Source of the DNA: Anaerolineales bacterium
GTDB taxonomy: Bacteria; Chloroflexota; Anaerolineae; Anaerolineales; Villigracilaceae
Length of the DNA stretch: 50,277 nucleotides
Direction of reading: 5' to 3'
Assembly: GCA_020060235.1 (NCBI GenBank)
Contig: JAGVAO010000002.1
Span: 1-50,277, forward strand
A program made the position numbers and the translations under genes. The notes below the pieces were generated by a model. That model had not been told where the DNA came from. It did not search any database and was given only the letters and a program-made list of their open reading frames with translations. Positions 1 to 50,277 of the stretch are shown here, piece after piece. Every line of letters starts with the position of its first letter. Positions within the stretch are counted from its first letter, which is position 1.

Positions 1-150
1 GGATGACACCGGTCGTTTCTATATCCCTTAGAATGGCTGTCCAGTTTTCCCCGCCATCATAACTATACTGCAAAGTATAGGTCAAGCGGTCTCCATCGGA
101 GTGAAGCCCACCAATAGTAAAAAGTCGGACAGCCGCAAAAAAGGTATTAT
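1..150 (-). pseudogene. Partial gene fragment, beta-sandwich-like (unidentified)
   Basis: On the minus strand one frame stays open from about position 150 to the window edge. It reads like real protein, with a stretch resembling YSYDGGENWTAIL, a pattern common in beta-sandwich or discoidin-like surface domains. All forward frames and the other reverse frames are broken by stops. No ATG, GTG or TTG start with a ribosome site is visible, and the higher-coordinate side runs into a hairpin and a forward HTH gene, so the N-terminal part seems to be missing. It continues past base 1. It may be a remnant left at the junction of the mobile element, or an in-frame part of a larger gene. Too short to assign. 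Confidence 0.35.
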
Positions 151-167
151 TTAGCGTTTTTTCTTGG

Positions 168-193
168 CAAGACCATGCTTTGGCATGGTCTTG
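168..193. terminator. Hairpin upstream of HTH gene (terminator-like)
   Basis: A perfect 11-bp inverted repeat (CAAGACCATGC / GCATGGTCTTG) with a 4-nt loop. The forward side continues with TTTGCATTT, a weak T-run; the reverse side has an A/T-rich run, so it could end transcription in either direction. It lies just before the ribosome site of the HTH gene and may act as a leader structure. Confidence 0.5.
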
Positions 194-229
194 TTTGCAT
201 TTAACACCCGTTTTTCACCTGGAGGACAC

Positions 230-454
230 ATGCTCAACCTTACAAATACGCAAAGTGGCAAGAAGCTACTCACCCTCGAAGAGATTGCCAAAGAATTGCG
301 CGTCTCCAAACGCACAGTTGTGCGCTGGGTACAGCAAGGAACACTTTCGGCATATCGCATTGGCACGGTTATTCGAGTGCCAGAAGAGGCGTTCGAGAAA
401 ATGCTTCAACTTCATTGGACAGAGGGAAGCGGGGAAACTAGCCCAAGCCTTTGA
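230..454 (+). CDS. Small excisionase/MerR-type helix-turn-helix DNA-binding protein
   Basis: A 74-aa protein with a single helix-turn-helix of the excisionase/HTH_17 type: LTLEEIAKELRVSKRTVVRW at residues 14-33, followed by a short wing (YRIGTVIRVPEE). Proteins of this type bind DNA as recombination directionality factors or small repressors. A longer in-frame start exists at 164, but the ATG at 230 has a strong GGAGG 5-9 bases upstream and removes a non-conserved N-terminus. It heads a run of genes encoding membrane proteins and an FtsK-like ATPase, so it may regulate that operon or plasmid transfer or maintenance. No integrase is present to pair it with, so an excisionase role is less likely than regulation. 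Confidence 0.8.
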   Translation: MLNLTNTQSGKKLLTLEEIAKELRVSKRTVVRWVQQGTLSAYRIGTVIRVPEEAFEKMLQLHWTEGSGETSPSL

Positions 455-512
455 CGAACGCACTTGAAGGTAGTGCTATGGTTCCACCGCCAAAGCAACA
501 GGAGGTGAGATT

Positions 513-983
513 TTGAAGACCCAAATGGAATACCCCTTGATCGGCCTGGTTGTACTCCTTGCATTGGTCATTCTTTGGAACATATGGAATGGAATGCAGG
601 TTGACCTGGCCGTGGCTTCCCTCAACGCAACTGTGGCCGGGACAGAAGCCCCAGAGCCAGTGTTGGTCGCCGGACAATGGATCGTGAAAGCTGTTATCAG
701 CACAGTAATCGGCGGATTCGTCACGGCAGGCGCAACCGCTCTGTTTGTCTGGGCGCGCAAGAAATGGCGACAACATAACCTGGGAAAACAGAAATGGAAT
801 AGCGGGCCGAATGCTTACTGGGGCCAGCCGCGCCAGCCCAAAGTGATGAGCGAATCAGAACTATACCGGCTGATGTTGATGCAACAGATGGCGAGCAATA
901 AAACCAGCGCTGGAAACCAGTCTGGCGCAATGTTCCCCACAGTTACCAGGATGGATGACGATGAACCGACGATCACTCTTTAG
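513..983 (+). CDS. Two-TM membrane protein of the FtsK-like gene cluster
   Basis: A 156-aa protein starting at TTG; the ideal AGGAGGTGA site 5-13 bases upstream decides this start. Hydrophobic segments are at about residues 8-25 and 57-79. A short acidic/Ala loop lies between them and a basic WARKKWRQH stop-transfer is followed by a Gln/Pro-rich soluble tail of about 75 residues. No family was recognised. Its end overlaps the start of the next gene, and the following genes also overlap, so it is translated with the lipoprotein-like protein and the FtsK-like ATPase. By context it may be a membrane part of that ATPase complex. Confidence 0.7.
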   Translation: MKTQMEYPLIGLVVLLALVILWNIWNGMQVDLAVASLNATVAGTEAPEPVLVAGQWIVKAVISTVIGGFVTAGATALFVWARKKWRQHNLGKQKWNSGPNAYWGQPRQPKVMSESELYRLMLMQQMASNKTSAGNQSGAMFPTVTRMDDDEPTITL

Positions 984-1932
984 CCTGCCAATCATCATGC
1001 TGATGCTGGCTTCCTGTGGCGTCCCGCCTACCCCCATGCCAACCCCCACCCCGGGGCTGGATGCCATCGAAGCCGGGGTACAGCTCATCCAGCAGGATAT
1101 GTACTTGCGCCTGACTGAGCAGGCGGTGAACAACCAGCGGATCGAAACCGGCGCAAAGATGACCGCTACCCAGCAAGTGATCGACGCGACGGCCACCCAG
1201 CAACGCTACAACCAGGATGTTCGATCCACTCAACAAGCCGCAACCGCCACCCAGCAGGCTTTCCAGGTCACGGTGGCTGCCGCGCAAGCCTTCGACACCG
1301 CGACCGCCCAGGCCCAGGCCACCGCGACCCAAATGGCCGTAAACGGCATCACCGCAACGGTCGAGGCCAAAGCCACTGAGCTTGCCGCACAGCAAACCCA
1401 GGAAGCGCCCCTAATCTGGGCCAAACAAACTGCCGTCTACGCCGAAAGCCAGAAAACCCAGATCGAACTCCAGAAAACACAGGCCACCATGTGGGTCTCA
1501 GCTTGGGGTGGCTGGTTCTTTGCTCTGGTCGTTCTCGCGGCAGCGATTTTTGTGATCTGGAAGAAATCGCAGATCGGCGTCATCACCGATGAGAACGGCC
1601 GGGTGCGGGTGATCATGATCAATCAGCGCGCCCTGCAGCCGGAACTGATGTTCGGGCCGGTGCTGGATTTTAGCCGCAAAGATGTCGTGACTGCTCCAAG
1701 CCTGGGCATCCCGGAGGATGTTCAGCGACAAATCAACCATGAGACCAAAGTCGTCGATGCCATTGGACACCTGCCGCCAGGCTATTCACGGCAGGCCCTG
1801 GGGCTGACCAGTGGCATGGTACAGAAGCCCGCCGTCAACATCCAGGTTATCCAGCCTGGCGAAACCGGCCTGATCAGCCAATGGGACGCCGACATTCAGG
1901 GCCAGATGGCCCAGGAGGTGCAGGATGATTGA
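961..1932 (+). CDS. Lipoprotein-like protein with second TM anchor, partner of FtsK-like ATPase
   Basis: A 323-aa protein. The N-terminus is a lipoprotein signal with lipobox L-A-S-C (Cys19), followed by a Pro/Thr linker. Residues about 35-175 are rich in Ala, Gln and Thr with almost no Gly or Pro and look like a long extracytoplasmic helix or coiled coil. A clear transmembrane segment (about 179-200, ending in IWKK) follows, then a cytoplasmic C-terminal domain of about 120 residues. ATG 961 is preferred to ATG 955 because AGGA at 948 is better spaced. It overlaps the FtsK-like gene by 8 bases. That ATPase has no membrane segment of its own, so this protein is a candidate for its membrane anchor. 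No family assigned. Confidence 0.7.
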   Translation: MNRRSLFSLPIIMLMLASCGVPPTPMPTPTPGLDAIEAGVQLIQQDMYLRLTEQAVNNQRIETGAKMTATQQVIDATATQQRYNQDVRSTQQAATATQQAFQVTVAAAQAFDTATAQAQATATQMAVNGITATVEAKATELAAQQTQEAPLIWAKQTAVYAESQKTQIELQKTQATMWVSAWGGWFFALVVLAAAIFVIWKKSQIGVITDENGRVRVIMINQRALQPELMFGPVLDFSRKDVVTAPSLGIPEDVQRQINHETKVVDAIGHLPPGYSRQALGLTSGMVQKPAVNIQVIQPGETGLISQWDADIQGQMAQEVQDD

Positions 1933-3304
1933 CCTGCAACGTTATCTCTCCGCCGCACAAAAAGCACAGGCAGTCATCAGCCAGGTGCTCGACAGCCGCC
2001 CCGGAACCAGCTCCGAGTACATCCAGGGCTGGGTTTTGCGCGGCACGCCTCAGAACGATGTCATTTTCTACGCCGTCCTGGATGCCAGCCGCATTCCCCA
2101 GCCGGAGCCTTTCGCGCGTGCCACTCACCAGATTTCCAGCGCCCTGGGCGGACAGCGGGTCTACTGGGGCAACTCGACCGGCTTTCGCTTTGCGGTTGTC
2201 CTGACCCCAGCCAAACGCCTGCCCAGGCAGATCGAACTGCCCACGAACCTCCCGGCTGGCCGGGCGATGATTGGCCTGCGGCCAGATGGACAGGCAGCGG
2301 GCGGCAAATGGGGCGACTTGAAGCACATAATCGTGGTGGGTTACACCGGCTCGGGGAAATCCGTGACCACTCGTTCGCTGGTCTATCAGGCCATCCGGCA
2401 GGATTTCAACCTGGTGCTAGCTGACCTGGACGGCACCACCTTCCCGATGTTGGCTGACCACCCCAGCCTGCTGGCTCCCCTCGCAAACACGACCGATGAG
2501 TTTATCGAGGTTTTGCGCCTGGCACTCGGCGAACTGGAGCACCGCTCCAGCCTGTACAAGCGGGCGGCGAACTACCCCGAGAAAATCGAGGAATACAACC
2601 AGTGGGCGGCGGCGAACGGCCAGGAACCCCTCAAGCGGGTGCTGATCGCTCTGGATGAATTCAACTCTGCCGTGACCAAGACCGGCGGTCCGGATGGGAA
2701 ACTCGGGAAACTGGCCGTTGAAATTGCCAGCCGAGGGCGCAAGTTCGGGATAACCCTACTCTTGAGCGCTCAGGATTTCAGCAAGGAGGTCATTGGAGCC
2801 GTGCGCGACGAAGTAGGCGTGATTGTCGCTCATAAGGTCAACAGCGAGAACGTCGCCCGAAATGTCGGTGTGGCTGCCGCGGCGCAAATCTCGGAACGCA
2901 CTCCTGGCCGGGCGATCACCAATCGTTGGGGACAGATCCAGGCGTTTTACCTGGACAAGTCTCACCTTCTCACTAGCACACAACCGTCTGATGGAATAAC
3001 CCCGGAAGAACGAGCCATCGCAGAAAAGGCAAAAGCTGAGACAAATGGAAAAATCAGCCGGGAGGTTTTGATGGGTTGGGGCCTGGGACAAGGCGAAGCC
3101 CGCCGGCTGCTGTACGCCTGGGAAACGCGCGGCTGGGCGGTCAAGGACCCGATGAGAGCAAATGCAACTTTCCTTTCGCCGAAATTGCTTGAATTGCTTA
3201 CCAACCCACCAACCCAACCAACCCCTACCAACTGGCTACCAACCCTACCAGCCCAGTTACCAACCCAACCAACCGGTTCTTTGTCTGCCGGGGCAGCCGA
3301 TTAG
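1925..3304 (+). CDS. FtsK/TcpA-like DNA translocase ATPase
   Basis: A 459-aa ATPase of the FtsK/SpoIIIE/HerA class. Walker A is GYTGSGKS (residues 139-146) and Walker B is VLIALDEF (D244, E245), followed by SRGRKFGITLLLSAQ, typical of FtsK-like motors. Residues 1-115 form an N-terminal domain without membrane segments. A possible winged-helix lies at about 385-425, followed by a Pro/Thr-rich tail. FtsK-like proteins pump DNA during division or, as TcpA or TraB, during conjugation of Gram-positive plasmids. Its position between membrane proteins and the partition genes fits a plasmid transfer or segregation motor. The tail is encoded by C-rich direct repeats that may serve as a DNA site (see 3199-3277). 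Confidence 0.8.
   Translation: MIDLQRYLSAAQKAQAVISQVLDSRPGTSSEYIQGWVLRGTPQNDVIFYAVLDASRIPQPEPFARATHQISSALGGQRVYWGNSTGFRFAVVLTPAKRLPRQIELPTNLPAGRAMIGLRPDGQAAGGKWGDLKHIIVVGYTGSGKSVTTRSLVYQAIRQDFNLVLADLDGTTFPMLADHPSLLAPLANTTDEFIEVLRLALGELEHRSSLYKRAANYPEKIEEYNQWAAANGQEPLKRVLIALDEFNSAVTKTGGPDGKLGKLAVEIASRGRKFGITLLLSAQDFSKEVIGAVRDEVGVIVAHKVNSENVARNVGVAAAAQISERTPGRAITNRWGQIQAFYLDKSHLLTSTQPSDGITPEERAIAEKAKAETNGKISREVLMGWGLGQGEARRLLYAWETRGWAVKDPMRANATFLSPKLLELLTNPPTQPTPTNWLPTLPAQLPTQPTGSLSAGAAD
3199..3277 (+). repeat. C-rich TACCAACCC direct repeats upstream of parM-like gene (candidate centromere)
   Basis: The core TACC(A)ACCC or a close variant starts at about 3199, 3226, 3237, 3246 and 3258, with further CCAACC units between. 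Spacing in the second half is 9-12 bp. The strand is almost free of G. The repeats overlap the 3' end of the FtsK-like gene and end about 60 bp before the ParM-like gene. In parMRC systems the centromere parC is a block of about 11-bp direct repeats upstream of parM, so this is a candidate. It could also simply be codon bias for Pro/Thr repeats. Confidence 0.4.
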
Positions 3305-3336
3305 AACCTTCACTTACTTTCGACAAGGAGAAACCT

Positions 3337-4314
3337 ATGCAAACCAACTTCATCGGATTTGATGCCGGAAACGGCGCGATCAAACTATACGGAGCAACGG
3401 GCGGATTGGAAGTTCTATCCCAAGTCTCCACCAATGGTTCCAAGCAGGTGGTCAGCACCTTCGGACTGCACAAGCAAAAAGCGCCGATGCATATTCTCAA
3501 TCCCTATGGCTCTTTCTATGTCGGCGCCGGCGCGCATGATTGGGGTCGTCCGGTGGAAAGCCTGGATGCCGAACGCAACAATGGAACTCCCGAAATGGAA
3601 AGCCTTTTAAATGGAAGCCTGACACAACTCATCAAGTGCTATGGGGAACTTACCAGCCCCCTATCCCTCGTTATTGGCCTGCCTCAAGAAGCGCTGACCG
3701 GCGATCAGGCCAACACCACCCGGGACAGCGTGCGCCGCTGGCTGATCGGAACACACACCTGGGAAGCAGATGACAAGCCTTACGCAGTGGAAATTGCAGA
3801 CGTAAAGATTGCTTCCCAAGTCACCGGGGCGCTCTTTGACTACCTGCTCGATGAGAACGGTAAATTCATCCAGGAACGCAAACGCGCCTTCACCGAGGAA
3901 GTCGGGGTGATTTCAATTGGCTTTGGCACAGTAGAAATGTTAGTCATCAAGAACCGCGCCATCGTTCAACGTTTCACCCTGGGTACAGCTTCTGGGGTGC
4001 GCCGTTTGCTCGAAATCGCCGACAGCCAGAAAATGTATTCCCTGGGTGAGTCTGACCTGCGCCTCCGGCAGGGCAAGGTGGATCTGTCCACCGCCCTGCC
4101 GATATGGGAGCGGGAAGTCACGGGTGTAATTGAGAAGCAATGGGGCAATTACTGGAAGCGTTTTGCTGCCATTCTGTTGGTGGGCGGCGGAACGATCCTG
4201 CTCAAAAATACCCTACCCTATCGCTTCAATGGCAAGGCCTTTATTCCCGATGATCCGATTTTGTCAGTTGCGCGGGGTCTCTACAAGATGACCTTGTCCA
4301 ACAAGGAGAAGTAA
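3337..4314 (+). CDS. ParM/StbA-like actin-family plasmid segregation protein
   Basis: A 325-aa protein of the actin/HSP70 ATPase fold in its plasmid ParM/Alp branch. The phosphate-1 motif is FIGFDAGNGAIKLYG at residues 5-19 (invariant Asp, Gly and Asn). A phosphate-2-like segment (GVISIGFGTVEML) is near residue 190, with a normally conserved Asp replaced by Gly. The adenosine motif ILLVGGGTILL is near residue 280. Such proteins form filaments that push plasmid copies apart. An AAGGAG site sits just upstream of the ATG. The stop TAA shares a base with the next ATG, so it is translationally coupled to a small protein, as parM is to parR. Confidence 0.8.
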   Translation: MQTNFIGFDAGNGAIKLYGATGGLEVLSQVSTNGSKQVVSTFGLHKQKAPMHILNPYGSFYVGAGAHDWGRPVESLDAERNNGTPEMESLLNGSLTQLIKCYGELTSPLSLVIGLPQEALTGDQANTTRDSVRRWLIGTHTWEADDKPYAVEIADVKIASQVTGALFDYLLDENGKFIQERKRAFTEEVGVISIGFGTVEMLVIKNRAIVQRFTLGTASGVRRLLEIADSQKMYSLGESDLRLRQGKVDLSTALPIWEREVTGVIEKQWGNYWKRFAAILLVGGGTILLKNTLPYRFNGKAFIPDDPILSVARGLYKMTLSNKEK

Positions 4315-4544
4315 TGGCCGGACGCAAACCGCTGCCAGAGCGCGCCATGCTCATTCGCGCTTCCCTGATCCTGCGCGCGGGAGAGGATGACGACCTGATC
4401 AAAGCCTTTCAGACCGTCCCCGCCCGCAAGCGGGCAGCTTTCATCAAGGCAGCCATGCGCTCAGGCACTTTTCAAACCATTTCTTATGACGACTTGCCCA
4501 GTGACGAAGAACTGGAGCAGAGTATCGCCGATTTTCTTGAATAA
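4314..4544 (+). CDS. Small ParR-like adaptor candidate
   Basis: A 76-aa protein starting on the last base of the ParM-like gene's stop codon (TAATG). The N-terminus is basic (RKPLPERAMLIRASLILRAG). A helical segment (PARKRAAFIKAAMRSG) follows, and the C-terminus is acidic (SDEELEQSIADFLE). Size, coupling and the basic-to-acidic layout match ribbon-helix-helix ParR adaptors, which bind the centromere through the N-terminal half and cap ParM filaments through the C-terminal half. No specific family match was recognised, so the name rests mainly on context. Confidence 0.6.
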   Translation: MAGRKPLPERAMLIRASLILRAGEDDDLIKAFQTVPARKRAAFIKAAMRSGTFQTISYDDLPSDEELEQSIADFLE

Positions 4545-4546
4545 GC

Positions 4547-4592
4547 ATTGTTTGCGCCAAAAAATAGCCGCGCATTTTTTGGCGCAAACAAT
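4547..4592. promoter_or_regulatory. Perfect 19-bp palindrome sharing the iteron core (candidate Rep operator)
   Basis: The arms ATTGTTTGCGCCAAAAAAT and ATTTTTTGGCGCAAACAAT are exact reverse complements with an 8-nt spacer. Each arm contains TGGCGCAAA, the same 9 bases found in iterons inside the downstream rep gene (first at 6105). No T-run follows the second arm, which argues against a simple terminator. In iteron plasmids such as F and R6K an inverted pair of iteron-like half sites upstream of rep is the autorepressor operator. The same role is inferred here. Confidence 0.6.
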
Positions 4593-4615
4593 CCACCCGG
4601 ATAAATGCAATCCTT

Positions 4616-5035
4616 ATGGCCGAATTCCTGTGCAAAGAAATCGTTGCCGATATTATCGGCGTTTACCTGCTTGTCTACCGGGATACCTGCGCTTTTCGCA
4701 GGGAGTATGAGCCTGCCAGGCTGGCAAAACAGTTGACCGAGATGCTCACTCAGCGTGGGCGAGTCGTTGTCAAGGTTCTTTCTGGCGGCTCCGGGAAGGG
4801 TACCTTGCGCAACAAAAATGCCCGCAGCATACTTTTGGTCAATAACCAGTGCCTGGTGGTGGTGATGAAGGTTGTCCACCTACGCAGCAAGGATTTCGAA
4901 GGATTGGAAAAACAAGTGAACGCTTCTGAATTAGATGTCGGACTGGCCTTGAATTTTGGCAGTCGCACACCTGAATTCTGGCGTGTTCAAAAGAACCATA
5001 ACCAGGCACTTGTGCAAGACAAAACAACGAAATGA
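4616..5035 (+). CDS. GxxExxR-family-like protein, probably degenerate
   Basis: A 139-aa protein whose second half resembles the GxxExxR (PD-(D/E)XK-like) family. The block ASELDVGLALNFGSRTPEFW corresponds to the family's conserved '..vGLLiNFGs..' end. The segment before it, LVVVMKVVHL, sits where the family has a catalytic 'E-x-K', and here the Glu is absent. The usual N-terminal G-x-x-E-x-x-R pattern is also not clear. It may therefore be an inactive or rearranged copy. The ribosome site before ATG 4616 is weak. It lies between the candidate operator palindrome and rep. Confidence 0.5.
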   Translation: MAEFLCKEIVADIIGVYLLVYRDTCAFRREYEPARLAKQLTEMLTQRGRVVVKVLSGGSGKGTLRNKNARSILLVNNQCLVVVMKVVHLRSKDFEGLEKQVNASELDVGLALNFGSRTPEFWRVQKNHNQALVQDKTTK

Positions 5036-5052
5036 AATAGAAAGAGGCCACT

Positions 5053-6885
5053 TTGAAACCCGCACTCGCACCGCCACAAGCCCTCGATCCATCCAGCCAA
5101 AAACCAGACGATACCTTGCATGTCGAAGCCGTGTGGGAATCGGCTTACGACCAAGTTGTCCGGCCTGAAAAAGCCATCGTCCTGAATGCTTATTTCATCC
5201 GACACCTGCACCACCTCGGGCCAGAGTTGGGCTGGATGTACATTGCCTTTCGCCAGGCCGCCTACAGCACTGGCGGGCGGGTAGGACAGCGCGCCGCGCG
5301 TTTCACCGGGAAGGCCATCGCTGCCTTGAGCGGCTCTACTGAACGCACTTTCTGGAACCGGGCAGGCAAACCCGAAACCTGGCAAAAACTGGCCGGGTTG
5401 GTCACACTGCTGGACGAAAAACCGATCTGGGACGAGAGCAGTCCCACCCCCAAACGTCTGCCACGAAAATATTCGGTTGCCATGACCCTGCCACTGACCG
5501 GCCCAGATACCAGCGCCTTGCGTCTCTGGCTGCTTGAAAATTGGGAAACGTGCCAAGGGGCTTCCGGGGTATTGCGTGCGGCTTGTGAAACTCCTGTCGA
5601 CGAACTATTGGCTCAACCTAGTGAAGCTTCTACTCCCATGACCGTCCATCGCCTGGTACGGGAGCTATTTGCGTCCGAACTGCCTGCCAAAGAACTGGAG
5701 GCCCAGGCTGAACGCCTGCACCAACACATCCAACCTCCGACCGATATTTTGGTGCTGACACTTTTTTTCGTGGAACACATCCTGCCCCACCTCGGGACTG
5801 GCCCGGGCTGGCTCCTCGCCATCCTCCGGGATCATTGCTGGACAGATCCAAATGGCAGGGGCGCACGCTCACAGGTGACGATTCTGGGCGGCTATGCCGA
5901 AATGGCAGGTTGGCTAGGGTTATCCCGTGCGAAAACCATTTGGGAATGGTTGCGTACGCCTCTCTTGCAGGTTTACCTGCGACACATTCAATCTGGCCTG
6001 CCAGAAACCAACCAATGGGACGCGGCCCGAACTTTTGATGTCCTGCTTGAAGAAGTGCCGGTGGAAATTGTGCAAGTTTGTTTGCGCCACTTGCATGATA
6101 CGAATGGCGCAAATTTCAGTATCGGAGTGGCGGATTTTTCAGTATCCAATGGCGCAGATTTCAGTATCGGAGTGGCGCGATTTTCACAATCCGATGGCGC
6201 GTTTTTCAGTACCGCAATGGCGCAAATTTCAGAATTTAGTGGCGCAATTTGCAGAGTCTTTAAGCTCTTAAGCTCTATTAAGCTCTTAAAGCAAATAGCG
6301 CCGCCAGAAATCGCGCCACAACCAGAAGAGAATTTGGGCGCTGGCGCGCCCGTGCGTGCTATTGAAAATCAACCCCAAGAACCGGAACCATCCAAATCAG
6401 CCAGCCAGCGCATCCAGGCTTTCCCGGAAGATGTTCAAAAAGCAGCCGAAGCCTTTGTGACTGCTTTCAACCTGCTCCCACCAGACGCCCCCGAACCTGG
6501 CGAAAAAGGCGGCGACTTTGCCTTGTGGATCAAGGGCTTGCGCAAACTGAACAGCATTGCCGCCGATTATGGCATCCCGGTCGAGCGCGCGATCCAACAA
6601 GCGCATGCTTATTGGAACCAGCGTCCGTTTACCTTGACTCATCCCCTGGCATTGAAAAGCGCCATGCAATCTGCCTTGTCACGGCAAAAATCGGCTTTGA
6701 CTACTCCAGTTCCAGCCGCAAACCCAGGCTCTGCTGCTTACGATCCCGCCCAACGTCGCAAAGAAATTTCGGCTGCCCTGGGTTTCGATATCGACCAACC
6801 CCTGACTCCAGAACGGCAAGCCGCCTTGCAAACCTATCTGGATGGTCTGTATGCTGGATTCCCACAAAATCCACTCAAATCCTGA
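5053..6885 (+). CDS. Plasmid replication initiator (Rep) with intragenic iterons
   Basis: A 610-aa protein starting at TTG with AAAGAGG 6-12 bases upstream. Two segments are internally duplicated: about residues 41-105 and 234-300 share the pattern VLxxxFxxHxxxHLGxxxGWxxAxxRx...G...A...S...TxW, so the protein probably has two related DNA-binding (winged-helix-like) domains, as iteron initiators do. Residues 351-400 are coded by seven direct DNA repeats, and the next residues by an AT-rich repeat. The rest (about 450-560) looks like a separate helical domain. The DnaB helicase follows 13 bases downstream and the partition genes lie upstream. Initiator function is inferred from this context and the internal repeats, not from a recognised family. 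Confidence 0.6.
   Translation: MKPALAPPQALDPSSQKPDDTLHVEAVWESAYDQVVRPEKAIVLNAYFIRHLHHLGPELGWMYIAFRQAAYSTGGRVGQRAARFTGKAIAALSGSTERTFWNRAGKPETWQKLAGLVTLLDEKPIWDESSPTPKRLPRKYSVAMTLPLTGPDTSALRLWLLENWETCQGASGVLRAACETPVDELLAQPSEASTPMTVHRLVRELFASELPAKELEAQAERLHQHIQPPTDILVLTLFFVEHILPHLGTGPGWLLAILRDHCWTDPNGRGARSQVTILGGYAEMAGWLGLSRAKTIWEWLRTPLLQVYLRHIQSGLPETNQWDAARTFDVLLEEVPVEIVQVCLRHLHDTNGANFSIGVADFSVSNGADFSIGVARFSQSDGAFFSTAMAQISEFSGAICRVFKLLSSIKLLKQIAPPEIAPQPEENLGAGAPVRAIENQPQEPEPSKSASQRIQAFPEDVQKAAEAFVTAFNLLPPDAPEPGEKGGDFALWIKGLRKLNSIAADYGIPVERAIQQAHAYWNQRPFTLTHPLALKSAMQSALSRQKSALTTPVPAANPGSAAYDPAQRRKEISAALGFDIDQPLTPERQAALQTYLDGLYAGFPQNPLKS
6081..6318 (+). repeat. Iteron array and AT-rich tract inside rep: candidate replication origin
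   Basis: Seven direct repeats of consensus RTGGCGCRAATTTCAGTATC have their TGGCG starting at 6105, 6128, 6150, 6173, 6195, 6218 and 6240. Spacings alternate 23 and 22 bp, about two helical turns, and two units equal 15 codons so the frame is kept. Inverted copies of the core lie at each side: TTTGCGCCA at 6081-6089 and TCGCGCCA at 6311-6318. Next to the array is an AT-rich tract with TTAAGCTCT at 6260, 6268 and 6278, a possible unwinding element. Iterons plus an AT-rich repeat within an initiator gene resemble the lambda O/ori arrangement. Confidence 0.75.
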
Positions 6886-6898
6886 ATAGGAGACCCTT

Positions 6899-8251
6899 AT
6901 GTTTGATGCCCCCGTTGAAACCACGATCTCTGTTCCACACAGCCGGGAAGCCGAAGAAGCCGTTATTGGCTCAGTCCTGATTGCTCCAGATTTGTTCCCG
7001 GTGTTGGGTTTGATAGCCGGTCAATTTTACATCCAGCGCCTGGGAATGATTTGGGATGCCTATGCCCGTTTGGAACAAAAACATATGCCGATTGACTTCC
7101 TGACGGTGGCCGAAGAACTCAATGATATGGGCCGGTTGGAAGAAATCGGCGGTCCAGCTTACCTGACCGCCTTGCTCAATCAAGTTCCAACCACTCTCCA
7201 CGCCGAGGGGTATGCTGAAATTATCAAAGCACACGCAATTCGGCGCACCCTTCTTTCTGCCGCCAACGAAATCGCGCGAATGGCTTTCGATACGAGCCTG
7301 GATGCCAATGATTTACTGGCACAGTCAGATTCGGCGCTCCGCAAGGTGGGCCAGAGCGCCGAGCAGAAAATCAGCACATCCCATGAAATCGCCGGTGAAA
7401 TTTATGATGAAATGCTGGAGCGCGGCAAACAACTGGCCAGTGGTAAGCCGCTGGTGTTTGATTCAATTGCTACCGGCTTGATGGATGTAGATCGACTACT
7501 TGATGGCGGTTTGCAACCGGAACGGTTATACATTGTAGCTGGACGCCCCGGCCAGGGTAAAACTTCCTGGATGATTTCAACGACCCGGCACCAGGTTGTG
7601 AAACTTGGCAAGCGGGTGGCGATTTTCTCTCTGGAGATGTCCAAGAAACAATTGATGCGCCGTTTCCTGGCGCAGGATGCAGAGATCAATGCCTCCAAGC
7701 TAACCAATGGCGTACTGGGGCCGGAAGATTGGGAACCGTTTATTAAGGCGGTAGGCCGCATGGGGAACAGCCGCCTGTACCTGGATGATTCTCCCAGTTT
7801 GACCCCGACCTCCCTGCGCGCCAAATGCCACCAGCTCGAACGCACTTATGGGTTGGATTTGGTGGTTGTAGATTATCTGCAATTGATGGGTGCTGGAGGT
7901 GGAATGCGTTTTCAGAACCGGGAACAGGAAGTCGCCTACTGTTCACGTGAGCTGAAACTGCTGGCTCGCGAGTTGCGCGTCCCTGTCCTGGCCGCGGCGC
8001 AATTGAGCCGCGCTGCCGAAGTTCGCGCCGACCACGAGCCCCAGCTTTCCGACTTACGGGAATCGGGAGCCATAGAGAACGATGCCGATGCCGTGACCTT
8101 CATTTGGCGGCCAGATCAGAGCGTCAACATTTCACGCTTCAAGGTTGGGAAAAATCGCGATGGGCAAACAGGGATCGCCGATCTGTTATTCAACGCCCCA
8201 CTAACTCGCTTCGAGAGCGTCACCTCTCGCCAGGTGGATTTGAATCAATAA
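6899..8251 (+). CDS. dnaB: Replicative DNA helicase DnaB
   Basis: A 450-aa hexameric 5'-3' replicative helicase. The N-terminal DnaB domain covers about residues 12-115 (SREAEEAVIGSVL). The RecA-like core has Walker A GRPGQGKT (215-222), the catalytic Glu in FSLEMS (E246), Walker B VVVDYLQLM (D325), and the C-terminal AQLSR and SDLRESGAIENDAD motifs. Length is normal and all key residues are present. AGGAGA precedes the ATG. It follows rep by 13 bases, so the element supplies its own helicase as many phages and large plasmids do. No separate DnaC-type loader was seen; the Rep protein or the small downstream protein may fill that role. Confidence 0.95.
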   Translation: MFDAPVETTISVPHSREAEEAVIGSVLIAPDLFPVLGLIAGQFYIQRLGMIWDAYARLEQKHMPIDFLTVAEELNDMGRLEEIGGPAYLTALLNQVPTTLHAEGYAEIIKAHAIRRTLLSAANEIARMAFDTSLDANDLLAQSDSALRKVGQSAEQKISTSHEIAGEIYDEMLERGKQLASGKPLVFDSIATGLMDVDRLLDGGLQPERLYIVAGRPGQGKTSWMISTTRHQVVKLGKRVAIFSLEMSKKQLMRRFLAQDAEINASKLTNGVLGPEDWEPFIKAVGRMGNSRLYLDDSPSLTPTSLRAKCHQLERTYGLDLVVVDYLQLMGAGGGMRFQNREQEVAYCSRELKLLARELRVPVLAAAQLSRAAEVRADHEPQLSDLRESGAIENDADAVTFIWRPDQSVNISRFKVGKNRDGQTGIADLLFNAPLTRFESVTSRQVDLNQ

Positions 8252-8277
8252 CCGTTTTTTCAGGAGTTGCACATTTG

Positions 8278-8598
8278 ATGGGCCAGAATAATTTTGACTT
8301 GATGGGATTCCTTGCTCCTCCTCCAAAAGATGAGCAAAAAACAAAGAGAAAGGGGCTTCCTTACATCGAACTCATTATTGAATGCGGACCTGAGGAAGAA
8401 GGAGAATTTCACCCTGTATTGATCACCGGTAAAGCCGCCGAAATCGTTTTTGAAATGCTCAAGAAAAAGCCAAATGGTTTTATTGTAATGGTGCGCGGAA
8501 GCTTCAAGTCATACAAGCGTAAAACACTCCCAATCGTTCATTACTTGGAACCATATGAGCCCAGTCAATGGTTATTGAGAAGGGCAGGATTAATATAG
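8278..8598 (+). CDS. Small protein, possible OB-fold
   Basis: A 106-aa protein 26 bases after dnaB; AGGAG at 8262 supports ATG 8278 (TTG 8275 is possible). The open frame extends further upstream inside dnaB, but that part is shadow. The body has alternating beta-like stretches (PYIELIIECG, FHPVLITG, GFIVMVRGSFKSY, LPIVHYLEPYEP), which could be an OB-fold such as single-stranded-DNA-binding proteins have. The match is by pattern only. As the last gene of the replication operon it may assist helicase loading or bind single strands. A bidirectional terminator follows. Confidence 0.6.
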   Translation: MGQNNFDLMGFLAPPPKDEQKTKRKGLPYIELIIECGPEEEGEFHPVLITGKAAEIVFEMLKKKPNGFIVMVRGSFKSYKRKTLPIVHYLEPYEPSQWLLRRAGLI

Positions 8599-8607
8599 TG
8601 TATTGAG

Positions 8608-8651
8608 AAATAAAACAGCCGCGCATCATTTACTCAGCGGCTGTTTTATTT
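8608..8651. terminator. Bidirectional terminator between replication and graspetide operons
   Basis: A perfect 15-bp inverted repeat (AAATAAAACAGCCGC / GCGGCTGTTTTATTT) with a 14-nt loop. The GC-rich inner stem is flanked by A-run and T-run, so it can terminate both the rightward dnaB operon and the leftward graspetide operon, which converge here. Confidence 0.85.
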
Positions 8652-8697
8652 CACTTAATCCAGTATTGAAGGATAGTTTAAATGATTATGAAAAAAC

Positions 8698-9564
8698 TCA
8701 TGGGGTAGGTGTGACAGATACAAAAAGAGTCTCGGTGGGAATTGCCCTGCTTGGGGACATTGTTATTTGAGGTGGTTGAGGCTGAACGGTAGGCTGTATG
8801 GTGCCTGATGGTGTTAGTGAAACTGGAATTGTTGGCGTAGCAGGCACCACTGTTTGTGTTTCGGTAAGCATCGCTGTGGTTGGTGTCAAAGATAGAACTG
8901 CAGATGATTGCGATAGGTAAATCCCGGTCGAATAAAAAATGTTGGGAATAAAGGTAAACGCAAGTAAGAGAAACAAAACAACCGAATTCCTAAACCACAA
9001 CTGCGAACCTATAAGATATGAAGCCTTTATATTATGTATTTGATTGTTTTTAGCGTAGCAGTAAATATAAGTTGTCAACCTATCTTTCTTTATCTCAATT
9101 GCACTCTGCCCATTCATTTTAAACACATCTGCGATATCAGGAAACGAATACCTGTAATTTCCAACGATTACAACCCTGGATGCAAGTAAAACCGTTACCG
9201 TCAAAGATATAACTATAAGGATGTAGATGAATAACAACGTACCTAGAAGCATAGGATGAAAAGGTTGTAATTCACTTGGTATCAGACTTGAAATCCCAGT
9301 AATAAATGCCGCTGAAATTCCTGTGACGCCAATCAGATTATAAGCTTTGCTTTCGAGCTTTTCCCCTCGAGAAGATTCATCATCTAACAGCCCTTTGCTA
9401 TAAACAAGGGCGTCATCAAGCTTTTTTGCATCCAGGTCTTTGACTTGGTTTTGAATATCACCAAGTTTTGTAGGCTCAAATGGAGCGTCACTCTTAAACT
9501 CAACTGTGCCAATTGCATATGGAAACAAGTCAATGCCCAAAGTCTCAATTATTCTATTTGTCAT
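8698..9564 (-). CDS. Three-TM membrane protein of the graspetide operon
   Basis: A 288-aa protein with a soluble N-terminal region of about 75 residues, transmembrane segments at about 77-96, 105-134 and 193-213, and a Thr/Pro-rich tail (225-288, repeated TPT/TPS) that is probably outside the cell. The charged motif DDESSRGEKLESKAYNL just before TM1 resembles the layout of SLATT-type 2-TM proteins, but this is only a pattern resemblance. The start lies 3 bases after the stop of the ATP-grasp gene, so the two are coupled. A role in export, immunity or surface display of the modified peptide is inferred from the operon. No transporter ATPase or protease domain is present. Confidence 0.7.
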   Translation of the reverse strand: MTNRIIETLGIDLFPYAIGTVEFKSDAPFEPTKLGDIQNQVKDLDAKKLDDALVYSKGLLDDESSRGEKLESKAYNLIGVTGISAAFITGISSLIPSELQPFHPMLLGTLLFIYILIVISLTVTVLLASRVVIVGNYRYSFPDIADVFKMNGQSAIEIKKDRLTTYIYCYAKNNQIHNIKASYLIGSQLWFRNSVVLFLLLAFTFIPNIFYSTGIYLSQSSAVLSLTPTTAMLTETQTVVPATPTIPVSLTPSGTIQPTVQPQPPQITMSPSRAIPTETLFVSVTPTP

Positions 9565-9567
9565 GAC

Positions 9568-10533
9568 TTATTCCTGATTAAGAAGCAAATTTATTAGCGA
9601 TTCTCTAATAAGGATATCAGGCAATAACTGTTGTATCCATGCCCATTGTCCATTTGGATTTATTTCGACAAATACGCATTCATTATCAGGAGTCAATATT
9701 AAATCTATGGCTCCAAATTGTAGACCCAAATTCCTGACTAATTGGACGCACTTCTTCTCCACTTCAACTGGCGGATTGAATATTTTATGTGGTAGATTAC
9801 CATTCATAACCCTTCGCCAATCATGTATCGCCGATTGTGTGGATTGAGAATCTATCTCTATCGTAAATACCTTGTTGCCAACCACAGTAATTCTCAATTC
9901 TTTATTTTTATGGATGTACTTTTGCAACAAAGTTGGCGCAAATTTTATATTATCAAGTTTATCAGCCTTGTCGTTTCCCACTCGGTTTGTAAAAATAAAA
10001 CTCTGTTCATCTCCCCTTAATAACTTGCCTTTTTTCAAAGTCTTATAAACAACATCAAACTGAAAATCTGTACAAAAATTTCGAGCTGAAATAGGGTCGT
10101 TAGTAATAAGAGTTGGCCACGTAATAAATCCCACATCGGAAGCTACCTGAAGTTGAAACATTTTATTCTCAGCTATCCTAATACTATCCGGGTTGCTAAC
10201 CCAAAAACATTTCAAAGTTTTCCACAAGCCTTCCAAGAAGGCACCACTTTCCTCAATAATAAAATTTCGGGTTTCCGGATCAAGAATTTCAGAATCTGGA
10301 ATAGCACGAATTGGCCTTCTATACCAAATGCTAGTTATATCTTCAAAGTTCAATTTCAATTTTGGAGAATTAATAAAGCCGCTAATTACGCCATCCCTTA
10401 TCAACCAGTGTATGGAAATTGATTTTGGAAAATCTTCGGTATTAAATCTAAAATAGTCAATTTTTCTGCGTTTTAATTCAACTATCAAGAAATCAGCAGT
10501 TTGATCTTGGCGATTAGTAATTATTAAAATCAT
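9568..10533 (-). CDS. MvdD-like ATP-grasp ligase (graspetide macrocyclase)
   Basis: A 321-aa protein, the usual size of microviridin-type MvdC/MvdD ATP-grasp ligases. The pre-ATP-grasp part has FRFNTEDFP and SIWYRRP (69-74), typical of this branch. The ATP-grasp core has VVYKTLKKGKLLRG (161-174, ATP-binding Lys), LLQKYIHKNKELRI (202-215) and the metal-binding CVFVEINPNGQW (E290, N292). These enzymes activate Asp/Glu side chains with ATP and join them to Thr/Ser (ester) or Lys (amide). It sits 53 bases after a precursor with repeated Thr/acidic cores and 3 bases before the membrane protein, giving a three-gene leftward operon. Ester ring formation is inferred, as the cores offer Thr but few Lys. 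Confidence 0.88.
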   Translation of the reverse strand: MILIITNRQDQTADFLIVELKRRKIDYFRFNTEDFPKSISIHWLIRDGVISGFINSPKLKLNFEDITSIWYRRPIRAIPDSEILDPETRNFIIEESGAFLEGLWKTLKCFWVSNPDSIRIAENKMFQLQVASDVGFITWPTLITNDPISARNFCTDFQFDVVYKTLKKGKLLRGDEQSFIFTNRVGNDKADKLDNIKFAPTLLQKYIHKNKELRITVVGNKVFTIEIDSQSTQSAIHDWRRVMNGNLPHKIFNPPVEVEKKCVQLVRNLGLQFGAIDLILTPDNECVFVEINPNGQWAWIQQLLPDILIRESLINLLLNQE

Positions 10534-10586
10534 TCATTCGTCTCTGGATAAAGCATAGAAACTAACTCCAATTCCAAAATAACTGT

Positions 10587-11015
10587 TCAGTTATCGCTAT
10601 CGGATTCTTCTGTTTGGGTATGAGTAAGGGTGCGCGTGGTTAATGGCGGTTTTGGGCCATATGAAATATCTGAGTCCGAGTCTGATTGTTCGCTTTGTAC
10701 AGAAGTGGCAGTCTTCGTCCCTAAAAGAACGAAATTCTCATCGTCTGAATCTGAAGATTCACTTTGTTTCTCCGTAACTGTGCGTGTTCCCTGGAATGCA
10801 TCTACATCATCATCAGATCCCTCATCCTTAATCTTGGTCATCGTTTTTGTCCCCCCTATACCACAGGATTCAACAAATGGAATTTTGCGCCCATCGTTGG
10901 AAAGGACAACTGAGAGATCTTCGTCTTCATCATAAAAATAGGGAATATCTTCCCAATTTTCTATGGGTTTCTCTTCGAATAAAAGGCCAAATGGAATTGG
11001 TTGTAATGCTGGCAT
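10587..11015 (-). CDS. Graspetide precursor peptide with four core repeats
   Basis: A 142-aa acidic protein. ATG 11015 is chosen over the upstream start at 11048 because AAGGAAGG lies 10 bases before it. Leader (1-50): MPALQPIPFGLLFEEK, whose PFGLLFEE (8-15) resembles the PFFARFLE helix that ATP-grasp ligases read in microviridin leaders. Four cores follow, each T-[KR]-T-x-T-x4-E-x2-D-x-D: T56/58/60 with E65, D68, D70; T77/79/81 with E86, D89, D91; T100/102/104 with E109, D112, D114; T127/129/131 with E136, D139, D141. Three Thr and three invariant acidic residues per core suggest up to three omega-esters each. The last core ends the protein. Confidence 0.85.
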   Translation of the reverse strand: MPALQPIPFGLLFEEKPIENWEDIPYFYDEDEDLSVVLSNDGRKIPFVESCGIGGTKTMTKIKDEGSDDDVDAFQGTRTVTEKQSESSDSDDENFVLLGTKTATSVQSEQSDSDSDISYGPKPPLTTRTLTHTQTEESDSDN

Positions 11016-11087
11016 ATTATCTATTCCTTCCTTTCCAACTAATCGCAAATTTGTACATGAGAGATTATCCAGAAACCAATTGAATTA

Positions 11088-11117
11088 AGTATATCAATTT
11101 TTCACAAAAAACGATAA
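11088..11117 (-). promoter_or_regulatory. Tentative promoter of graspetide operon
   Basis: On the minus strand a -10 box TATACT (11093-11088) lies about 70 bases before the precursor start. A weak -35 TTATCG (11117-11112) is 18 bp further up. The region is AT-rich. The -10 is good but the -35 is poor. Confidence 0.35.
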
Positions 11118-11190
11118 TGACACAACTTATTTGATTCTATTAGCAAATTCGCCATCTCATGCCAAGATAGCAATATTTTCTATTTTTCGC

Positions 11191-11218
11191 TTGACAACGT
11201 CCGCACTTTCCTTATAAT
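11191..11218 (+). promoter_or_regulatory. Strong sigma70-type promoter
   Basis: TTGACA (11191-11196) and TATAAT (11213-11218), both exact consensus, with a 16-bp spacer. Transcription should start near 11225 and run into the leader with a terminator hairpin ahead of the SSB operon. Confidence 0.85.
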
Positions 11219-11224
11219 TCGTAC

Positions 11225-11307
11225 CTGTGTAGCGTTCCCAGGGAGGATTGTACCTGTAACTCTCGCGCATGAACGATGCGCTCCCTTTCCGGGGAGCGCA
11301 TTTTTTT
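11225..11307 (+). ncRNA. Short leader RNA ending in terminator (attenuator or small RNA)
   Basis: Between the promoter and the first gene, a hairpin TGCGCTCCC / GGGAGCGCA (11277-11285, 11292-11300) is followed by seven T, a complete intrinsic terminator. Transcripts would be about 83 nt unless the hairpin is bypassed. This implies either a stable small RNA or transcription attenuation of the downstream operon. No known riboswitch was recognised. Confidence 0.55.
11277..11307 (+). terminator. Intrinsic terminator in leader of SSB operon
   Basis: A 9-bp GC-rich stem with a 6-nt loop, followed by T7. It lies 20 bases before the ATG of the next gene, with CAGGAGA as ribosome site in between. Confidence 0.85.
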
Positions 11308-11327
11308 ATTTCTCACAGGAGAACATC

Positions 11328-11498
11328 ATGCCCAAACTCTCGCAACTCTCATCCATCCTTAATGGCGAAATCCCGGTGGTCTTGATTTACGTTGAGAACA
11401 ACCAGCCCAAACGTTTCGAAGTTGCCAAACCTGAAGAAGCCGCGGCCATGTTGGCGGTTGTCGAAGTCATCAACGAAACCAACCAAGGACAGGAGTAA
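11328..11498 (+). CDS. Small 56-aa protein ahead of SSB
   Basis: Starts MPKLSQLSSILNGEIPVV and ends in ETNQGQE. An AGGAGA site 7-12 bases upstream makes translation convincing. It has a beta-like first half (GEIPVVLIYVENNQPKRFEV) and an Ala-rich helix (PEEAAAMLAVVEVINE). It ends 3 bases before the SSB gene, whose ribosome site (AGGAG) lies inside its last codons. Function unknown. It could be an early regulator or an SSB partner. Confidence 0.65.
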   Translation: MPKLSQLSSILNGEIPVVLIYVENNQPKRFEVAKPEEAAAMLAVVEVINETNQGQE

Positions 11499-11501
11499 CC
11501 G

Positions 11502-11936
11502 ATGGCACGCAGCAACATTGCCCTTATCAAAGGCGATATCACCAGTGACATTTACTATGATGTTTTCACCCAAAACGGAAAAGCTGTTCCTTTTTTGCGC
11601 GTGTACCTTATGGTCAATGGCACACCCGAGGCCAAAGAAATCAAAGGCTTGCGGGTGGTTTTCTATGGCTACCTGGCAGAACTTTCTGAGGCGCATCTAC
11701 AAAAGGGCAGCCGCATCCAAATTGAGGGCCATATCCAAATGCGGCGCGCGCCCAATGGCAGCCCCACCTTTGAGATCGTGGCCGAAGATGTGGAATTCCT
11801 GCGCAATATCACCTGGGAACGCGGACAAAAACGCCTGGAAGAGATGTCTGCAAATGGACGGGGACGGCCTGAAAAGTCATCTTTTGTTGCCCTGCTTCCA
11901 GAATTCACGGAAGAACTTTCGGAGGCCGGGCTATGA
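11502..11936 (+). CDS. ssb: Single-stranded DNA-binding protein (SSB-like OB-fold)
   Basis: A 144-aa protein with the order of strands of an SSB OB-fold. It starts with IKGDITSDIYYDVF, then VPFLRVYLMVNG, LRVVFYGYLAEL, LQKGSRIQIEGHIQMR and PTFEIVAEDVEFL, matching the family's 'G.l..dp......g...a.f.la......w..v...g..Ae.....l.kG..v.v.G.l......' profile. The tail (about 115-144) is acidic, but the classical DDDIPF tip is absent; it ends ELSEAGL. It would protect single strands in plasmid replication or transfer. The next gene overlaps it (ATGA). Confidence 0.75.
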   Translation: MARSNIALIKGDITSDIYYDVFTQNGKAVPFLRVYLMVNGTPEAKEIKGLRVVFYGYLAELSEAHLQKGSRIQIEGHIQMRRAPNGSPTFEIVAEDVEFLRNITWERGQKRLEEMSANGRGRPEKSSFVALLPEFTEELSEAGL

Positions 11937-12439
11937 CCAGTGAACAGGTTGTCGTTCCAAAGTGGGCCTGGATTGGCGTGTTGATCCTGGCACTTCTGGG
12001 TTTGGGGTGGTGGGTATCCCCCAGGGATACTGCAAATCGCCCGATCCTGCTCCTGCCAGACGCCAAAGCGGTGGAAGATTATCGCGTTTCAGTATCCGAC
12101 TGGTATGGCCGGATGAAAACTCTCGATGCAGAGATGACCACCATCCTGTCCGGGAAGTTTGGCAGTGATTTATTTTCAAAATCACGCGAGGCCCAAAAAG
12201 TGATGGAAGCGGTCATTCAGTTGGCTCAGGAAGTTGAACGTCAAGATGTACCTACGGCGGCCATCCCGGCAAAATCCATGCTAATCGAATCCGCAAGTGC
12301 TTACCTGACCGCCTCGCGCGCCATGTTGCAATGGGTCACGGCCTCTACAGATGAAAATCTGGCGGGAGCGCAGCTCTCTCTTGAGAATGCCAGGAAAACC
12401 ATCGAACAATTGGAGCAGAGCGAATGGATCAATCCCTAA
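11933..12439 (+). CDS. Membrane-anchored hypothetical protein
   Basis: A 168-aa protein overlapping the ssb stop by 4 bases. One transmembrane segment is at residues 11-28 (AWIGVLILALLGLGWWV). The remainder is probably outside the cell and mainly helical (EDYRVSVSDWYGRMKTLDAE..., AQKVMEAVIQLAQEVE). No family was recognised. It is coupled to the genes on both sides by overlaps (4 and 16 bases), so it belongs to the same transfer or maintenance operon. Confidence 0.65.
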   Translation: MTSEQVVVPKWAWIGVLILALLGLGWWVSPRDTANRPILLLPDAKAVEDYRVSVSDWYGRMKTLDAEMTTILSGKFGSDLFSKSREAQKVMEAVIQLAQEVERQDVPTAAIPAKSMLIESASAYLTASRAMLQWVTASTDENLAGAQLSLENARKTIEQLEQSEWINP

Positions 12440-13635
12440 ATCCAATCACAAAAAGCGTCTTCAATGATTTGTTGGAGACCCAAATCCGGCTGCGCGAGGA
12501 AGCCGAAGGGCGCTGGCAGGCGGCTCGCCGGTTTATTCTGGAAGTGACTGGGTATGTCGCCAGTGAATGGCTGTTCGAGAAGCAAACTTCTGGCACGGAT
12601 CTGGACCGCATTCCCTTGGAGACGCTCATCAGTGTGGTTCGCGAAAACATTCCGCGCCTGGTTGCCCAAACCGCCTCCGCACCTGTTCAAGTAGCTGATC
12701 CTGACCTGCGCAAGAAATACCAGCGCTTGGAAGAGAAATTCCGCCAGGCAGAAGTTCTGATTGCCAATTTACAAGGTGAGAATCGGAATCTTGCCGATTT
12801 AGCCAGGCAACAAAACGAGAGAGAACAAAAGAATAAAAGCACACAAACCCAGGCATCGGAGACTGTCCCCGTGCCAGACCTATCCATCCTGCCTGATTTT
12901 TATGTGGAATGGACACGGGAGAAGTTCTTTAAGCGCGAATCTTATACTTTATGCCTGATGGGCGAAACGGGTCTGGCCAGAGCTCCAAAAGTCAAAGAAG
13001 CCATTGTTGAATATTTTCAAATGGGTGACAGAAGTAAAAGCGCTGAAGATACTGTAAAAAGTTTGTTGAAGAAAGGCTTTGTGACAGATCATTCTACAGA
13101 AGGTGGTTTGAGAGGACGACCGCCTGATGTGCTTGAATTAACTTTGTTGGGGCAGGTTGCTTATCTATTCCTAACGGGCAAGAAGCCCGTGGAAAGTGAA
13201 TTTGCAATCAAAAAAGAACACAAAACAGATGCCCATACGCGCCTAAATCTGAGCGCCCAAGATTGGTTGGTAAAGGCGGGATATGAAATTTTGGAACATG
13301 CCCCAGCCATCCAAACAGCCGGATACATCTTTAATCCGGACATGGTTGTTTCCCGAAACAACAAGACTCTTTACATCGAGGTAGAACGAGAGTCTAGCAA
13401 AGGTCATCAGGATCGAGACGCCAAATGGCGGAACTTTTTCCACTTCACCGATGGGCAGATGTATATTTTTTGTGAGAATCTCAAGGCGCAGCGCACTATT
13501 ATCCGCGAAGTGAATTCTGCATTGACTAAAGACCTTGAGCGCGCTCATATCCATATCTGCAATTTGAGCGAAATAGACGATCAGTATTTAGAACAGACTG
13601 GTGATGTCTGGACTTCCATCCGCCCAGATGCGTAG
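12424..13635 (+). CDS. Coiled-coil, winged-helix and PD-(D/E)XK-like protein
   Basis: A 403-aa protein. Residues about 98-140 form a coiled coil (KKYQRLEEKFRQAEVLIANL). Residues about 175-245 look like a winged helix (KVKEAIVEYF ... TVKSLLKKGFVTDH ... LELTLLGQVAYLFLTG). The C-terminal part has NPDMVVSRNNKTLYIEVERE: P306-D307-x11-E319-V-E321. This fits the P-D...E-x-K/E layout of PD-(D/E)XK nucleases, with Glu in place of Lys. It may therefore be a plasmid DNA-binding protein with an altered nuclease domain, possibly a replication, mobilisation or copy-control factor. Its stop codon lies in a perfect palindrome. Confidence 0.6.
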   Translation: MDQSLNPITKSVFNDLLETQIRLREEAEGRWQAARRFILEVTGYVASEWLFEKQTSGTDLDRIPLETLISVVRENIPRLVAQTASAPVQVADPDLRKKYQRLEEKFRQAEVLIANLQGENRNLADLARQQNEREQKNKSTQTQASETVPVPDLSILPDFYVEWTREKFFKRESYTLCLMGETGLARAPKVKEAIVEYFQMGDRSKSAEDTVKSLLKKGFVTDHSTEGGLRGRPPDVLELTLLGQVAYLFLTGKKPVESEFAIKKEHKTDAHTRLNLSAQDWLVKAGYEILEHAPAIQTAGYIFNPDMVVSRNNKTLYIEVERESSKGHQDRDAKWRNFFHFTDGQMYIFCENLKAQRTIIREVNSALTKDLERAHIHICNLSEIDDQYLEQTGDVWTSIRPDA

Positions 13636-13665
13636 GTATTTTTCGCCGTGGCGAAAAATACCTAC
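13632..13665. promoter_or_regulatory. Perfect 16-bp palindrome at end of winged-helix gene
   Basis: GTAGGTATTTTTCGCC and GGCGAAAAATACCTAC are exact reverse complements with only a 2-nt spacer; the stop codon TAG of the preceding gene lies in the left arm. The 2-nt spacer makes it more like a protein-binding site or cruciform than a normal terminator. Each arm holds GGCGAAAAAT, which recurs downstream. Confidence 0.6.
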
Positions 13666-13790
13666 TGGAGCATAATTTTTTTGCGAAAAACCCCATAAAA
13701 TTGGCGAAAAATCCTTTCTGCCGCCCGATTCCGAGCAAAAAAATGATTATTCGCGGGCGAAAAATGGGACGGGCTTAAGTCTTTTCGCAA
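13639..13790. repeat. GGCGAAAAAT repeat cluster in intergenic region
   Basis: GGCGAAAAAT is found at 13650, 13703 and 13756. A variant TGCGAAAAAC is at 13682, and inverted forms are at 13638-13647 and about 13781-13788 (TTTTCGC). Spacings are not regular (32, 21 and 53 bp). The 346-bp gap from 13636 to 13982 has no gene; besides this cluster it holds a -10 box near its end. The cluster may be an operator field, partition site or transfer origin. Confidence 0.5.
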
Positions 13791-13911
13791 AACTCATCCT
13801 CGCGGTCAATTCGTCTTGGTGAACGGTTGCGGACTTCCAGAGAACACGATCCCGAATTCCACCTAACAATTTTTTGAGGAAACGTTAAGACTAAACCTAC
13901 ACAACCTGTCC

Positions 13912-13917
13912 TATAAT
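13912..13917 (+). promoter_or_regulatory. -10 box upstream of 13983 gene
   Basis: Exact TATAAT, with no good -35 at 17 bp; TTAAGA at 13885 is 21 bp away. Transcription would give a leader of about 60 bases to the ATG at 13983. Confidence 0.4.
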
Positions 13918-13982
13918 GCGCTGCACAAACGACAGAAACCGGTCTCTAGCAAGCCGGGCAAAATACAAGAGGAGCGCAAACT

Positions 13983-14516
13983 ATGTTTTGGAAAGTGATC
14001 AGCAAGATTATGACCATCGCCGTATTGGGTATGATCATCGGTCTGGTAGCCTTGGGTGGCTACTTCTGGTACAAATCCGGCCAACCGATGCAGGTAGAGG
14101 AAGCCCAGCGCATGGTTCCCGGAATTACATTTCGGGATTTCTGGCAGAGCCGGGTAGAACAGTGGGACGCCTGGAATGCTGAATTAATAGCCATCGGAAA
14201 ACGAGGTTCTTGTGGTTCGTCAGCGCGGCACTTCTTTATCCCAACACTTGTTTTCTCGGCTGGGGATCTAGCTTACATGCGAACCCATCAAAACACAGAT
14301 GAATTGGACGCTTTTGTCACCCGAAACAACGGGATTATTCCTCCCGACGAGCTAATTTTTGGCCCAATTTGGAAACTCCCGGATGCTTTGTGGTGGTACT
14401 TCGAAAATGTCTATTGGTTTCGTTATGCCCAAGATAGTGGTTTCCCCGTAAAAGCCCTGGGCCAACGCCGAGCCTGCTCAACCACCTACCCCGCACCTGC
14501 GGTAAACGATGAGTGA
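13983..14516 (+). CDS. Membrane-anchored hypothetical protein
   Basis: A 177-aa protein with GAGGAG 8-13 bases before the ATG. The N-terminal transmembrane segment is about residues 7-28 (MTIAVLGMIIGLVALGGYFWY). The outer part is aromatic-rich (FRDFWQSRVEQWDAWN, LPDALWWYFENVYWFRYAQ) with two Cys near residues 76 and 163. No family was recognised. It has its own -10 box and sits alone between two regulatory regions. Confidence 0.6.
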   Translation: MFWKVISKIMTIAVLGMIIGLVALGGYFWYKSGQPMQVEEAQRMVPGITFRDFWQSRVEQWDAWNAELIAIGKRGSCGSSARHFFIPTLVFSAGDLAYMRTHQNTDELDAFVTRNNGIIPPDELIFGPIWKLPDALWWYFENVYWFRYAQDSGFPVKALGQRRACSTTYPAPAVNDE

Positions 14517-14542
14517 ACTCGAAAACCTGCTAAAAATCGTGC

Positions 14543-14571
14543 TTGCGCGTTTGAAAAACCTTTGATAAGAT
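14543..14571 (+). promoter_or_regulatory. Promoter of the VirB8-like operon
   Basis: TTGCGC (14543-14548) and TAAGAT (14566-14571) with an ideal 17-bp spacer. It lies upstream of a leader with a terminator hairpin. Confidence 0.6.
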
Positions 14572-14577
14572 ACGCGC

Positions 14578-14704
14578 CACAATCAAATAAACGTTTGCCA
14601 ATCGGTCGCCCGAAAATCGTTCGCTAGTTTTATCACCTACGAAGCGGCCACTGACACAATACCTTTGGGATGCAAAGGTCACTTGTGCCGGTGGCCGCTT
14701 TTTT
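14578..14704 (+). ncRNA. Leader RNA with nested terminator hairpin (attenuator or small RNA)
   Basis: The approximately 125-nt transcript from the promoter at 14543 would end at a long hairpin. The outer stem is AAGCGGCCAC / GTGGCCGCTT (14642-14651, 14691-14700), with inner stems CACAA/TTGTG and ACCTTTG/CAAAGGT, and T-run 14699-14704. As at 11225-11307, a promoter is followed by a terminator and only then by the ribosome site and gene, pointing to controlled read-through or a stable small RNA. Confidence 0.5.
14642..14704 (+). terminator. Intrinsic terminator ahead of VirB8-like gene
   Basis: A 10-bp GC-rich outer stem, two further inner stems and a run of six T. It ends 21 bases before the ATG at 14726; CGGAGG is the ribosome site. 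Confidence 0.8.
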
Positions 14705-14725
14705 GATTCTCACCCCGGAGGTTCC

Positions 14726-15250
14726 ATGAAACGCAAGGAATTTGTCATCCGCCCCAAGCATTTGATCCTTGGCCTGCTGGTTTTTATCGCAGTGGCCACC
14801 CTGGGTTTTGCGATTGTGCCCCAGGTCATCTCCAACTTCACCACCCCCAAACCTGCCGAAATCGCAGCTCGCGAAGGCGCGCAGGCTTTCCTGTCCACTG
14901 ATTTTGAACAAGGCCAGGATGCTTGGGTACAAAATGTCTGCAAGGTTGCCAGCTACGAGGGTTGCACAATTATCAAGCAGACCATTGCGCCGATGCTGTG
15001 GCCGTCTGTGGAACGCGGCGAAGTGCGCCAGGCCTGCCAGGCCATACAGTCTGAACTGCTAACCGACACGCCAGCCTCAGACGAGAAAGCGCATTCCCAA
15101 GTCTGGAAAGTCACGCTCGAGTGCGTTGATGCCAAGACGGCCAAAACCAACACCGGCGATGTTAATGTGTTGGTTTCTGAATATGAGCAATCCTGGAAGT
15201 TCGACCTCGTCCTGTTCACCCAAGAGAACCAGAATGACAAACAGCAATAA
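14726..15250 (+). CDS. VirB8/TcpC-like membrane protein candidate
   Basis: A 174-aa protein with a basic N-terminus, a transmembrane segment at about 11-32 and an extracytoplasmic domain. Late strands (SQVWKVTLECVDAKTAKTNTGDVNVLVSE...SWKFDLVLFTQ) are spaced like the NTF2-like fold of VirB8/TcpC conjugation proteins. The resemblance is to architecture rather than to a strict motif. Such proteins organise type IV secretion channels at the membrane. It begins the run of genes leading to the VirB4-like ATPase and overlaps the next gene by 17 bases. Confidence 0.5.
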   Translation: MKRKEFVIRPKHLILGLLVFIAVATLGFAIVPQVISNFTTPKPAEIAAREGAQAFLSTDFEQGQDAWVQNVCKVASYEGCTIIKQTIAPMLWPSVERGEVRQACQAIQSELLTDTPASDEKAHSQVWKVTLECVDAKTAKTNTGDVNVLVSEYEQSWKFDLVLFTQENQNDKQQ

Positions 15251-16625
15251 CCCGCGCGTTTCGATCCTGGCTATGCTCATCCTGGCGCTCGTGGCCAGCA
15301 CGCTCTTTGTCGCTCCGGCCCTGGCCGATGATGGCACAACTGGCTGGGGTAACTTCTTCGATGCAGATGGGAACCTGCTGCCCGGCGTGATCGAGGCCGG
15401 GGAAATCGCCCAGCCTGCCGACTGGATGCCCAATTTACCGGACTGGACCGGCCTTTCTGTCGACGCCACCTATCACCAGTATGTGGCTCCCAGCGGCGAA
15501 ACCATCCTGGTACCGTCCACCACCACCCTGTTTTTCATGGCAATGAACCCCCAGGAATCTGGGCTTGTGGATGCCAACGGCCAGCTTGCTTCTGGTTTCG
15601 GCCTAGGCGTTGAACTGGCCGGGCAGGTTGCATCTGGTAATGGTGCTAATTTTATTTCTGCGCTATTTCAAACTCTATCTGGCATGAGTCAAGTGGATGC
15701 AGACCAACTTGCTGATGCCGCTATCAGTGGTCAAGATGCATGGGCATTGCTTGGCGGGCAAGGAACTGATACGTGGAATTTATTACTCTTGTTCTACGAC
15801 CTTTCCCAAAACGATGGCAACCTCTACCTGCTGGCCCTGCTGTACGAATCCTGCTCCAACTCCCCAGCGGGCTGCCCGGCTGAACTCTGCGCAGCCAACC
15901 CGGTTGCCTGCGGCCTCCCGGCTACACCCGAGGTTGAAGTTGAGCCAACCCCTACTGAACCCCCGACCTGCCCGGGCCCCTCGGTTTCCCAGGGCAACCC
16001 AGCGCTCAGCATTTCGCCCGCAGCCCCGCCATACCCGGTTGTCGTGGGCCAGGACCCGGAGAAACGCGGCGCAGATGTCAACGGGAATGTGTCCATCCCC
16101 CCGGTGATTTTCACCTGGTACGAACCCATCTACGAAGAGGTAGAAACCTGTTCTGCCGCAGGCGCCAACCAGACGAGCGACTGTACCCGTCCCAACGGGC
16201 AGCCCGGCGTAACCGAGACCAGCCTGGTTTTCAAGGAATGCAAAGTCCACCGCGAAAACCTGCCCGAACGCATCAATACCGTCAACGCGCGCGCTGAACT
16301 GAGCGGTGAAAGCCGCAACTGGATCGTGAACGACCTGGGTTCCAAGTGGTACGGCGCTTATGTTCACCAGGGTTCGTTCAACCTAGTGCAATATGGCTCA
16401 CTGAGCAACGGCTGCGATGGTGGTGGAACCTGCTCCGCGACATTGGCAGCCCTGAAAGTACCCTTTGCAGATCCCGGCCTGTTCAACCTGAGCATTACCG
16501 TGGGCACAAACGGCACCTACTGGAACGGTCAGCAAATCACCCCGCCGCGCGTACTTTCTGGTCGCGGAGAAATCAAGGTCTACGTGATCCTGCCCACGCT
16601 GATAGACGCATCGACCAACCCGTAA
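15234..16625 (+). CDS. Large secreted protein of the transfer locus
   Basis: A 463-aa protein. The ATG at 15234 yields a classical signal peptide (residues about 9-31, LAMLILALVASTLFVAPALA then DD); the longer open frame upstream is antisense-like shadow. The mature part is Gly/Asn/Pro-rich, with a Cys-rich middle (SCSNSPAGCPAELCAANPVACG) and a Pro/Glu/Thr linker. It has later beta-like segments (PPVIFTWYEPIYEEVETC, NWIVNDLGSKWYGAYV). No C-terminal anchor is evident. No family was recognised. Secretion and position suggest a surface component of the transfer or adhesion machine. Confidence 0.7.
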   Translation: MTNSNNPRVSILAMLILALVASTLFVAPALADDGTTGWGNFFDADGNLLPGVIEAGEIAQPADWMPNLPDWTGLSVDATYHQYVAPSGETILVPSTTTLFFMAMNPQESGLVDANGQLASGFGLGVELAGQVASGNGANFISALFQTLSGMSQVDADQLADAAISGQDAWALLGGQGTDTWNLLLLFYDLSQNDGNLYLLALLYESCSNSPAGCPAELCAANPVACGLPATPEVEVEPTPTEPPTCPGPSVSQGNPALSISPAAPPYPVVVGQDPEKRGADVNGNVSIPPVIFTWYEPIYEEVETCSAAGANQTSDCTRPNGQPGVTETSLVFKECKVHRENLPERINTVNARAELSGESRNWIVNDLGSKWYGAYVHQGSFNLVQYGSLSNGCDGGGTCSATLAALKVPFADPGLFNLSITVGTNGTYWNGQQITPPRVLSGRGEIKVYVILPTLIDASTNP

Positions 16626-16738
16626 TGCTGAAACTTTTGACCCTGTTCCTGGCCCTGTTTTCCGTTCCTGGCTTTGTGCTGCTTTTGAGCATCATGAAAG
16701 TCTCAGGACGCATCAGCCAGGCAGAGAACAAACCGTAA
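16625..16738 (+). CDS. Small 37-aa membrane peptide
   Basis: Starts on the last base of the previous stop (TAATG), so it is coupled. A single hydrophobic helix LLTLFLALFSVPGFVLLLS is followed by a short polar tail. The overlap and hydrophobic composition support it as real, but no function can be given. Confidence 0.5.
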   Translation: MLKLLTLFLALFSVPGFVLLLSIMKVSGRISQAENKP

Positions 16739-16768
16739 ATTTATCCAGACCCCTTTTTCGAGTTTGCC

Positions 16769-17452
16769 ATGTCCTTCGACCAACTCAACACTTTCATCCT
16801 CGACATCCCCATCTACATCATCAATGGGCTTCTCTGGCTGCTGTATGCAGTCGCCAGCGTCCTGCCTGCCCTGGTCAGCATGGGAATTGCCGGGGTAATG
16901 ATGTTGGTCGTGGATGATGCTGTCCAAAAGCTGGCAAGCGCCCGCCCCCTGCGCGATGGCCGCGGCGGGATCCAGACATCCCCAAAAACCTCCCAAATTG
17001 TGACCGGGATCGTACTGGCCCTGTGGCTCGTTGCGCAGTGGGGTATGGGCGCGCCGGTGCCCTGGATTGGGGCAGCCATGTGGATTGCGGGATTACTCGC
17101 TATCCTGGCTGTCCCGGCCCAGCGCTTCACCCTGCTGAACGGCGTCAAGGTGGGCATTATCACCTATGCCTTGGCCGTCATCATCAGCCGGATTTACCTG
17201 GCCTACACTTCCCAGATCACCCCGGAAGAATGGGCCGCTCTGCTCGGTTCAGCGGATGCGGCGGCGCAAATCATTGCCAATACCCGCGCCAATACCACCA
17301 CCATCGCCCTCTGGGCGCTCTGGCTAGTGGTGCCGCTCGGTTACTTCTCGATGCTGGCCCAGCAGACTTTTATCAACCCTGTTTCCCTGACCAACCCCTT
17401 CGCCACCTACGAGCAGATGCTGCTAAGCCTGCGCGACCGTGGCGGGCGGTAA
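16769..17452 (+). CDS. Polytopic membrane protein, VirB6/TrbL-like candidate
   Basis: A 227-aa protein with about six hydrophobic segments (near 10-30, 33-50, 75-92, 96-113, 125-143 and 176-200) and a polar loop rich in Gly and Arg at 55-72. Size and topology fit the VirB6/TrbL-type channel protein of type IV secretion systems, whose sequence is poorly conserved. It lies between the VirB8-like and VirB4-like genes, which supports the idea. Otherwise unidentified. Confidence 0.5.
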   Translation: MSFDQLNTFILDIPIYIINGLLWLLYAVASVLPALVSMGIAGVMMLVVDDAVQKLASARPLRDGRGGIQTSPKTSQIVTGIVLALWLVAQWGMGAPVPWIGAAMWIAGLLAILAVPAQRFTLLNGVKVGIITYALAVIISRIYLAYTSQITPEEWAALLGSADAAAQIIANTRANTTTIALWALWLVVPLGYFSMLAQQTFINPVSLTNPFATYEQMLLSLRDRGGR

Positions 17453-17476
17453 ACCTAAAACCAAAAGGAAGATTGC

Positions 17477-17905
17477 ATGCCCGAAACCAAATCCCCGTTC
17501 CAGTATTTGCCCCTGACGATCATGAGCAAAGTCATGACAGAGTTCGAGGCGATCACCATTTCGCAGATGAACGCCCAGGGACTGTTTGAGACTCCCGAAA
17601 ATGTCAAAATACGCGCAGATGCGCTCTTGAAAAAGATTTTCGGTGAAGATGCCCAATTTGCCATTCTCATCACCAATGACGACGAGGATGATGATCTGGC
17701 TCCTTTCTTCGTCATTGACAGCATGGGCCTGAAATTCATGTTGGGTGCCACCCCGGAAGACGATTGTTTCCATCTTTCTTTCTTGTCTGCCAAACCTGTG
17801 CGCCCGATTCGCAGCCTGGCAGGGATGGGCATGGCGCTGATGGATGCGATGGATATCATCGATGAGCATTTCAGCCTGCATGAAATGGGTCTGGCAGAAG
17901 AATGA
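17477..17905 (+). CDS. Acidic hypothetical protein (paralogue A)
   Basis: A 142-aa cytoplasmic protein. It shares with the next gene a block of the type ALLKKIFGEDA ... GATPEDDxFxxxL ... R..RxLAGxGxAL ... E, so the two are tandem paralogues. A very acidic stretch (TNDDEDDDLAPFF) lies in the middle. There is no membrane segment and no recognised domain. AAGGAAG precedes the ATG. It overlaps the next gene by 4 bases. Confidence 0.65.
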   Translation: MPETKSPFQYLPLTIMSKVMTEFEAITISQMNAQGLFETPENVKIRADALLKKIFGEDAQFAILITNDDEDDDLAPFFVIDSMGLKFMLGATPEDDCFHLSFLSAKPVRPIRSLAGMGMALMDAMDIIDEHFSLHEMGLAEE

Positions 17906-18282
17906 CCAACACCTTCCCGCCTCGCCTGTCCATCGTCAGCAAAGCCCTGGGTGAGCACCACGCCGCCCACACCGCGCGCAAGGCTGAAAACAAAAACGCC
18001 CTGGATCGCGGCGAGGAACTGCTCAAACGCATCCTGGGCGCAGATGCCGAACACGCCACACTCTCGGACGACTTTGAAGGCGTCTTGTTCGAGTTGGACG
18101 AGATGGAATTCCTGTTTTTTGAAGGCGCCACTCCCGAGGATGACTACTTCCAGATCGCGCTCTTTGGCCTGGTTTGCCCGCGCGCGGTGCGCACCCTGGC
18201 CGGGGTCGGGCATGCCCTGGATGAAATCATCGAGCGCATCCGCATCACGGTCGAATACATTCACGAAAATTTGCCCGTGTAA
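17902..18282 (+). CDS. Acidic hypothetical protein (paralogue B)
   Basis: A 126-aa protein overlapping the previous stop (ATGA). It is the paralogue of the upstream gene, with LLKRILGADAEHATL, GATPEDDYFQIALFGL and RTLAGVGHALDEI matching it at the same spacing. An acidic patch (ELDEMEFLFFEGA) fills the middle. The two may form a heterodimer. Function unknown. Confidence 0.65.
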   Translation: MTNTFPPRLSIVSKALGEHHAAHTARKAENKNALDRGEELLKRILGADAEHATLSDDFEGVLFELDEMEFLFFEGATPEDDYFQIALFGLVCPRAVRTLAGVGHALDEIIERIRITVEYIHENLPV

Positions 18283-18610
18283 AGCAGCTTATCCGTTCGG
18301 CTCATCCCGACATGGGCCGAATCCATAAGCTGCCCTGCACTGAAGTGAAGGGCGCTCAATGCACGTAAACGTTGGTTGGTTTTTCAAACGCTGGCTTGAT
18401 TTCTAACGTTGGTTCAAACGAACCTTTCAAAACTGAATATCACTCAAGTTTTCCACAAGTTCTTTCGCACCCTTTCGATTTTCCCCACAACGAGTTCACA
18501 CAACGAGTTTTTGCCAGGCGACGCGGGCCATCCCGCGATCCTTCTGGCGCACCATCCCCACTGGAATGGCTTTTGCCATGCCGGTTATTTCACATTTCAC
18601 AAGGAGACCT
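18283..18610. repeat. 328-bp gene-free region with hairpin and short direct repeats
   Basis: No convincing gene. At 18284-18333 an interrupted inverted repeat (GCAGCTTAT...TTCGGC / GCCGAA...ATAAGCTGC) forms a hairpin. At 18367-18420 an imperfect 19-bp unit beginning AAACGTTGGTTGG occurs three times (18367, 18386, 18405). At 18486 and 18499 CACAACGAGTT is repeated. The region precedes the small zinc-ribbon gene and may hold its promoter and regulator sites. Confidence 0.45.
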
Positions 18611-18796
18611 ATGGCTACCACACTTTTTCTCGCAGAGATTGAACCTGTCCACAAAGAACTCTGCCTCCTGGAAAGCGTCTGCCCGCACTGTGGGGAGCCG
18701 CTGGCCAAGGGCAAGATCGAGGTTGCTGGCGGCGAAACCGTGGAGACGGTTTATTGCCCCTTCGGTAACTGCGATCTGCGGCCTTTCACCTTCTAG
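18611..18796 (+). CDS. Small zinc-ribbon-like protein
   Basis: A 61-aa protein. An AAGGAGA site fixes ATG 18611 over the upstream in-frame 18566. Two Cys pairs, VCPHCGEP and YCPFGNCDL, are about 24 residues apart, a CxxC...CxxxxC arrangement that could bind zinc. Proteins of this sort often act as small DNA-binding or adaptor factors. Ends 10 bases before the next gene. Confidence 0.6.
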   Translation: MATTLFLAEIEPVHKELCLLESVCPHCGEPLAKGKIEVAGGETVETVYCPFGNCDLRPFTF

Positions 18797-18806
18797 GAGA
18801 AAGCCG

Positions 18807-19136
18807 ATGGACGCATTCTTTCGCTCTGCCGCCCACAACATCGTCACCACGGTCTTGCTGGTCATCTGGAGCGGGCTGCTCCTGGGCGTGACCTGGAAAG
18901 TCCTGAGCCATGTATGGAATGCCCTGCGCAGGCTGCTGCCTGGCAGAACACATCCAGTGGTGCAGGTGCTTCATCCACAGCGCCCCCGGCTTTCCGTCTC
19001 GACTGCGCCCGCGTTGGTTGCAAACGACCCGGAGCGTTACTTGAGCGAAGCCTCGCTGCCCCTGCTACTTCCCCCGCAGGACGACTTACTCGCAATTTCT
19101 CTTTTTCAACCCCACAACGAGGAAACCACCCTATGA
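18807..19136 (+). CDS. Small single-TM hypothetical protein
   Basis: A 109-aa protein. AGGAGA supports ATG 18807; the open frame upstream to 18372 is not coding-like. One transmembrane segment (residues about 11-30, IVTTVLLVIWSGLLLGVTWKV) is followed by an Arg/Pro-rich soluble tail. It overlaps the next gene by 4 bases (ATGA). Confidence 0.6.
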   Translation: MDAFFRSAAHNIVTTVLLVIWSGLLLGVTWKVLSHVWNALRRLLPGRTHPVVQVLHPQRPRLSVSTAPALVANDPERYLSEASLPLLLPPQDDLLAISLFQPHNEETTL

Positions 19137-19663
19137 ACCTGTACAAAGTCACCATCACCCGCTTCGTCGTCGCCCAGGATGAGCGCGCTGCGCAAGACCT
19201 GGCGGTCGCTAACCACAACCCGCTCGACGTGGAGAAGGTTGAACGACCCGAAACCCTGAGCGAGATCCCGGAAGCCTGGCGCACCTGCCAACCCTATGGC
19301 GGCGCTCCGGTGATGACGGTCGAGCAATACCTGATCAGCCATATTGCGGCCACGCCAGAATACACCGAATTCTGCGTGCAGCCCTTCAAGGTCGTGAATG
19401 GCAATGCGGAACGCACCTCCATCTACGACCCGCAGGCTGAGTTTGGCGTGTACGCCCGCTACGGCAATGGCCTGGCCGTCCACCTGGCAGATTTTCAGTT
19501 CTGGATCCAGGCGGACACCTTCAAGCGCCGGATCGAGCGCGCCCGGCAGATGCAGCGCAATGTCGTAATCCCGCTCCGCTCCGCTTCGGGGGCTTTCGTG
19601 GCCGAAGATGCACACCTGGAGGCGCAGTACGAAGACCAGGTCTGCGGTTGGCTGGTGGAGTAA
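19133..19663 (+). CDS. Hypothetical protein of the transfer operon
   Basis: A 176-aa soluble protein starting inside the previous stop. The beginning, MNLYKVTITRFVVAQDERAA, resembles small plasmid proteins with a beta-alpha start. Later parts contain EFGVYARYGNGLAVHLADF and VIPLRSASGAFVAEDAHLE. No known domain. The longer frame starting at 18914 is shadow of the upstream gene. Confidence 0.6.
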   Translation: MNLYKVTITRFVVAQDERAAQDLAVANHNPLDVEKVERPETLSEIPEAWRTCQPYGGAPVMTVEQYLISHIAATPEYTEFCVQPFKVVNGNAERTSIYDPQAEFGVYARYGNGLAVHLADFQFWIQADTFKRRIERARQMQRNVVIPLRSASGAFVAEDAHLEAQYEDQVCGWLVE

Positions 19664-19665
19664 CC

Positions 19666-19917
19666 ATGACCATCGACCTGTCCAAAGTCCCGGTCGAGCA
19701 GCGCCTGGTGCTGTCGGATGATCCCATCCACGCCGGACGCACCGCCAGCATCCTAATTTCTGGCCGCGTTCTGCCCGCTGTTCTGACCAGGCTTGCCAAA
19801 GCCGATATGTTCTTTGCGGTCACCCCCTACAAGGGCCGCATGTTCACCATCGCCTGCAAATTCAACCAGGCTGACAAACTGGTTGAGATCGTCTCACAGG
19901 CCGAACGCCACAAATAA
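19666..19917 (+). CDS. Small hypothetical protein
   Basis: An 83-aa protein two bases after the previous stop. It begins MTIDLSKVPVEQRLVLSDD and has two beta-rich parts (TASILISGRVLPAVL, MFFAVTPYKGRMFTIACKF). A hairpin follows its stop. No family recognised. Confidence 0.55.
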   Translation: MTIDLSKVPVEQRLVLSDDPIHAGRTASILISGRVLPAVLTRLAKADMFFAVTPYKGRMFTIACKFNQADKLVEIVSQAERHK

Positions 19918-19921
19918 CCAT

Positions 19922-19951
19922 CCGGGAGCAGAGCCAAAACCCTGCTCCCGG
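19922..19951 (+). other. Intercistronic stem-loop
   Basis: CCGGGAGCAG / CTGCTCCCGG, a perfect 10-bp stem with a 10-nt loop and no T-run after it. It is between two genes of one operon and could stabilise or partially stop the mRNA. Confidence 0.55.
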
Positions 19952-19972
19952 AACCACCACCAGGAGACTGAG

Positions 19973-20230
19973 ATGACCGAGATCAAGACCCACCGCCAGT
20001 TATGGGGAACCGACTTTCCCTTAAACGGCGAATGGGATGCCAAAACCACCCAGCCGCATGTCCGCCCCGAACTCGCCGGACGCTGGACTGTGCGCCGTGA
20101 ACCTGAACAGTTCGTGGTGGTTTTCCACTACTTCCAAAATAGCCAGGAAACCCGGTTGGCAGAATACCCCGCCAGCGAACAAGGTGAACTGGATGCCAAG
20201 ACTTTTGCACTCACTACGGAGAAAAAATGA
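19973..20230 (+). CDS. Small hypothetical protein
   Basis: An 85-aa protein; AGGAGACTGAG supports ATG 19973. It starts MTEIKTHRQLWGTDFPLNGE and has a Trp/Arg-rich middle (LAGRWTVRREPEQFVVVFHYF). It overlaps the next gene by 4 bases. Unknown. Confidence 0.55.
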   Translation: MTEIKTHRQLWGTDFPLNGEWDAKTTQPHVRPELAGRWTVRREPEQFVVVFHYFQNSQETRLAEYPASEQGELDAKTFALTTEKK

Positions 20231-20712
20231 GAGCCCACTACTTGACCCCACCTGCCATTCGCCCCTCGTATGTGTCCGAACACCGGCGCATGAAACCTGT
20301 GCTCGACCAGGCCCGCCGCCTGGATGTGGGCTATAACCCGGCCCCGGAAGCCCTGTATGAAGCTGGCAGCGCTGGATTCCAGATCTGGTGCAGCCCCCAG
20401 GATAACCCGGGTGGCCCTTGGAGCGAAATCCAGATGTTTCCCGGCTCTTTTCCAAAGGCAGTGGAATATGTCGCCACGGTGCACTGGAAATGGAACGATG
20501 AAACCATCGTTGGGCTGGAACTCTCGACCTGCGCTTTTGCCCTGGCAGACCGCTTTCCCAACCACTTCAGCGATTCGCTCATCGCCGGGCGCATTGGGAT
20601 GCAGTCCATCCGCAACCGGGCTGATGACATCGCCTGGGCCAAGGCCAAAATCCGGGCCTTGTTTGATCTGGCCGGGGTGCGCATGCCTACGATTGAGATT
20701 GCCGAAGACTGA
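20227..20712 (+). CDS. Hypothetical protein upstream of VirB4-like gene
   Basis: A 161-aa soluble protein coupled to the previous gene by ATGA overlap. Segments include SAGFQIWCSPQDNPGGPW and KAVEYVATVHWKWNDETIV. The end is helical (DDIAWAKAKIRALFDLAG). No motif recognised. The next gene starts 53 bases later. Confidence 0.55.
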   Translation: MRAHYLTPPAIRPSYVSEHRRMKPVLDQARRLDVGYNPAPEALYEAGSAGFQIWCSPQDNPGGPWSEIQMFPGSFPKAVEYVATVHWKWNDETIVGLELSTCAFALADRFPNHFSDSLIAGRIGMQSIRNRADDIAWAKAKIRALFDLAGVRMPTIEIAED

Positions 20713-20765
20713 ACATTGTTTTCGACCCCTGCCCACAAATCCTTGTGAGCAGGCGTGGAAGAACC

Positions 20766-23700
20766 ATGATCAAACGCATTCAAGACCTACTCCCCTCCTG
20801 GCTGACCAAGAAAACAGCCAACCTGACCCCGCCCGACCTCGAAGTGCATGAGTCCGGGGTGGCTTCCACGCCGGACGGCGCGATGGACTATTTCTGGGCG
20901 CAACTCACCGAGCGCGAGAATGGCCAGACCTTCTCCGGCTACCGGATCGTGCGCCTGTTGCAGGTGCGCGCCATCCCGGTCGAGGCGCGTTCGGACGCCG
21001 GGCTGCTCCAAAAGATGCGCTCTGTCCTGCGCGGCCTGGGCGGGGCCAAAGTCAACCTGGCCTATCTCGCCGCAGGCATTTTCGATGACCCGCCGCTCGG
21101 CATCATCCAGTGCTATGGGGTGATCGCGTTCGACCCAGACCGCGAGACGGCCGTGCGCCAATCCCTGCGCGACCAGACCGCCCTCGAAGCGGCCTTGAAA
21201 GGCCAGTACCGCCAGCTGCGGCTGGAACCGGTCTCCTCACGGGTGGCGAACTGGCTCTACCAGGCGCTGAACTACATGCCCCATGCGCTCGTCACAGTCG
21301 GTCACCCGGACCCGCGCGAGAATTCGCGCACCGGCAACCACAACCTGCAGAACCCGCTGATTGCGGGCGACCAGGCCGCCCAGGGTTACTCGCTCCAGCA
21401 GAACGAAATCCTGTACCGCGGTATGGCGGCGCTGAGCGAGGAATTCCTGCTGATGGTGCTGGCCTACAGCGTGCCGCTCAACCTGATCGGCTCACTCCTG
21501 GCCGGGTATGCCCAGGAAACGGCGATCTGGGCCAGCCAGCAGACCGGAGTGCGCTCGGCCAGTTTCGGCGTCAGCCTGCCTGCCATGCTCTCCGGCGCGT
21601 TGGCCGAAAATGTCTCGCAGGCCTACGGCCAGAACACCGGGGAATCCCAAACCGAGGGGCTGGCGCACACGGATGGCCTGTCCGAGTCAGAAGGAAAAGC
21701 CACCACCATCGGGCATACCACCACCCAGGGCTGGTCGCATAGCGTCTCGAAAGGCACGGCGGTCAGCGAGGGCACGGCGATTTCGGATGGCACGGCGGTG
21801 ACGGATGGGCATTCCGATACCAGCAGTTCCTCGCACACCAGCGGGCATTCATCCTCGGTCAGCGGCGGTAACTCGCACACCGAATCGAATGGCTGGAATG
21901 TGGGCGCATCGGCCGGGATTAAGGATGTCCCTATTATTGGCGGTTTGCTGGATGCGATTGGGTTGAGCGAGCCAAAGGTGAGCGTGGGCTACAACTCCGG
22001 GGTCGCTGATACCAGCATGTCTGGCTGGTCGGAGGGCAGCATGTCCTCGTCAACCAGTGGCAGCGCCTCCACAGACAGCCATGCCGAAACTGTTTCGCAC
22101 AGCGTCACCAAAAGCAATTCAGTGACGCATTCCGAATCCGAGTCCTGGGGTGAATCCGGGTCGGTCAGCGATTCGATTGCCAACACGGAAAGTGAAAGCA
22201 CCACGAAATCGCAAGCCGATACCAAGAGCACCGCTCAGACCAAATCGGTGGGCGAGTCGCTCTCCTCCGGCCTGGGTCGCTCCGTGAGTAATGGGCTGTC
22301 GGTCGGGATTGCCCCATCCTTCTCGATTGGCAACTCGGCTCAATGGCAGAACGATCCGGCCATGCTCGTGACTGAAATCATGCGCGTCCAGGAACGGCTG
22401 CTCAAAACCGCCAGCATCGAAGGCGCGTTTTACACCGATGTCTACACCCTGGCGCGCACCGAACGCGGCTTGCAGGCGCTGATGGGCCTGATCCCTGAAT
22501 CCTTCCAGGGCACCGAGGAAGTCGTGACCGGCGTGCAATGCCGCACCCTGGCCGAGGCCGAACAGGAATACATCCGCGCCCATGCCCGGGCCTGGACGCC
22601 TTCGACCCGCGTGGAGGCCATCCCCGGCGCGATCTCTGGCTATATGGACTCGACCCTGCTGACCATGCTGCAACTGGCGGCCTATACCGCCCCGGGCGTG
22701 TTCGAGCAGGGCACGGCCCTGACCACCCAGGAAGAGACCCCGCAATTCGCCTTCTACCCGGAAATGCCCGGCGAAGTGGTGCTTGGCAAGCAGTTTTCGG
22801 TGGAAACCGGCAGCCTGACCGGCGCGCTGCTGCGCCTGTCGCGCGAACGCCATTTCCACACCGCCTTCATCGGCGACACCGGCTTTGGCAAGACCGTAGC
22901 CGCCGAAACCCTGGCGCAAGGCTCGACGCTTTCCTGGCATTACCGCACGATCATCCTGGATTTCGGCCAGGGCTGGCGCAAAGCCTTGAACTGGCCGGGT
23001 ATCCAGGGCCGGGTCGATATCCGGCAATTATTTCCTGGTGCAAAACGCCCACTGCGTTGGAACTTCCTGCAAATCCCCAAACGGATCGAAGTCGGGCGTT
23101 ACCGCACCCTGGTGGCGGAACTGTTCGCCAATGCCGGGCAGATGGGGCCGCGCCAACTCGGTTTCATGCGCCGCGCCCTGACCGACCTGTACAGCCAGGA
23201 AGGCGTACTGCTCGGAAATATCGAGGACTACTTCAACCAGAAGATCAAGCCGCTCGAGGAGCGCATCGCCAAACTGAAACGCGAATCGCGGCAGTTGGAA
23301 GAAGACATCCGCAGCCTCGACCGCCAGAAGGACAAGCTAAAAGGCAAATCCGACGAACGCTCCCAGGAACAGTTCATCGAGGCGGCCAACCAACAGCGCA
23401 AGAAACAGGCCGAGTGGCAGGACAAACTGCGCCAGGCCGAACAGGCCAACGAACAGGTGCTGCGCCTGCGCAACCGCCGCGACCAGCTGCTGGTGGTTTC
23501 CAGTCTGGAAGCCAACTGGCTGGATGTTGAGCCGGGCCTGTCCATTCACGAACTGGCTCCCGAACAACAGCAGGAGTTGTCCGTCCACCGCAGCGGACGG
23601 GCGAGCGTCAAAACCTGGATCGGTATCCTGCGCGAATATTACGAGGAAGTCTCGCGCAAGGGCGACCAGGCCAGCCGCACCAGCCTGGAGGGCATCCTGT

Positions 23701-24416
23701 TGCGCCTGGAGCAGTTCGAAGAAGGCCAGATGCTGCGCCAGTACGGCCCCGGCGATGATGCGATTGCGATTGAAAACCTGGGGCTGCTCTGCCCGCCCGG
23801 CCAGGAGGAGGATCCCTGGGGCGTGACGGTCGTCGAAGGCGGCGCAGAAATGGATGAGTTCGCCAAAGCCGCCCTGTTCTCGCTGCTGGCCGCCGTGGTC
23901 TACGGCGATGCAGTTGTCCGCCGCCGCGAAACCCTGGCCGGGATGCGCTTCCCGCCCCTGCAAATCTTTTTCGAAGAGGCTAACAAGGTGCTCTCCGGGG
24001 TGGGCGGGAATGCCGGTTCAGATTCGGAAAAGAAGGGCGCAAACGTTTCGGCCATCTGGGAATCGATGTGGCGCGATGCGCGCAAGTATGACATCTACCT
24101 GCACCTGATGGCCCAGACCGTTTCGCAACTGCCACCCGGCATCCTGGCTTCCTGCGCGAATGTCTTTGTCTTCCAGACCAAGAATGCGCTCGACCGTGAC
24201 CTGATCCTGCCGCACCTGGGCAAGAGCGAAAAAGGCATTGTCAACACCGAATACAAGCGCTACCTGGCGCGCATTCCGAAGAGCTTCGCCATCGCCAAGC
24301 TGGGCTACAGCGCCGAGGTGCTCGACCTGGAACCGGCCCTGATCCAGCCCAACATGCTGCGAGTGAGCGAGCCGTCCGATGCCGACATTTTGATCCACCT
24401 GGAAAGAAACCAATGA
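20766..24416 (+). CDS. VirB4/HerA-like ATPase with serine-rich and coiled-coil insertions
   Basis: A 1216-aa protein. ATG 20766 is preferred to the GTG at 20745. The N-terminal domain (1-280) is beta/alpha without membrane segments. Residues about 285-520 are Ser/Thr/Gly/His-rich with repeated motifs (TAVSEG, TAISDG, TAVTDG, then TESES/TKSNS). The ATPase has Walker A GDTGFGKT (703-710), Walker B IFFEEANK (1067-1074) and a later AQTVSQLP. Between them is a long charged coiled coil (about 818-911, KPLEERIAKLKRESRQLEED). VirB4 proteins power conjugative channels. Both insertions are unusual in this family, so it may be a distinct lineage. It overlaps the next frame by 4 bases. Confidence 0.75.
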   Translation: MIKRIQDLLPSWLTKKTANLTPPDLEVHESGVASTPDGAMDYFWAQLTERENGQTFSGYRIVRLLQVRAIPVEARSDAGLLQKMRSVLRGLGGAKVNLAYLAAGIFDDPPLGIIQCYGVIAFDPDRETAVRQSLRDQTALEAALKGQYRQLRLEPVSSRVANWLYQALNYMPHALVTVGHPDPRENSRTGNHNLQNPLIAGDQAAQGYSLQQNEILYRGMAALSEEFLLMVLAYSVPLNLIGSLLAGYAQETAIWASQQTGVRSASFGVSLPAMLSGALAENVSQAYGQNTGESQTEGLAHTDGLSESEGKATTIGHTTTQGWSHSVSKGTAVSEGTAISDGTAVTDGHSDTSSSSHTSGHSSSVSGGNSHTESNGWNVGASAGIKDVPIIGGLLDAIGLSEPKVSVGYNSGVADTSMSGWSEGSMSSSTSGSASTDSHAETVSHSVTKSNSVTHSESESWGESGSVSDSIANTESESTTKSQADTKSTAQTKSVGESLSSGLGRSVSNGLSVGIAPSFSIGNSAQWQNDPAMLVTEIMRVQERLLKTASIEGAFYTDVYTLARTERGLQALMGLIPESFQGTEEVVTGVQCRTLAEAEQEYIRAHARAWTPSTRVEAIPGAISGYMDSTLLTMLQLAAYTAPGVFEQGTALTTQEETPQFAFYPEMPGEVVLGKQFSVETGSLTGALLRLSRERHFHTAFIGDTGFGKTVAAETLAQGSTLSWHYRTIILDFGQGWRKALNWPGIQGRVDIRQLFPGAKRPLRWNFLQIPKRIEVGRYRTLVAELFANAGQMGPRQLGFMRRALTDLYSQEGVLLGNIEDYFNQKIKPLEERIAKLKRESRQLEEDIRSLDRQKDKLKGKSDERSQEQFIEAANQQRKKQAEWQDKLRQAEQANEQVLRLRNRRDQLLVVSSLEANWLDVEPGLSIHELAPEQQQELSVHRSGRASVKTWIGILREYYEEVSRKGDQASRTSLEGILLRLEQFEEGQMLRQYGPGDDAIAIENLGLLCPPGQEEDPWGVTVVEGGAEMDEFAKAALFSLLAAVVYGDAVVRRRETLAGMRFPPLQIFFEEANKVLSGVGGNAGSDSEKKGANVSAIWESMWRDARKYDIYLHLMAQTVSQLPPGILASCANVFVFQTKNALDRDLILPHLGKSEKGIVNTEYKRYLARIPKSFAIAKLGYSAEVLDLEPALIQPNMLRVSEPSDADILIHLERNQ

Positions 24417-24457
24417 AACCATTCTTCCAACTCAATCTATTCCCAAAGAAGGAGACC

Positions 24458-24706
24458 ATGCAAAACAAAGACACCCTGGCCCTGGCCATCTCCAAACTGC
24501 TGGATGTCACCCCGGAGGCAGTAGAAACCTTTTTCCAACCCAGCGGGCTATTAACCCTGCCCGAGTTCCAGGCCGAGACGCCGCCCGCCCTGCGCGAGTG
24601 GGTCGAGAGCTGGGACATCGCTCGCGCCCGTCTGATCTCCACCTCGATCCTGGATGCCTTTCGCGTCAGCGCGAGCGGCCTCCGCAAAACCATCAAGAAA
24701 GGTTAA
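24458..24706 (+). CDS. Small hypothetical protein between VirB4-like and cpaB
   Basis: An 82-aa protein starting MQNKDTLALAISKLLDV. AAGGAGA at 24448 favours this start over an in-frame ATG at 24413 that overlaps the VirB4 stop. Helical and soluble, ending in a basic tail (SGLRKTIKKG). It lies 6 bases before the CpaB gene, linking the VirB4 block and the pilus block in one transcript. Confidence 0.55.
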   Translation: MQNKDTLALAISKLLDVTPEAVETFFQPSGLLTLPEFQAETPPALREWVESWDIARARLISTSILDAFRVSASGLRKTIKKG

Positions 24707-24712
24707 TCCAAC

Positions 24713-25609
24713 ATGGAAAACAAGAAACGCTCTCCCATCACTGTCATTGTCTTTGCCGTCCTGATCGGCTTCCTGGTGATTGCTCTGCTGAATGGCACGG
24801 TCCGTCCCACCCAGGCGCTGGTCGCCAAAGAAAGCCTGGCCCCGGGCACCCTGCTCACCGCTGACCTGGTTGAACTGCGTTCCATCCCGGCCGGTGGCGT
24901 GCCGAATGACGCCCTACGCTCCATCGATGAACTGGCAGGCAAGATGCTGACTGTCGGTCGCGCGCCAGGTGACTTTATCACCACCTCTGTCCTGGGTGAA
25001 ACCGCCGCCTCGGGCATCCCCTCGCAGCTCGAGCCGGGCCACGTGGCCCTGGCGGTGCGCGTCACGCTCGCTTCGGGTGTGGCCGGGTTGATCCGCGAAG
25101 GCCAGACCGTCACCATCCTGGGCATGCTCACCCCGGATGTCGTCCAGAACGCCTTCTCGACGAATGAACTGCCGGTCAACCTGCTGCTGCCCACGCCTGT
25201 CACGGGAGCCGTCATCCCGGCTGTCGCCCCCACGCCCAGCGCAACCGCCACTCCCCAGCCGCTCCAGGCTCCGCTGGCGCGCATCGCCATCACCGGCGTC
25301 AAGGTCCTGCTGGTTCCGCAGACCTTCCGCTACCAGGAATTGCCCCCAGATGCTGATTCCAATGAGCAGATGTTCGCTTCCTCGATGAGCAATTCCTCGC
25401 AGAGCGGCTCGGTGATTGTCCTGGATGTTCCCACCGCGCCGGTGGAAATCGTGCCGGGGCTGTCGGTCAACCCGGCCACCCTGCTGGCCGCACTCGATGA
25501 ATACGGCAAGCTGCACCTGGCGCTCGAACCCTCGACCGGTCTCGAACTCTCCGAGATCCTGACCCTCAACCTGGGCGAACTCTACGAAAGCCTGAACGAG
25601 GACAAATAA
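24713..25609 (+). CDS. cpaB: Flp pilus assembly protein CpaB/RcpC (SAF domain)
   Basis: A 298-aa protein. An N-terminal transmembrane segment (about 9-27) is followed by the SAF domain (ALVAKESLAPGTLLTADLVEL...VGRAPGDFITTSVL) and the CpaB core (LEPGHVALAVRVTLASGVAGLIREGQTV). CpaB/RcpC is the periplasmic or outer-face part of Tad pili. A Thr/Pro linker at about 168-185 (TPSATATPQP) is typical of Chloroflexota surface proteins. It starts the Tad part of the operon. Confidence 0.85.
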   Translation: MENKKRSPITVIVFAVLIGFLVIALLNGTVRPTQALVAKESLAPGTLLTADLVELRSIPAGGVPNDALRSIDELAGKMLTVGRAPGDFITTSVLGETAASGIPSQLEPGHVALAVRVTLASGVAGLIREGQTVTILGMLTPDVVQNAFSTNELPVNLLLPTPVTGAVIPAVAPTPSATATPQPLQAPLARIAITGVKVLLVPQTFRYQELPPDADSNEQMFASSMSNSSQSGSVIVLDVPTAPVEIVPGLSVNPATLLAALDEYGKLHLALEPSTGLELSEILTLNLGELYESLNEDK

Positions 25610-25612
25610 CAC

Positions 25613-26920
25613 ATGGCCTCCGAAAAAATCTCCGTCCTGCTGGCCGGGCCGGGGCACGAGCTGGTCTTTTACCAGATGCAGCCGCCCTTTCTCTCGCACC
25701 CGCAACTGATCGTCTCCGGGCACGCCACCAGTTGGGAGGCGCTGCAAACTTCGCTACAAACGGTCAAGCCGGATGTCCTGGTGGTGCATGCCTCGGTAGC
25801 GCCCGGCGCTGACCCGCTGCTCAAACTACTGATGAGCCTGCAAGCCTGGAATGGCGCGGCCATCGTGATCCTGCCCGAAGCGCTCGCCAATTTCCAGGGC
25901 GCTTTCACCAACCTGAGCAGCGTCGTCTCCGGGGTCTTTGTCATGCCGGTCACCTGGCACGAAATCCCCGGACGGGCCTTCACCGCTGGCGAAACTGCCC
26001 GCTACAAAACCTCCCAGATTTCGGCAGCTTCCCAGCCTGCCGCGCCTTCGGCCTTTTCGCCGCAGGGCATGGCTCCGATCGTGACCGGTACCAAACGGAT
26101 TGCCGTACTCTCGCACGCCGGTGGGGCCGGGGCTTCCACGATTGCCGAAAACCTGGCTTACGAGCTGGCCGCGCGGCTCTCGGTGCGCACCCTGCTCTTT
26201 TCCCTGGGGCTGCCGCCCGCCGCTGCCGCGCACTTCCGCCTGCGCTACATTCCCAACCTGACCGAGTTCTTCGAGCGCCCCGGCAAACCCGCCATCCAGT
26301 CCGCCATCCACAAGGTGGAGGGCCTCGATATCCTACTTGCCCCTGAAAACAGCCTGGAATATCTCAAGGCCGCCACCCATTCCGCCGATTTGAAAGCCCA
26401 AAACAGCATTTATTCGATGTTCCTGGCCGCCGAAGACGGCTCCTACGCCGCAATGGTGATGGATTTACCGCTGGCCGAATCCGAATGGCTGCTGCACCCG
26501 CTCTTTTTCGCCAACCTGGCCCTAATCGTCGCCCGCCCCACGATGGCCGATCTGTTCGCCGTGCGCCATACCCTGAATTTTCTGGGCAGCCTCGGCAACC
26601 GCTTGCCGCGCGAGTCGCTCTACCTGGTTTTGAACCAGGCCTCCGAAGCCAGCGCCCTGACCCCACGCCGCTTCCTCGAGGAGCTTTCCGGCGATCTGGG
26701 CTGGGCGCCGCCGATCGCAGCGGTGGTCGAACACGACCCGCAAATCCAACTGGCGCAAGACCAGCGCCTGCCGCCTGTCACCCGTTCCGAGAAACTCGCG
26801 CGCGGAGTGCGCCAGGTGATTGGGACGCTCTTTCCAGGGATGGAACGCGCGGTGCAAATGGCTCCTGAAGGGCAGGGGTCAAAATCTTTCCTGCGCCTGC
26901 CGAAGTTCAAGTTGGGATAG
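25613..26920 (+). CDS. tadZ: TadZ/CpaE-like MinD-family ATPase
   Basis: A 435-aa protein. The N-terminal receiver-like domain (1-120) lacks a clear phospho-Asp (VLVVHASVAPG where the Asp usually is). The MinD/ParA-like domain starts at about 159 with a deviant Walker A AGGAGAST (169-176), where a usual Lys is absent, as in many CpaE proteins. TadZ places the pilus machine at the cell pole. It ends 8 bases before tadA. Confidence 0.85.
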   Translation: MASEKISVLLAGPGHELVFYQMQPPFLSHPQLIVSGHATSWEALQTSLQTVKPDVLVVHASVAPGADPLLKLLMSLQAWNGAAIVILPEALANFQGAFTNLSSVVSGVFVMPVTWHEIPGRAFTAGETARYKTSQISAASQPAAPSAFSPQGMAPIVTGTKRIAVLSHAGGAGASTIAENLAYELAARLSVRTLLFSLGLPPAAAAHFRLRYIPNLTEFFERPGKPAIQSAIHKVEGLDILLAPENSLEYLKAATHSADLKAQNSIYSMFLAAEDGSYAAMVMDLPLAESEWLLHPLFFANLALIVARPTMADLFAVRHTLNFLGSLGNRLPRESLYLVLNQASEASALTPRRFLEELSGDLGWAPPIAAVVEHDPQIQLAQDQRLPPVTRSEKLARGVRQVIGTLFPGMERAVQMAPEGQGSKSFLRLPKFKLG

Positions 26921-26928
26921 GAGCGACG

Positions 26929-28227
26929 ATGACCCTGCTCTCTTTGTATGCCACCCAGGCCGTTGACACCAACGCAGACGCCGAGCGCGGCGCGGTGATG
27001 AATGAAGTCATCGACCAGGTCAACGCCGAATACCCACCAGCCCGGTTGGCCAGCCCCTCGGCAACCGAGCGCGCTGATATCCAGGAACGGGTCACGGTGC
27101 TGGTGGCCAACGCCTTCCGCCGCCGCACCATGCGTCCTGGCCCGCAATATGAAACCGCCCTGGGCGAGGAAATCACCCGTCGCCTGCTCGGGCTGGGTTT
27201 TCTCGACCTGCTCCTGCCACCCGTCCGCATGGATATTTCCGAAATCGCGGTCTATTCCAGCGGCCTGCTCCAGATCATGCGCAAGGGCGCGGTGCGTTTC
27301 GATAACGTCGACCTGCACCCGGACGCCGGTGAAATCTGGCGCGTGCTGGATCGCGTGCTTGGCCCGCAGAACAAAACCCTGAACGAAGCCAACCCGGTGG
27401 TCTATGCCAAGCTGCCTGCCACTGAACATAACCCAGGCGGCGGGCGCATCACCGCCCTGCATCCCACCATCGCGCCACCGGGCAAAAACCCGGCGATCAA
27501 TCTCCGGCTTTTTGAACAAAAGCCAGTGCTGCCGGAGTGGCTGATCGAACGCGGGGCGCTCTCGGCTGAGATGATGGCCGATCTCCAGCTGGCCATGCAA
27601 TCCGGCAAACGCATCCTGGTCTGCGGTGGGACGCGCACCGGTAAAACCACCCTGCTCTCGGCGATGTGTAACTTCTTGCCTGAGGGTTGGCGCGTCGTCA
27701 AAATCGAGGACCCGGAGGAAATCTGGATCAACCGCCAAACGGTGCAATCCTTCGAAGCCCGTCCCAAGGCGATCGGAACCGAAGTCGCCGCCGTGACCCT
27801 GGCGGATGGCGTCAAGGTCGCGATGCGTCTCTCGCCCGACTTCCTGATCGTGGGTGAGGCCCGCAGCGGCGAGGCCCTCGAAGCCTTATTTTCGGCCATG
27901 ACCACCGGCCACTCCGGGGCCTCGACCTTCCACGCTGAAAGTCCGCGTGACACGGTGGAGCGCGTCATTACCGAGATGGGCATGCACAGCCAGGCCCGTC
28001 CGGCGGAAATCCAGCGCACCTTTGCCAGCGCTATCGACCTGCACGTCCAGATCGGCATCCGTTACGACAAACGCCGGATCATCTCGATCATGAACGTTGC
28101 CAAGGAACTTAAAGATGGCAAGGTTTTCTTTGAACCCATCTGGAAGTACGACGAGGACTCGCCGCTGGAAACTCCGCGCTGGAACCGGGTCGGTAAGTTG
28201 AAACAAGTCTGGCAGGAGGAAAGCTGA
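26929..28227 (+). CDS. tadA: Tad pilus ATPase TadA/CpaF (VirB11 family)
   Basis: A 432-aa secretion ATPase. Walker A GGTRTGKTT (233-241), Asp box VKIEDPEEIW, Walker B FLIVGEAR (E310) and His box TGHSGASTFHAES are in the order of CpaF/TadA. It powers pilus extension and retraction by acting on TadB/TadC. All catalytic residues are present. AGGAG overlaps the stop of tadZ, and the next gene starts on the last base of its stop. Confidence 0.93.
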   Translation: MTLLSLYATQAVDTNADAERGAVMNEVIDQVNAEYPPARLASPSATERADIQERVTVLVANAFRRRTMRPGPQYETALGEEITRRLLGLGFLDLLLPPVRMDISEIAVYSSGLLQIMRKGAVRFDNVDLHPDAGEIWRVLDRVLGPQNKTLNEANPVVYAKLPATEHNPGGGRITALHPTIAPPGKNPAINLRLFEQKPVLPEWLIERGALSAEMMADLQLAMQSGKRILVCGGTRTGKTTLLSAMCNFLPEGWRVVKIEDPEEIWINRQTVQSFEARPKAIGTEVAAVTLADGVKVAMRLSPDFLIVGEARSGEALEALFSAMTTGHSGASTFHAESPRDTVERVITEMGMHSQARPAEIQRTFASAIDLHVQIGIRYDKRRIISIMNVAKELKDGKVFFEPIWKYDEDSPLETPRWNRVGKLKQVWQEES

Positions 28228-28436
28228 TGGGCACCGATGTTTTTGACCCCGACAACGAGTCCGTGGCGGATTTCTGCCAGGATGTCCTGGGACTGCCCCC
28301 GACAGTGGTGCAGGCAGCGCCCAGCAGTCTCAAATCCTTTGGCTCATTCTTTATGGGCGCGTTCTTTGGCCTGGCGCTTGGCTTCACGCTCGGCACCTGG
28401 CGCGTACCCGCCCTGGTGATGGAGGCATGTAAATAA
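28227..28436 (+). CDS. Small single-TM protein between tadA and tadB
   Basis: A 69-aa protein coupled to tadA (ATG at its stop). The acidic N-terminus is GTDVFDPDNESVADFCQD. One hydrophobic segment is at about 44-60 (FFMGAFFGLALGFTLG), with a short end carrying Cys. Not recognised, but coupling points to a role in the pilus base. Confidence 0.55.
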   Translation: MGTDVFDPDNESVADFCQDVLGLPPTVVQAAPSSLKSFGSFFMGAFFGLALGFTLGTWRVPALVMEACK

Positions 28437-28437
28437 C

Positions 28438-29319
28438 ATGGCCGGATTGATTTTCCTGATTGCCCTTTTAGCGGCCCTGCTGGTGCTGTGGCTGTTCTAT
28501 CCGCGCCAGCAGAAAACCGGTGTGTTGGCCGATATGTATACGGTGGACTCGGCCAAAAGCCTGCAAAGCCTGGACCCGAAATCCCTGGAATACAAGCTGG
28601 TCGCGGCCGGTGTCCAGCTGAAGCCGGTCACCTTCCGGATGTTCAACTACGCCGGGGTACTGGCCGCTTTTGTCCTGGGTGCGGTCAGCCTCGGCCCGAT
28701 TGTCGGGCTGGTGCTGGCCGGAATTGCCTGGTACGCACCGCAGGCCTGGTTAACAGACAAGGCTCAAAGCCGTGGCAAAGAAATCGACAAAGTCCTGCCG
28801 ATTGCCGTGGGCCGCATTGCCGCAGGCCTGCTCGCCGGTGGTTCACCATCAGATGTGCTCCAGCAGGTGGCGGCTTCGCTCGAATTGGAAGGCGCGAACC
28901 CGCTCTCGCCTGAACTGTCCCTAACGGCCACCGAGATGCGTACCAAGGATCGCCGCGAAGCCCTGTATTCCCTCGGCGCGCGTTCCCCATCCACTTCGCT
29001 CTCCAACCTGGCCACCCTGCTCGAAGGCTACCTGGATGCAGGCGGCGGCAAGTACGCCGAAACCTTGATGGACATCTCCCAGCGCGTCCAGGAGATTCTC
29101 TCGGCCCGTAACCGGGCCCAGGCCAAAGCCGGGGATGTGATGGTCTCGGTCGTGACCCTGCCTGCCGTGCTTGGCCTGCTGCTGGTCTATCTCTCACAAG
29201 ATCCACTGATTTCGCAATCCCTGCGCGCCGGGCCGGTGCAGCTGGTCATCGGCGGGGCCATGCTGGCGATGGTGGCCGGGTATTTCATCCTGCGTTCGAT
29301 GGTTCAGGAGGCCGTATGA
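28438..29319 (+). CDS. tadB: Tad pilus inner-membrane platform protein TadB
   Basis: A 293-aa protein of the type II secretion F family. Hydrophobic segments lie at the N-terminus (1-20), about 65-100 and in the C-terminal third (about 233-290). The T2SSF cytoplasmic domain (LLAGGSPSDVLQQVAASL...LATLLEGYLDAGG) is between them. TadB and TadC form the membrane platform turned by TadA. Overlaps tadC by 4 bases. Confidence 0.85.
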   Translation: MAGLIFLIALLAALLVLWLFYPRQQKTGVLADMYTVDSAKSLQSLDPKSLEYKLVAAGVQLKPVTFRMFNYAGVLAAFVLGAVSLGPIVGLVLAGIAWYAPQAWLTDKAQSRGKEIDKVLPIAVGRIAAGLLAGGSPSDVLQQVAASLELEGANPLSPELSLTATEMRTKDRREALYSLGARSPSTSLSNLATLLEGYLDAGGGKYAETLMDISQRVQEILSARNRAQAKAGDVMVSVVTLPAVLGLLLVYLSQDPLISQSLRAGPVQLVIGGAMLAMVAGYFILRSMVQEAV

Positions 29320-30182
29320 CGCTCGCTCTCATTTACTTGATCGGCATCCTGGTGGCGGCCTTCATCGCCTACTTGCTGGTGGAAATCGTCTGGGACCGCA
29401 CCCCGAAAGGCGCACTCTCCGAAGCTTACAGCCCCGAAACCAAAACCGGCTCGCGCCTGCAAGGGGTGCTCTCGCCCCTGGGCATTCCGGTGCAGAAATA
29501 CGCCCCGCCCGCCCTGCTGCGCAAGACCCAGGCCAATTTGTACTGGGCGCAAATGGCCGGGAAGTGGCATGACTGGAACGCGGTGCAGTTCACCGCGCTC
29601 CAGCTGGCCACAGCCGTGGGTGGTTTCCTGCTCGGCATGTTCGCCACCCAGGATGTGATGATGTCGCTCGTTGCCGGGTATATCGGCTGGGCCTATCCGG
29701 GCATGTCCGCGAACGGGGTTGCCCGCCGCACGCGCCGCCTGTTCGTCTCGCAGCTGCCGGAGTTCGTCCAGCTCGTCTCGGCCCAAATGGCGGCTGGGGT
29801 CAGCATGGAAGAAGCTATTCAGCGCACTTCGAAATCGCCCGGGTTGGTCGGGCAGTGGATGCAAAAGGTTTTGCGCCAGGCCCAGGGCCGCAACCTGATC
29901 GAACAAATGCAACGGGAAGCCCAGGAGTCTTTGCTACCTGAGTTGATCGGGATGAGCGTCCAGATTGCCTTCATCCGCCGCGGGACGGCCCAGCAGGAAT
30001 TGATGAGCCAGATGGCGATGTCGATTGCGGCGGCTTACATCGGCGAGGCCGAACAACGCGCTGAAAAACTCGGCTCGGAGATGGTCGTGCCGATGGTGAT
30101 TTTCTACTTCGTGCCGTTTCTTGCCACCCTGTTGATGGTGATGGCCTATCCGGTCATGACCAACCTGTTCGGAGGCTTTTAG
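29316..30182 (+). CDS. tadC: Tad pilus inner-membrane platform protein TadC
   Basis: A 288-aa T2SSF protein and partner of TadB. N-terminal TM (about 4-25), central TMs near 90-125, the T2SSF domain QLPEFVQLVSAQMAAGVSMEEAI and a C-terminal TM (VVPMVIFYFVPFLATLLMVM). The order tadZ-A-B-C is the standard Tad arrangement. Confidence 0.85.
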   Translation: MTLALIYLIGILVAAFIAYLLVEIVWDRTPKGALSEAYSPETKTGSRLQGVLSPLGIPVQKYAPPALLRKTQANLYWAQMAGKWHDWNAVQFTALQLATAVGGFLLGMFATQDVMMSLVAGYIGWAYPGMSANGVARRTRRLFVSQLPEFVQLVSAQMAAGVSMEEAIQRTSKSPGLVGQWMQKVLRQAQGRNLIEQMQREAQESLLPELIGMSVQIAFIRRGTAQQELMSQMAMSIAAAYIGEAEQRAEKLGSEMVVPMVIFYFVPFLATLLMVMAYPVMTNLFGGF

Positions 30183-30184
30183 CC

Positions 30185-30739
30185 ATGCGCAACCGTCTCG
30201 GCCTGGTTTTCTTCCTGTTCGCCTTTATCGCTTCGGCCCTGGCCGCCCTAGAACACCCGACCCTGCTGGCCTGGCTCTCAGCCTTGCACAACCTGGCTCT
30301 GGCCTGGTTTTACGCCCGCCGTAAACCCGAAACAGCCTATGACCGCACCGGTCTGTGGCTGGGATTGATGGCCGCTTTCCTGCCGATGCCATTCACCCCT
30401 GACCAGACCGCCGCACCTTTCCTGGCGCTCGGCCTGGCCGGATACGGGCTGGTCTTTTGGTCGCTGGTTACGCTCGGGCCGCGCTTCGGGATTGCGCCCG
30501 CCGATCGCGGGCTGGTAACGACTGGCCCTTACCGGCTGGTGCGCCACCCGATGTACCTGGGCGAACTCGTCCTGCGCGGCGCGCTGGTGCTGTCCAATGC
30601 GCCCCTGGCAGGCCTGCCGCCTTTCCTGATCCTGGTTTTCATCCAGGTCTTGCGCCTGCTGCGCGAGGAAAAGATCATCGCTGGTTATCCAGGCTACGCC
30701 AACCAGGTGCGCTGGCGTCTGCTGCCGTGGATTTTCTAA
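30185..30739 (+). CDS. Isoprenylcysteine/phospholipid methyltransferase-like membrane protein
   Basis: A 184-aa protein with about five hydrophobic segments. The C-terminal motif GLVTTGPYRLVRHPMYLGEL followed by EEKIIAGYPGYANQVRW is the SAM-binding signature of the ICMT/PEMT membrane methyltransferase family. It starts 2 bases after tadC. A methyltransferase is not part of the known Tad set, so it may modify a lipid or the pilus proteins. Confidence 0.8.
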   Translation: MRNRLGLVFFLFAFIASALAALEHPTLLAWLSALHNLALAWFYARRKPETAYDRTGLWLGLMAAFLPMPFTPDQTAAPFLALGLAGYGLVFWSLVTLGPRFGIAPADRGLVTTGPYRLVRHPMYLGELVLRGALVLSNAPLAGLPPFLILVFIQVLRLLREEKIIAGYPGYANQVRWRLLPWIF

Positions 30740-30851
30740 CCGAAAGGTTCCCCTCATGCCTGATCCGCCCTACTAACGCCACCTCTGTCAGTTCCTTTCT
30801 TGCTCCCCGGAGCGCCACTAATCCAAATCCATTCAAGGAGTATTTGTACCC

Positions 30852-31295
30852 ATGAAATTCAGTAAAAAGTTCCTGCTCGTTCTCACTCTGGTGGCCCTGC
30901 TGACCACACTCTTCGCCAGCTCGGCCTTTGCGGCTGGCGGCAAAGAAGTCTACCAGCAGCACGCCTCGGTGACGAAAGCCAAAGTCATGTCCACCGGCCC
31001 CGGCGCGGCGACCATCCGCGTGATGGGAAGCTACACCTGCGACAAAATCCGCACCAACACTTCTGTCTCCGGGAAAACCATCTATATCGAAGTCTGGGAT
31101 GTCAAGAATAAAGGCAAGGATTGCAACAATAACCAGACCTATACGCGCGACCTGTCCTTCAAATCCCTGGTACCCGGCAAGTACACAGTGCTGGTCAACC
31201 TCCATCCCAAAACCGGTCAGGCCCAACGCAAACTCAAAGACCTGGTCATCCCGGTCTATCCTGCCACTCCCACCCCGGCGGCCCCGGCTCCCTAA
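30852..31295 (+). CDS. Secreted hypothetical protein
   Basis: A 147-aa protein with a signal peptide (residues about 4-27, ending SSAFAAGG), a beta-rich mature part with two Cys (YTCDKI, KDCNNNQ) and a Pro/Ala tail (PATPTPAAPAP). It looks like a small surface domain on a linker. A ribosome site AAGGAG precedes it. The 112-bp gap upstream holds no gene. Confidence 0.65.
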   Translation: MKFSKKFLLVLTLVALLTTLFASSAFAAGGKEVYQQHASVTKAKVMSTGPGAATIRVMGSYTCDKIRTNTSVSGKTIYIEVWDVKNKGKDCNNNQTYTRDLSFKSLVPGKYTVLVNLHPKTGQAQRKLKDLVIPVYPATPTPAAPAP

Positions 31296-31309
31296 CCCAT
31301 CCCTACCCG

Positions 31310-31336
31310 TCCTGGCGAGGAAAAACCTCGCCAGGA
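31310..31336 (+). other. Intercistronic stem-loop
   Basis: TCCTGGCGAGG / CCTCGCCAGGA, a perfect 11-bp stem with an AAAAA loop and no T-run after. It may protect or partially end the upstream mRNA. Confidence 0.6.
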
Positions 31337-31352
31337 TCTCCCCGAGATTGCC

Positions 31353-32759
31353 ATGCCTCGTTCACTTTCCATCCTGCTTTCATCGCTCCTGGTCATTAGC
31401 CTGACCTGGCTGACCGCGCCCACACTTTCAGGGGCAGTTGTCGCCCAGGCCAAAGCCCAGAACCAGGCGCCCTTCCTGTTCAACGTCACCTTCGAGGGCG
31501 ACCTCGATGCGGCTGGCTGGTTCAGCGGCCCGGCCCTGCTGCGCGCCACTGCGGACGACTCGCAGGTCGTGATTACCTATTCCATCAACGGCGGGCCTGC
31601 CATTCAAGGCAGCGAAATCTTGCTCGCCCAGCCCGGTAAGTACCAGGTTGTCTGGAACGCGTGCAAGGGCGAAACCTGCCACGACTCGTTCACCCAATTC
31701 ATCAAAGTCGCCTTCATGGAAGCCCAACCGCTGGCCTACGATCCCTCAAAACACGAGTGGTCTTTTACTGGCCGGGTGTTGGAGGTGCGCGAAGTCTCCC
31801 TGATGGGCTTTCCCGGCCAGGTCGCGCAGGTACAGTCCCGCTTTTTCGACCCCTGGGTAGTTCTGCAGGTCGACCAGGTCAGCCTGGCTGAAGCGCCGCT
31901 GAAAACCGGCCAGTGGGTGCGGGTCTCCATCGCAGGCGCGCACGTCTCGAAAAAGGCTGTGGATTGGACCGCCTGCGCCTCCGAACAGCGCGATTATTGC
32001 TACTTTGGTGCGGTGCTGGACAGCGGTCTTGAGTCCCCGGACACCGATTTCCCGCTCACGCCCAGCAACGAGTTGATTCACTTTGGGCGCGCGACCCCCT
32101 ACTGGTGGCCACCCGCCGCGCTGTACTGGAACACAGCCAGCCTCGAGGAGAAATCTTCCCAGGCAGACCCTGATATTGATGAACAAGGACCGCACCTGGT
32201 CGGGCAGATGGCCGAAGGTGAATACAACGGCAACTCCGAAGGCTGGTATCGCTCGCCCACTGTCCTGGCGCGCATGAAGGTCATCGGCGGGCAGGCCCGC
32301 CTCTACTACCAGCTCGATGGCCAGCCCCAAACCCGTACCCGCACTGGCCAGGTGCCGGTCTCCGGGGAGGGCAAACATACCCTTACCTGGACCCTGGATA
32401 CCGGAGAGAGCGGCACGCAGTACATCAGCATCGACACACGCGGGCCGGAAGTGCTGTGGAGCGAGGACAGTGAGTTCTACCTCGAGGGGTTGGTGGATTT
32501 GTATGGGCAGGCATCCGATCCCGGGCCGCACTCAGGTATCAAGGAAGTCGAGATTTCCTTCGATGGCGGCCTGACCTGGGAAGTCCACCCGGCTACCATG
32601 CCCGGATTGTGCCAGAAACCGGACGCCTTTTTCTGGAACTTCCACTGGGACACTACCAAAGTGCGGAACGGCCGTTACTCCCTGCTGGCGCGTGGGCGCG
32701 ATTACGCGGGCAACCTGGGCGCGACCGCCGTTTGGAACGTAGTGGTGAAAAACCCATGA
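31353..32759 (+). CDS. Large secreted Ig-like protein
   Basis: A 468-aa protein with a signal peptide (about 1-30) and beta-rich modules. The C-terminal module (GLVDLYGQASDPGPHSGIKE ... SFDGGLTWE ... YSLLARGRDYAGNLG) has the pattern of bacterial Ig-like domains and matches a module at the end of the large protein downstream. Middle segments are Trp/Tyr-rich. No anchor is seen. It overlaps the next gene by 4 bases. Probably displayed at the cell surface. Confidence 0.65.
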   Translation: MPRSLSILLSSLLVISLTWLTAPTLSGAVVAQAKAQNQAPFLFNVTFEGDLDAAGWFSGPALLRATADDSQVVITYSINGGPAIQGSEILLAQPGKYQVVWNACKGETCHDSFTQFIKVAFMEAQPLAYDPSKHEWSFTGRVLEVREVSLMGFPGQVAQVQSRFFDPWVVLQVDQVSLAEAPLKTGQWVRVSIAGAHVSKKAVDWTACASEQRDYCYFGAVLDSGLESPDTDFPLTPSNELIHFGRATPYWWPPAALYWNTASLEEKSSQADPDIDEQGPHLVGQMAEGEYNGNSEGWYRSPTVLARMKVIGGQARLYYQLDGQPQTRTRTGQVPVSGEGKHTLTWTLDTGESGTQYISIDTRGPEVLWSEDSEFYLEGLVDLYGQASDPGPHSGIKEVEISFDGGLTWEVHPATMPGLCQKPDAFFWNFHWDTTKVRNGRYSLLARGRDYAGNLGATAVWNVVVKNP

Positions 32760-33103
32760 CCGTTCCAACCCTGTTGGCCATTCCCAACTACGCGCCCCAG
32801 GCCGGGAAGCTGCCCGCCCTGCCCGAAGGCTACACCGGCTATTACCAGTCCCCCGCCCGCCAGCTGGTCTTTGCCTTCGGCTTCCGCGAGAAAAAGGGTT
32901 GGGTATATGCCTCCAATGATGGTTGGAAAGCACACGAATGTTCTCCCTCGCGCCTGCCACCCACCATCCAGCCCGACTCCCCGGAAGCGCAATGGCTGGC
33001 GGCCTGTTGGCAGGCTGCCCTGGCCCAGGCTATGAACGTGGCAATGGAGAACCTGTTTTTCAAGACCCTGCCCGGGCTTGTCCGAAAGGAAACGAAGCTT
33101 TGA
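32756..33103 (+). CDS. Small hypothetical protein of Tad locus
   Basis: A 115-aa protein starting inside the previous stop. It begins MTVPTLLAIPNYAPQAG and has aromatic stretches (GYTGYYQSPARQLVFAF, GWVYASNDGWKAHEC), ending basic. No signal or membrane segment. It overlaps the TTG start of the next gene. Confidence 0.5.
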   Translation: MTVPTLLAIPNYAPQAGKLPALPEGYTGYYQSPARQLVFAFGFREKKGWVYASNDGWKAHECSPSRLPPTIQPDSPEAQWLAACWQAALAQAMNVAMENLFFKTLPGLVRKETKL

Positions 33104-35805
33104 AGTCCAAAACAATTTTTCACCGCCAGCCACTGCTGACCCTGATCTTGCTCGGCCTCGGGCTGGGCCTGCTGCTGACCGCTCTAACCTGGGGTATCCC
33201 AGCCCTTGCGGACAGCCTGTTCTCCGGCCTGACCTGGCTCTGGCTGCTGCTCCTGACCGGCGCATTCTTTGCCCTGGTGGCCGTCCGGATGCTGCTCCTC
33301 GAACCGGCAGGCCGCCCCCATCCAAAGCCACTCTATCTCCTGGCAGTGCTGGCCGCAACGGCCCTGGTCTATCTCTTCCCGGAATTGTTTGCCCCTGGCT
33401 GTAACGGGATGCCGCGCGCCTTTGCCGCCTGTCCAGCAGCTTGCCGCATCACCACCTGCACCGATTGGGATGCGCCTGGCGAGAATGGCTGCGATGCCAA
33501 ACCGCCGAACAAAGGCTGCTGCCGCTCCTACGAAACCACCTGTGACCCGGACTGCGAGGATGACGAGGATCCCCCCGATCCCGACCCAACCCCGGTGCCG
33601 ATCTACCCGCCCTCGGTTTCCGGCTCGGTGAGCTGCGCCCTGAATGGCTCGAACGGCTGGTGCCGGAACGGGGCGGCCCTTAACCTGTCTGCCAGCGACC
33701 CGCAGGGGTATGCCACCACCCTCAGCGGCGACATTGCCGGAGCGGCTTTCTCCTGCGCGGGGCCAACCTGCGTCCGCAGCCTGCCCGCCGGGAGCGGGGC
33801 AATCCACTTCCAGGCTACCTCCCCGGCCTCCGGGCTATCCTCAGCGGTGGGCAGCGCCAGTTTTGCCTATGACCCAACGCCGCCAACTGCTTCGCTGGTT
33901 GTTTCAGGGGCTGCCGCTTCAAATGGCTGGTATACCGCCGCTTCGGTTTCCACCACTGGTACGGATACGATCGCTGGAGTGGATTCCACTCAGGTCGCAG
34001 TAGATGGCGGCGGCTGGCAAGTTTCAGCCACCCTTGCCGAAGGGACGCACTCGATGGTTGGCCGGGTTTTTGATCGCGCCGGGAATCACACGCTTACCCC
34101 GGCCCAGGTGGTGAAAGTGGACGGTACGTCACCAACGATTTCGGCTTCCGTGACATCTGGAACGCAGGTCGCGGGCTGGTATGTCACCGATGTGACAGTA
34201 ACGGCGACAGCGACGGATGCAGTTAGTGGCGTGGATCTGGTTGAGTATCGCCTGGATGGTGGAACCTGGCAAGTTGGAGACGAGCTGGTGGTCTCCAGCG
34301 AAGGCCCGCACACCGTTGATTTCCGCACCACCGACCAGGCCGGGCTGAACGCCACGACAACGCTCAACTTCCGGGTGGATAAAACGGCCCCGACCATCAC
34401 TTTCACACCCACCGGTACACCTGGTTCGGGTGGTTGGTACACCAGCCCGGTCACGCTCACCATCACAGCGACGGATGCGCTCAGCGGTGTCGCTTCTGTG
34501 GAATACCGTCTCGATAGTGGAAGTTGGATGCTGGGAACCAGCCTGGTGTTGGGCGACGGCGAACATCTCGTTGAAACGCGCGCCACGGACCAGGCCGGTA
34601 ATCGCTCCGTCGTCACGGCCACTGAAACCATTGGCATCCAGGTCGATACCACCCTACCCACGCTCTCTACAATGCTGGACGGAAAGTTGGGGCTGAACAA
34701 CTGGTATGTCTCGGAGGTGGTTGTCTCGGCCGCTGTTTCGGACGCCACCAGCGGCGTGGCCCTGACCGAATATCGCCTTGATACTGGAGCATGGACGCCC
34801 GGAACAAGGGTAACGGCTACCGCCGATGGCGCGCACACCGTCCAGTTCCGGGTCACTGACCGGGCTGGCAACCAGGCCACTGAACAGCGCGGTTTCCAAA
34901 TTGACCAAACCCCGCCCATCTCCGGGTTCACTGCGCCCATCGAAGCCTCGACCGGCGCGCTGGCCCAGGGTGACTATCTCCTCGAAGGCCAATCCAGCGA
35001 TGTCACCTCCGGCCTCGAGACCGTCCAGATTTCCACCGACGAAGGCCAGACCTGGCTCGACCTGACGGTGTCAGGCGCTGGTGTCTGGCGCTACACCTGG
35101 CAGACCAACCCACTTGAAAACGGCCTGTATCCGGTTCTTGCCCGGGCACAGGATGCAGCAGGCAACGTCAATCCCGGCGCGCATGTCACCCTCTTGCTGG
35201 CCAACCACCCGCCGAAGGTCTCGGTGCAGGAAAGCTGGTGGGTCTGGGAGGCGGGCAAGCTCCTGGTGCAGGAACGTTTCCTGCCAGTGACCGAAATCTC
35301 GCTAAGGATTGCCTGTCTGGATGGGCAGCCGGATCTGAAATTGAACTTCACGCTCGAAAGCCTGCCCGATTTTTTGCAGTGGGACCGCAAGTGCGGGGAA
35401 GGACAGTTTGCCACTTCCGGCGATCACCTGGTCACCCTGAAGGCCTGCGACCAAGTTGGCAACTGCGCCGGCGCCGAAGGCACGATCAAGGTCCCGTTTA
35501 TCGCGCCGCCTATCCCCACCTGGACGCCGACGCCGCTTCCTACCGTGACCGCAACACCATCGCCAACCCATAAGCCACGGCAGCCAACTCCGTCCCCAAC
35601 CCGGATGACACTGGTTCTCACCCAAGAGCCAACCCCTGAAGCGCCGGTGGAAAAATCGGCCATCCCGGATTTCTGGCTCTGGCCACCGCTGGCGCTGCTC
35701 GGACTGCTCCTGGCTTTTGGCCTCAGCAGCTTGCTCGACCCACGTCCGGTTGCCCTGCGCCGCCTGCGCCAAACCTGGGAAAAGATAGCCGATGTTCATG
35801 AGTGA
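33100..35805 (+). CDS. Large surface protein with Cys-rich linker and Ig-like/OmpL47-type repeats
   Basis: A 901-aa protein. TTG 33100 with GAAAGGA upstream is chosen because it starts where the frame becomes protein-like and overlaps the previous stop. Three hydrophobic segments (about 9-30, 36-60, 70-88) precede a Cys-rich stretch (CPAACRITTCTDWDAPGENG and further Cys) and an acidic Pro linker. Four repeats of about 90 residues follow (about 262-600) with DxxSGVxxxEYRLDxGxW and HTVxFRxTDxAGN. The C-terminus has a Thr/Pro linker, a TM (FWLWPPLALLGLLLAFGLSS) and a short basic tail. It looks like an adhesin or stalk tied to the pilus. Confidence 0.7.
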   Translation: MKSKTIFHRQPLLTLILLGLGLGLLLTALTWGIPALADSLFSGLTWLWLLLLTGAFFALVAVRMLLLEPAGRPHPKPLYLLAVLAATALVYLFPELFAPGCNGMPRAFAACPAACRITTCTDWDAPGENGCDAKPPNKGCCRSYETTCDPDCEDDEDPPDPDPTPVPIYPPSVSGSVSCALNGSNGWCRNGAALNLSASDPQGYATTLSGDIAGAAFSCAGPTCVRSLPAGSGAIHFQATSPASGLSSAVGSASFAYDPTPPTASLVVSGAAASNGWYTAASVSTTGTDTIAGVDSTQVAVDGGGWQVSATLAEGTHSMVGRVFDRAGNHTLTPAQVVKVDGTSPTISASVTSGTQVAGWYVTDVTVTATATDAVSGVDLVEYRLDGGTWQVGDELVVSSEGPHTVDFRTTDQAGLNATTTLNFRVDKTAPTITFTPTGTPGSGGWYTSPVTLTITATDALSGVASVEYRLDSGSWMLGTSLVLGDGEHLVETRATDQAGNRSVVTATETIGIQVDTTLPTLSTMLDGKLGLNNWYVSEVVVSAAVSDATSGVALTEYRLDTGAWTPGTRVTATADGAHTVQFRVTDRAGNQATEQRGFQIDQTPPISGFTAPIEASTGALAQGDYLLEGQSSDVTSGLETVQISTDEGQTWLDLTVSGAGVWRYTWQTNPLENGLYPVLARAQDAAGNVNPGAHVTLLLANHPPKVSVQESWWVWEAGKLLVQERFLPVTEISLRIACLDGQPDLKLNFTLESLPDFLQWDRKCGEGQFATSGDHLVTLKACDQVGNCAGAEGTIKVPFIAPPIPTWTPTPLPTVTATPSPTHKPRQPTPSPTRMTLVLTQEPTPEAPVEKSAIPDFWLWPPLALLGLLLAFGLSSLLDPRPVALRRLRQTWEKIADVHE

Positions 35806-36067
35806 TCCGCACAGCTTCTTCCGGCGCCGCAAGATCGAGGTCGGGCGCGCACCGCGGGAGGTGCTGGCCAAAGCCCGGCGCGTGATTGAAAAGCTAGAAC
35901 AAGGCCAACCGTATTGGAAGCTGCGCGGCAAACGTCTGCAATACGACCGCCAGCGCATCTCCATCCCGCTTGGCCCGCGCTGGCGGCTCCTGGCCGATGA
36001 TCTCGACGGCAAATTGGTGGTGCGTGAGGTGCTCTCGCACCAAAACTACAACATCCGACATCCGTGA
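35792..36067 (+). CDS. RelE/ParE-like small protein candidate
   Basis: A 91-aa basic protein overlapping the previous gene by 14 bases. The end (RQRISIPLGPRWRLLADDLD...VVREVLSHQNYN) is close in pattern to the C-terminal strands of RelE/ParE-fold toxins (yRLl...g...v..vl.H..Y). No antitoxin gene is next to it, so it may be a domain with a different job. Start could be 35792 or 35798. Confidence 0.45.
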   Translation: MFMSDPHSFFRRRKIEVGRAPREVLAKARRVIEKLEQGQPYWKLRGKRLQYDRQRISIPLGPRWRLLADDLDGKLVVREVLSHQNYNIRHP

Positions 36068-36080
36068 AAGGAATCTCTTT

Positions 36081-36650
36081 ATGGAATTTTTTCTTGCAAC
36101 TGCTGTACTCTTTGCCATCCTGTTGCTCGGCGCTTTGATTTCTGCCGGCAATGAACGCCAGCGCAAAGCCATCGACGGCCTGCGCGAACAAGCCGAACGC
36201 TGGGCTGAACAGGACATCCGCATCAAACGCGAAAAACTGGCCCGCCAGATCACGGTTTCTGAACCGCTGGCCTGGCTGGAAAAAGTCGCGGCCGAAAGCC
36301 TGGGCAGCGCGCCCAAACTCGTGACGGTGACGCCCTGGCAGAAAGAGGGTCTGAACGCCCTGGTGAGCCTGTGCCAGGATGGCCGCCGGCTGGTCTTTAC
36401 GCCCATTCCGCGCGAGCGCCTGTTGAAAGCCCTGAAGGTGAAGGGCAAAGGCGCGTTGTCCGGGATGAACAGCACGCTCCTGGGTGACGCTCCCAAACGC
36501 GCGCCCTGGTTTGAGTTGTCGGTGGTAACGAGCGGGATGTTCTTTGACATTGAAGCTGCCCAGACCTGGCAGGCCTTGACCGGCGAACCCCTGACGGCTG
36601 GCCGCCTGACCATGTACGAAATCCCTGCGCTCGGGAGCGGAAAAAAGTGA
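36081..36650 (+). CDS. Single-TM hypothetical protein of Tad locus
   Basis: A 189-aa protein. AAAGGAA fixes ATG 36081. TM at about 3-21 is followed by a charged coiled-coil-like stretch (NERQRKAIDGLREQAERWAE) and a soluble domain (LVTVTPWQKEGLNALVSLCQ). It overlaps the prepilin peptidase by 4 bases. Function unknown. Confidence 0.6.
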   Translation: MEFFLATAVLFAILLLGALISAGNERQRKAIDGLREQAERWAEQDIRIKREKLARQITVSEPLAWLEKVAAESLGSAPKLVTVTPWQKEGLNALVSLCQDGRRLVFTPIPRERLLKALKVKGKGALSGMNSTLLGDAPKRAPWFELSVVTSGMFFDIEAAQTWQALTGEPLTAGRLTMYEIPALGSGKK

Positions 36651-37147
36651 GCCTGCTGGTTTTGCCCTGGCTGTTGGTCTGCGCCATCTCCGATTTGCGC
36701 ACCCGCACCGTGCCCACCTGGCTGACAGTGGTTCCCCTGATGGGTGCAACCGCCTGGATCGCCTGGCAGGGTGACTGGCCGTTGGCGCTGTTGGTCTTGA
36801 CCCTGGTCGCTCTCGATGACCTGCACTGGCGGGCGCGCGGCTTCCTGGCTGGGGTGCAGGGGTTACTGCTCCTGTTCACCTGGCAGCTGGACGGCCTGGC
36901 CGGGCTGGGGGCCGGTTTAGCCCTGCTGGCGATCTGGCTCTGCTGGAAGCTCGGCGCTTTCGGCGGGGCGGATGCCCAGGTCTTGATGACCCTGACGCTT
37001 CTGTTCCAACCGGCAGTGCTCCTGCCGGTGGCATTGGCCGGTGGCCTGCAGGGCCTGGTGCAGTGGTTGCGCAAGAAATCCACCCTGCCGGCCATGCTGG
37101 CTATCCTGGCCGGAACTTTGTTCTACCTGGTGTTTCCGAAAATCTAA
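36647..37147 (+). CDS. tadV: Prepilin peptidase (TadV/CpaA-like)
   Basis: A 166-aa polytopic membrane aspartic protease of family A24. The two catalytic Asp are visible: D16 in SDLRTRTVP and D109 in GGAD, the family's D-x-R-x-x-x-x-P and GxxD motifs. TadV/CpaA cuts the Flp pilin leader. The gene is immediately upstream of the pilin, with AAAGGAGGTGAG between. Confidence 0.85.
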   Translation: MSLLVLPWLLVCAISDLRTRTVPTWLTVVPLMGATAWIAWQGDWPLALLVLTLVALDDLHWRARGFLAGVQGLLLLFTWQLDGLAGLGAGLALLAIWLCWKLGAFGGADAQVLMTLTLLFQPAVLLPVALAGGLQGLVQWLRKKSTLPAMLAILAGTLFYLVFPKI

Positions 37148-37163
37148 TCAGAAAGGAGGTGAG

Positions 37164-37340
37164 ATGACCATGCTTTTTACCAAAAAGACCGTGCTGCGCT
37201 TCATCCAGGACAAACGCGCCCTGGAAAGCAGTGAGTTTGCCGTCATGCTGGCCGCCATCGTGGTGGTGGTTTACGGCGCGTTCCAACTGCTCGGCGGCAA
37301 TATCGCCCAGGTTGTGACCTGGGTAGCCAACGCCATTTAA
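37164..37340 (+). CDS. flp: Flp-type pilin
   Basis: A 58-aa prepilin. A strong AGGAGGTGAG site precedes ATG 37164. The leader is basic (FTKKTVLRFIQDKRA), with likely cleavage between Ala and Leu. The mature start LESSEF has Glu at position 5 followed by Phe (usual Flp: E5-Y6), then a hydrophobic helix (AVMLAAIVVVVYGAF). It is the main pilus subunit by size, site strength and position next to the peptidase. Confidence 0.85.
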   Translation: MTMLFTKKTVLRFIQDKRALESSEFAVMLAAIVVVVYGAFQLLGGNIAQVVTWVANAI

Positions 37341-37353
37341 CTACCCTTTAAAC

Positions 37354-37388
37354 CAGGAAAGGCAGGCTCGGAGGACCTGCCTTTCCTG
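37354..37388 (+). other. Stem-loop between pilin and tadE
   Basis: A perfect 13-bp inverted repeat CAGGAAAGGCAGG / CCTGCCTTTCCTG with a 9-nt loop; no T-run. Placed after a highly expressed pilin gene, it could stabilise its mRNA or limit read-through to tadE. Confidence 0.65.
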
Positions 37389-37414
37389 ACCATCCATCTG
37401 AAAGGAATCATGCG

Positions 37415-37825
37415 ATGAAATTTTTGAAAGATCGTAAGGCATTGGAAACCGTGGAAGCGGCGATCACGCTCCCGATCGCCATCCTGGTCATGCTGGCGAC
37501 CATCAATCTCGGGCTGGTGGTTTTCGGCCAGCAGGCTGTCCAGGCGGCTGCCCGGCATGGCGCGCGGATGGGGTCTGTTGCTCAGCAGTGCCCGGCTTGT
37601 TATGCCGTGACCGAGGCGCGCGGGGCCATCGAAACCGCAGCTATCATCCAGAACCCGGATGTCACCATCCTGGCCCCCGGTGGGCGCGCCGGCAGCCTCT
37701 TGAAAATCCGCGTCACCGGCCAGGTGCCGAACTTCTTTGGCGGGCTGGGGGCGATTTTCCCTGGACTGCCCGAGGGTCCTTTCCAGCTTCAGGCCGAAGC
37801 CACGTTCCGCCAGGAAGGGTGGTAG
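37415..37825 (+). CDS. tadE: TadE-like pseudopilin
   Basis: A 136-aa protein with the same leader type as the pilin: LKDRKALETVEAAI, with E5-like Glu and a hydrophobic helix (TLPIAILVMLATINLGLVVF). A soluble domain with two Cys (QQCPACYA) follows. AAAGGAA precedes the ATG. TadE/TadF/TadG are minor pilus parts. Confidence 0.8.
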   Translation: MKFLKDRKALETVEAAITLPIAILVMLATINLGLVVFGQQAVQAAARHGARMGSVAQQCPACYAVTEARGAIETAAIIQNPDVTILAPGGRAGSLLKIRVTGQVPNFFGGLGAIFPGLPEGPFQLQAEATFRQEGW

Positions 37826-37827
37826 CC

Positions 37828-38259
37828 ATGCTCAAGGATCGTCGCGCGTATTCGATGACTTTCTGGGCGATGTTCATTGGGATCATCTTTGTCCCCTTGA
37901 TGGCGTTGACCTTCGATGTGGGCCGGTATATGTATGCCCGCCAGGAGATAGGCAAAGCCGCCGATGCCGCGGCGGTGGGGGCAGTGGTGGAGATTAACTG
38001 GCGCGCCTTCCGCGAGGGCGGCTCGCTGCACCCGACAGGCTCAACCTATGCGGTGGCGCAGTCCTATGCCAATATGAATAATGATTATCTGTCCAAGCTC
38101 AATATCCATCCCCAAGTGACCGGGATCCAGATCAACGATGGAAACGATACGGTTTATGTGGCTGTGTCGGCGGATTTGTCCGCGCTGTTTCCATCCATCG
38201 TGCCAGATTTGCTAGTGACGGAGACCGGAACCGCGCAGGTACGTTCGTTCCAAAGATAA
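37828..38259 (+). CDS. TadE/TadG-like protein
   Basis: A 143-aa protein. ATG 37828 lies 2 bases after the tadE stop. The basic leader is MLKDRRAYSM, then a TM (MFIGIIFVPLMALTFDVGRYM) and the family's hallmark helix RQEIGKAADAAAVGAV. It is shorter than full TadG, which usually carries a von Willebrand domain. Last gene of the tad operon. Confidence 0.75.
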   Translation: MLKDRRAYSMTFWAMFIGIIFVPLMALTFDVGRYMYARQEIGKAADAAAVGAVVEINWRAFREGGSLHPTGSTYAVAQSYANMNNDYLSKLNIHPQVTGIQINDGNDTVYVAVSADLSALFPSIVPDLLVTETGTAQVRSFQR

Positions 38260-38305
38260 AAGAGAGGCAGGGTCGTTTGACAGACCTTGCCTCTCTTTTA
38301 TCTTT
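38252..38305. terminator. Strong terminator closing the tad operon
   Basis: 23-base arms (38252-38274 and 38283-38305) pair with a single G-T; the core is AGAGAGGCA / TGCCTCTCT with an 8-nt loop. Adjacent A- and T-rich sides suit both directions. Transcripts of the pilus block and the leftward HEAT-like gene meet here. Confidence 0.85.
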
Positions 38306-38340
38306 GTCTTGGCGCAGACAGAAATACTTTGTTGGGACAA

Positions 38341-39012
38341 TTAGTTGAGCAGTCCGATGCTGGCTTTGTAGGAGCGATAGTTTCCAGAAAAACCGGTATC
38401 TGAGAACCCTTCGCGGATAACCTTTTCAACCAGGAGAGCAGCTTCCTGGGATTTCAAGGTGGCCAAGCCCAAGATTATGAATGAATTGACGCCGGCATCA
38501 TTGTTCTTGTATTCAGCCAACGCATCGATGAACAGTCGCACACAAGTTCGGCGCAATCCAGGGTACCGTTTCCCAATTTCAGATACTGTGCTGGCGGCAT
38601 GAATACGGGCATTGGTACTGTGTGATTGATTTTTGAGCCGCTCGTAACTGGGTATTAGCGCTGCTTCCCCCAGCATCCCTAGGGCGCGGGGAACCTCTGT
38701 GGAGATGTAGTCATCGAAGTTGTCATCCAGGCTGTGAAATAAATTGAGCATCACGGGGATGGCTTCAATAGCCTGGAGTTGGGTCAGGGTGCGCCAGGCG
38801 TGCATTTGTCCGTAGACAGCTTCTGATTCTTGTTCGTTCTCATCCCAGGGCAGGTTGGCAAGTTCGAAATCCTGTACCAGGCGGATCAGTTCGGGGATGT
38901 GTTCATGGGTAAAGCCCATTTTTAGGTAATTGGGCCAGGCAACTTTGAGATCATATTTACTTCCCAAAGTGAGAAGTTTTGCCACTGGGTCGGTGTATGT
39001 AAAGGTTTCCAT
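38341..39012 (-). CDS. HEAT-repeat-like protein
   Basis: A 223-aa soluble protein. Helical repeats of HEAT type are visible (LQAIEAIPVMLNLFHSL, STEVPRALGMLGEAALIPSY, IHAASTVSEIGKRYPGL). ATG 39012 with AGGA 6-9 bases upstream is preferred; an in-frame ATG at 39084 would add 24 residues. Function is unknown. It sits between the pilus terminator and the AT-rich defence island and could belong to either. Confidence 0.6.
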   Translation of the reverse strand: METFTYTDPVAKLLTLGSKYDLKVAWPNYLKMGFTHEHIPELIRLVQDFELANLPWDENEQESEAVYGQMHAWRTLTQLQAIEAIPVMLNLFHSLDDNFDDYISTEVPRALGMLGEAALIPSYERLKNQSHSTNARIHAASTVSEIGKRYPGLRRTCVRLFIDALAEYKNNDAGVNSFIILGLATLKSQEAALLVEKVIREGFSDTGFSGNYRSYKASIGLLN

Positions 39013-39325
39013 TGATAATCCTAAATGTAAAATTTGAGCCGCCATTTTATCCAATTTCTGGCTGACAAAAGTCATTAATTCCACTGCAAGATGGAAGTAC
39101 TTGGGATGTATAGAATCTCATTGATGTAAATATGACAACTTGACCTACGAACACACTTTCGAACCCGGAAAAGTTGATGGGCAGATGGAAAATGGGTAAG
39201 TAAACCTAAATGCTTAACGATACTAGCACCGCAGTTATGCATCTAGTGGGCCTAAATTCGAAATAAGCAGTTATTTCATAAGACCAACAAGAACAGACAA
39301 CTCTGTCAACTCGCCAAATTATATG

Positions 39326-39378
39326 AAGAATTTCTTTATATTTTCGCAGTAAATATGCTAAAATATAAAGAAATTCTT
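39326..39378. promoter_or_regulatory. 19-bp inverted-repeat operator upstream of XRE gene
   Basis: AAGAATTTCTTTATATTTT and AAAATATAAAGAAATTCTT are exact reverse complements with a 15-bp spacer. A -10 box TAAAAT (39359-39364) overlaps the right arm and the XRE gene starts 23 bases later. This is the expected layout for autorepression. The rest of the gap (39013-39325) shows no gene. Confidence 0.7.
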
Positions 39379-39401
39379 TACACAAGCGAAAGTTTTTAAT
39401 T

Positions 39402-39746
39402 ATGACCCAAGACATTATTCAAAATTTGATTGGTGAAAAAATCAGGAAAGCCCGCGAGGAGATTGGCTTAACTCAGGATGAACTTGGAAATGAAATTCAT
39501 CTAAGCCGTGTTTCCATTAATGCGATCGAAAATGGTCATCGCAAACAAATTAATTATGAAAGTATACGGAAAATTGCACACGCTCTAAACAAACCAGAAA
39601 AGTATTTTTTTGGAGACGAAGCTGAGATTCAATACTTGATACCTGAACTTAAGTTTTCGGTGAATAAGATGTCCAAACTTCCCCCAGAAAAACAAGAATT
39701 GCTTATCCCTTTCATAAATAGCATAATGAATATTGTTTCAGCATGA
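39402..39746 (+). CDS. XRE-family transcriptional regulator
   Basis: A 114-aa protein with the Cro/C1 helix-turn-helix at residues about 9-60: KIRKAREEIGLTQDELGNEI followed by HLSRVSINAIENGHRK. The C-terminal half is a short helical dimerisation part. It overlaps the large PD-(D/E)XK gene by 4 bases, and a 19-bp palindrome upstream is its likely operator. It probably controls the toxic partner gene, as control proteins of restriction systems do. Confidence 0.85.
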   Translation: MTQDIIQNLIGEKIRKAREEIGLTQDELGNEIHLSRVSINAIENGHRKQINYESIRKIAHALNKPEKYFFGDEAEIQYLIPELKFSVNKMSKLPPEKQELLIPFINSIMNIVSA

Positions 39747-41824
39747 CCAAACGAGAGAATATTATGAAAAACAACCATGCTTTGATCGATTTAATAAAAC
39801 AAGCTGATCTAGATGGCAATCTAGATGTCATTTTTGAAAAATTACCAGAAAGTGATTTTTGGGGAGATGCAAAAGAACTTCTCATCGACGATGATTTTGC
39901 TCAAGATCTTAGTCCTACTCTATTTGATGCAATTAGAAAAAATTTTGGCAGAATTGAAAGTAAATATGCCGCCGTAGGCCTAGTGTGTTATGCATTAAAA
40001 GTCTTAAAAGATGGAATAGCGTATGATGCAGCACAAAAGGTTGTTCTCCAAAATGCAGCACTATGTGATCAAAGTGCTTTATTGATGAGTTACAAAGCTT
40101 TTGAAGCTCGTTATAAGGATGAGGTTATTTCAGGGGATCAGTTTATTGCAGCTAAATCTTTAGAAGGCGCGGTAATGACCGCAATATTGGGCAGCAATCA
40201 AAGCTTGCGCTTTTTGGCAATAGGTCTTTTACTCACTGAATTTCCTCCAGTCCCTGAAGAGCAAGATGACCCAGCATTTTTGCCAACTATGGCTCTTCGC
40301 TTGCTTGGGCACTGCTACGATTTGCAGCCAAACAGCACTAACATTGCTGCTAAAAACACTGAGTATCTCTATGTGAACAATATTGCAACTAGGGCGGAGG
40401 CCCAATTTGTTGCCGGTATTGTTCAACTTTCTGATGCATTCGCATTGCCGCATGAAGAACCATTGCTTAAAAAGCTCAAGTTAGCGAGAGACCATTTTCA
40501 ATTGGCCTACAATGCCGAAGAAAATAGAACTGATGCAGAGTTATTTGCGGCAGTGTGTGATTGTTTTCTGAGTTTCCTGGAAGGCAACCACACACAGTCT
40601 GAAAAAAGACAGAATATAGAGAAGGCTAAGAAAGTCTTAGTAGAAAGATTGTTATTACTGGGAAAGGATCCCTTGGCTTATTCGAGCAACTTTGAAGTTA
40701 GCATAGTAAAAATATTGGGGATGTTGGATGATTGGAACGAGATAGTTAAACAAAATATTCCTGATCGTGTGGATATAAAACCAACAATGAGTATTTTTGC
40801 AAAATTTTATTATTCATTGCGAAATCTTGAAATTCTTGGTTCGCTGGCAAAAAACATTCGTGATATATCTATTAGTTCGATCATACTACCGCAAATCCAA
40901 AATTCCTTTATTAAAATTCAAGATATAAGGCAAAGGCTAAACGCCGTATTGAACGATCCACAGTGGAGAAGTGTGGCGCCAGATACAGAAATTTCATTCT
41001 ACGAAATAGTGCTTAGCTCGATAGAGAGTTTGTCATCCCCAAAAGATTTGGCCGCCGTGCAAGTTAGGCTAGTCATTGAAGCGGCGGCCAAATACAAACC
41101 AGAAGTAGCTAGCTTTATTCTAAAGTCGTTTGATGAAGGAAGAGACATTACAGAAATTCTGATTGATGTTTTTGACGATTCGCCAAATCTCGAATCATCC
41201 GAAGGCCCTGTACAAAAAATACTAGAAAATCTGATATCAAGTTTGCCCACAAACTTTAGCGATGAATATCTTAAGCGTCGCTATCTCGGAATTGCAATTA
41301 GGCACATTGTTCATTATGCGTCAACTTTGTTTAATGCAAAACAAGAAGATGAATTTCGTTTTCTGTTTGCTGAACCCAAAGGGTTAGGGAAAAAAGCAAA
41401 AGAAAAAGATCTAGAAATCCATTTTTATAAGAGAATGCTATTTCAACCAATTATAAAAGTCGAACATCAACCCGACGCTGTTGCACCTGGTCGCCCTGAT
41501 TTAAGCATTTGTTTCCCAGATGACATCATATTCCCAATAGAGGTTAAAAAAGAGGATAAAGACACAAGCAAAGAAAATATTAACAACAATTACTTAGCAC
41601 AAGCCCAGACTTATGCATCAGCGCAGAGTGGTATCGGTTTTTTGTTTGTGCTTGATCTAACTGATAAGCGTCTTGGCACGCCAATAAGGAATTTTAAGGA
41701 TAATTTTTATCTCGACCATAAGGTTGTGCCAAATTCAACGTCTCAAGATTGCGTAATAGTAGTAATTTTTCCTGCCAATCGTTTTTCTCCGTCTGATCAC
41801 AGCTGGAAGGGGCGAAAAAACTAG
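39743..41824 (+). CDS. Large protein with C-terminal PD-(D/E)XK nuclease-like domain
   Basis: A 693-aa protein, coupled to the XRE gene (ATGA; an alternative start is 39764). The N-terminal 550 residues are helical with no clear domain. The C-terminus has GRPDLSICFPDDIIFPIEVKKE (about residues 583-605), a P-D-x(n)-E-x-K signature, followed by LAQAQTYASAQ. It is therefore likely a nuclease under tight control. Low GC, unlike the plasmid backbone. It ends 5 bases from the convergent SMC-like gene. It may be a stand-alone restriction factor or the effector of the neighbouring ABC-3C-type system. Confidence 0.6.
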   Translation: MTKRENIMKNNHALIDLIKQADLDGNLDVIFEKLPESDFWGDAKELLIDDDFAQDLSPTLFDAIRKNFGRIESKYAAVGLVCYALKVLKDGIAYDAAQKVVLQNAALCDQSALLMSYKAFEARYKDEVISGDQFIAAKSLEGAVMTAILGSNQSLRFLAIGLLLTEFPPVPEEQDDPAFLPTMALRLLGHCYDLQPNSTNIAAKNTEYLYVNNIATRAEAQFVAGIVQLSDAFALPHEEPLLKKLKLARDHFQLAYNAEENRTDAELFAAVCDCFLSFLEGNHTQSEKRQNIEKAKKVLVERLLLLGKDPLAYSSNFEVSIVKILGMLDDWNEIVKQNIPDRVDIKPTMSIFAKFYYSLRNLEILGSLAKNIRDISISSIILPQIQNSFIKIQDIRQRLNAVLNDPQWRSVAPDTEISFYEIVLSSIESLSSPKDLAAVQVRLVIEAAAKYKPEVASFILKSFDEGRDITEILIDVFDDSPNLESSEGPVQKILENLISSLPTNFSDEYLKRRYLGIAIRHIVHYASTLFNAKQEDEFRFLFAEPKGLGKKAKEKDLEIHFYKRMLFQPIIKVEHQPDAVAPGRPDLSICFPDDIIFPIEVKKEDKDTSKENINNNYLAQAQTYASAQSGIGFLFVLDLTDKRLGTPIRNFKDNFYLDHKVVPNSTSQDCVIVVIFPANRFSPSDHSWKGRKN

Positions 41825-41829
41825 GCCAG

Positions 41830-43881
41830 TTAGAACAATGGCCCATCTGTCATTTCAAGTTTGTCCTGATCACATATTTGAGCAATTTCCTCGCGAGTAC
41901 TGGCTAAAAACACTTGAACTTTACCGCCAAATAGGGTTTCCATATCCTTAAATCCTACTAAAATCGCGTCAAGATATTTATCCGTCATTTCTGCACTACC
42001 AGGGGCATCAACCATAAGCAAACAAGGGTGTTTGCCAATTTCATGTTGAACTTTGATCGTCAGCATCGCAAGGTGAAACGCAATTTTAATACGTAACCGT
42101 TCCCCTATATCCATATCTTCAAATCTTGTAGTAGTCTCGGATTGAACAGCAAATAAATTTAGCTGTTCTTTCAAAAATACCCTTTGCAGATTTTGGACTC
42201 CGAATCTTTTGGCATAATTTGTAACCAGATCATCTAATGTCCTGAGCAATTGCTCGTGATTTACACCCAAATTTGCTTGCATTAGCTTTGTTGCTTCTGA
42301 CAAGATTAGGAACTTTAATTTAATTCCTTCTAAATAGTCAGATTGACTTTCTCTAGTTTGTTGTTGCAAATAAGAAAGTTCGCCCTCATACTTTCCTCTC
42401 TTAAGCAATAAATTACGTAATTCGTGGCTAAAACCATCCCTCTCTTGTCTTGATATGTCCGTGAATTCCGCCTTATATTTAGCTAGATGGATTTGTAGAT
42501 CGGAAATCTGTGCATGTACACTTTTTATCTCTTTGCGCAAACTTCTTAATTGTTTCTGTTCTCTTTGGAGTTTATCCTCATAATCTTTTAATAACTCTTG
42601 TTGGGAAGTTATATTTGACAAAGGTTTCAGAGTATTACTACAAATTCGGCATTGCCCACTCGAAACTTCTTCTTCTATACGAGTTAGAGAAATCGTGTTT
42701 TCACAATGAGGACATCGGTCAACTTGAATACCACTAAGAAATACTCTAAACTCAATCGCTTCCTTTATTTCCTGCATATATCTTTTAATCGAATTGATTT
42801 CATTTTGGATCTGGCTTTCTCTGCTGATCAGATCTTGTTCGCCATATGATAATCTAATGACCTCAGAATCTGTATCAGAAACCAATTTTCTTAAGTTTTC
42901 AAATGCTGTTTGATCAACAAAAATCGATTTTTCGCTCTCTATATTTTCTATCTGATGATTAGTGTTCATCAAATCATCTTCTAGTCTGCGGATTTTCTCC
43001 AACACACCTTCTGCATTTACTGTTACTCTCTTTTTCTCAAACTCAAAATGATTCTTGGCCTCATCTGCCCTCAGCTGTAAATGTGAAACAATGTCTATAA
43101 AATCAAGGCCCATATACATCCAAATAGCTCTTTGTCTATGCTTAGGCGAAAAATCTCCCCATGGAAACAAAAAATCGGAATAATCATCTGCGCCAATAAA
43201 TAGTGCTTGAGAATAAATGCTCCAATCAATGTTTTTTGCATCGAGTTCGAACATGTTTTTTGATTTTTGAGCTAACTGCAAAGGGTGGAAATTTGTATAC
43301 CTGCTAAAAAACTTAGTAACGGATTCTTTCATTGCAGCGCTGCCAGAGAAGCTATCTATTCTTTCTAAGTCTTTGTTTCTTTCGGATAAAACGATATCTA
43401 TCCCAGCCCTATAAATTTCCCCTGCTACAGATGGGTCAGATTGGACACGTGGAGAATATTGAATTGTAAAAATACCATCATCGATTTCAAATTCTACAGC
43501 CACACTTTTAATCCAAAGCAGAACATCTTTTTTGAGCTTAGGTTGCACGCCTGTAATCGCCCAAAGGATCATTTTCAGAATTGTAGATTTTCCAGAACTA
43601 TTTTCTGCTACCCAGGCATTAATACCAATCCCGAACTCTCTTTGATATGAAAATGGAAAAGCTTTTTGTTCATCTGCTGGCCATTTCACTCCACTAATAT
43701 TTACTTTTCGTATCATTATGGTGGCGCCAGCTTTAATTCCATCATCGAAACGATCCGCTAAAAGGGCTTTCAAGCCAGCATCAGTCAGCACATTACTAAT
43801 CTGAGTTAGCGGTAGATTCTTTTTATGCTTCTCTAGCGCCACTGCATAAGTTTGATGAACAAGATCTTCAAAAGTAATCAT
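41830..43881 (-). CDS. Rad50/SMC-like ATPase with zinc hook (Lamassu LmuB-like)
   Basis: A 683-aa protein. Walker A is ENSSGKST (93-100). Two long coiled coils flank a hook with CPHC (about 389) and CRIC (about 411), which can bind zinc. The C-terminal part has an ABC-signature-like DIGERLRIKIA and Walker B LLMVDAPG, where a usual catalytic Glu is Ala, as in some RecF/Rad50-like defence ATPases. It overlaps the upstream gene by 4 bases. Size and layout match LmuB of Lamassu, or the ATPase of ABC-three-component systems, which sense phage DNA ends or structures. Confidence 0.75.
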   Translation of the reverse strand: MITFEDLVHQTYAVALEKHKKNLPLTQISNVLTDAGLKALLADRFDDGIKAGATIMIRKVNISGVKWPADEQKAFPFSYQREFGIGINAWVAENSSGKSTILKMILWAITGVQPKLKKDVLLWIKSVAVEFEIDDGIFTIQYSPRVQSDPSVAGEIYRAGIDIVLSERNKDLERIDSFSGSAAMKESVTKFFSRYTNFHPLQLAQKSKNMFELDAKNIDWSIYSQALFIGADDYSDFLFPWGDFSPKHRQRAIWMYMGLDFIDIVSHLQLRADEAKNHFEFEKKRVTVNAEGVLEKIRRLEDDLMNTNHQIENIESEKSIFVDQTAFENLRKLVSDTDSEVIRLSYGEQDLISRESQIQNEINSIKRYMQEIKEAIEFRVFLSGIQVDRCPHCENTISLTRIEEEVSSGQCRICSNTLKPLSNITSQQELLKDYEDKLQREQKQLRSLRKEIKSVHAQISDLQIHLAKYKAEFTDISRQERDGFSHELRNLLLKRGKYEGELSYLQQQTRESQSDYLEGIKLKFLILSEATKLMQANLGVNHEQLLRTLDDLVTNYAKRFGVQNLQRVFLKEQLNLFAVQSETTTRFEDMDIGERLRIKIAFHLAMLTIKVQHEIGKHPCLLMVDAPGSAEMTDKYLDAILVGFKDMETLFGGKVQVFLASTREEIAQICDQDKLEMTDGPLF

Positions 43882-44555
43882 AATGCCTCTCCATAAATCT
43901 GCATAAATTTTTCTTTTACTTGATCTTCAATCGTATCTATTGTGGTGAGGTAAGCTGTGCCAGAATAGCTTTGATCTAAATATTGAATATTGCGAATCTC
44001 AAAACCGCTCAACTTCTCAAAATAACTACTAATAAGTTTGCATCGTTCAGCGTACCACTGTACAGAAGGGCACTCTGACATCATCTGTTCGACAGCCTTT
44101 TTTCCCTTGGGTTCAAGATAATATTTTGTGGCTCTTCCTTTTTCCGAGAGACGCCTGTGAACCATTGAGCGACTAGATAAATATGAAATTACATTGTCCA
44201 GAGGCTCGTAAGCACCTCTCAAGTATTTACGCATGGGTATCCAATGAATAACTGGCTCATCATCATTAAAAATTTTTTGAATTATCTGTTTAATTTCATC
44301 TTTACGCTGGCTCTCCCCTTTTTCGATAAGGCTTAGCAATGCTGCAGAAAAATGATCTGGGTAGCGAAGCCAAAAATCAATTTTTTGAAGTTTTGTTTCC
44401 GAATCAATGCGCCACAAACTTATTTCTGCTTCAGAATCAAAATCTAAAGATAGCTGTACGGGTCCGGATGTAGGATAATCGTGGCAATAGTATAAAATGA
44501 ACAAAATACGAACAGCATAGCGTTCAATAGGCCCAGCATCTGCGTTATTTTTCAT
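43878..44555 (-). CDS. Lamassu LmuC / ABC-3C middle-component-like protein
   Basis: A 225-aa soluble protein; GGGA six bases before ATG 44555 favours this start over 44567. The middle has a winged-helix-like part (DNVISYLSSRSMVHRRLSEK). The C-terminal helices are charged. The small partner directly upstream of a zinc-hook SMC ATPase, joined by ATGA, is the hallmark of LmuC/middle components of ABC-3C systems. The family call rests on context and size. Confidence 0.55.
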   Translation of the reverse strand: MKNNADAGPIERYAVRILFILYYCHDYPTSGPVQLSLDFDSEAEISLWRIDSETKLQKIDFWLRYPDHFSAALLSLIEKGESQRKDEIKQIIQKIFNDDEPVIHWIPMRKYLRGAYEPLDNVISYLSSRSMVHRRLSEKGRATKYYLEPKGKKAVEQMMSECPSVQWYAERCKLISSYFEKLSGFEIRNIQYLDQSYSGTAYLTTIDTIEDQVKEKFMQIYGEAL

Positions 44556-44622
44556 AAAAATTCCCATAATGCCGATCAGTATCAGTTTATAGGTTGTTGG
44601 TTAGAATCCATTTGACATAAAT

Positions 44623-47600
44623 CTACTCTAATGATTTATCCCTGGTGGCTTTCTTTGCATAAGGCAATTCAATAGAGGCTGGTTCGTTTAACTTTCTATA
44701 TACTTCCGAAACCATCCAATCCGAGACAGCTTTTTGAAAAGACGGATCATTCATGTAACGAGAGAAAATAGCCTCATTTTGATCCATCCGTTCAACGAAC
44801 ATGGTTTCGAGCATGCGGTTGAATATCAAGGCAAATTTATCAGCGGAGTTAACCTGAGCAGCTTGTTGCAATTCTTCGGAGCTGGAGGCTGTCTCGATAA
44901 TTTGGTCAAAAAAGAGCTGGTCGGCTTGATTGAAGTCGGTGCCGAAGCGTTCGTTGATGACATCAATCAATTGGGAAAGCGCAACAGCTGTATCACGAAT
45001 CAGGGCCGTGCCAACAGCGGTGGGCCCATCCAACGGTTTGACATAACCTTCAGTCAGGTCAATTGATCCCTCGCTGATTTTTTGTAGACGGTAATATTCC
45101 AGGCGGACTTCATTGTCAAAGTCATATTGGGGCTGGTTGGGGCGGTGCGGCAGCTTGGACGAGAGATGACGCAAAAAAACGTAAGCACGCTCCAGGTCGG
45201 TATCCTGGTAGGGAATAACCTGGCTCAGGAAAGCGTACAGGTTGCGGAAATCGACCAGTTTGCCGCGCCAGAGTTCAGCTTCGTCAGGTTTCTCAGTTTG
45301 ATAGGCTTTGAAGCGGTCGACGGCCGGGTCGATGGCCGCATTCATGGCCTGGTGATCTAAGGGGCTTTGACGCTGTTTCGGCTTGAAGTAAATCTCGCTG
45401 AAGCGTTCCACTTCCTCGCGCAGGTAAATGCCGGGTTCATCCAATTCACTTTTGAGCACGTAAAGCTGACCCGGGTCGGCTTCCTGCCCAAATTCCGCGC
45501 CTTCGTAGAACTGCTTGAAGGCAGCGTAGATTTCCTCGCGATCGTTGACAAAATCCAGTACGAAAGTATCTTCCTTGAACGGATGGATGCGGTTTAGGCG
45601 TGAGAGGGTTTGAACCGCCTGGATACCGGCCAGACGCTTATCGACGTACATAGTGTGGAGCAAGGGTTGGTCAAAACCAGTCTGGTATTTTTCGGCGACC
45701 AACAAAACCTGGTATTCACGGGTGGCAAACTTTTCGGGCAATTCGCGCTCGCGGATACCTTTGTTCATCCCTTCTTCGGTGTAGGTTTTATCGGGGATTT
45801 TGTCATCTGTGACGGTTCCAGAGAAGGCCACCAGGGTCTTGATGGGATAGCCCTTTTTTTTGATGTACTCATCAAAACTCTGCTTGTAGCGCACCGCTTC
45901 GAGGCGTGAACCAGTCACAACCATTCCCTTGGCCTTACCGCCAATCTTATGCCGGGTAAAAGCATTGAAATGCTCGATCATAACTTCGGTCTTTTGGGCA
46001 ATATTGTGCGGATGCAGACGCAAAAAGCGCGCTAAGGCGCGCGCAGCCTTTTTATGCTCGACATTGGGGTCGTCAGCCGTAGCTTTGATCAGGTTGTAAT
46101 AGACTTTATAGGTGGTGTAGCTTTTCAGCACATCCATGATAAAGCCTTCTTCAATCGCCTGGCGCATGGTGTAGCGGTGGAACGGCTCTCCATCCCGCCC
46201 AAAAACGGCCAGGGTTTTATGTTTCGGGGTGGCAGTGAAAGCGAAAAAGCTCAGGTTATCCTGCCGGGCGCGCTTGGCCATGCTGCGGAACAGTTCTTCC
46301 AGATGATCCAGCCCTTCTTCCTCGGCGCGGCGTTTGGCTTCTTCCTGCAACCTTTCCCCGCCCAACATACCTTTGAGTTCAGTGGCGGATTCGCCGGATT
46401 GGGAGCTATGCGCCTCGTCCACAATGACGGCAATTTGACGAGTTGGCAAGAGTCCCTTAGCCGCCAGCGAGTCACTTTCCTGGCGTTTTTCAGCCATTTT
46501 TTGCAGTTGTTTTGTGAGAAAGGGAAATTTTTGTAGAGTGGTGATGACAATCGGCACGCCGCTTTCCAGGGCTTGCGCCAGTTGGTGAGAATCCTCATCA
46601 ATTTTTTGAACCACGCCTTGGCGGTGTTCAAACTGGTAAATCGTATCCTGTAACTGGCGGTCAAGCACCCGCCGATCGGTGACAACTACGACGCTATCAA
46701 AGACCCGCTGCTCCTGGGTATTATGCAGAGAGGACAGGCGATGCGCTAGCCAGGCAATTGTATTGCTCTTGCCGCTGCCGGCAGAATGTTCGATGAGATA
46801 GTTCTGGCCGACTCCCTCGGTACGGGCCGAATCCACCAATAATCGAACCGCCTGCAGCTGATGATAGCGGGGGAAAATCAGGCTTTCTTTCTTGAATTTG
46901 CGCCCATCTTCATCATATTTTTCATCGACCTGGATATGCAGAAAGCGCGCCAACAGATCGAGCAGGCTGTCGCGCTGCAAGGTTTCTTCCCAAAGATAGG
47001 CGGTTCGATAGGTGCGCCCATTCGGATCAGGCGGGTTGCCCGCGCCTTTTTTGAAGCCTTTGTTGAAGGGCAGGAAGTGCGTGGCCTCGCCCGCCAGGCG
47101 GGTGGTCATCCAGACTTCTTCGGTATCGACTGCAAAATGTGCCAGCGCCCGGCGTTTGAATTCAAAGATGGGTTCGCGCGGGTCACGAGTGTGGCTGTAC
47201 TGCCATTTAGCATTTTCGATGGTTTGCCCTGTCATTGGATTCTTGAGTTCGAGGGTAATGACCGGGATCCCGTTGACGCTGAGGACTACATCCAGCGAAG
47301 GACGTTTGTGTGGGTCTTCGCCTTTTTTGAGTTCTTTGAAATGCACTTGGCGGGTCACGCAAACGCGATTGGCGGCGTAGCGCGTTTCGAGTTCGGGATT
47401 CATCCCATGCGCGGCTTTGAAAAAAGCCACCCGCAGGGTGCGCCCGTAGCATTTGAAGCCATGCCGTAGGGTGCTGAGTGAGCCGTTGGTGTCCATCCAT
47501 TTGCACAGGTCGGTGAGCACCTGGTCGCCGGTTTTCTCGCCGTGCAGGGCTTCGAGTTTGGCCCACTCTTTGGGCTGAGTTTCGCGAATGAAGTTCAGCG

Positions 47601-47736
47601 TTTCATCGGGGAAGATGGCGCGAACCGGGTCGAACTGGCCAGCGGCTTTTTGGTAGCCATTGGCCAGCAGGTGAGCTTCGATGACGGTCTCGAAGGCAGC
47701 TTCGGAGTGGGTGGGTGGGGATAAATTCACAGCCAT
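44623..47736 (-). CDS. hsdR: Type I restriction endonuclease subunit HsdR
   Basis: A 1037-aa protein of normal length. The N-terminal nuclease (HsdR_N) has SLDVVLSVNGIPVITLELKN (D, E-x-K). The SF2 motor has Walker A HSAGSGKS (about 317-325), DEAH in VIVDEAHSSQSG (about 438), motif III FAFTATP and motif VI QTLSRLNRIHP. It cuts DNA after translocation in a complex with HsdM and HsdS. HsdM was not found in this window and HsdS is only a remnant, so the enzyme may be inactive unless they are elsewhere. Starts 4 bases after the ptuB-like stop. Confidence 0.93.
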   Translation of the reverse strand: MAVNLSPPTHSEAAFETVIEAHLLANGYQKAAGQFDPVRAIFPDETLNFIRETQPKEWAKLEALHGEKTGDQVLTDLCKWMDTNGSLSTLRHGFKCYGRTLRVAFFKAAHGMNPELETRYAANRVCVTRQVHFKELKKGEDPHKRPSLDVVLSVNGIPVITLELKNPMTGQTIENAKWQYSHTRDPREPIFEFKRRALAHFAVDTEEVWMTTRLAGEATHFLPFNKGFKKGAGNPPDPNGRTYRTAYLWEETLQRDSLLDLLARFLHIQVDEKYDEDGRKFKKESLIFPRYHQLQAVRLLVDSARTEGVGQNYLIEHSAGSGKSNTIAWLAHRLSSLHNTQEQRVFDSVVVVTDRRVLDRQLQDTIYQFEHRQGVVQKIDEDSHQLAQALESGVPIVITTLQKFPFLTKQLQKMAEKRQESDSLAAKGLLPTRQIAVIVDEAHSSQSGESATELKGMLGGERLQEEAKRRAEEEGLDHLEELFRSMAKRARQDNLSFFAFTATPKHKTLAVFGRDGEPFHRYTMRQAIEEGFIMDVLKSYTTYKVYYNLIKATADDPNVEHKKAARALARFLRLHPHNIAQKTEVMIEHFNAFTRHKIGGKAKGMVVTGSRLEAVRYKQSFDEYIKKKGYPIKTLVAFSGTVTDDKIPDKTYTEEGMNKGIRERELPEKFATREYQVLLVAEKYQTGFDQPLLHTMYVDKRLAGIQAVQTLSRLNRIHPFKEDTFVLDFVNDREEIYAAFKQFYEGAEFGQEADPGQLYVLKSELDEPGIYLREEVERFSEIYFKPKQRQSPLDHQAMNAAIDPAVDRFKAYQTEKPDEAELWRGKLVDFRNLYAFLSQVIPYQDTDLERAYVFLRHLSSKLPHRPNQPQYDFDNEVRLEYYRLQKISEGSIDLTEGYVKPLDGPTAVGTALIRDTAVALSQLIDVINERFGTDFNQADQLFFDQIIETASSSEELQQAAQVNSADKFALIFNRMLETMFVERMDQNEAIFSRYMNDPSFQKAVSDWMVSEVYRKLNEPASIELPYAKKATRDKSLE

Positions 47737-47740
47737 AGGA

Positions 47741-48376
47741 TTATTCTTGATTTAGCAAATCTCTTGCCACGCAAGTAATTACATAACAAAACTGGGGGAG
47801 TTCGCCAGTTTCGCTTGGCGTACAGTAGTTTTCAGCAAAATTTAGAAAATCTTCACGTGTTAAGTCTACATCCATTGGAAATAGAATTTTATCAATGGAT
47901 TTTTTTCTCTCTGCATCAAGGAGCTGTAATTTCAACATCTTTATGGTTTTTTCTGCAGCTTCGTCATTCCCAAGGATATGCCCTTCCGTATCAAATCTAA
48001 ATCTTGCCTCGCAATCAGGCGTCAAGGGATGCACTGGTAAAAGATCATCTTCCCGAGCCTTCGCCCCAAATGCACAATGCCCATCTTTTGGAAAGGCGGC
48101 AAGCATGTTGTAATAATCCACGTCTTCGTACGTACCATTTATTTTAGATAAAGATTCTGGGTAAATATGTTCAATGTGAGCTGTATTTTCGAAGACGGAT
48201 AATCCCGTGTAACAGCAAAGCCACCCTTGTTCTTGAAGCAAGAGGCGCTTTAAGTTCGCTTTTACGCCCGAATCGAGTTGTCCAAAACGGCTATTTATTC
48301 GCTGGCCGTCTATTAACTGTTCGTCAAACCAGTGTAGCAAATCTTGCGGGGCCTCCCCCTTTTGAATGTATCGCAT
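47741..48376 (-). CDS. ptuB: HNH nuclease, PtuB-like (TIGR02646-type)
   Basis: A 211-aa protein. The N-terminal MRYIQKGEAPQDLLHWFDE is the family's start (MryI.kg..P..L..w). The core HIEHIYPES...YYNMLAAF...HCAFGAKARED is the HNH pattern. The usual zinc CxxC is CCYTGL here, with Thr instead of the second Cys. It is 3 bases after the ATPase gene. Together they match the Septu (PtuA/PtuB) defence system, in which PtuB is the nuclease controlled by the ATPase. Confidence 0.8.
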   Translation of the reverse strand: MRYIQKGEAPQDLLHWFDEQLIDGQRINSRFGQLDSGVKANLKRLLLQEQGWLCCYTGLSVFENTAHIEHIYPESLSKINGTYEDVDYYNMLAAFPKDGHCAFGAKAREDDLLPVHPLTPDCEARFRFDTEGHILGNDEAAEKTIKMLKLQLLDAERKKSIDKILFPMDVDLTREDFLNFAENYCTPSETGELPQFCYVITCVARDLLNQE

Positions 48377-48379
48377 GGC

Positions 48380-49873
48380 CTATTTCCCTAAAAATTTTAT
48401 TCTCTCTATTTTTGCCTGTAAGCCAACAATTTCATCGTTGACAACGTATAAAGATCGGGCTTCCTGAACTTTCAGCATGGCCAAATCATATTTTTTCTCG
48501 GCGATTAAGGCCGAAATATCATCAAGCATTTGTTGGTAATCGCCCGTTCGCTCAGGCGTTTCCATCAAGTGACGCAAAATCCAATTTGTATCCATCCCCA
48601 ATGAACGATCGGGCCGGTATGGTGCCTTATTTGTATCCAGGATGGTAATATTTTCAGGCGAAACTTCGCCGACAATTTGCGGCGAGTGGGTGGTGGCGAT
48701 GAATTGGCAGTTGGGAAAGGTGCGGGTTAGTTTTTCAACTACATCGCGCTGCCAGCGGGGGTGGAGATGAAGGTCAAGTTCATCAATTAAAACAACAGCT
48801 TTACCATCGTGTAAAGGGTCAGGCAGCTTTGGGTTTGCCTGGGTAAGTCGCCTCGCCAGATCAATAATTAAAAATAACAATCCTCGTTCTCCATCAGACA
48901 ACAAAGTAACAGAAACAGGAATACCTTCCTTGTCGATGAGCAGTTGGATGTCTTCTATTTTCTCAAATTCCCCTTTTTCGTTCTCCCGGTTATAAACCTT
49001 CCTTTCAACGCGAAAATTGCTAAAGGAATCCATAAAATACGAAATTACTCGACTTAATACCAACATTCTGTGTCCGAAAACATTCTTCCCTGTTTCGCGT
49101 CCCAGCTCTTCTTGAGCCAACCACCAATAGGCAAAGTCCAACCAATTCAAGTCACGATCCCGCAGAGAATCGCTAAAAGCCAGTTGTTGTCCGCTTAACT
49201 TACTGCCAGCACGAATTTTTTCCCCGCGAAAATTTGAACGGCGTGTGGAATAAAAAACCACTAAGGGTTGTTCTGAAGCTGTTTTTAAGTGAGATGGAAT
49301 TTCACTTTCTTTCGGCTCCAGATTATCTCTTGCTCCAAGATCATACCCTTTGGTATTTTGACGCCGGACTCTAATGCGGTCTCTTCGGTCTAGTTGATAG
49401 GATAATTCATCATCAGAAGTTGTTGCAGCTTGAACCAAGCCATACTTTTGAAGTGCTTTCTGATATGTGTATTTGAACGGAATCTGATTAGTTTCAAACT
49501 CAACTATCACAGTAAAAGATGTGACCTTCCCTTGTCGTTGGGATCGCTGCATCTTTTGTAAGAAAATATCACAAGCACGAATCTGTTTAGAAAAATTTTT
49601 CCAATAATCTGTATGTTTTACGGCAAGCTTTTTTCTTTTTAAAAAAATGGAAATAGACTTTTTGCGAATATCGCTATCTGCAAAATCTTTTGTGGCGCTT
49701 TTAGAGACAGTAAATTTTGGAAGCAAAATGGACATTAATATGCTAATAACATCCAGCACCGTGGATTTGCCCACCCCATTAACACCTACAATCAAGTTCA
49801 TACTCGGCTGAAATTCAAATTCAGCCTGTTTGAAGGCCCGAAAATTGGTAAGCGAAAGTTTCTTGAGTTGCAT
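48380..49873 (-). CDS. ptuA: ATPase PtuA-like (Septu defence)
   Basis: A 497-aa AAA/RecF-like ATPase. It starts with MQLKKLSLTNFRAFKQAEFE and Walker A GVNGVGKST (30-38). Walker B is VVLIDELDLHLHP (about 360) and the His switch is ATTHSPQIVGEV. There is no TOPRIM domain after it, so it is not an OLD nuclease. PtuA with PtuB forms Septu, which stops phage growth. It lies 2 bases after the hsdS remnant and before hsdR, i.e. inside the type I operon. Confidence 0.8.
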   Translation of the reverse strand: MQLKKLSLTNFRAFKQAEFEFQPSMNLIVGVNGVGKSTVLDVISILMSILLPKFTVSKSATKDFADSDIRKKSISIFLKRKKLAVKHTDYWKNFSKQIRACDIFLQKMQRSQRQGKVTSFTVIVEFETNQIPFKYTYQKALQKYGLVQAATTSDDELSYQLDRRDRIRVRRQNTKGYDLGARDNLEPKESEIPSHLKTASEQPLVVFYSTRRSNFRGEKIRAGSKLSGQQLAFSDSLRDRDLNWLDFAYWWLAQEELGRETGKNVFGHRMLVLSRVISYFMDSFSNFRVERKVYNRENEKGEFEKIEDIQLLIDKEGIPVSVTLLSDGERGLLFLIIDLARRLTQANPKLPDPLHDGKAVVLIDELDLHLHPRWQRDVVEKLTRTFPNCQFIATTHSPQIVGEVSPENITILDTNKAPYRPDRSLGMDTNWILRHLMETPERTGDYQQMLDDISALIAEKKYDLAMLKVQEARSLYVVNDEIVGLQAKIERIKFLGK

Positions 49874-49875
49874 GA

Positions 49876-50193
49876 TTAGCCTGTGACTTCAATTTGCCCG
49901 CTGACCGCTGCCGCAATTAACGCAGCTCGGCGTTCACGGAGTAGACTTATCGTGTCTTTTGCCAATTTCGCAAGACGGTCAATTTTTTGAGTTTGTTTGA
50001 CGAGAAAATCAGCAATATATCCTTGTTCTTCAATTGAAGGGATGAACAAGACTAATTCCCGGATATCGGACTGAGCAATATTGTTTGCTAATCCTTCTGC
50101 GCCACTCACAATTCGTAAGATTTGTTGACGGACGAAAAAGGATCCCATCGCCATTACAAAAAAACGCGCATCGCAAATATGACTCCTCTGCAA
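49876..50193 (-). pseudogene. hsdS: C-terminal remnant of type I specificity subunit HsdS
   Basis: About 105 residues of the HsdS C-terminus: half of the second target-recognition domain, then SDIRELVLFIPSIEEQGYIA and the conserved helix KLAKDTISLLRERRAALIAA. Full HsdS has about 400 residues. Going upstream, the frame meets TAG at 50209-50211 and protein similarity ends near 50205, so the first recognition domain is missing or lies beyond an insertion. The listed start is TTG, but it is probably not a real start. Confidence 0.7.
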
Positions 50194-50205
50194 AAAGTCA
50201 TTCTT

Positions 50206-50277
50206 TAACTAGCCCAAACCGGCTGAAAAGCCAGCGCTGACTTCGAAAAGGGCGCGAAAATATGGCGTACGAAACCC
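50206..50277. other. Unidentified sequence at right edge, possible insertion-element end
   Basis: Non-coding-looking sequence directly after the broken hsdS frame. Read from the right edge inward it begins GGGTTTCGTACGCC, which could be a terminal inverted repeat. The partner end is outside the window, so this cannot be proven. Confidence 0.25.

Follow-up and report, generated by a model that had tools for sequence, protein, structure and literature searches.

A four-core graspetide locus of an Anaerolineales bacterium encodes a membrane protein whose family is distantly related to PycTM and often adjoins defence genes

The window, here meaning the whole analysed stretch of 50,277 nucleotides from an Anaerolineales bacterium (contig JAGVAO010000002.1), contains three consecutive minus-strand genes, henceforth referred to as A, B and C, which encode a predicted graspetide precursor, an ATP-grasp ligase and a membrane protein. 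The third gene of this operon (8698-9564) was not mentioned in the sequence-only reading of the same DNA that preceded this analysis. The features of the locus are listed below in their order on the minus strand.

10587-11015, minus strand: graspetide precursor (A), 142 aa from the ATG plus stop (ORF running from 11015 to 10587)
10971-10994, minus strand: PFGLLFEE, putative ligase-binding helix of the leader, precursor residues 8-15, conserved with relative L032 and with the leader profile
10905-10934, minus strand: second leader motif YDEDEDLSVV (family form YDeelnlwV), conserved with L032 and with the leader profile
10806-10850, minus strand: core 1, TKTMTKIKDEGSDDD, starting at precursor residue 56
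10743-10787, minus strand: core 2, TRTVTEKQSESSDSD, starting at precursor residue 77
10674-10718, minus strand: core 3, TKTATSVQSEQSDSD, starting at precursor residue 100
10593-10637, minus strand: core 4, TRTLTHTQTEESDSD, starting at precursor residue 127
9568-10533, minus strand: ATP-grasp graspetide synthetase (B), 321 aa (ORF 10533-9568)
8698-9564, minus strand: membrane protein (C), 288 aa (ORF 9564-8698), 3 bases after the ligase gene

The gap between the precursor and ligase genes is 53 bases, and a purine-rich stretch, GGAAAGGAAGGAA, lies 5' of the precursor ATG at 11036-11024 (minus strand). The module coincides with an AT-rich block (8500-11500) of 35-42% GC, compared with 49-57% before it and about 52% just after it, and is inverted between a replicative DnaB-like helicase gene and an SSB-like gene. 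This block looks like an inserted cassette. The window also contains a defence island at 39743-49873, with LmuA, LmuB and LmuC (Lamassu), a type I-like restriction subunit, and PtuB and PtuA (Septu); these genes are located some 29 kb from the module, whose direct neighbours are the replication genes. On the plus strand, a perfect 12/12 sigma-70 consensus (TTGACA-16-TATAAT) at 11191-11218 is followed at 11275-11302 by a strong terminator-like hairpin ahead of the next gene. Together, these two elements suggest a short leader RNA or attenuator. A promoter scan did not rise above shuffled sequence.

All four cores of the precursor conform to the pattern T-x-T-x-T-x4-E-x2-D-x-D, with T1, T3, T5, E10, D13 and D15 present in 4/4, and successive core starts are 21, 23 and 27 residues apart. 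Shuffling of the precursor protein produced more than one core match in 0 of 200,000 trials (43 shuffles had one), and the motif is absent from every other ORF of the window (596 ORFs of at least 25 aa). In pairwise comparisons, the cores differ at 5-8 of the 9 non-key positions and at 18-26 of 45 bases, and silent differences are found in 3-6 of the 6 key codons. Because variation affects both the remaining positions and the silent sites within key codons, the six key residues look to be kept by selection rather than by recent duplication. Of the statements in the sequence-only reading, the exact spacing within the cores was confirmed on the minus-strand ORF, and selection on their Thr and acidic residues was supported.

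The proposed leader motif PFGLLFEE also gained support. A leader profile built from 67 relatives, with the window and its relative L033 excluded, matched the window precursor with an E value of 8e-08, the best among the window ORFs tested. A ligase-binding role for PFGLLFEE is assigned by analogy with the microviridin leader motif PFFARFL, as given in the part of PMC8939145 that was available.

The ligase scored 67.9 bits against the MvdD pre-ATP-grasp domain PF21068 (cut-off 27) and 253.8 bits against TIGR04187 (E 2.1e-75), below the curated cut-off of 350 of the latter; graspetide maturase models match the protein clearly, yet below their strict cut-offs. Its nearest solved structures are the microviridin-type ligases 5ig9 (E 4.3e-49), 7m4s, 7mgv and 5ig8. 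Among the ligases of core-bearing loci, residues K164, D277, E290 and N292 are conserved in 69/69 and R214 in 68/69. The prediction that A and B are a graspetide precursor and an MvdD-type ligase is therefore well supported. The ligase family and the leader helix type are shared with the microviridin enzymes MvdD and MdnC; the core motif, in contrast, is unrelated to that of microviridins, and an MvdC-type second ligase was not found in the window's own genome, where one ligase match only was obtained. A ligase relative at 1e-20 was present in 0 of the other 40 nearest genomes, and some relative at 1e-25 was present in 31 others of 400 genomes of the phylum.

GTDB contigs were scanned with two ligases, and the best 80 of 434 relatives were retained. 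The full set of 108 loci corresponds to 113 records minus five duplicates (L001, L031, L032, L036 and L004) and still contains the near-copies L067/L085, L076/L093, L092/L094 and L043/L045. The exact core occurs in 36/108 loci, the window included, and is distributed over Bacteroidota, Pseudomonadota, Nitrospirota, Kiritimatiellota, Ignavibacteriota and Chloroflexota. Precursors of these 36 loci have one (11 cases), two (13), three (9) or four (3) exact cores. A sister core, TxTx4ExDD, was found in 37/108 loci, for example as three repeats in Cerasibacillus (L086), and both kinds are mixed in one precursor, that of L035. In the ligase tree, a branch whose support of 93/91 falls short of the star mark of the tool separates all 73 core-bearing loci and 8 others from the rest, and the window pairs with the Chloroflexota locus L033 (support 94/91). 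On this tree the exact core requires at least 7-8 changes, and the two core kinds have therefore interchanged. Scans of viral contigs with the ligase alone and with a family alignment yielded no relative.

The ligase-led collection of these loci makes them uninformative on repeats that lack a ligase. A search led by the precursor, covering 298 genomes of the class, returned one other match, with two cores of identical pattern and an adjoining ligase 47% identical to that of the window; core repeats and ligase thus occurred together in the sole other genome matched. Two variations were seen among the relatives. The precursor at L068 (3538-3990) has a second leader-like stretch (YDEERDLSVDRDG) between its cores, and at L033, the closest relative of the window, a B12-binding radical SAM gene (1950-3365) lies directly upstream of the precursor, making an additional modification possible there.

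The suggestion that the window precursor represents a new core type with a new ring topology was not supported, as the same core is present in 35/107 of the other loci examined. Window-type cores presumably belong to groups 3, 5 and 6 in the classification of Lee et al. 2020, which include thuringinin and OEP6-1. The available part of PMC8939145 describes a cluster of 250 precursors (cluster 13) with several repeats of group 3, 5 or 6 cores, and according to the accessible text of PMC12291112, OEP6-1 forms a stem-loop in which three cross-links are nested. Given the exact core elsewhere, the published repeats and the OEP6-1 cross-links, a new topology is unneeded. The plesiocin motif, which we take to be TTxxxxEE, has a four-residue inner loop like that of the window cores. 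Plesiocin (group 2) also resembles the window product in its four repeats on one precursor with nested esters per repeat, as far as PMC12291112 was available, but forms two esters per repeat, whereas each window core has three donor and three acceptor positions, alternating.

Judged by sequence, the window precursor family is cluster 13 of PMC8939145 as described in the part of that source available, its leader having been compared with the relatives found here rather than with the alignment of that paper. Common to both are repeats with Thr, Glu and Asp in this general order, a shared leader and a single ATP-grasp ligase, and the uncharacterised membrane protein associated with the published family (cluster 18) probably corresponds to C. 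The window differs in its four TxTxTx4ExxDxD cores, its Chloroflexota genome and a ligase whose best identity among the rows examined is 47% (to L033, Chloroflexota). The graspetide locus itself adds a new member to a published family.

C is predicted to consist of long helices, with three stretches of hydrophobic residues and a tail rich in Thr and Pro, and its AlphaFold model shows long helices at 46-98, 104-133 and 155-225 with high confidence (mean pLDDT 79.8). A phmmer search with the window protein recovered the ORF behind the ligase in many loci, with E values of 2.5e-12 to L037 and 2.9e-12 to L033. Placement was scored with a profile of 33 members, requiring the C start to lie -80 to 200 bases from the ligase. 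By this rule, C is directly downstream of the ligase in 65/73 core loci versus 3/35 loci without such cores (Fisher p 1.4e-16), 28 of the latter 35 being Chloroflexota loci with 1.5-kb flanks. The commonest junction is a shared 4-base overlap (offset -3), seen in 18 loci. Of the core loci outside the rule, L080, L092, L094 and L056 have a slightly larger overlap; in L034 C lies upstream, L068 has a C-like ORF in the opposite orientation, and at L063 the contig stops. In the remaining exception, Chitinophaga rupis (L071, 3980-5584), ligase and C are fused in one 534-aa ORF.

In the accessible part of PMC8939145, thuringinin loci are described as having a specific set of 198 membrane proteins that are uncharacterised (cluster 18), for which transport was suggested. 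These are probably the C family, the two being equated by description and not by sequence. Pfam and NCBIfam searches with 33 C proteins gave scattered weak matches and nothing firm. A PDB profile match to claudin (E 0.0012) extended over the membrane stretch and was taken as composition. Foldseek found 0 matches of the C model in the PDB at E<=0.001. The best VIA-align result, NINJ1 (9bia; Z 12.0, rmsd 3.0, 110 aligned), lies below the background for helical models (best about 14) and was rejected; no Pycsar chain was among the VIA-align matches listed.

At the family level, C was linked to PycTM, the membrane effector of the anti-phage system Pycsar, which disrupts membrane integrity in response to cyclic pyrimidines according to the part of PMC11224242 available. 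PADLOC PycTM models matched 13, 12 and 7 of the 33 C proteins (best 8.5e-07), and the PADLOC CorA and CBASS 2TM models also matched a few members, more faintly. A genome search with one PycTM model retrieved true PycTM proteins and six C proteins beside graspetide ligases (3.6e-06 to 0.006). When 1596 ORFs, 192 of them with at least 2 predicted TM stretches, were ranked with a profile of 16 PycTM domains, 23 PycTM proteins came top, followed by 34 C proteins (28 when second copies of the same locus are left out), ahead of all other ORFs. In the reverse search, the C profile found 14/23 PycTM proteins. The window protein itself matched none of the PADLOC PycTM models and was not among the best 110 rows of the PycTM-profile ranking; alone it is below threshold, and it joins the PycTM kin through its family, by the phmmer matches to L037 and L033.

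Profile-profile comparison by hhalign gave 96.6% for C versus PycTM, with an E value of 5.8e-10 over 158 columns. In this register ESKA lies on ETKA and NIK on WLK, aligning two lysines conserved in both families. As controls, reversing the profiles gave 1.5% and 1.3%, MotA/ExbB gave 1.6%, and three further membrane families gave 0.1-0.2%. The two halves of the C set gave 94.9% and 96.5%, the free-standing PycTM proteins by themselves 96.9%, and the HD-fused ones by themselves only 48.5% (E 1.8e-04). These alignments make the C family distantly homologous to PycTM. Three residues that are invariant in PycTM, a P, an F and a G located between TM2 and the second conserved helix, are not conserved in C, and a pyrimidine cyclase (PycC) does not adjoin C, whose window neighbours are the ligase and the replicative helicase. 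For these two reasons C was not filed as a Pycsar effector. A ligand other than a cyclic pyrimidine would fit the missing P, F and G. Many Bacteroidota genomes additionally carry long HD-domain-like fusions to PycTM (about 390-450 aa; L118-L135) that do not appear to belong to Pycsar operons. The literature searched contained no report of PycTM kinship or of a defence-island setting for the graspetide membrane gene; the Pycsar remark in the available part of PMC11118758 concerns a lasso peptide.

The surroundings of the module were assessed using the nearest complete gene on each side at 68 core loci (124 genes). Control genes (113) were taken from fixed places on the first contigs of 25 of the same genomes; 40 control stretches were sought, of which 29 existed and 28 yielded genes. 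At 1e-10, 253 PADLOC models had a match among the flanking genes and 11 among the control genes; at E<=1e-50 the numbers were 45 and none. At E<=1e-50 this corresponds to 14/124 versus 0/113 (Fisher p 1e-04), where 14 is a cautious reading of 13 names in the 25 models listed (member counts summing to 16), not a per-gene count, and the neighbours common to L062/L078 and to L095/L105 are not independent. Among the 25 models listed were JetA (2 genes), GajA (2), PDC-S39 (2), GajB, Avs1a, LmuA, type I, II and III methylases, a type III endonuclease, PD-T7-1, PDC-M41B and PDC-M30B. At L095, the JetA gene adjoining C was confirmed by the Wadjet structure 8dk1 (2.3e-189); three further flanking genes compared with the PDB gave no match. 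Pfam identified 6 phage integrases, 2 resolvases and GmrSD in the flanks.

Four plasmid regions, a Leptospira phage and a faecal scaffold likewise carry the ATP-grasp gene together with C, accompanied by a precursor except in a single case. In Leptospira phage LE1 (KF114876; L173, 4679-6580), precursor, ligase and C occur in order. MT835913 (L172) was rejected as a phage case: its precursor sequence is identical to the one at the Sphingomonas parapaucimobilis locus L084 and bacterial genes surround it, and the entry, labelled as a faecal bacteriophage, is probably a mislabelled bacterial island. No match was obtained when plasmids were searched with the L035 C protein, or when E. coli was searched, at the DNA level only, with the ligase-C DNA of L079.

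Taken as a whole, A, B and C may be a mobile three-gene conflict module, probably for phage defence, in which a multivalent cross-linked peptide controls the PycTM-like membrane effector C; we put this at about an even chance. A point against it is that bacteriocins and addiction modules, too, are carried in defence islands. B would bind the leader of A and join side chains within each core. Three nested cross-links are the natural prediction from the core family of cluster 13 and the OEP6-1 precedent, and the most likely pattern would be three nested esters per core (T5-E10, T3-D13 and T1-D15). Four such staples on one chain would make A a multivalent peptide, which could serve as a ligand, or as a restraint, of C. 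Infection would then tip the balance, and C would harm the host membrane as PycTM does on cUMP or cCMP.

A more specific version, advanced tentatively, is that of a peptide-signalled relative of Pycsar providing abortive-infection immunity, in which the ligase would staple the repeats upon infection and the stapled, multivalent peptide would cluster and open C, the peptide replacing the cyclic nucleotide and the tandem cores bringing several C subunits together. The module resembles the PycC-PycTM pair in combining an enzyme and a membrane protein in a short operon, in its defence neighbourhood and in the distant homology of C to PycTM. It differs in having a peptide ligase instead of a cyclase, a C protein without the invariant P, F and G, and a supposed signal that would be a peptide and not cUMP or cCMP.

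That the product is a secreted protease inhibitor, with C as its exporter or immunity protein, was considered unlikely, despite the description of characterised graspetides as protease inhibitors and the suggested transport role of cluster 18, probably the C family, in the accessible part of PMC8939145. In 47/71 distinct relative cores the loop begins with K or R, which could suit trypsin-like proteases, and a GIGG lies before core 1 in the window precursor. Only 9/73 precursors, however, have GG or GA at a distance of up to 12 residues from their first core, neither a C39 peptidase nor an ABC transporter was among the 25 flank Pfam families listed of 107, C resembles PycTM and not a transporter, and the flanks are rich in defence genes. 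An addiction or toxin-antitoxin module of mobile elements, with C as membrane toxin and the cross-linked peptide as antidote and no sensing of phage, would agree with the PycTM kinship and with the mobile context (phage, plasmids, integrases and the AT-rich insert in the window); it was rated improbable, as the loci are also chromosomal and adjoin many different defence systems. Least probable of the explanations weighed is an ordinary graspetide locus in which C is a membrane anchor or ligase partner, for example for product display, and its PycTM kinship is uninformative on function: the ligase-C fusion, the existence of graspetide ligases that need a partner (PMC13097080, available in part) and the HD-PycTM proteins of Bacteroidota, which place the domain outside plain Pycsar pairs, speak for it, and the defence genes of the flanks relative to the control genes speak against it.

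What is new relative to the published family is the reading of the third gene as a membrane protein of the PycTM superfamily and of the module as a resident of defence islands. Such gene trios often adjoin bacterial defence genes and may be an unrecognised immune system. If the conflict-module reading is true, the graspetides of this large branch would act inside the cell as immune signals or restraints and would not, or not only, be secreted inhibitors. Their tandem repeats would then have a purpose, and a family that still had an unexplained membrane protein in 2022 could be tested directly with three genes in a laboratory strain.
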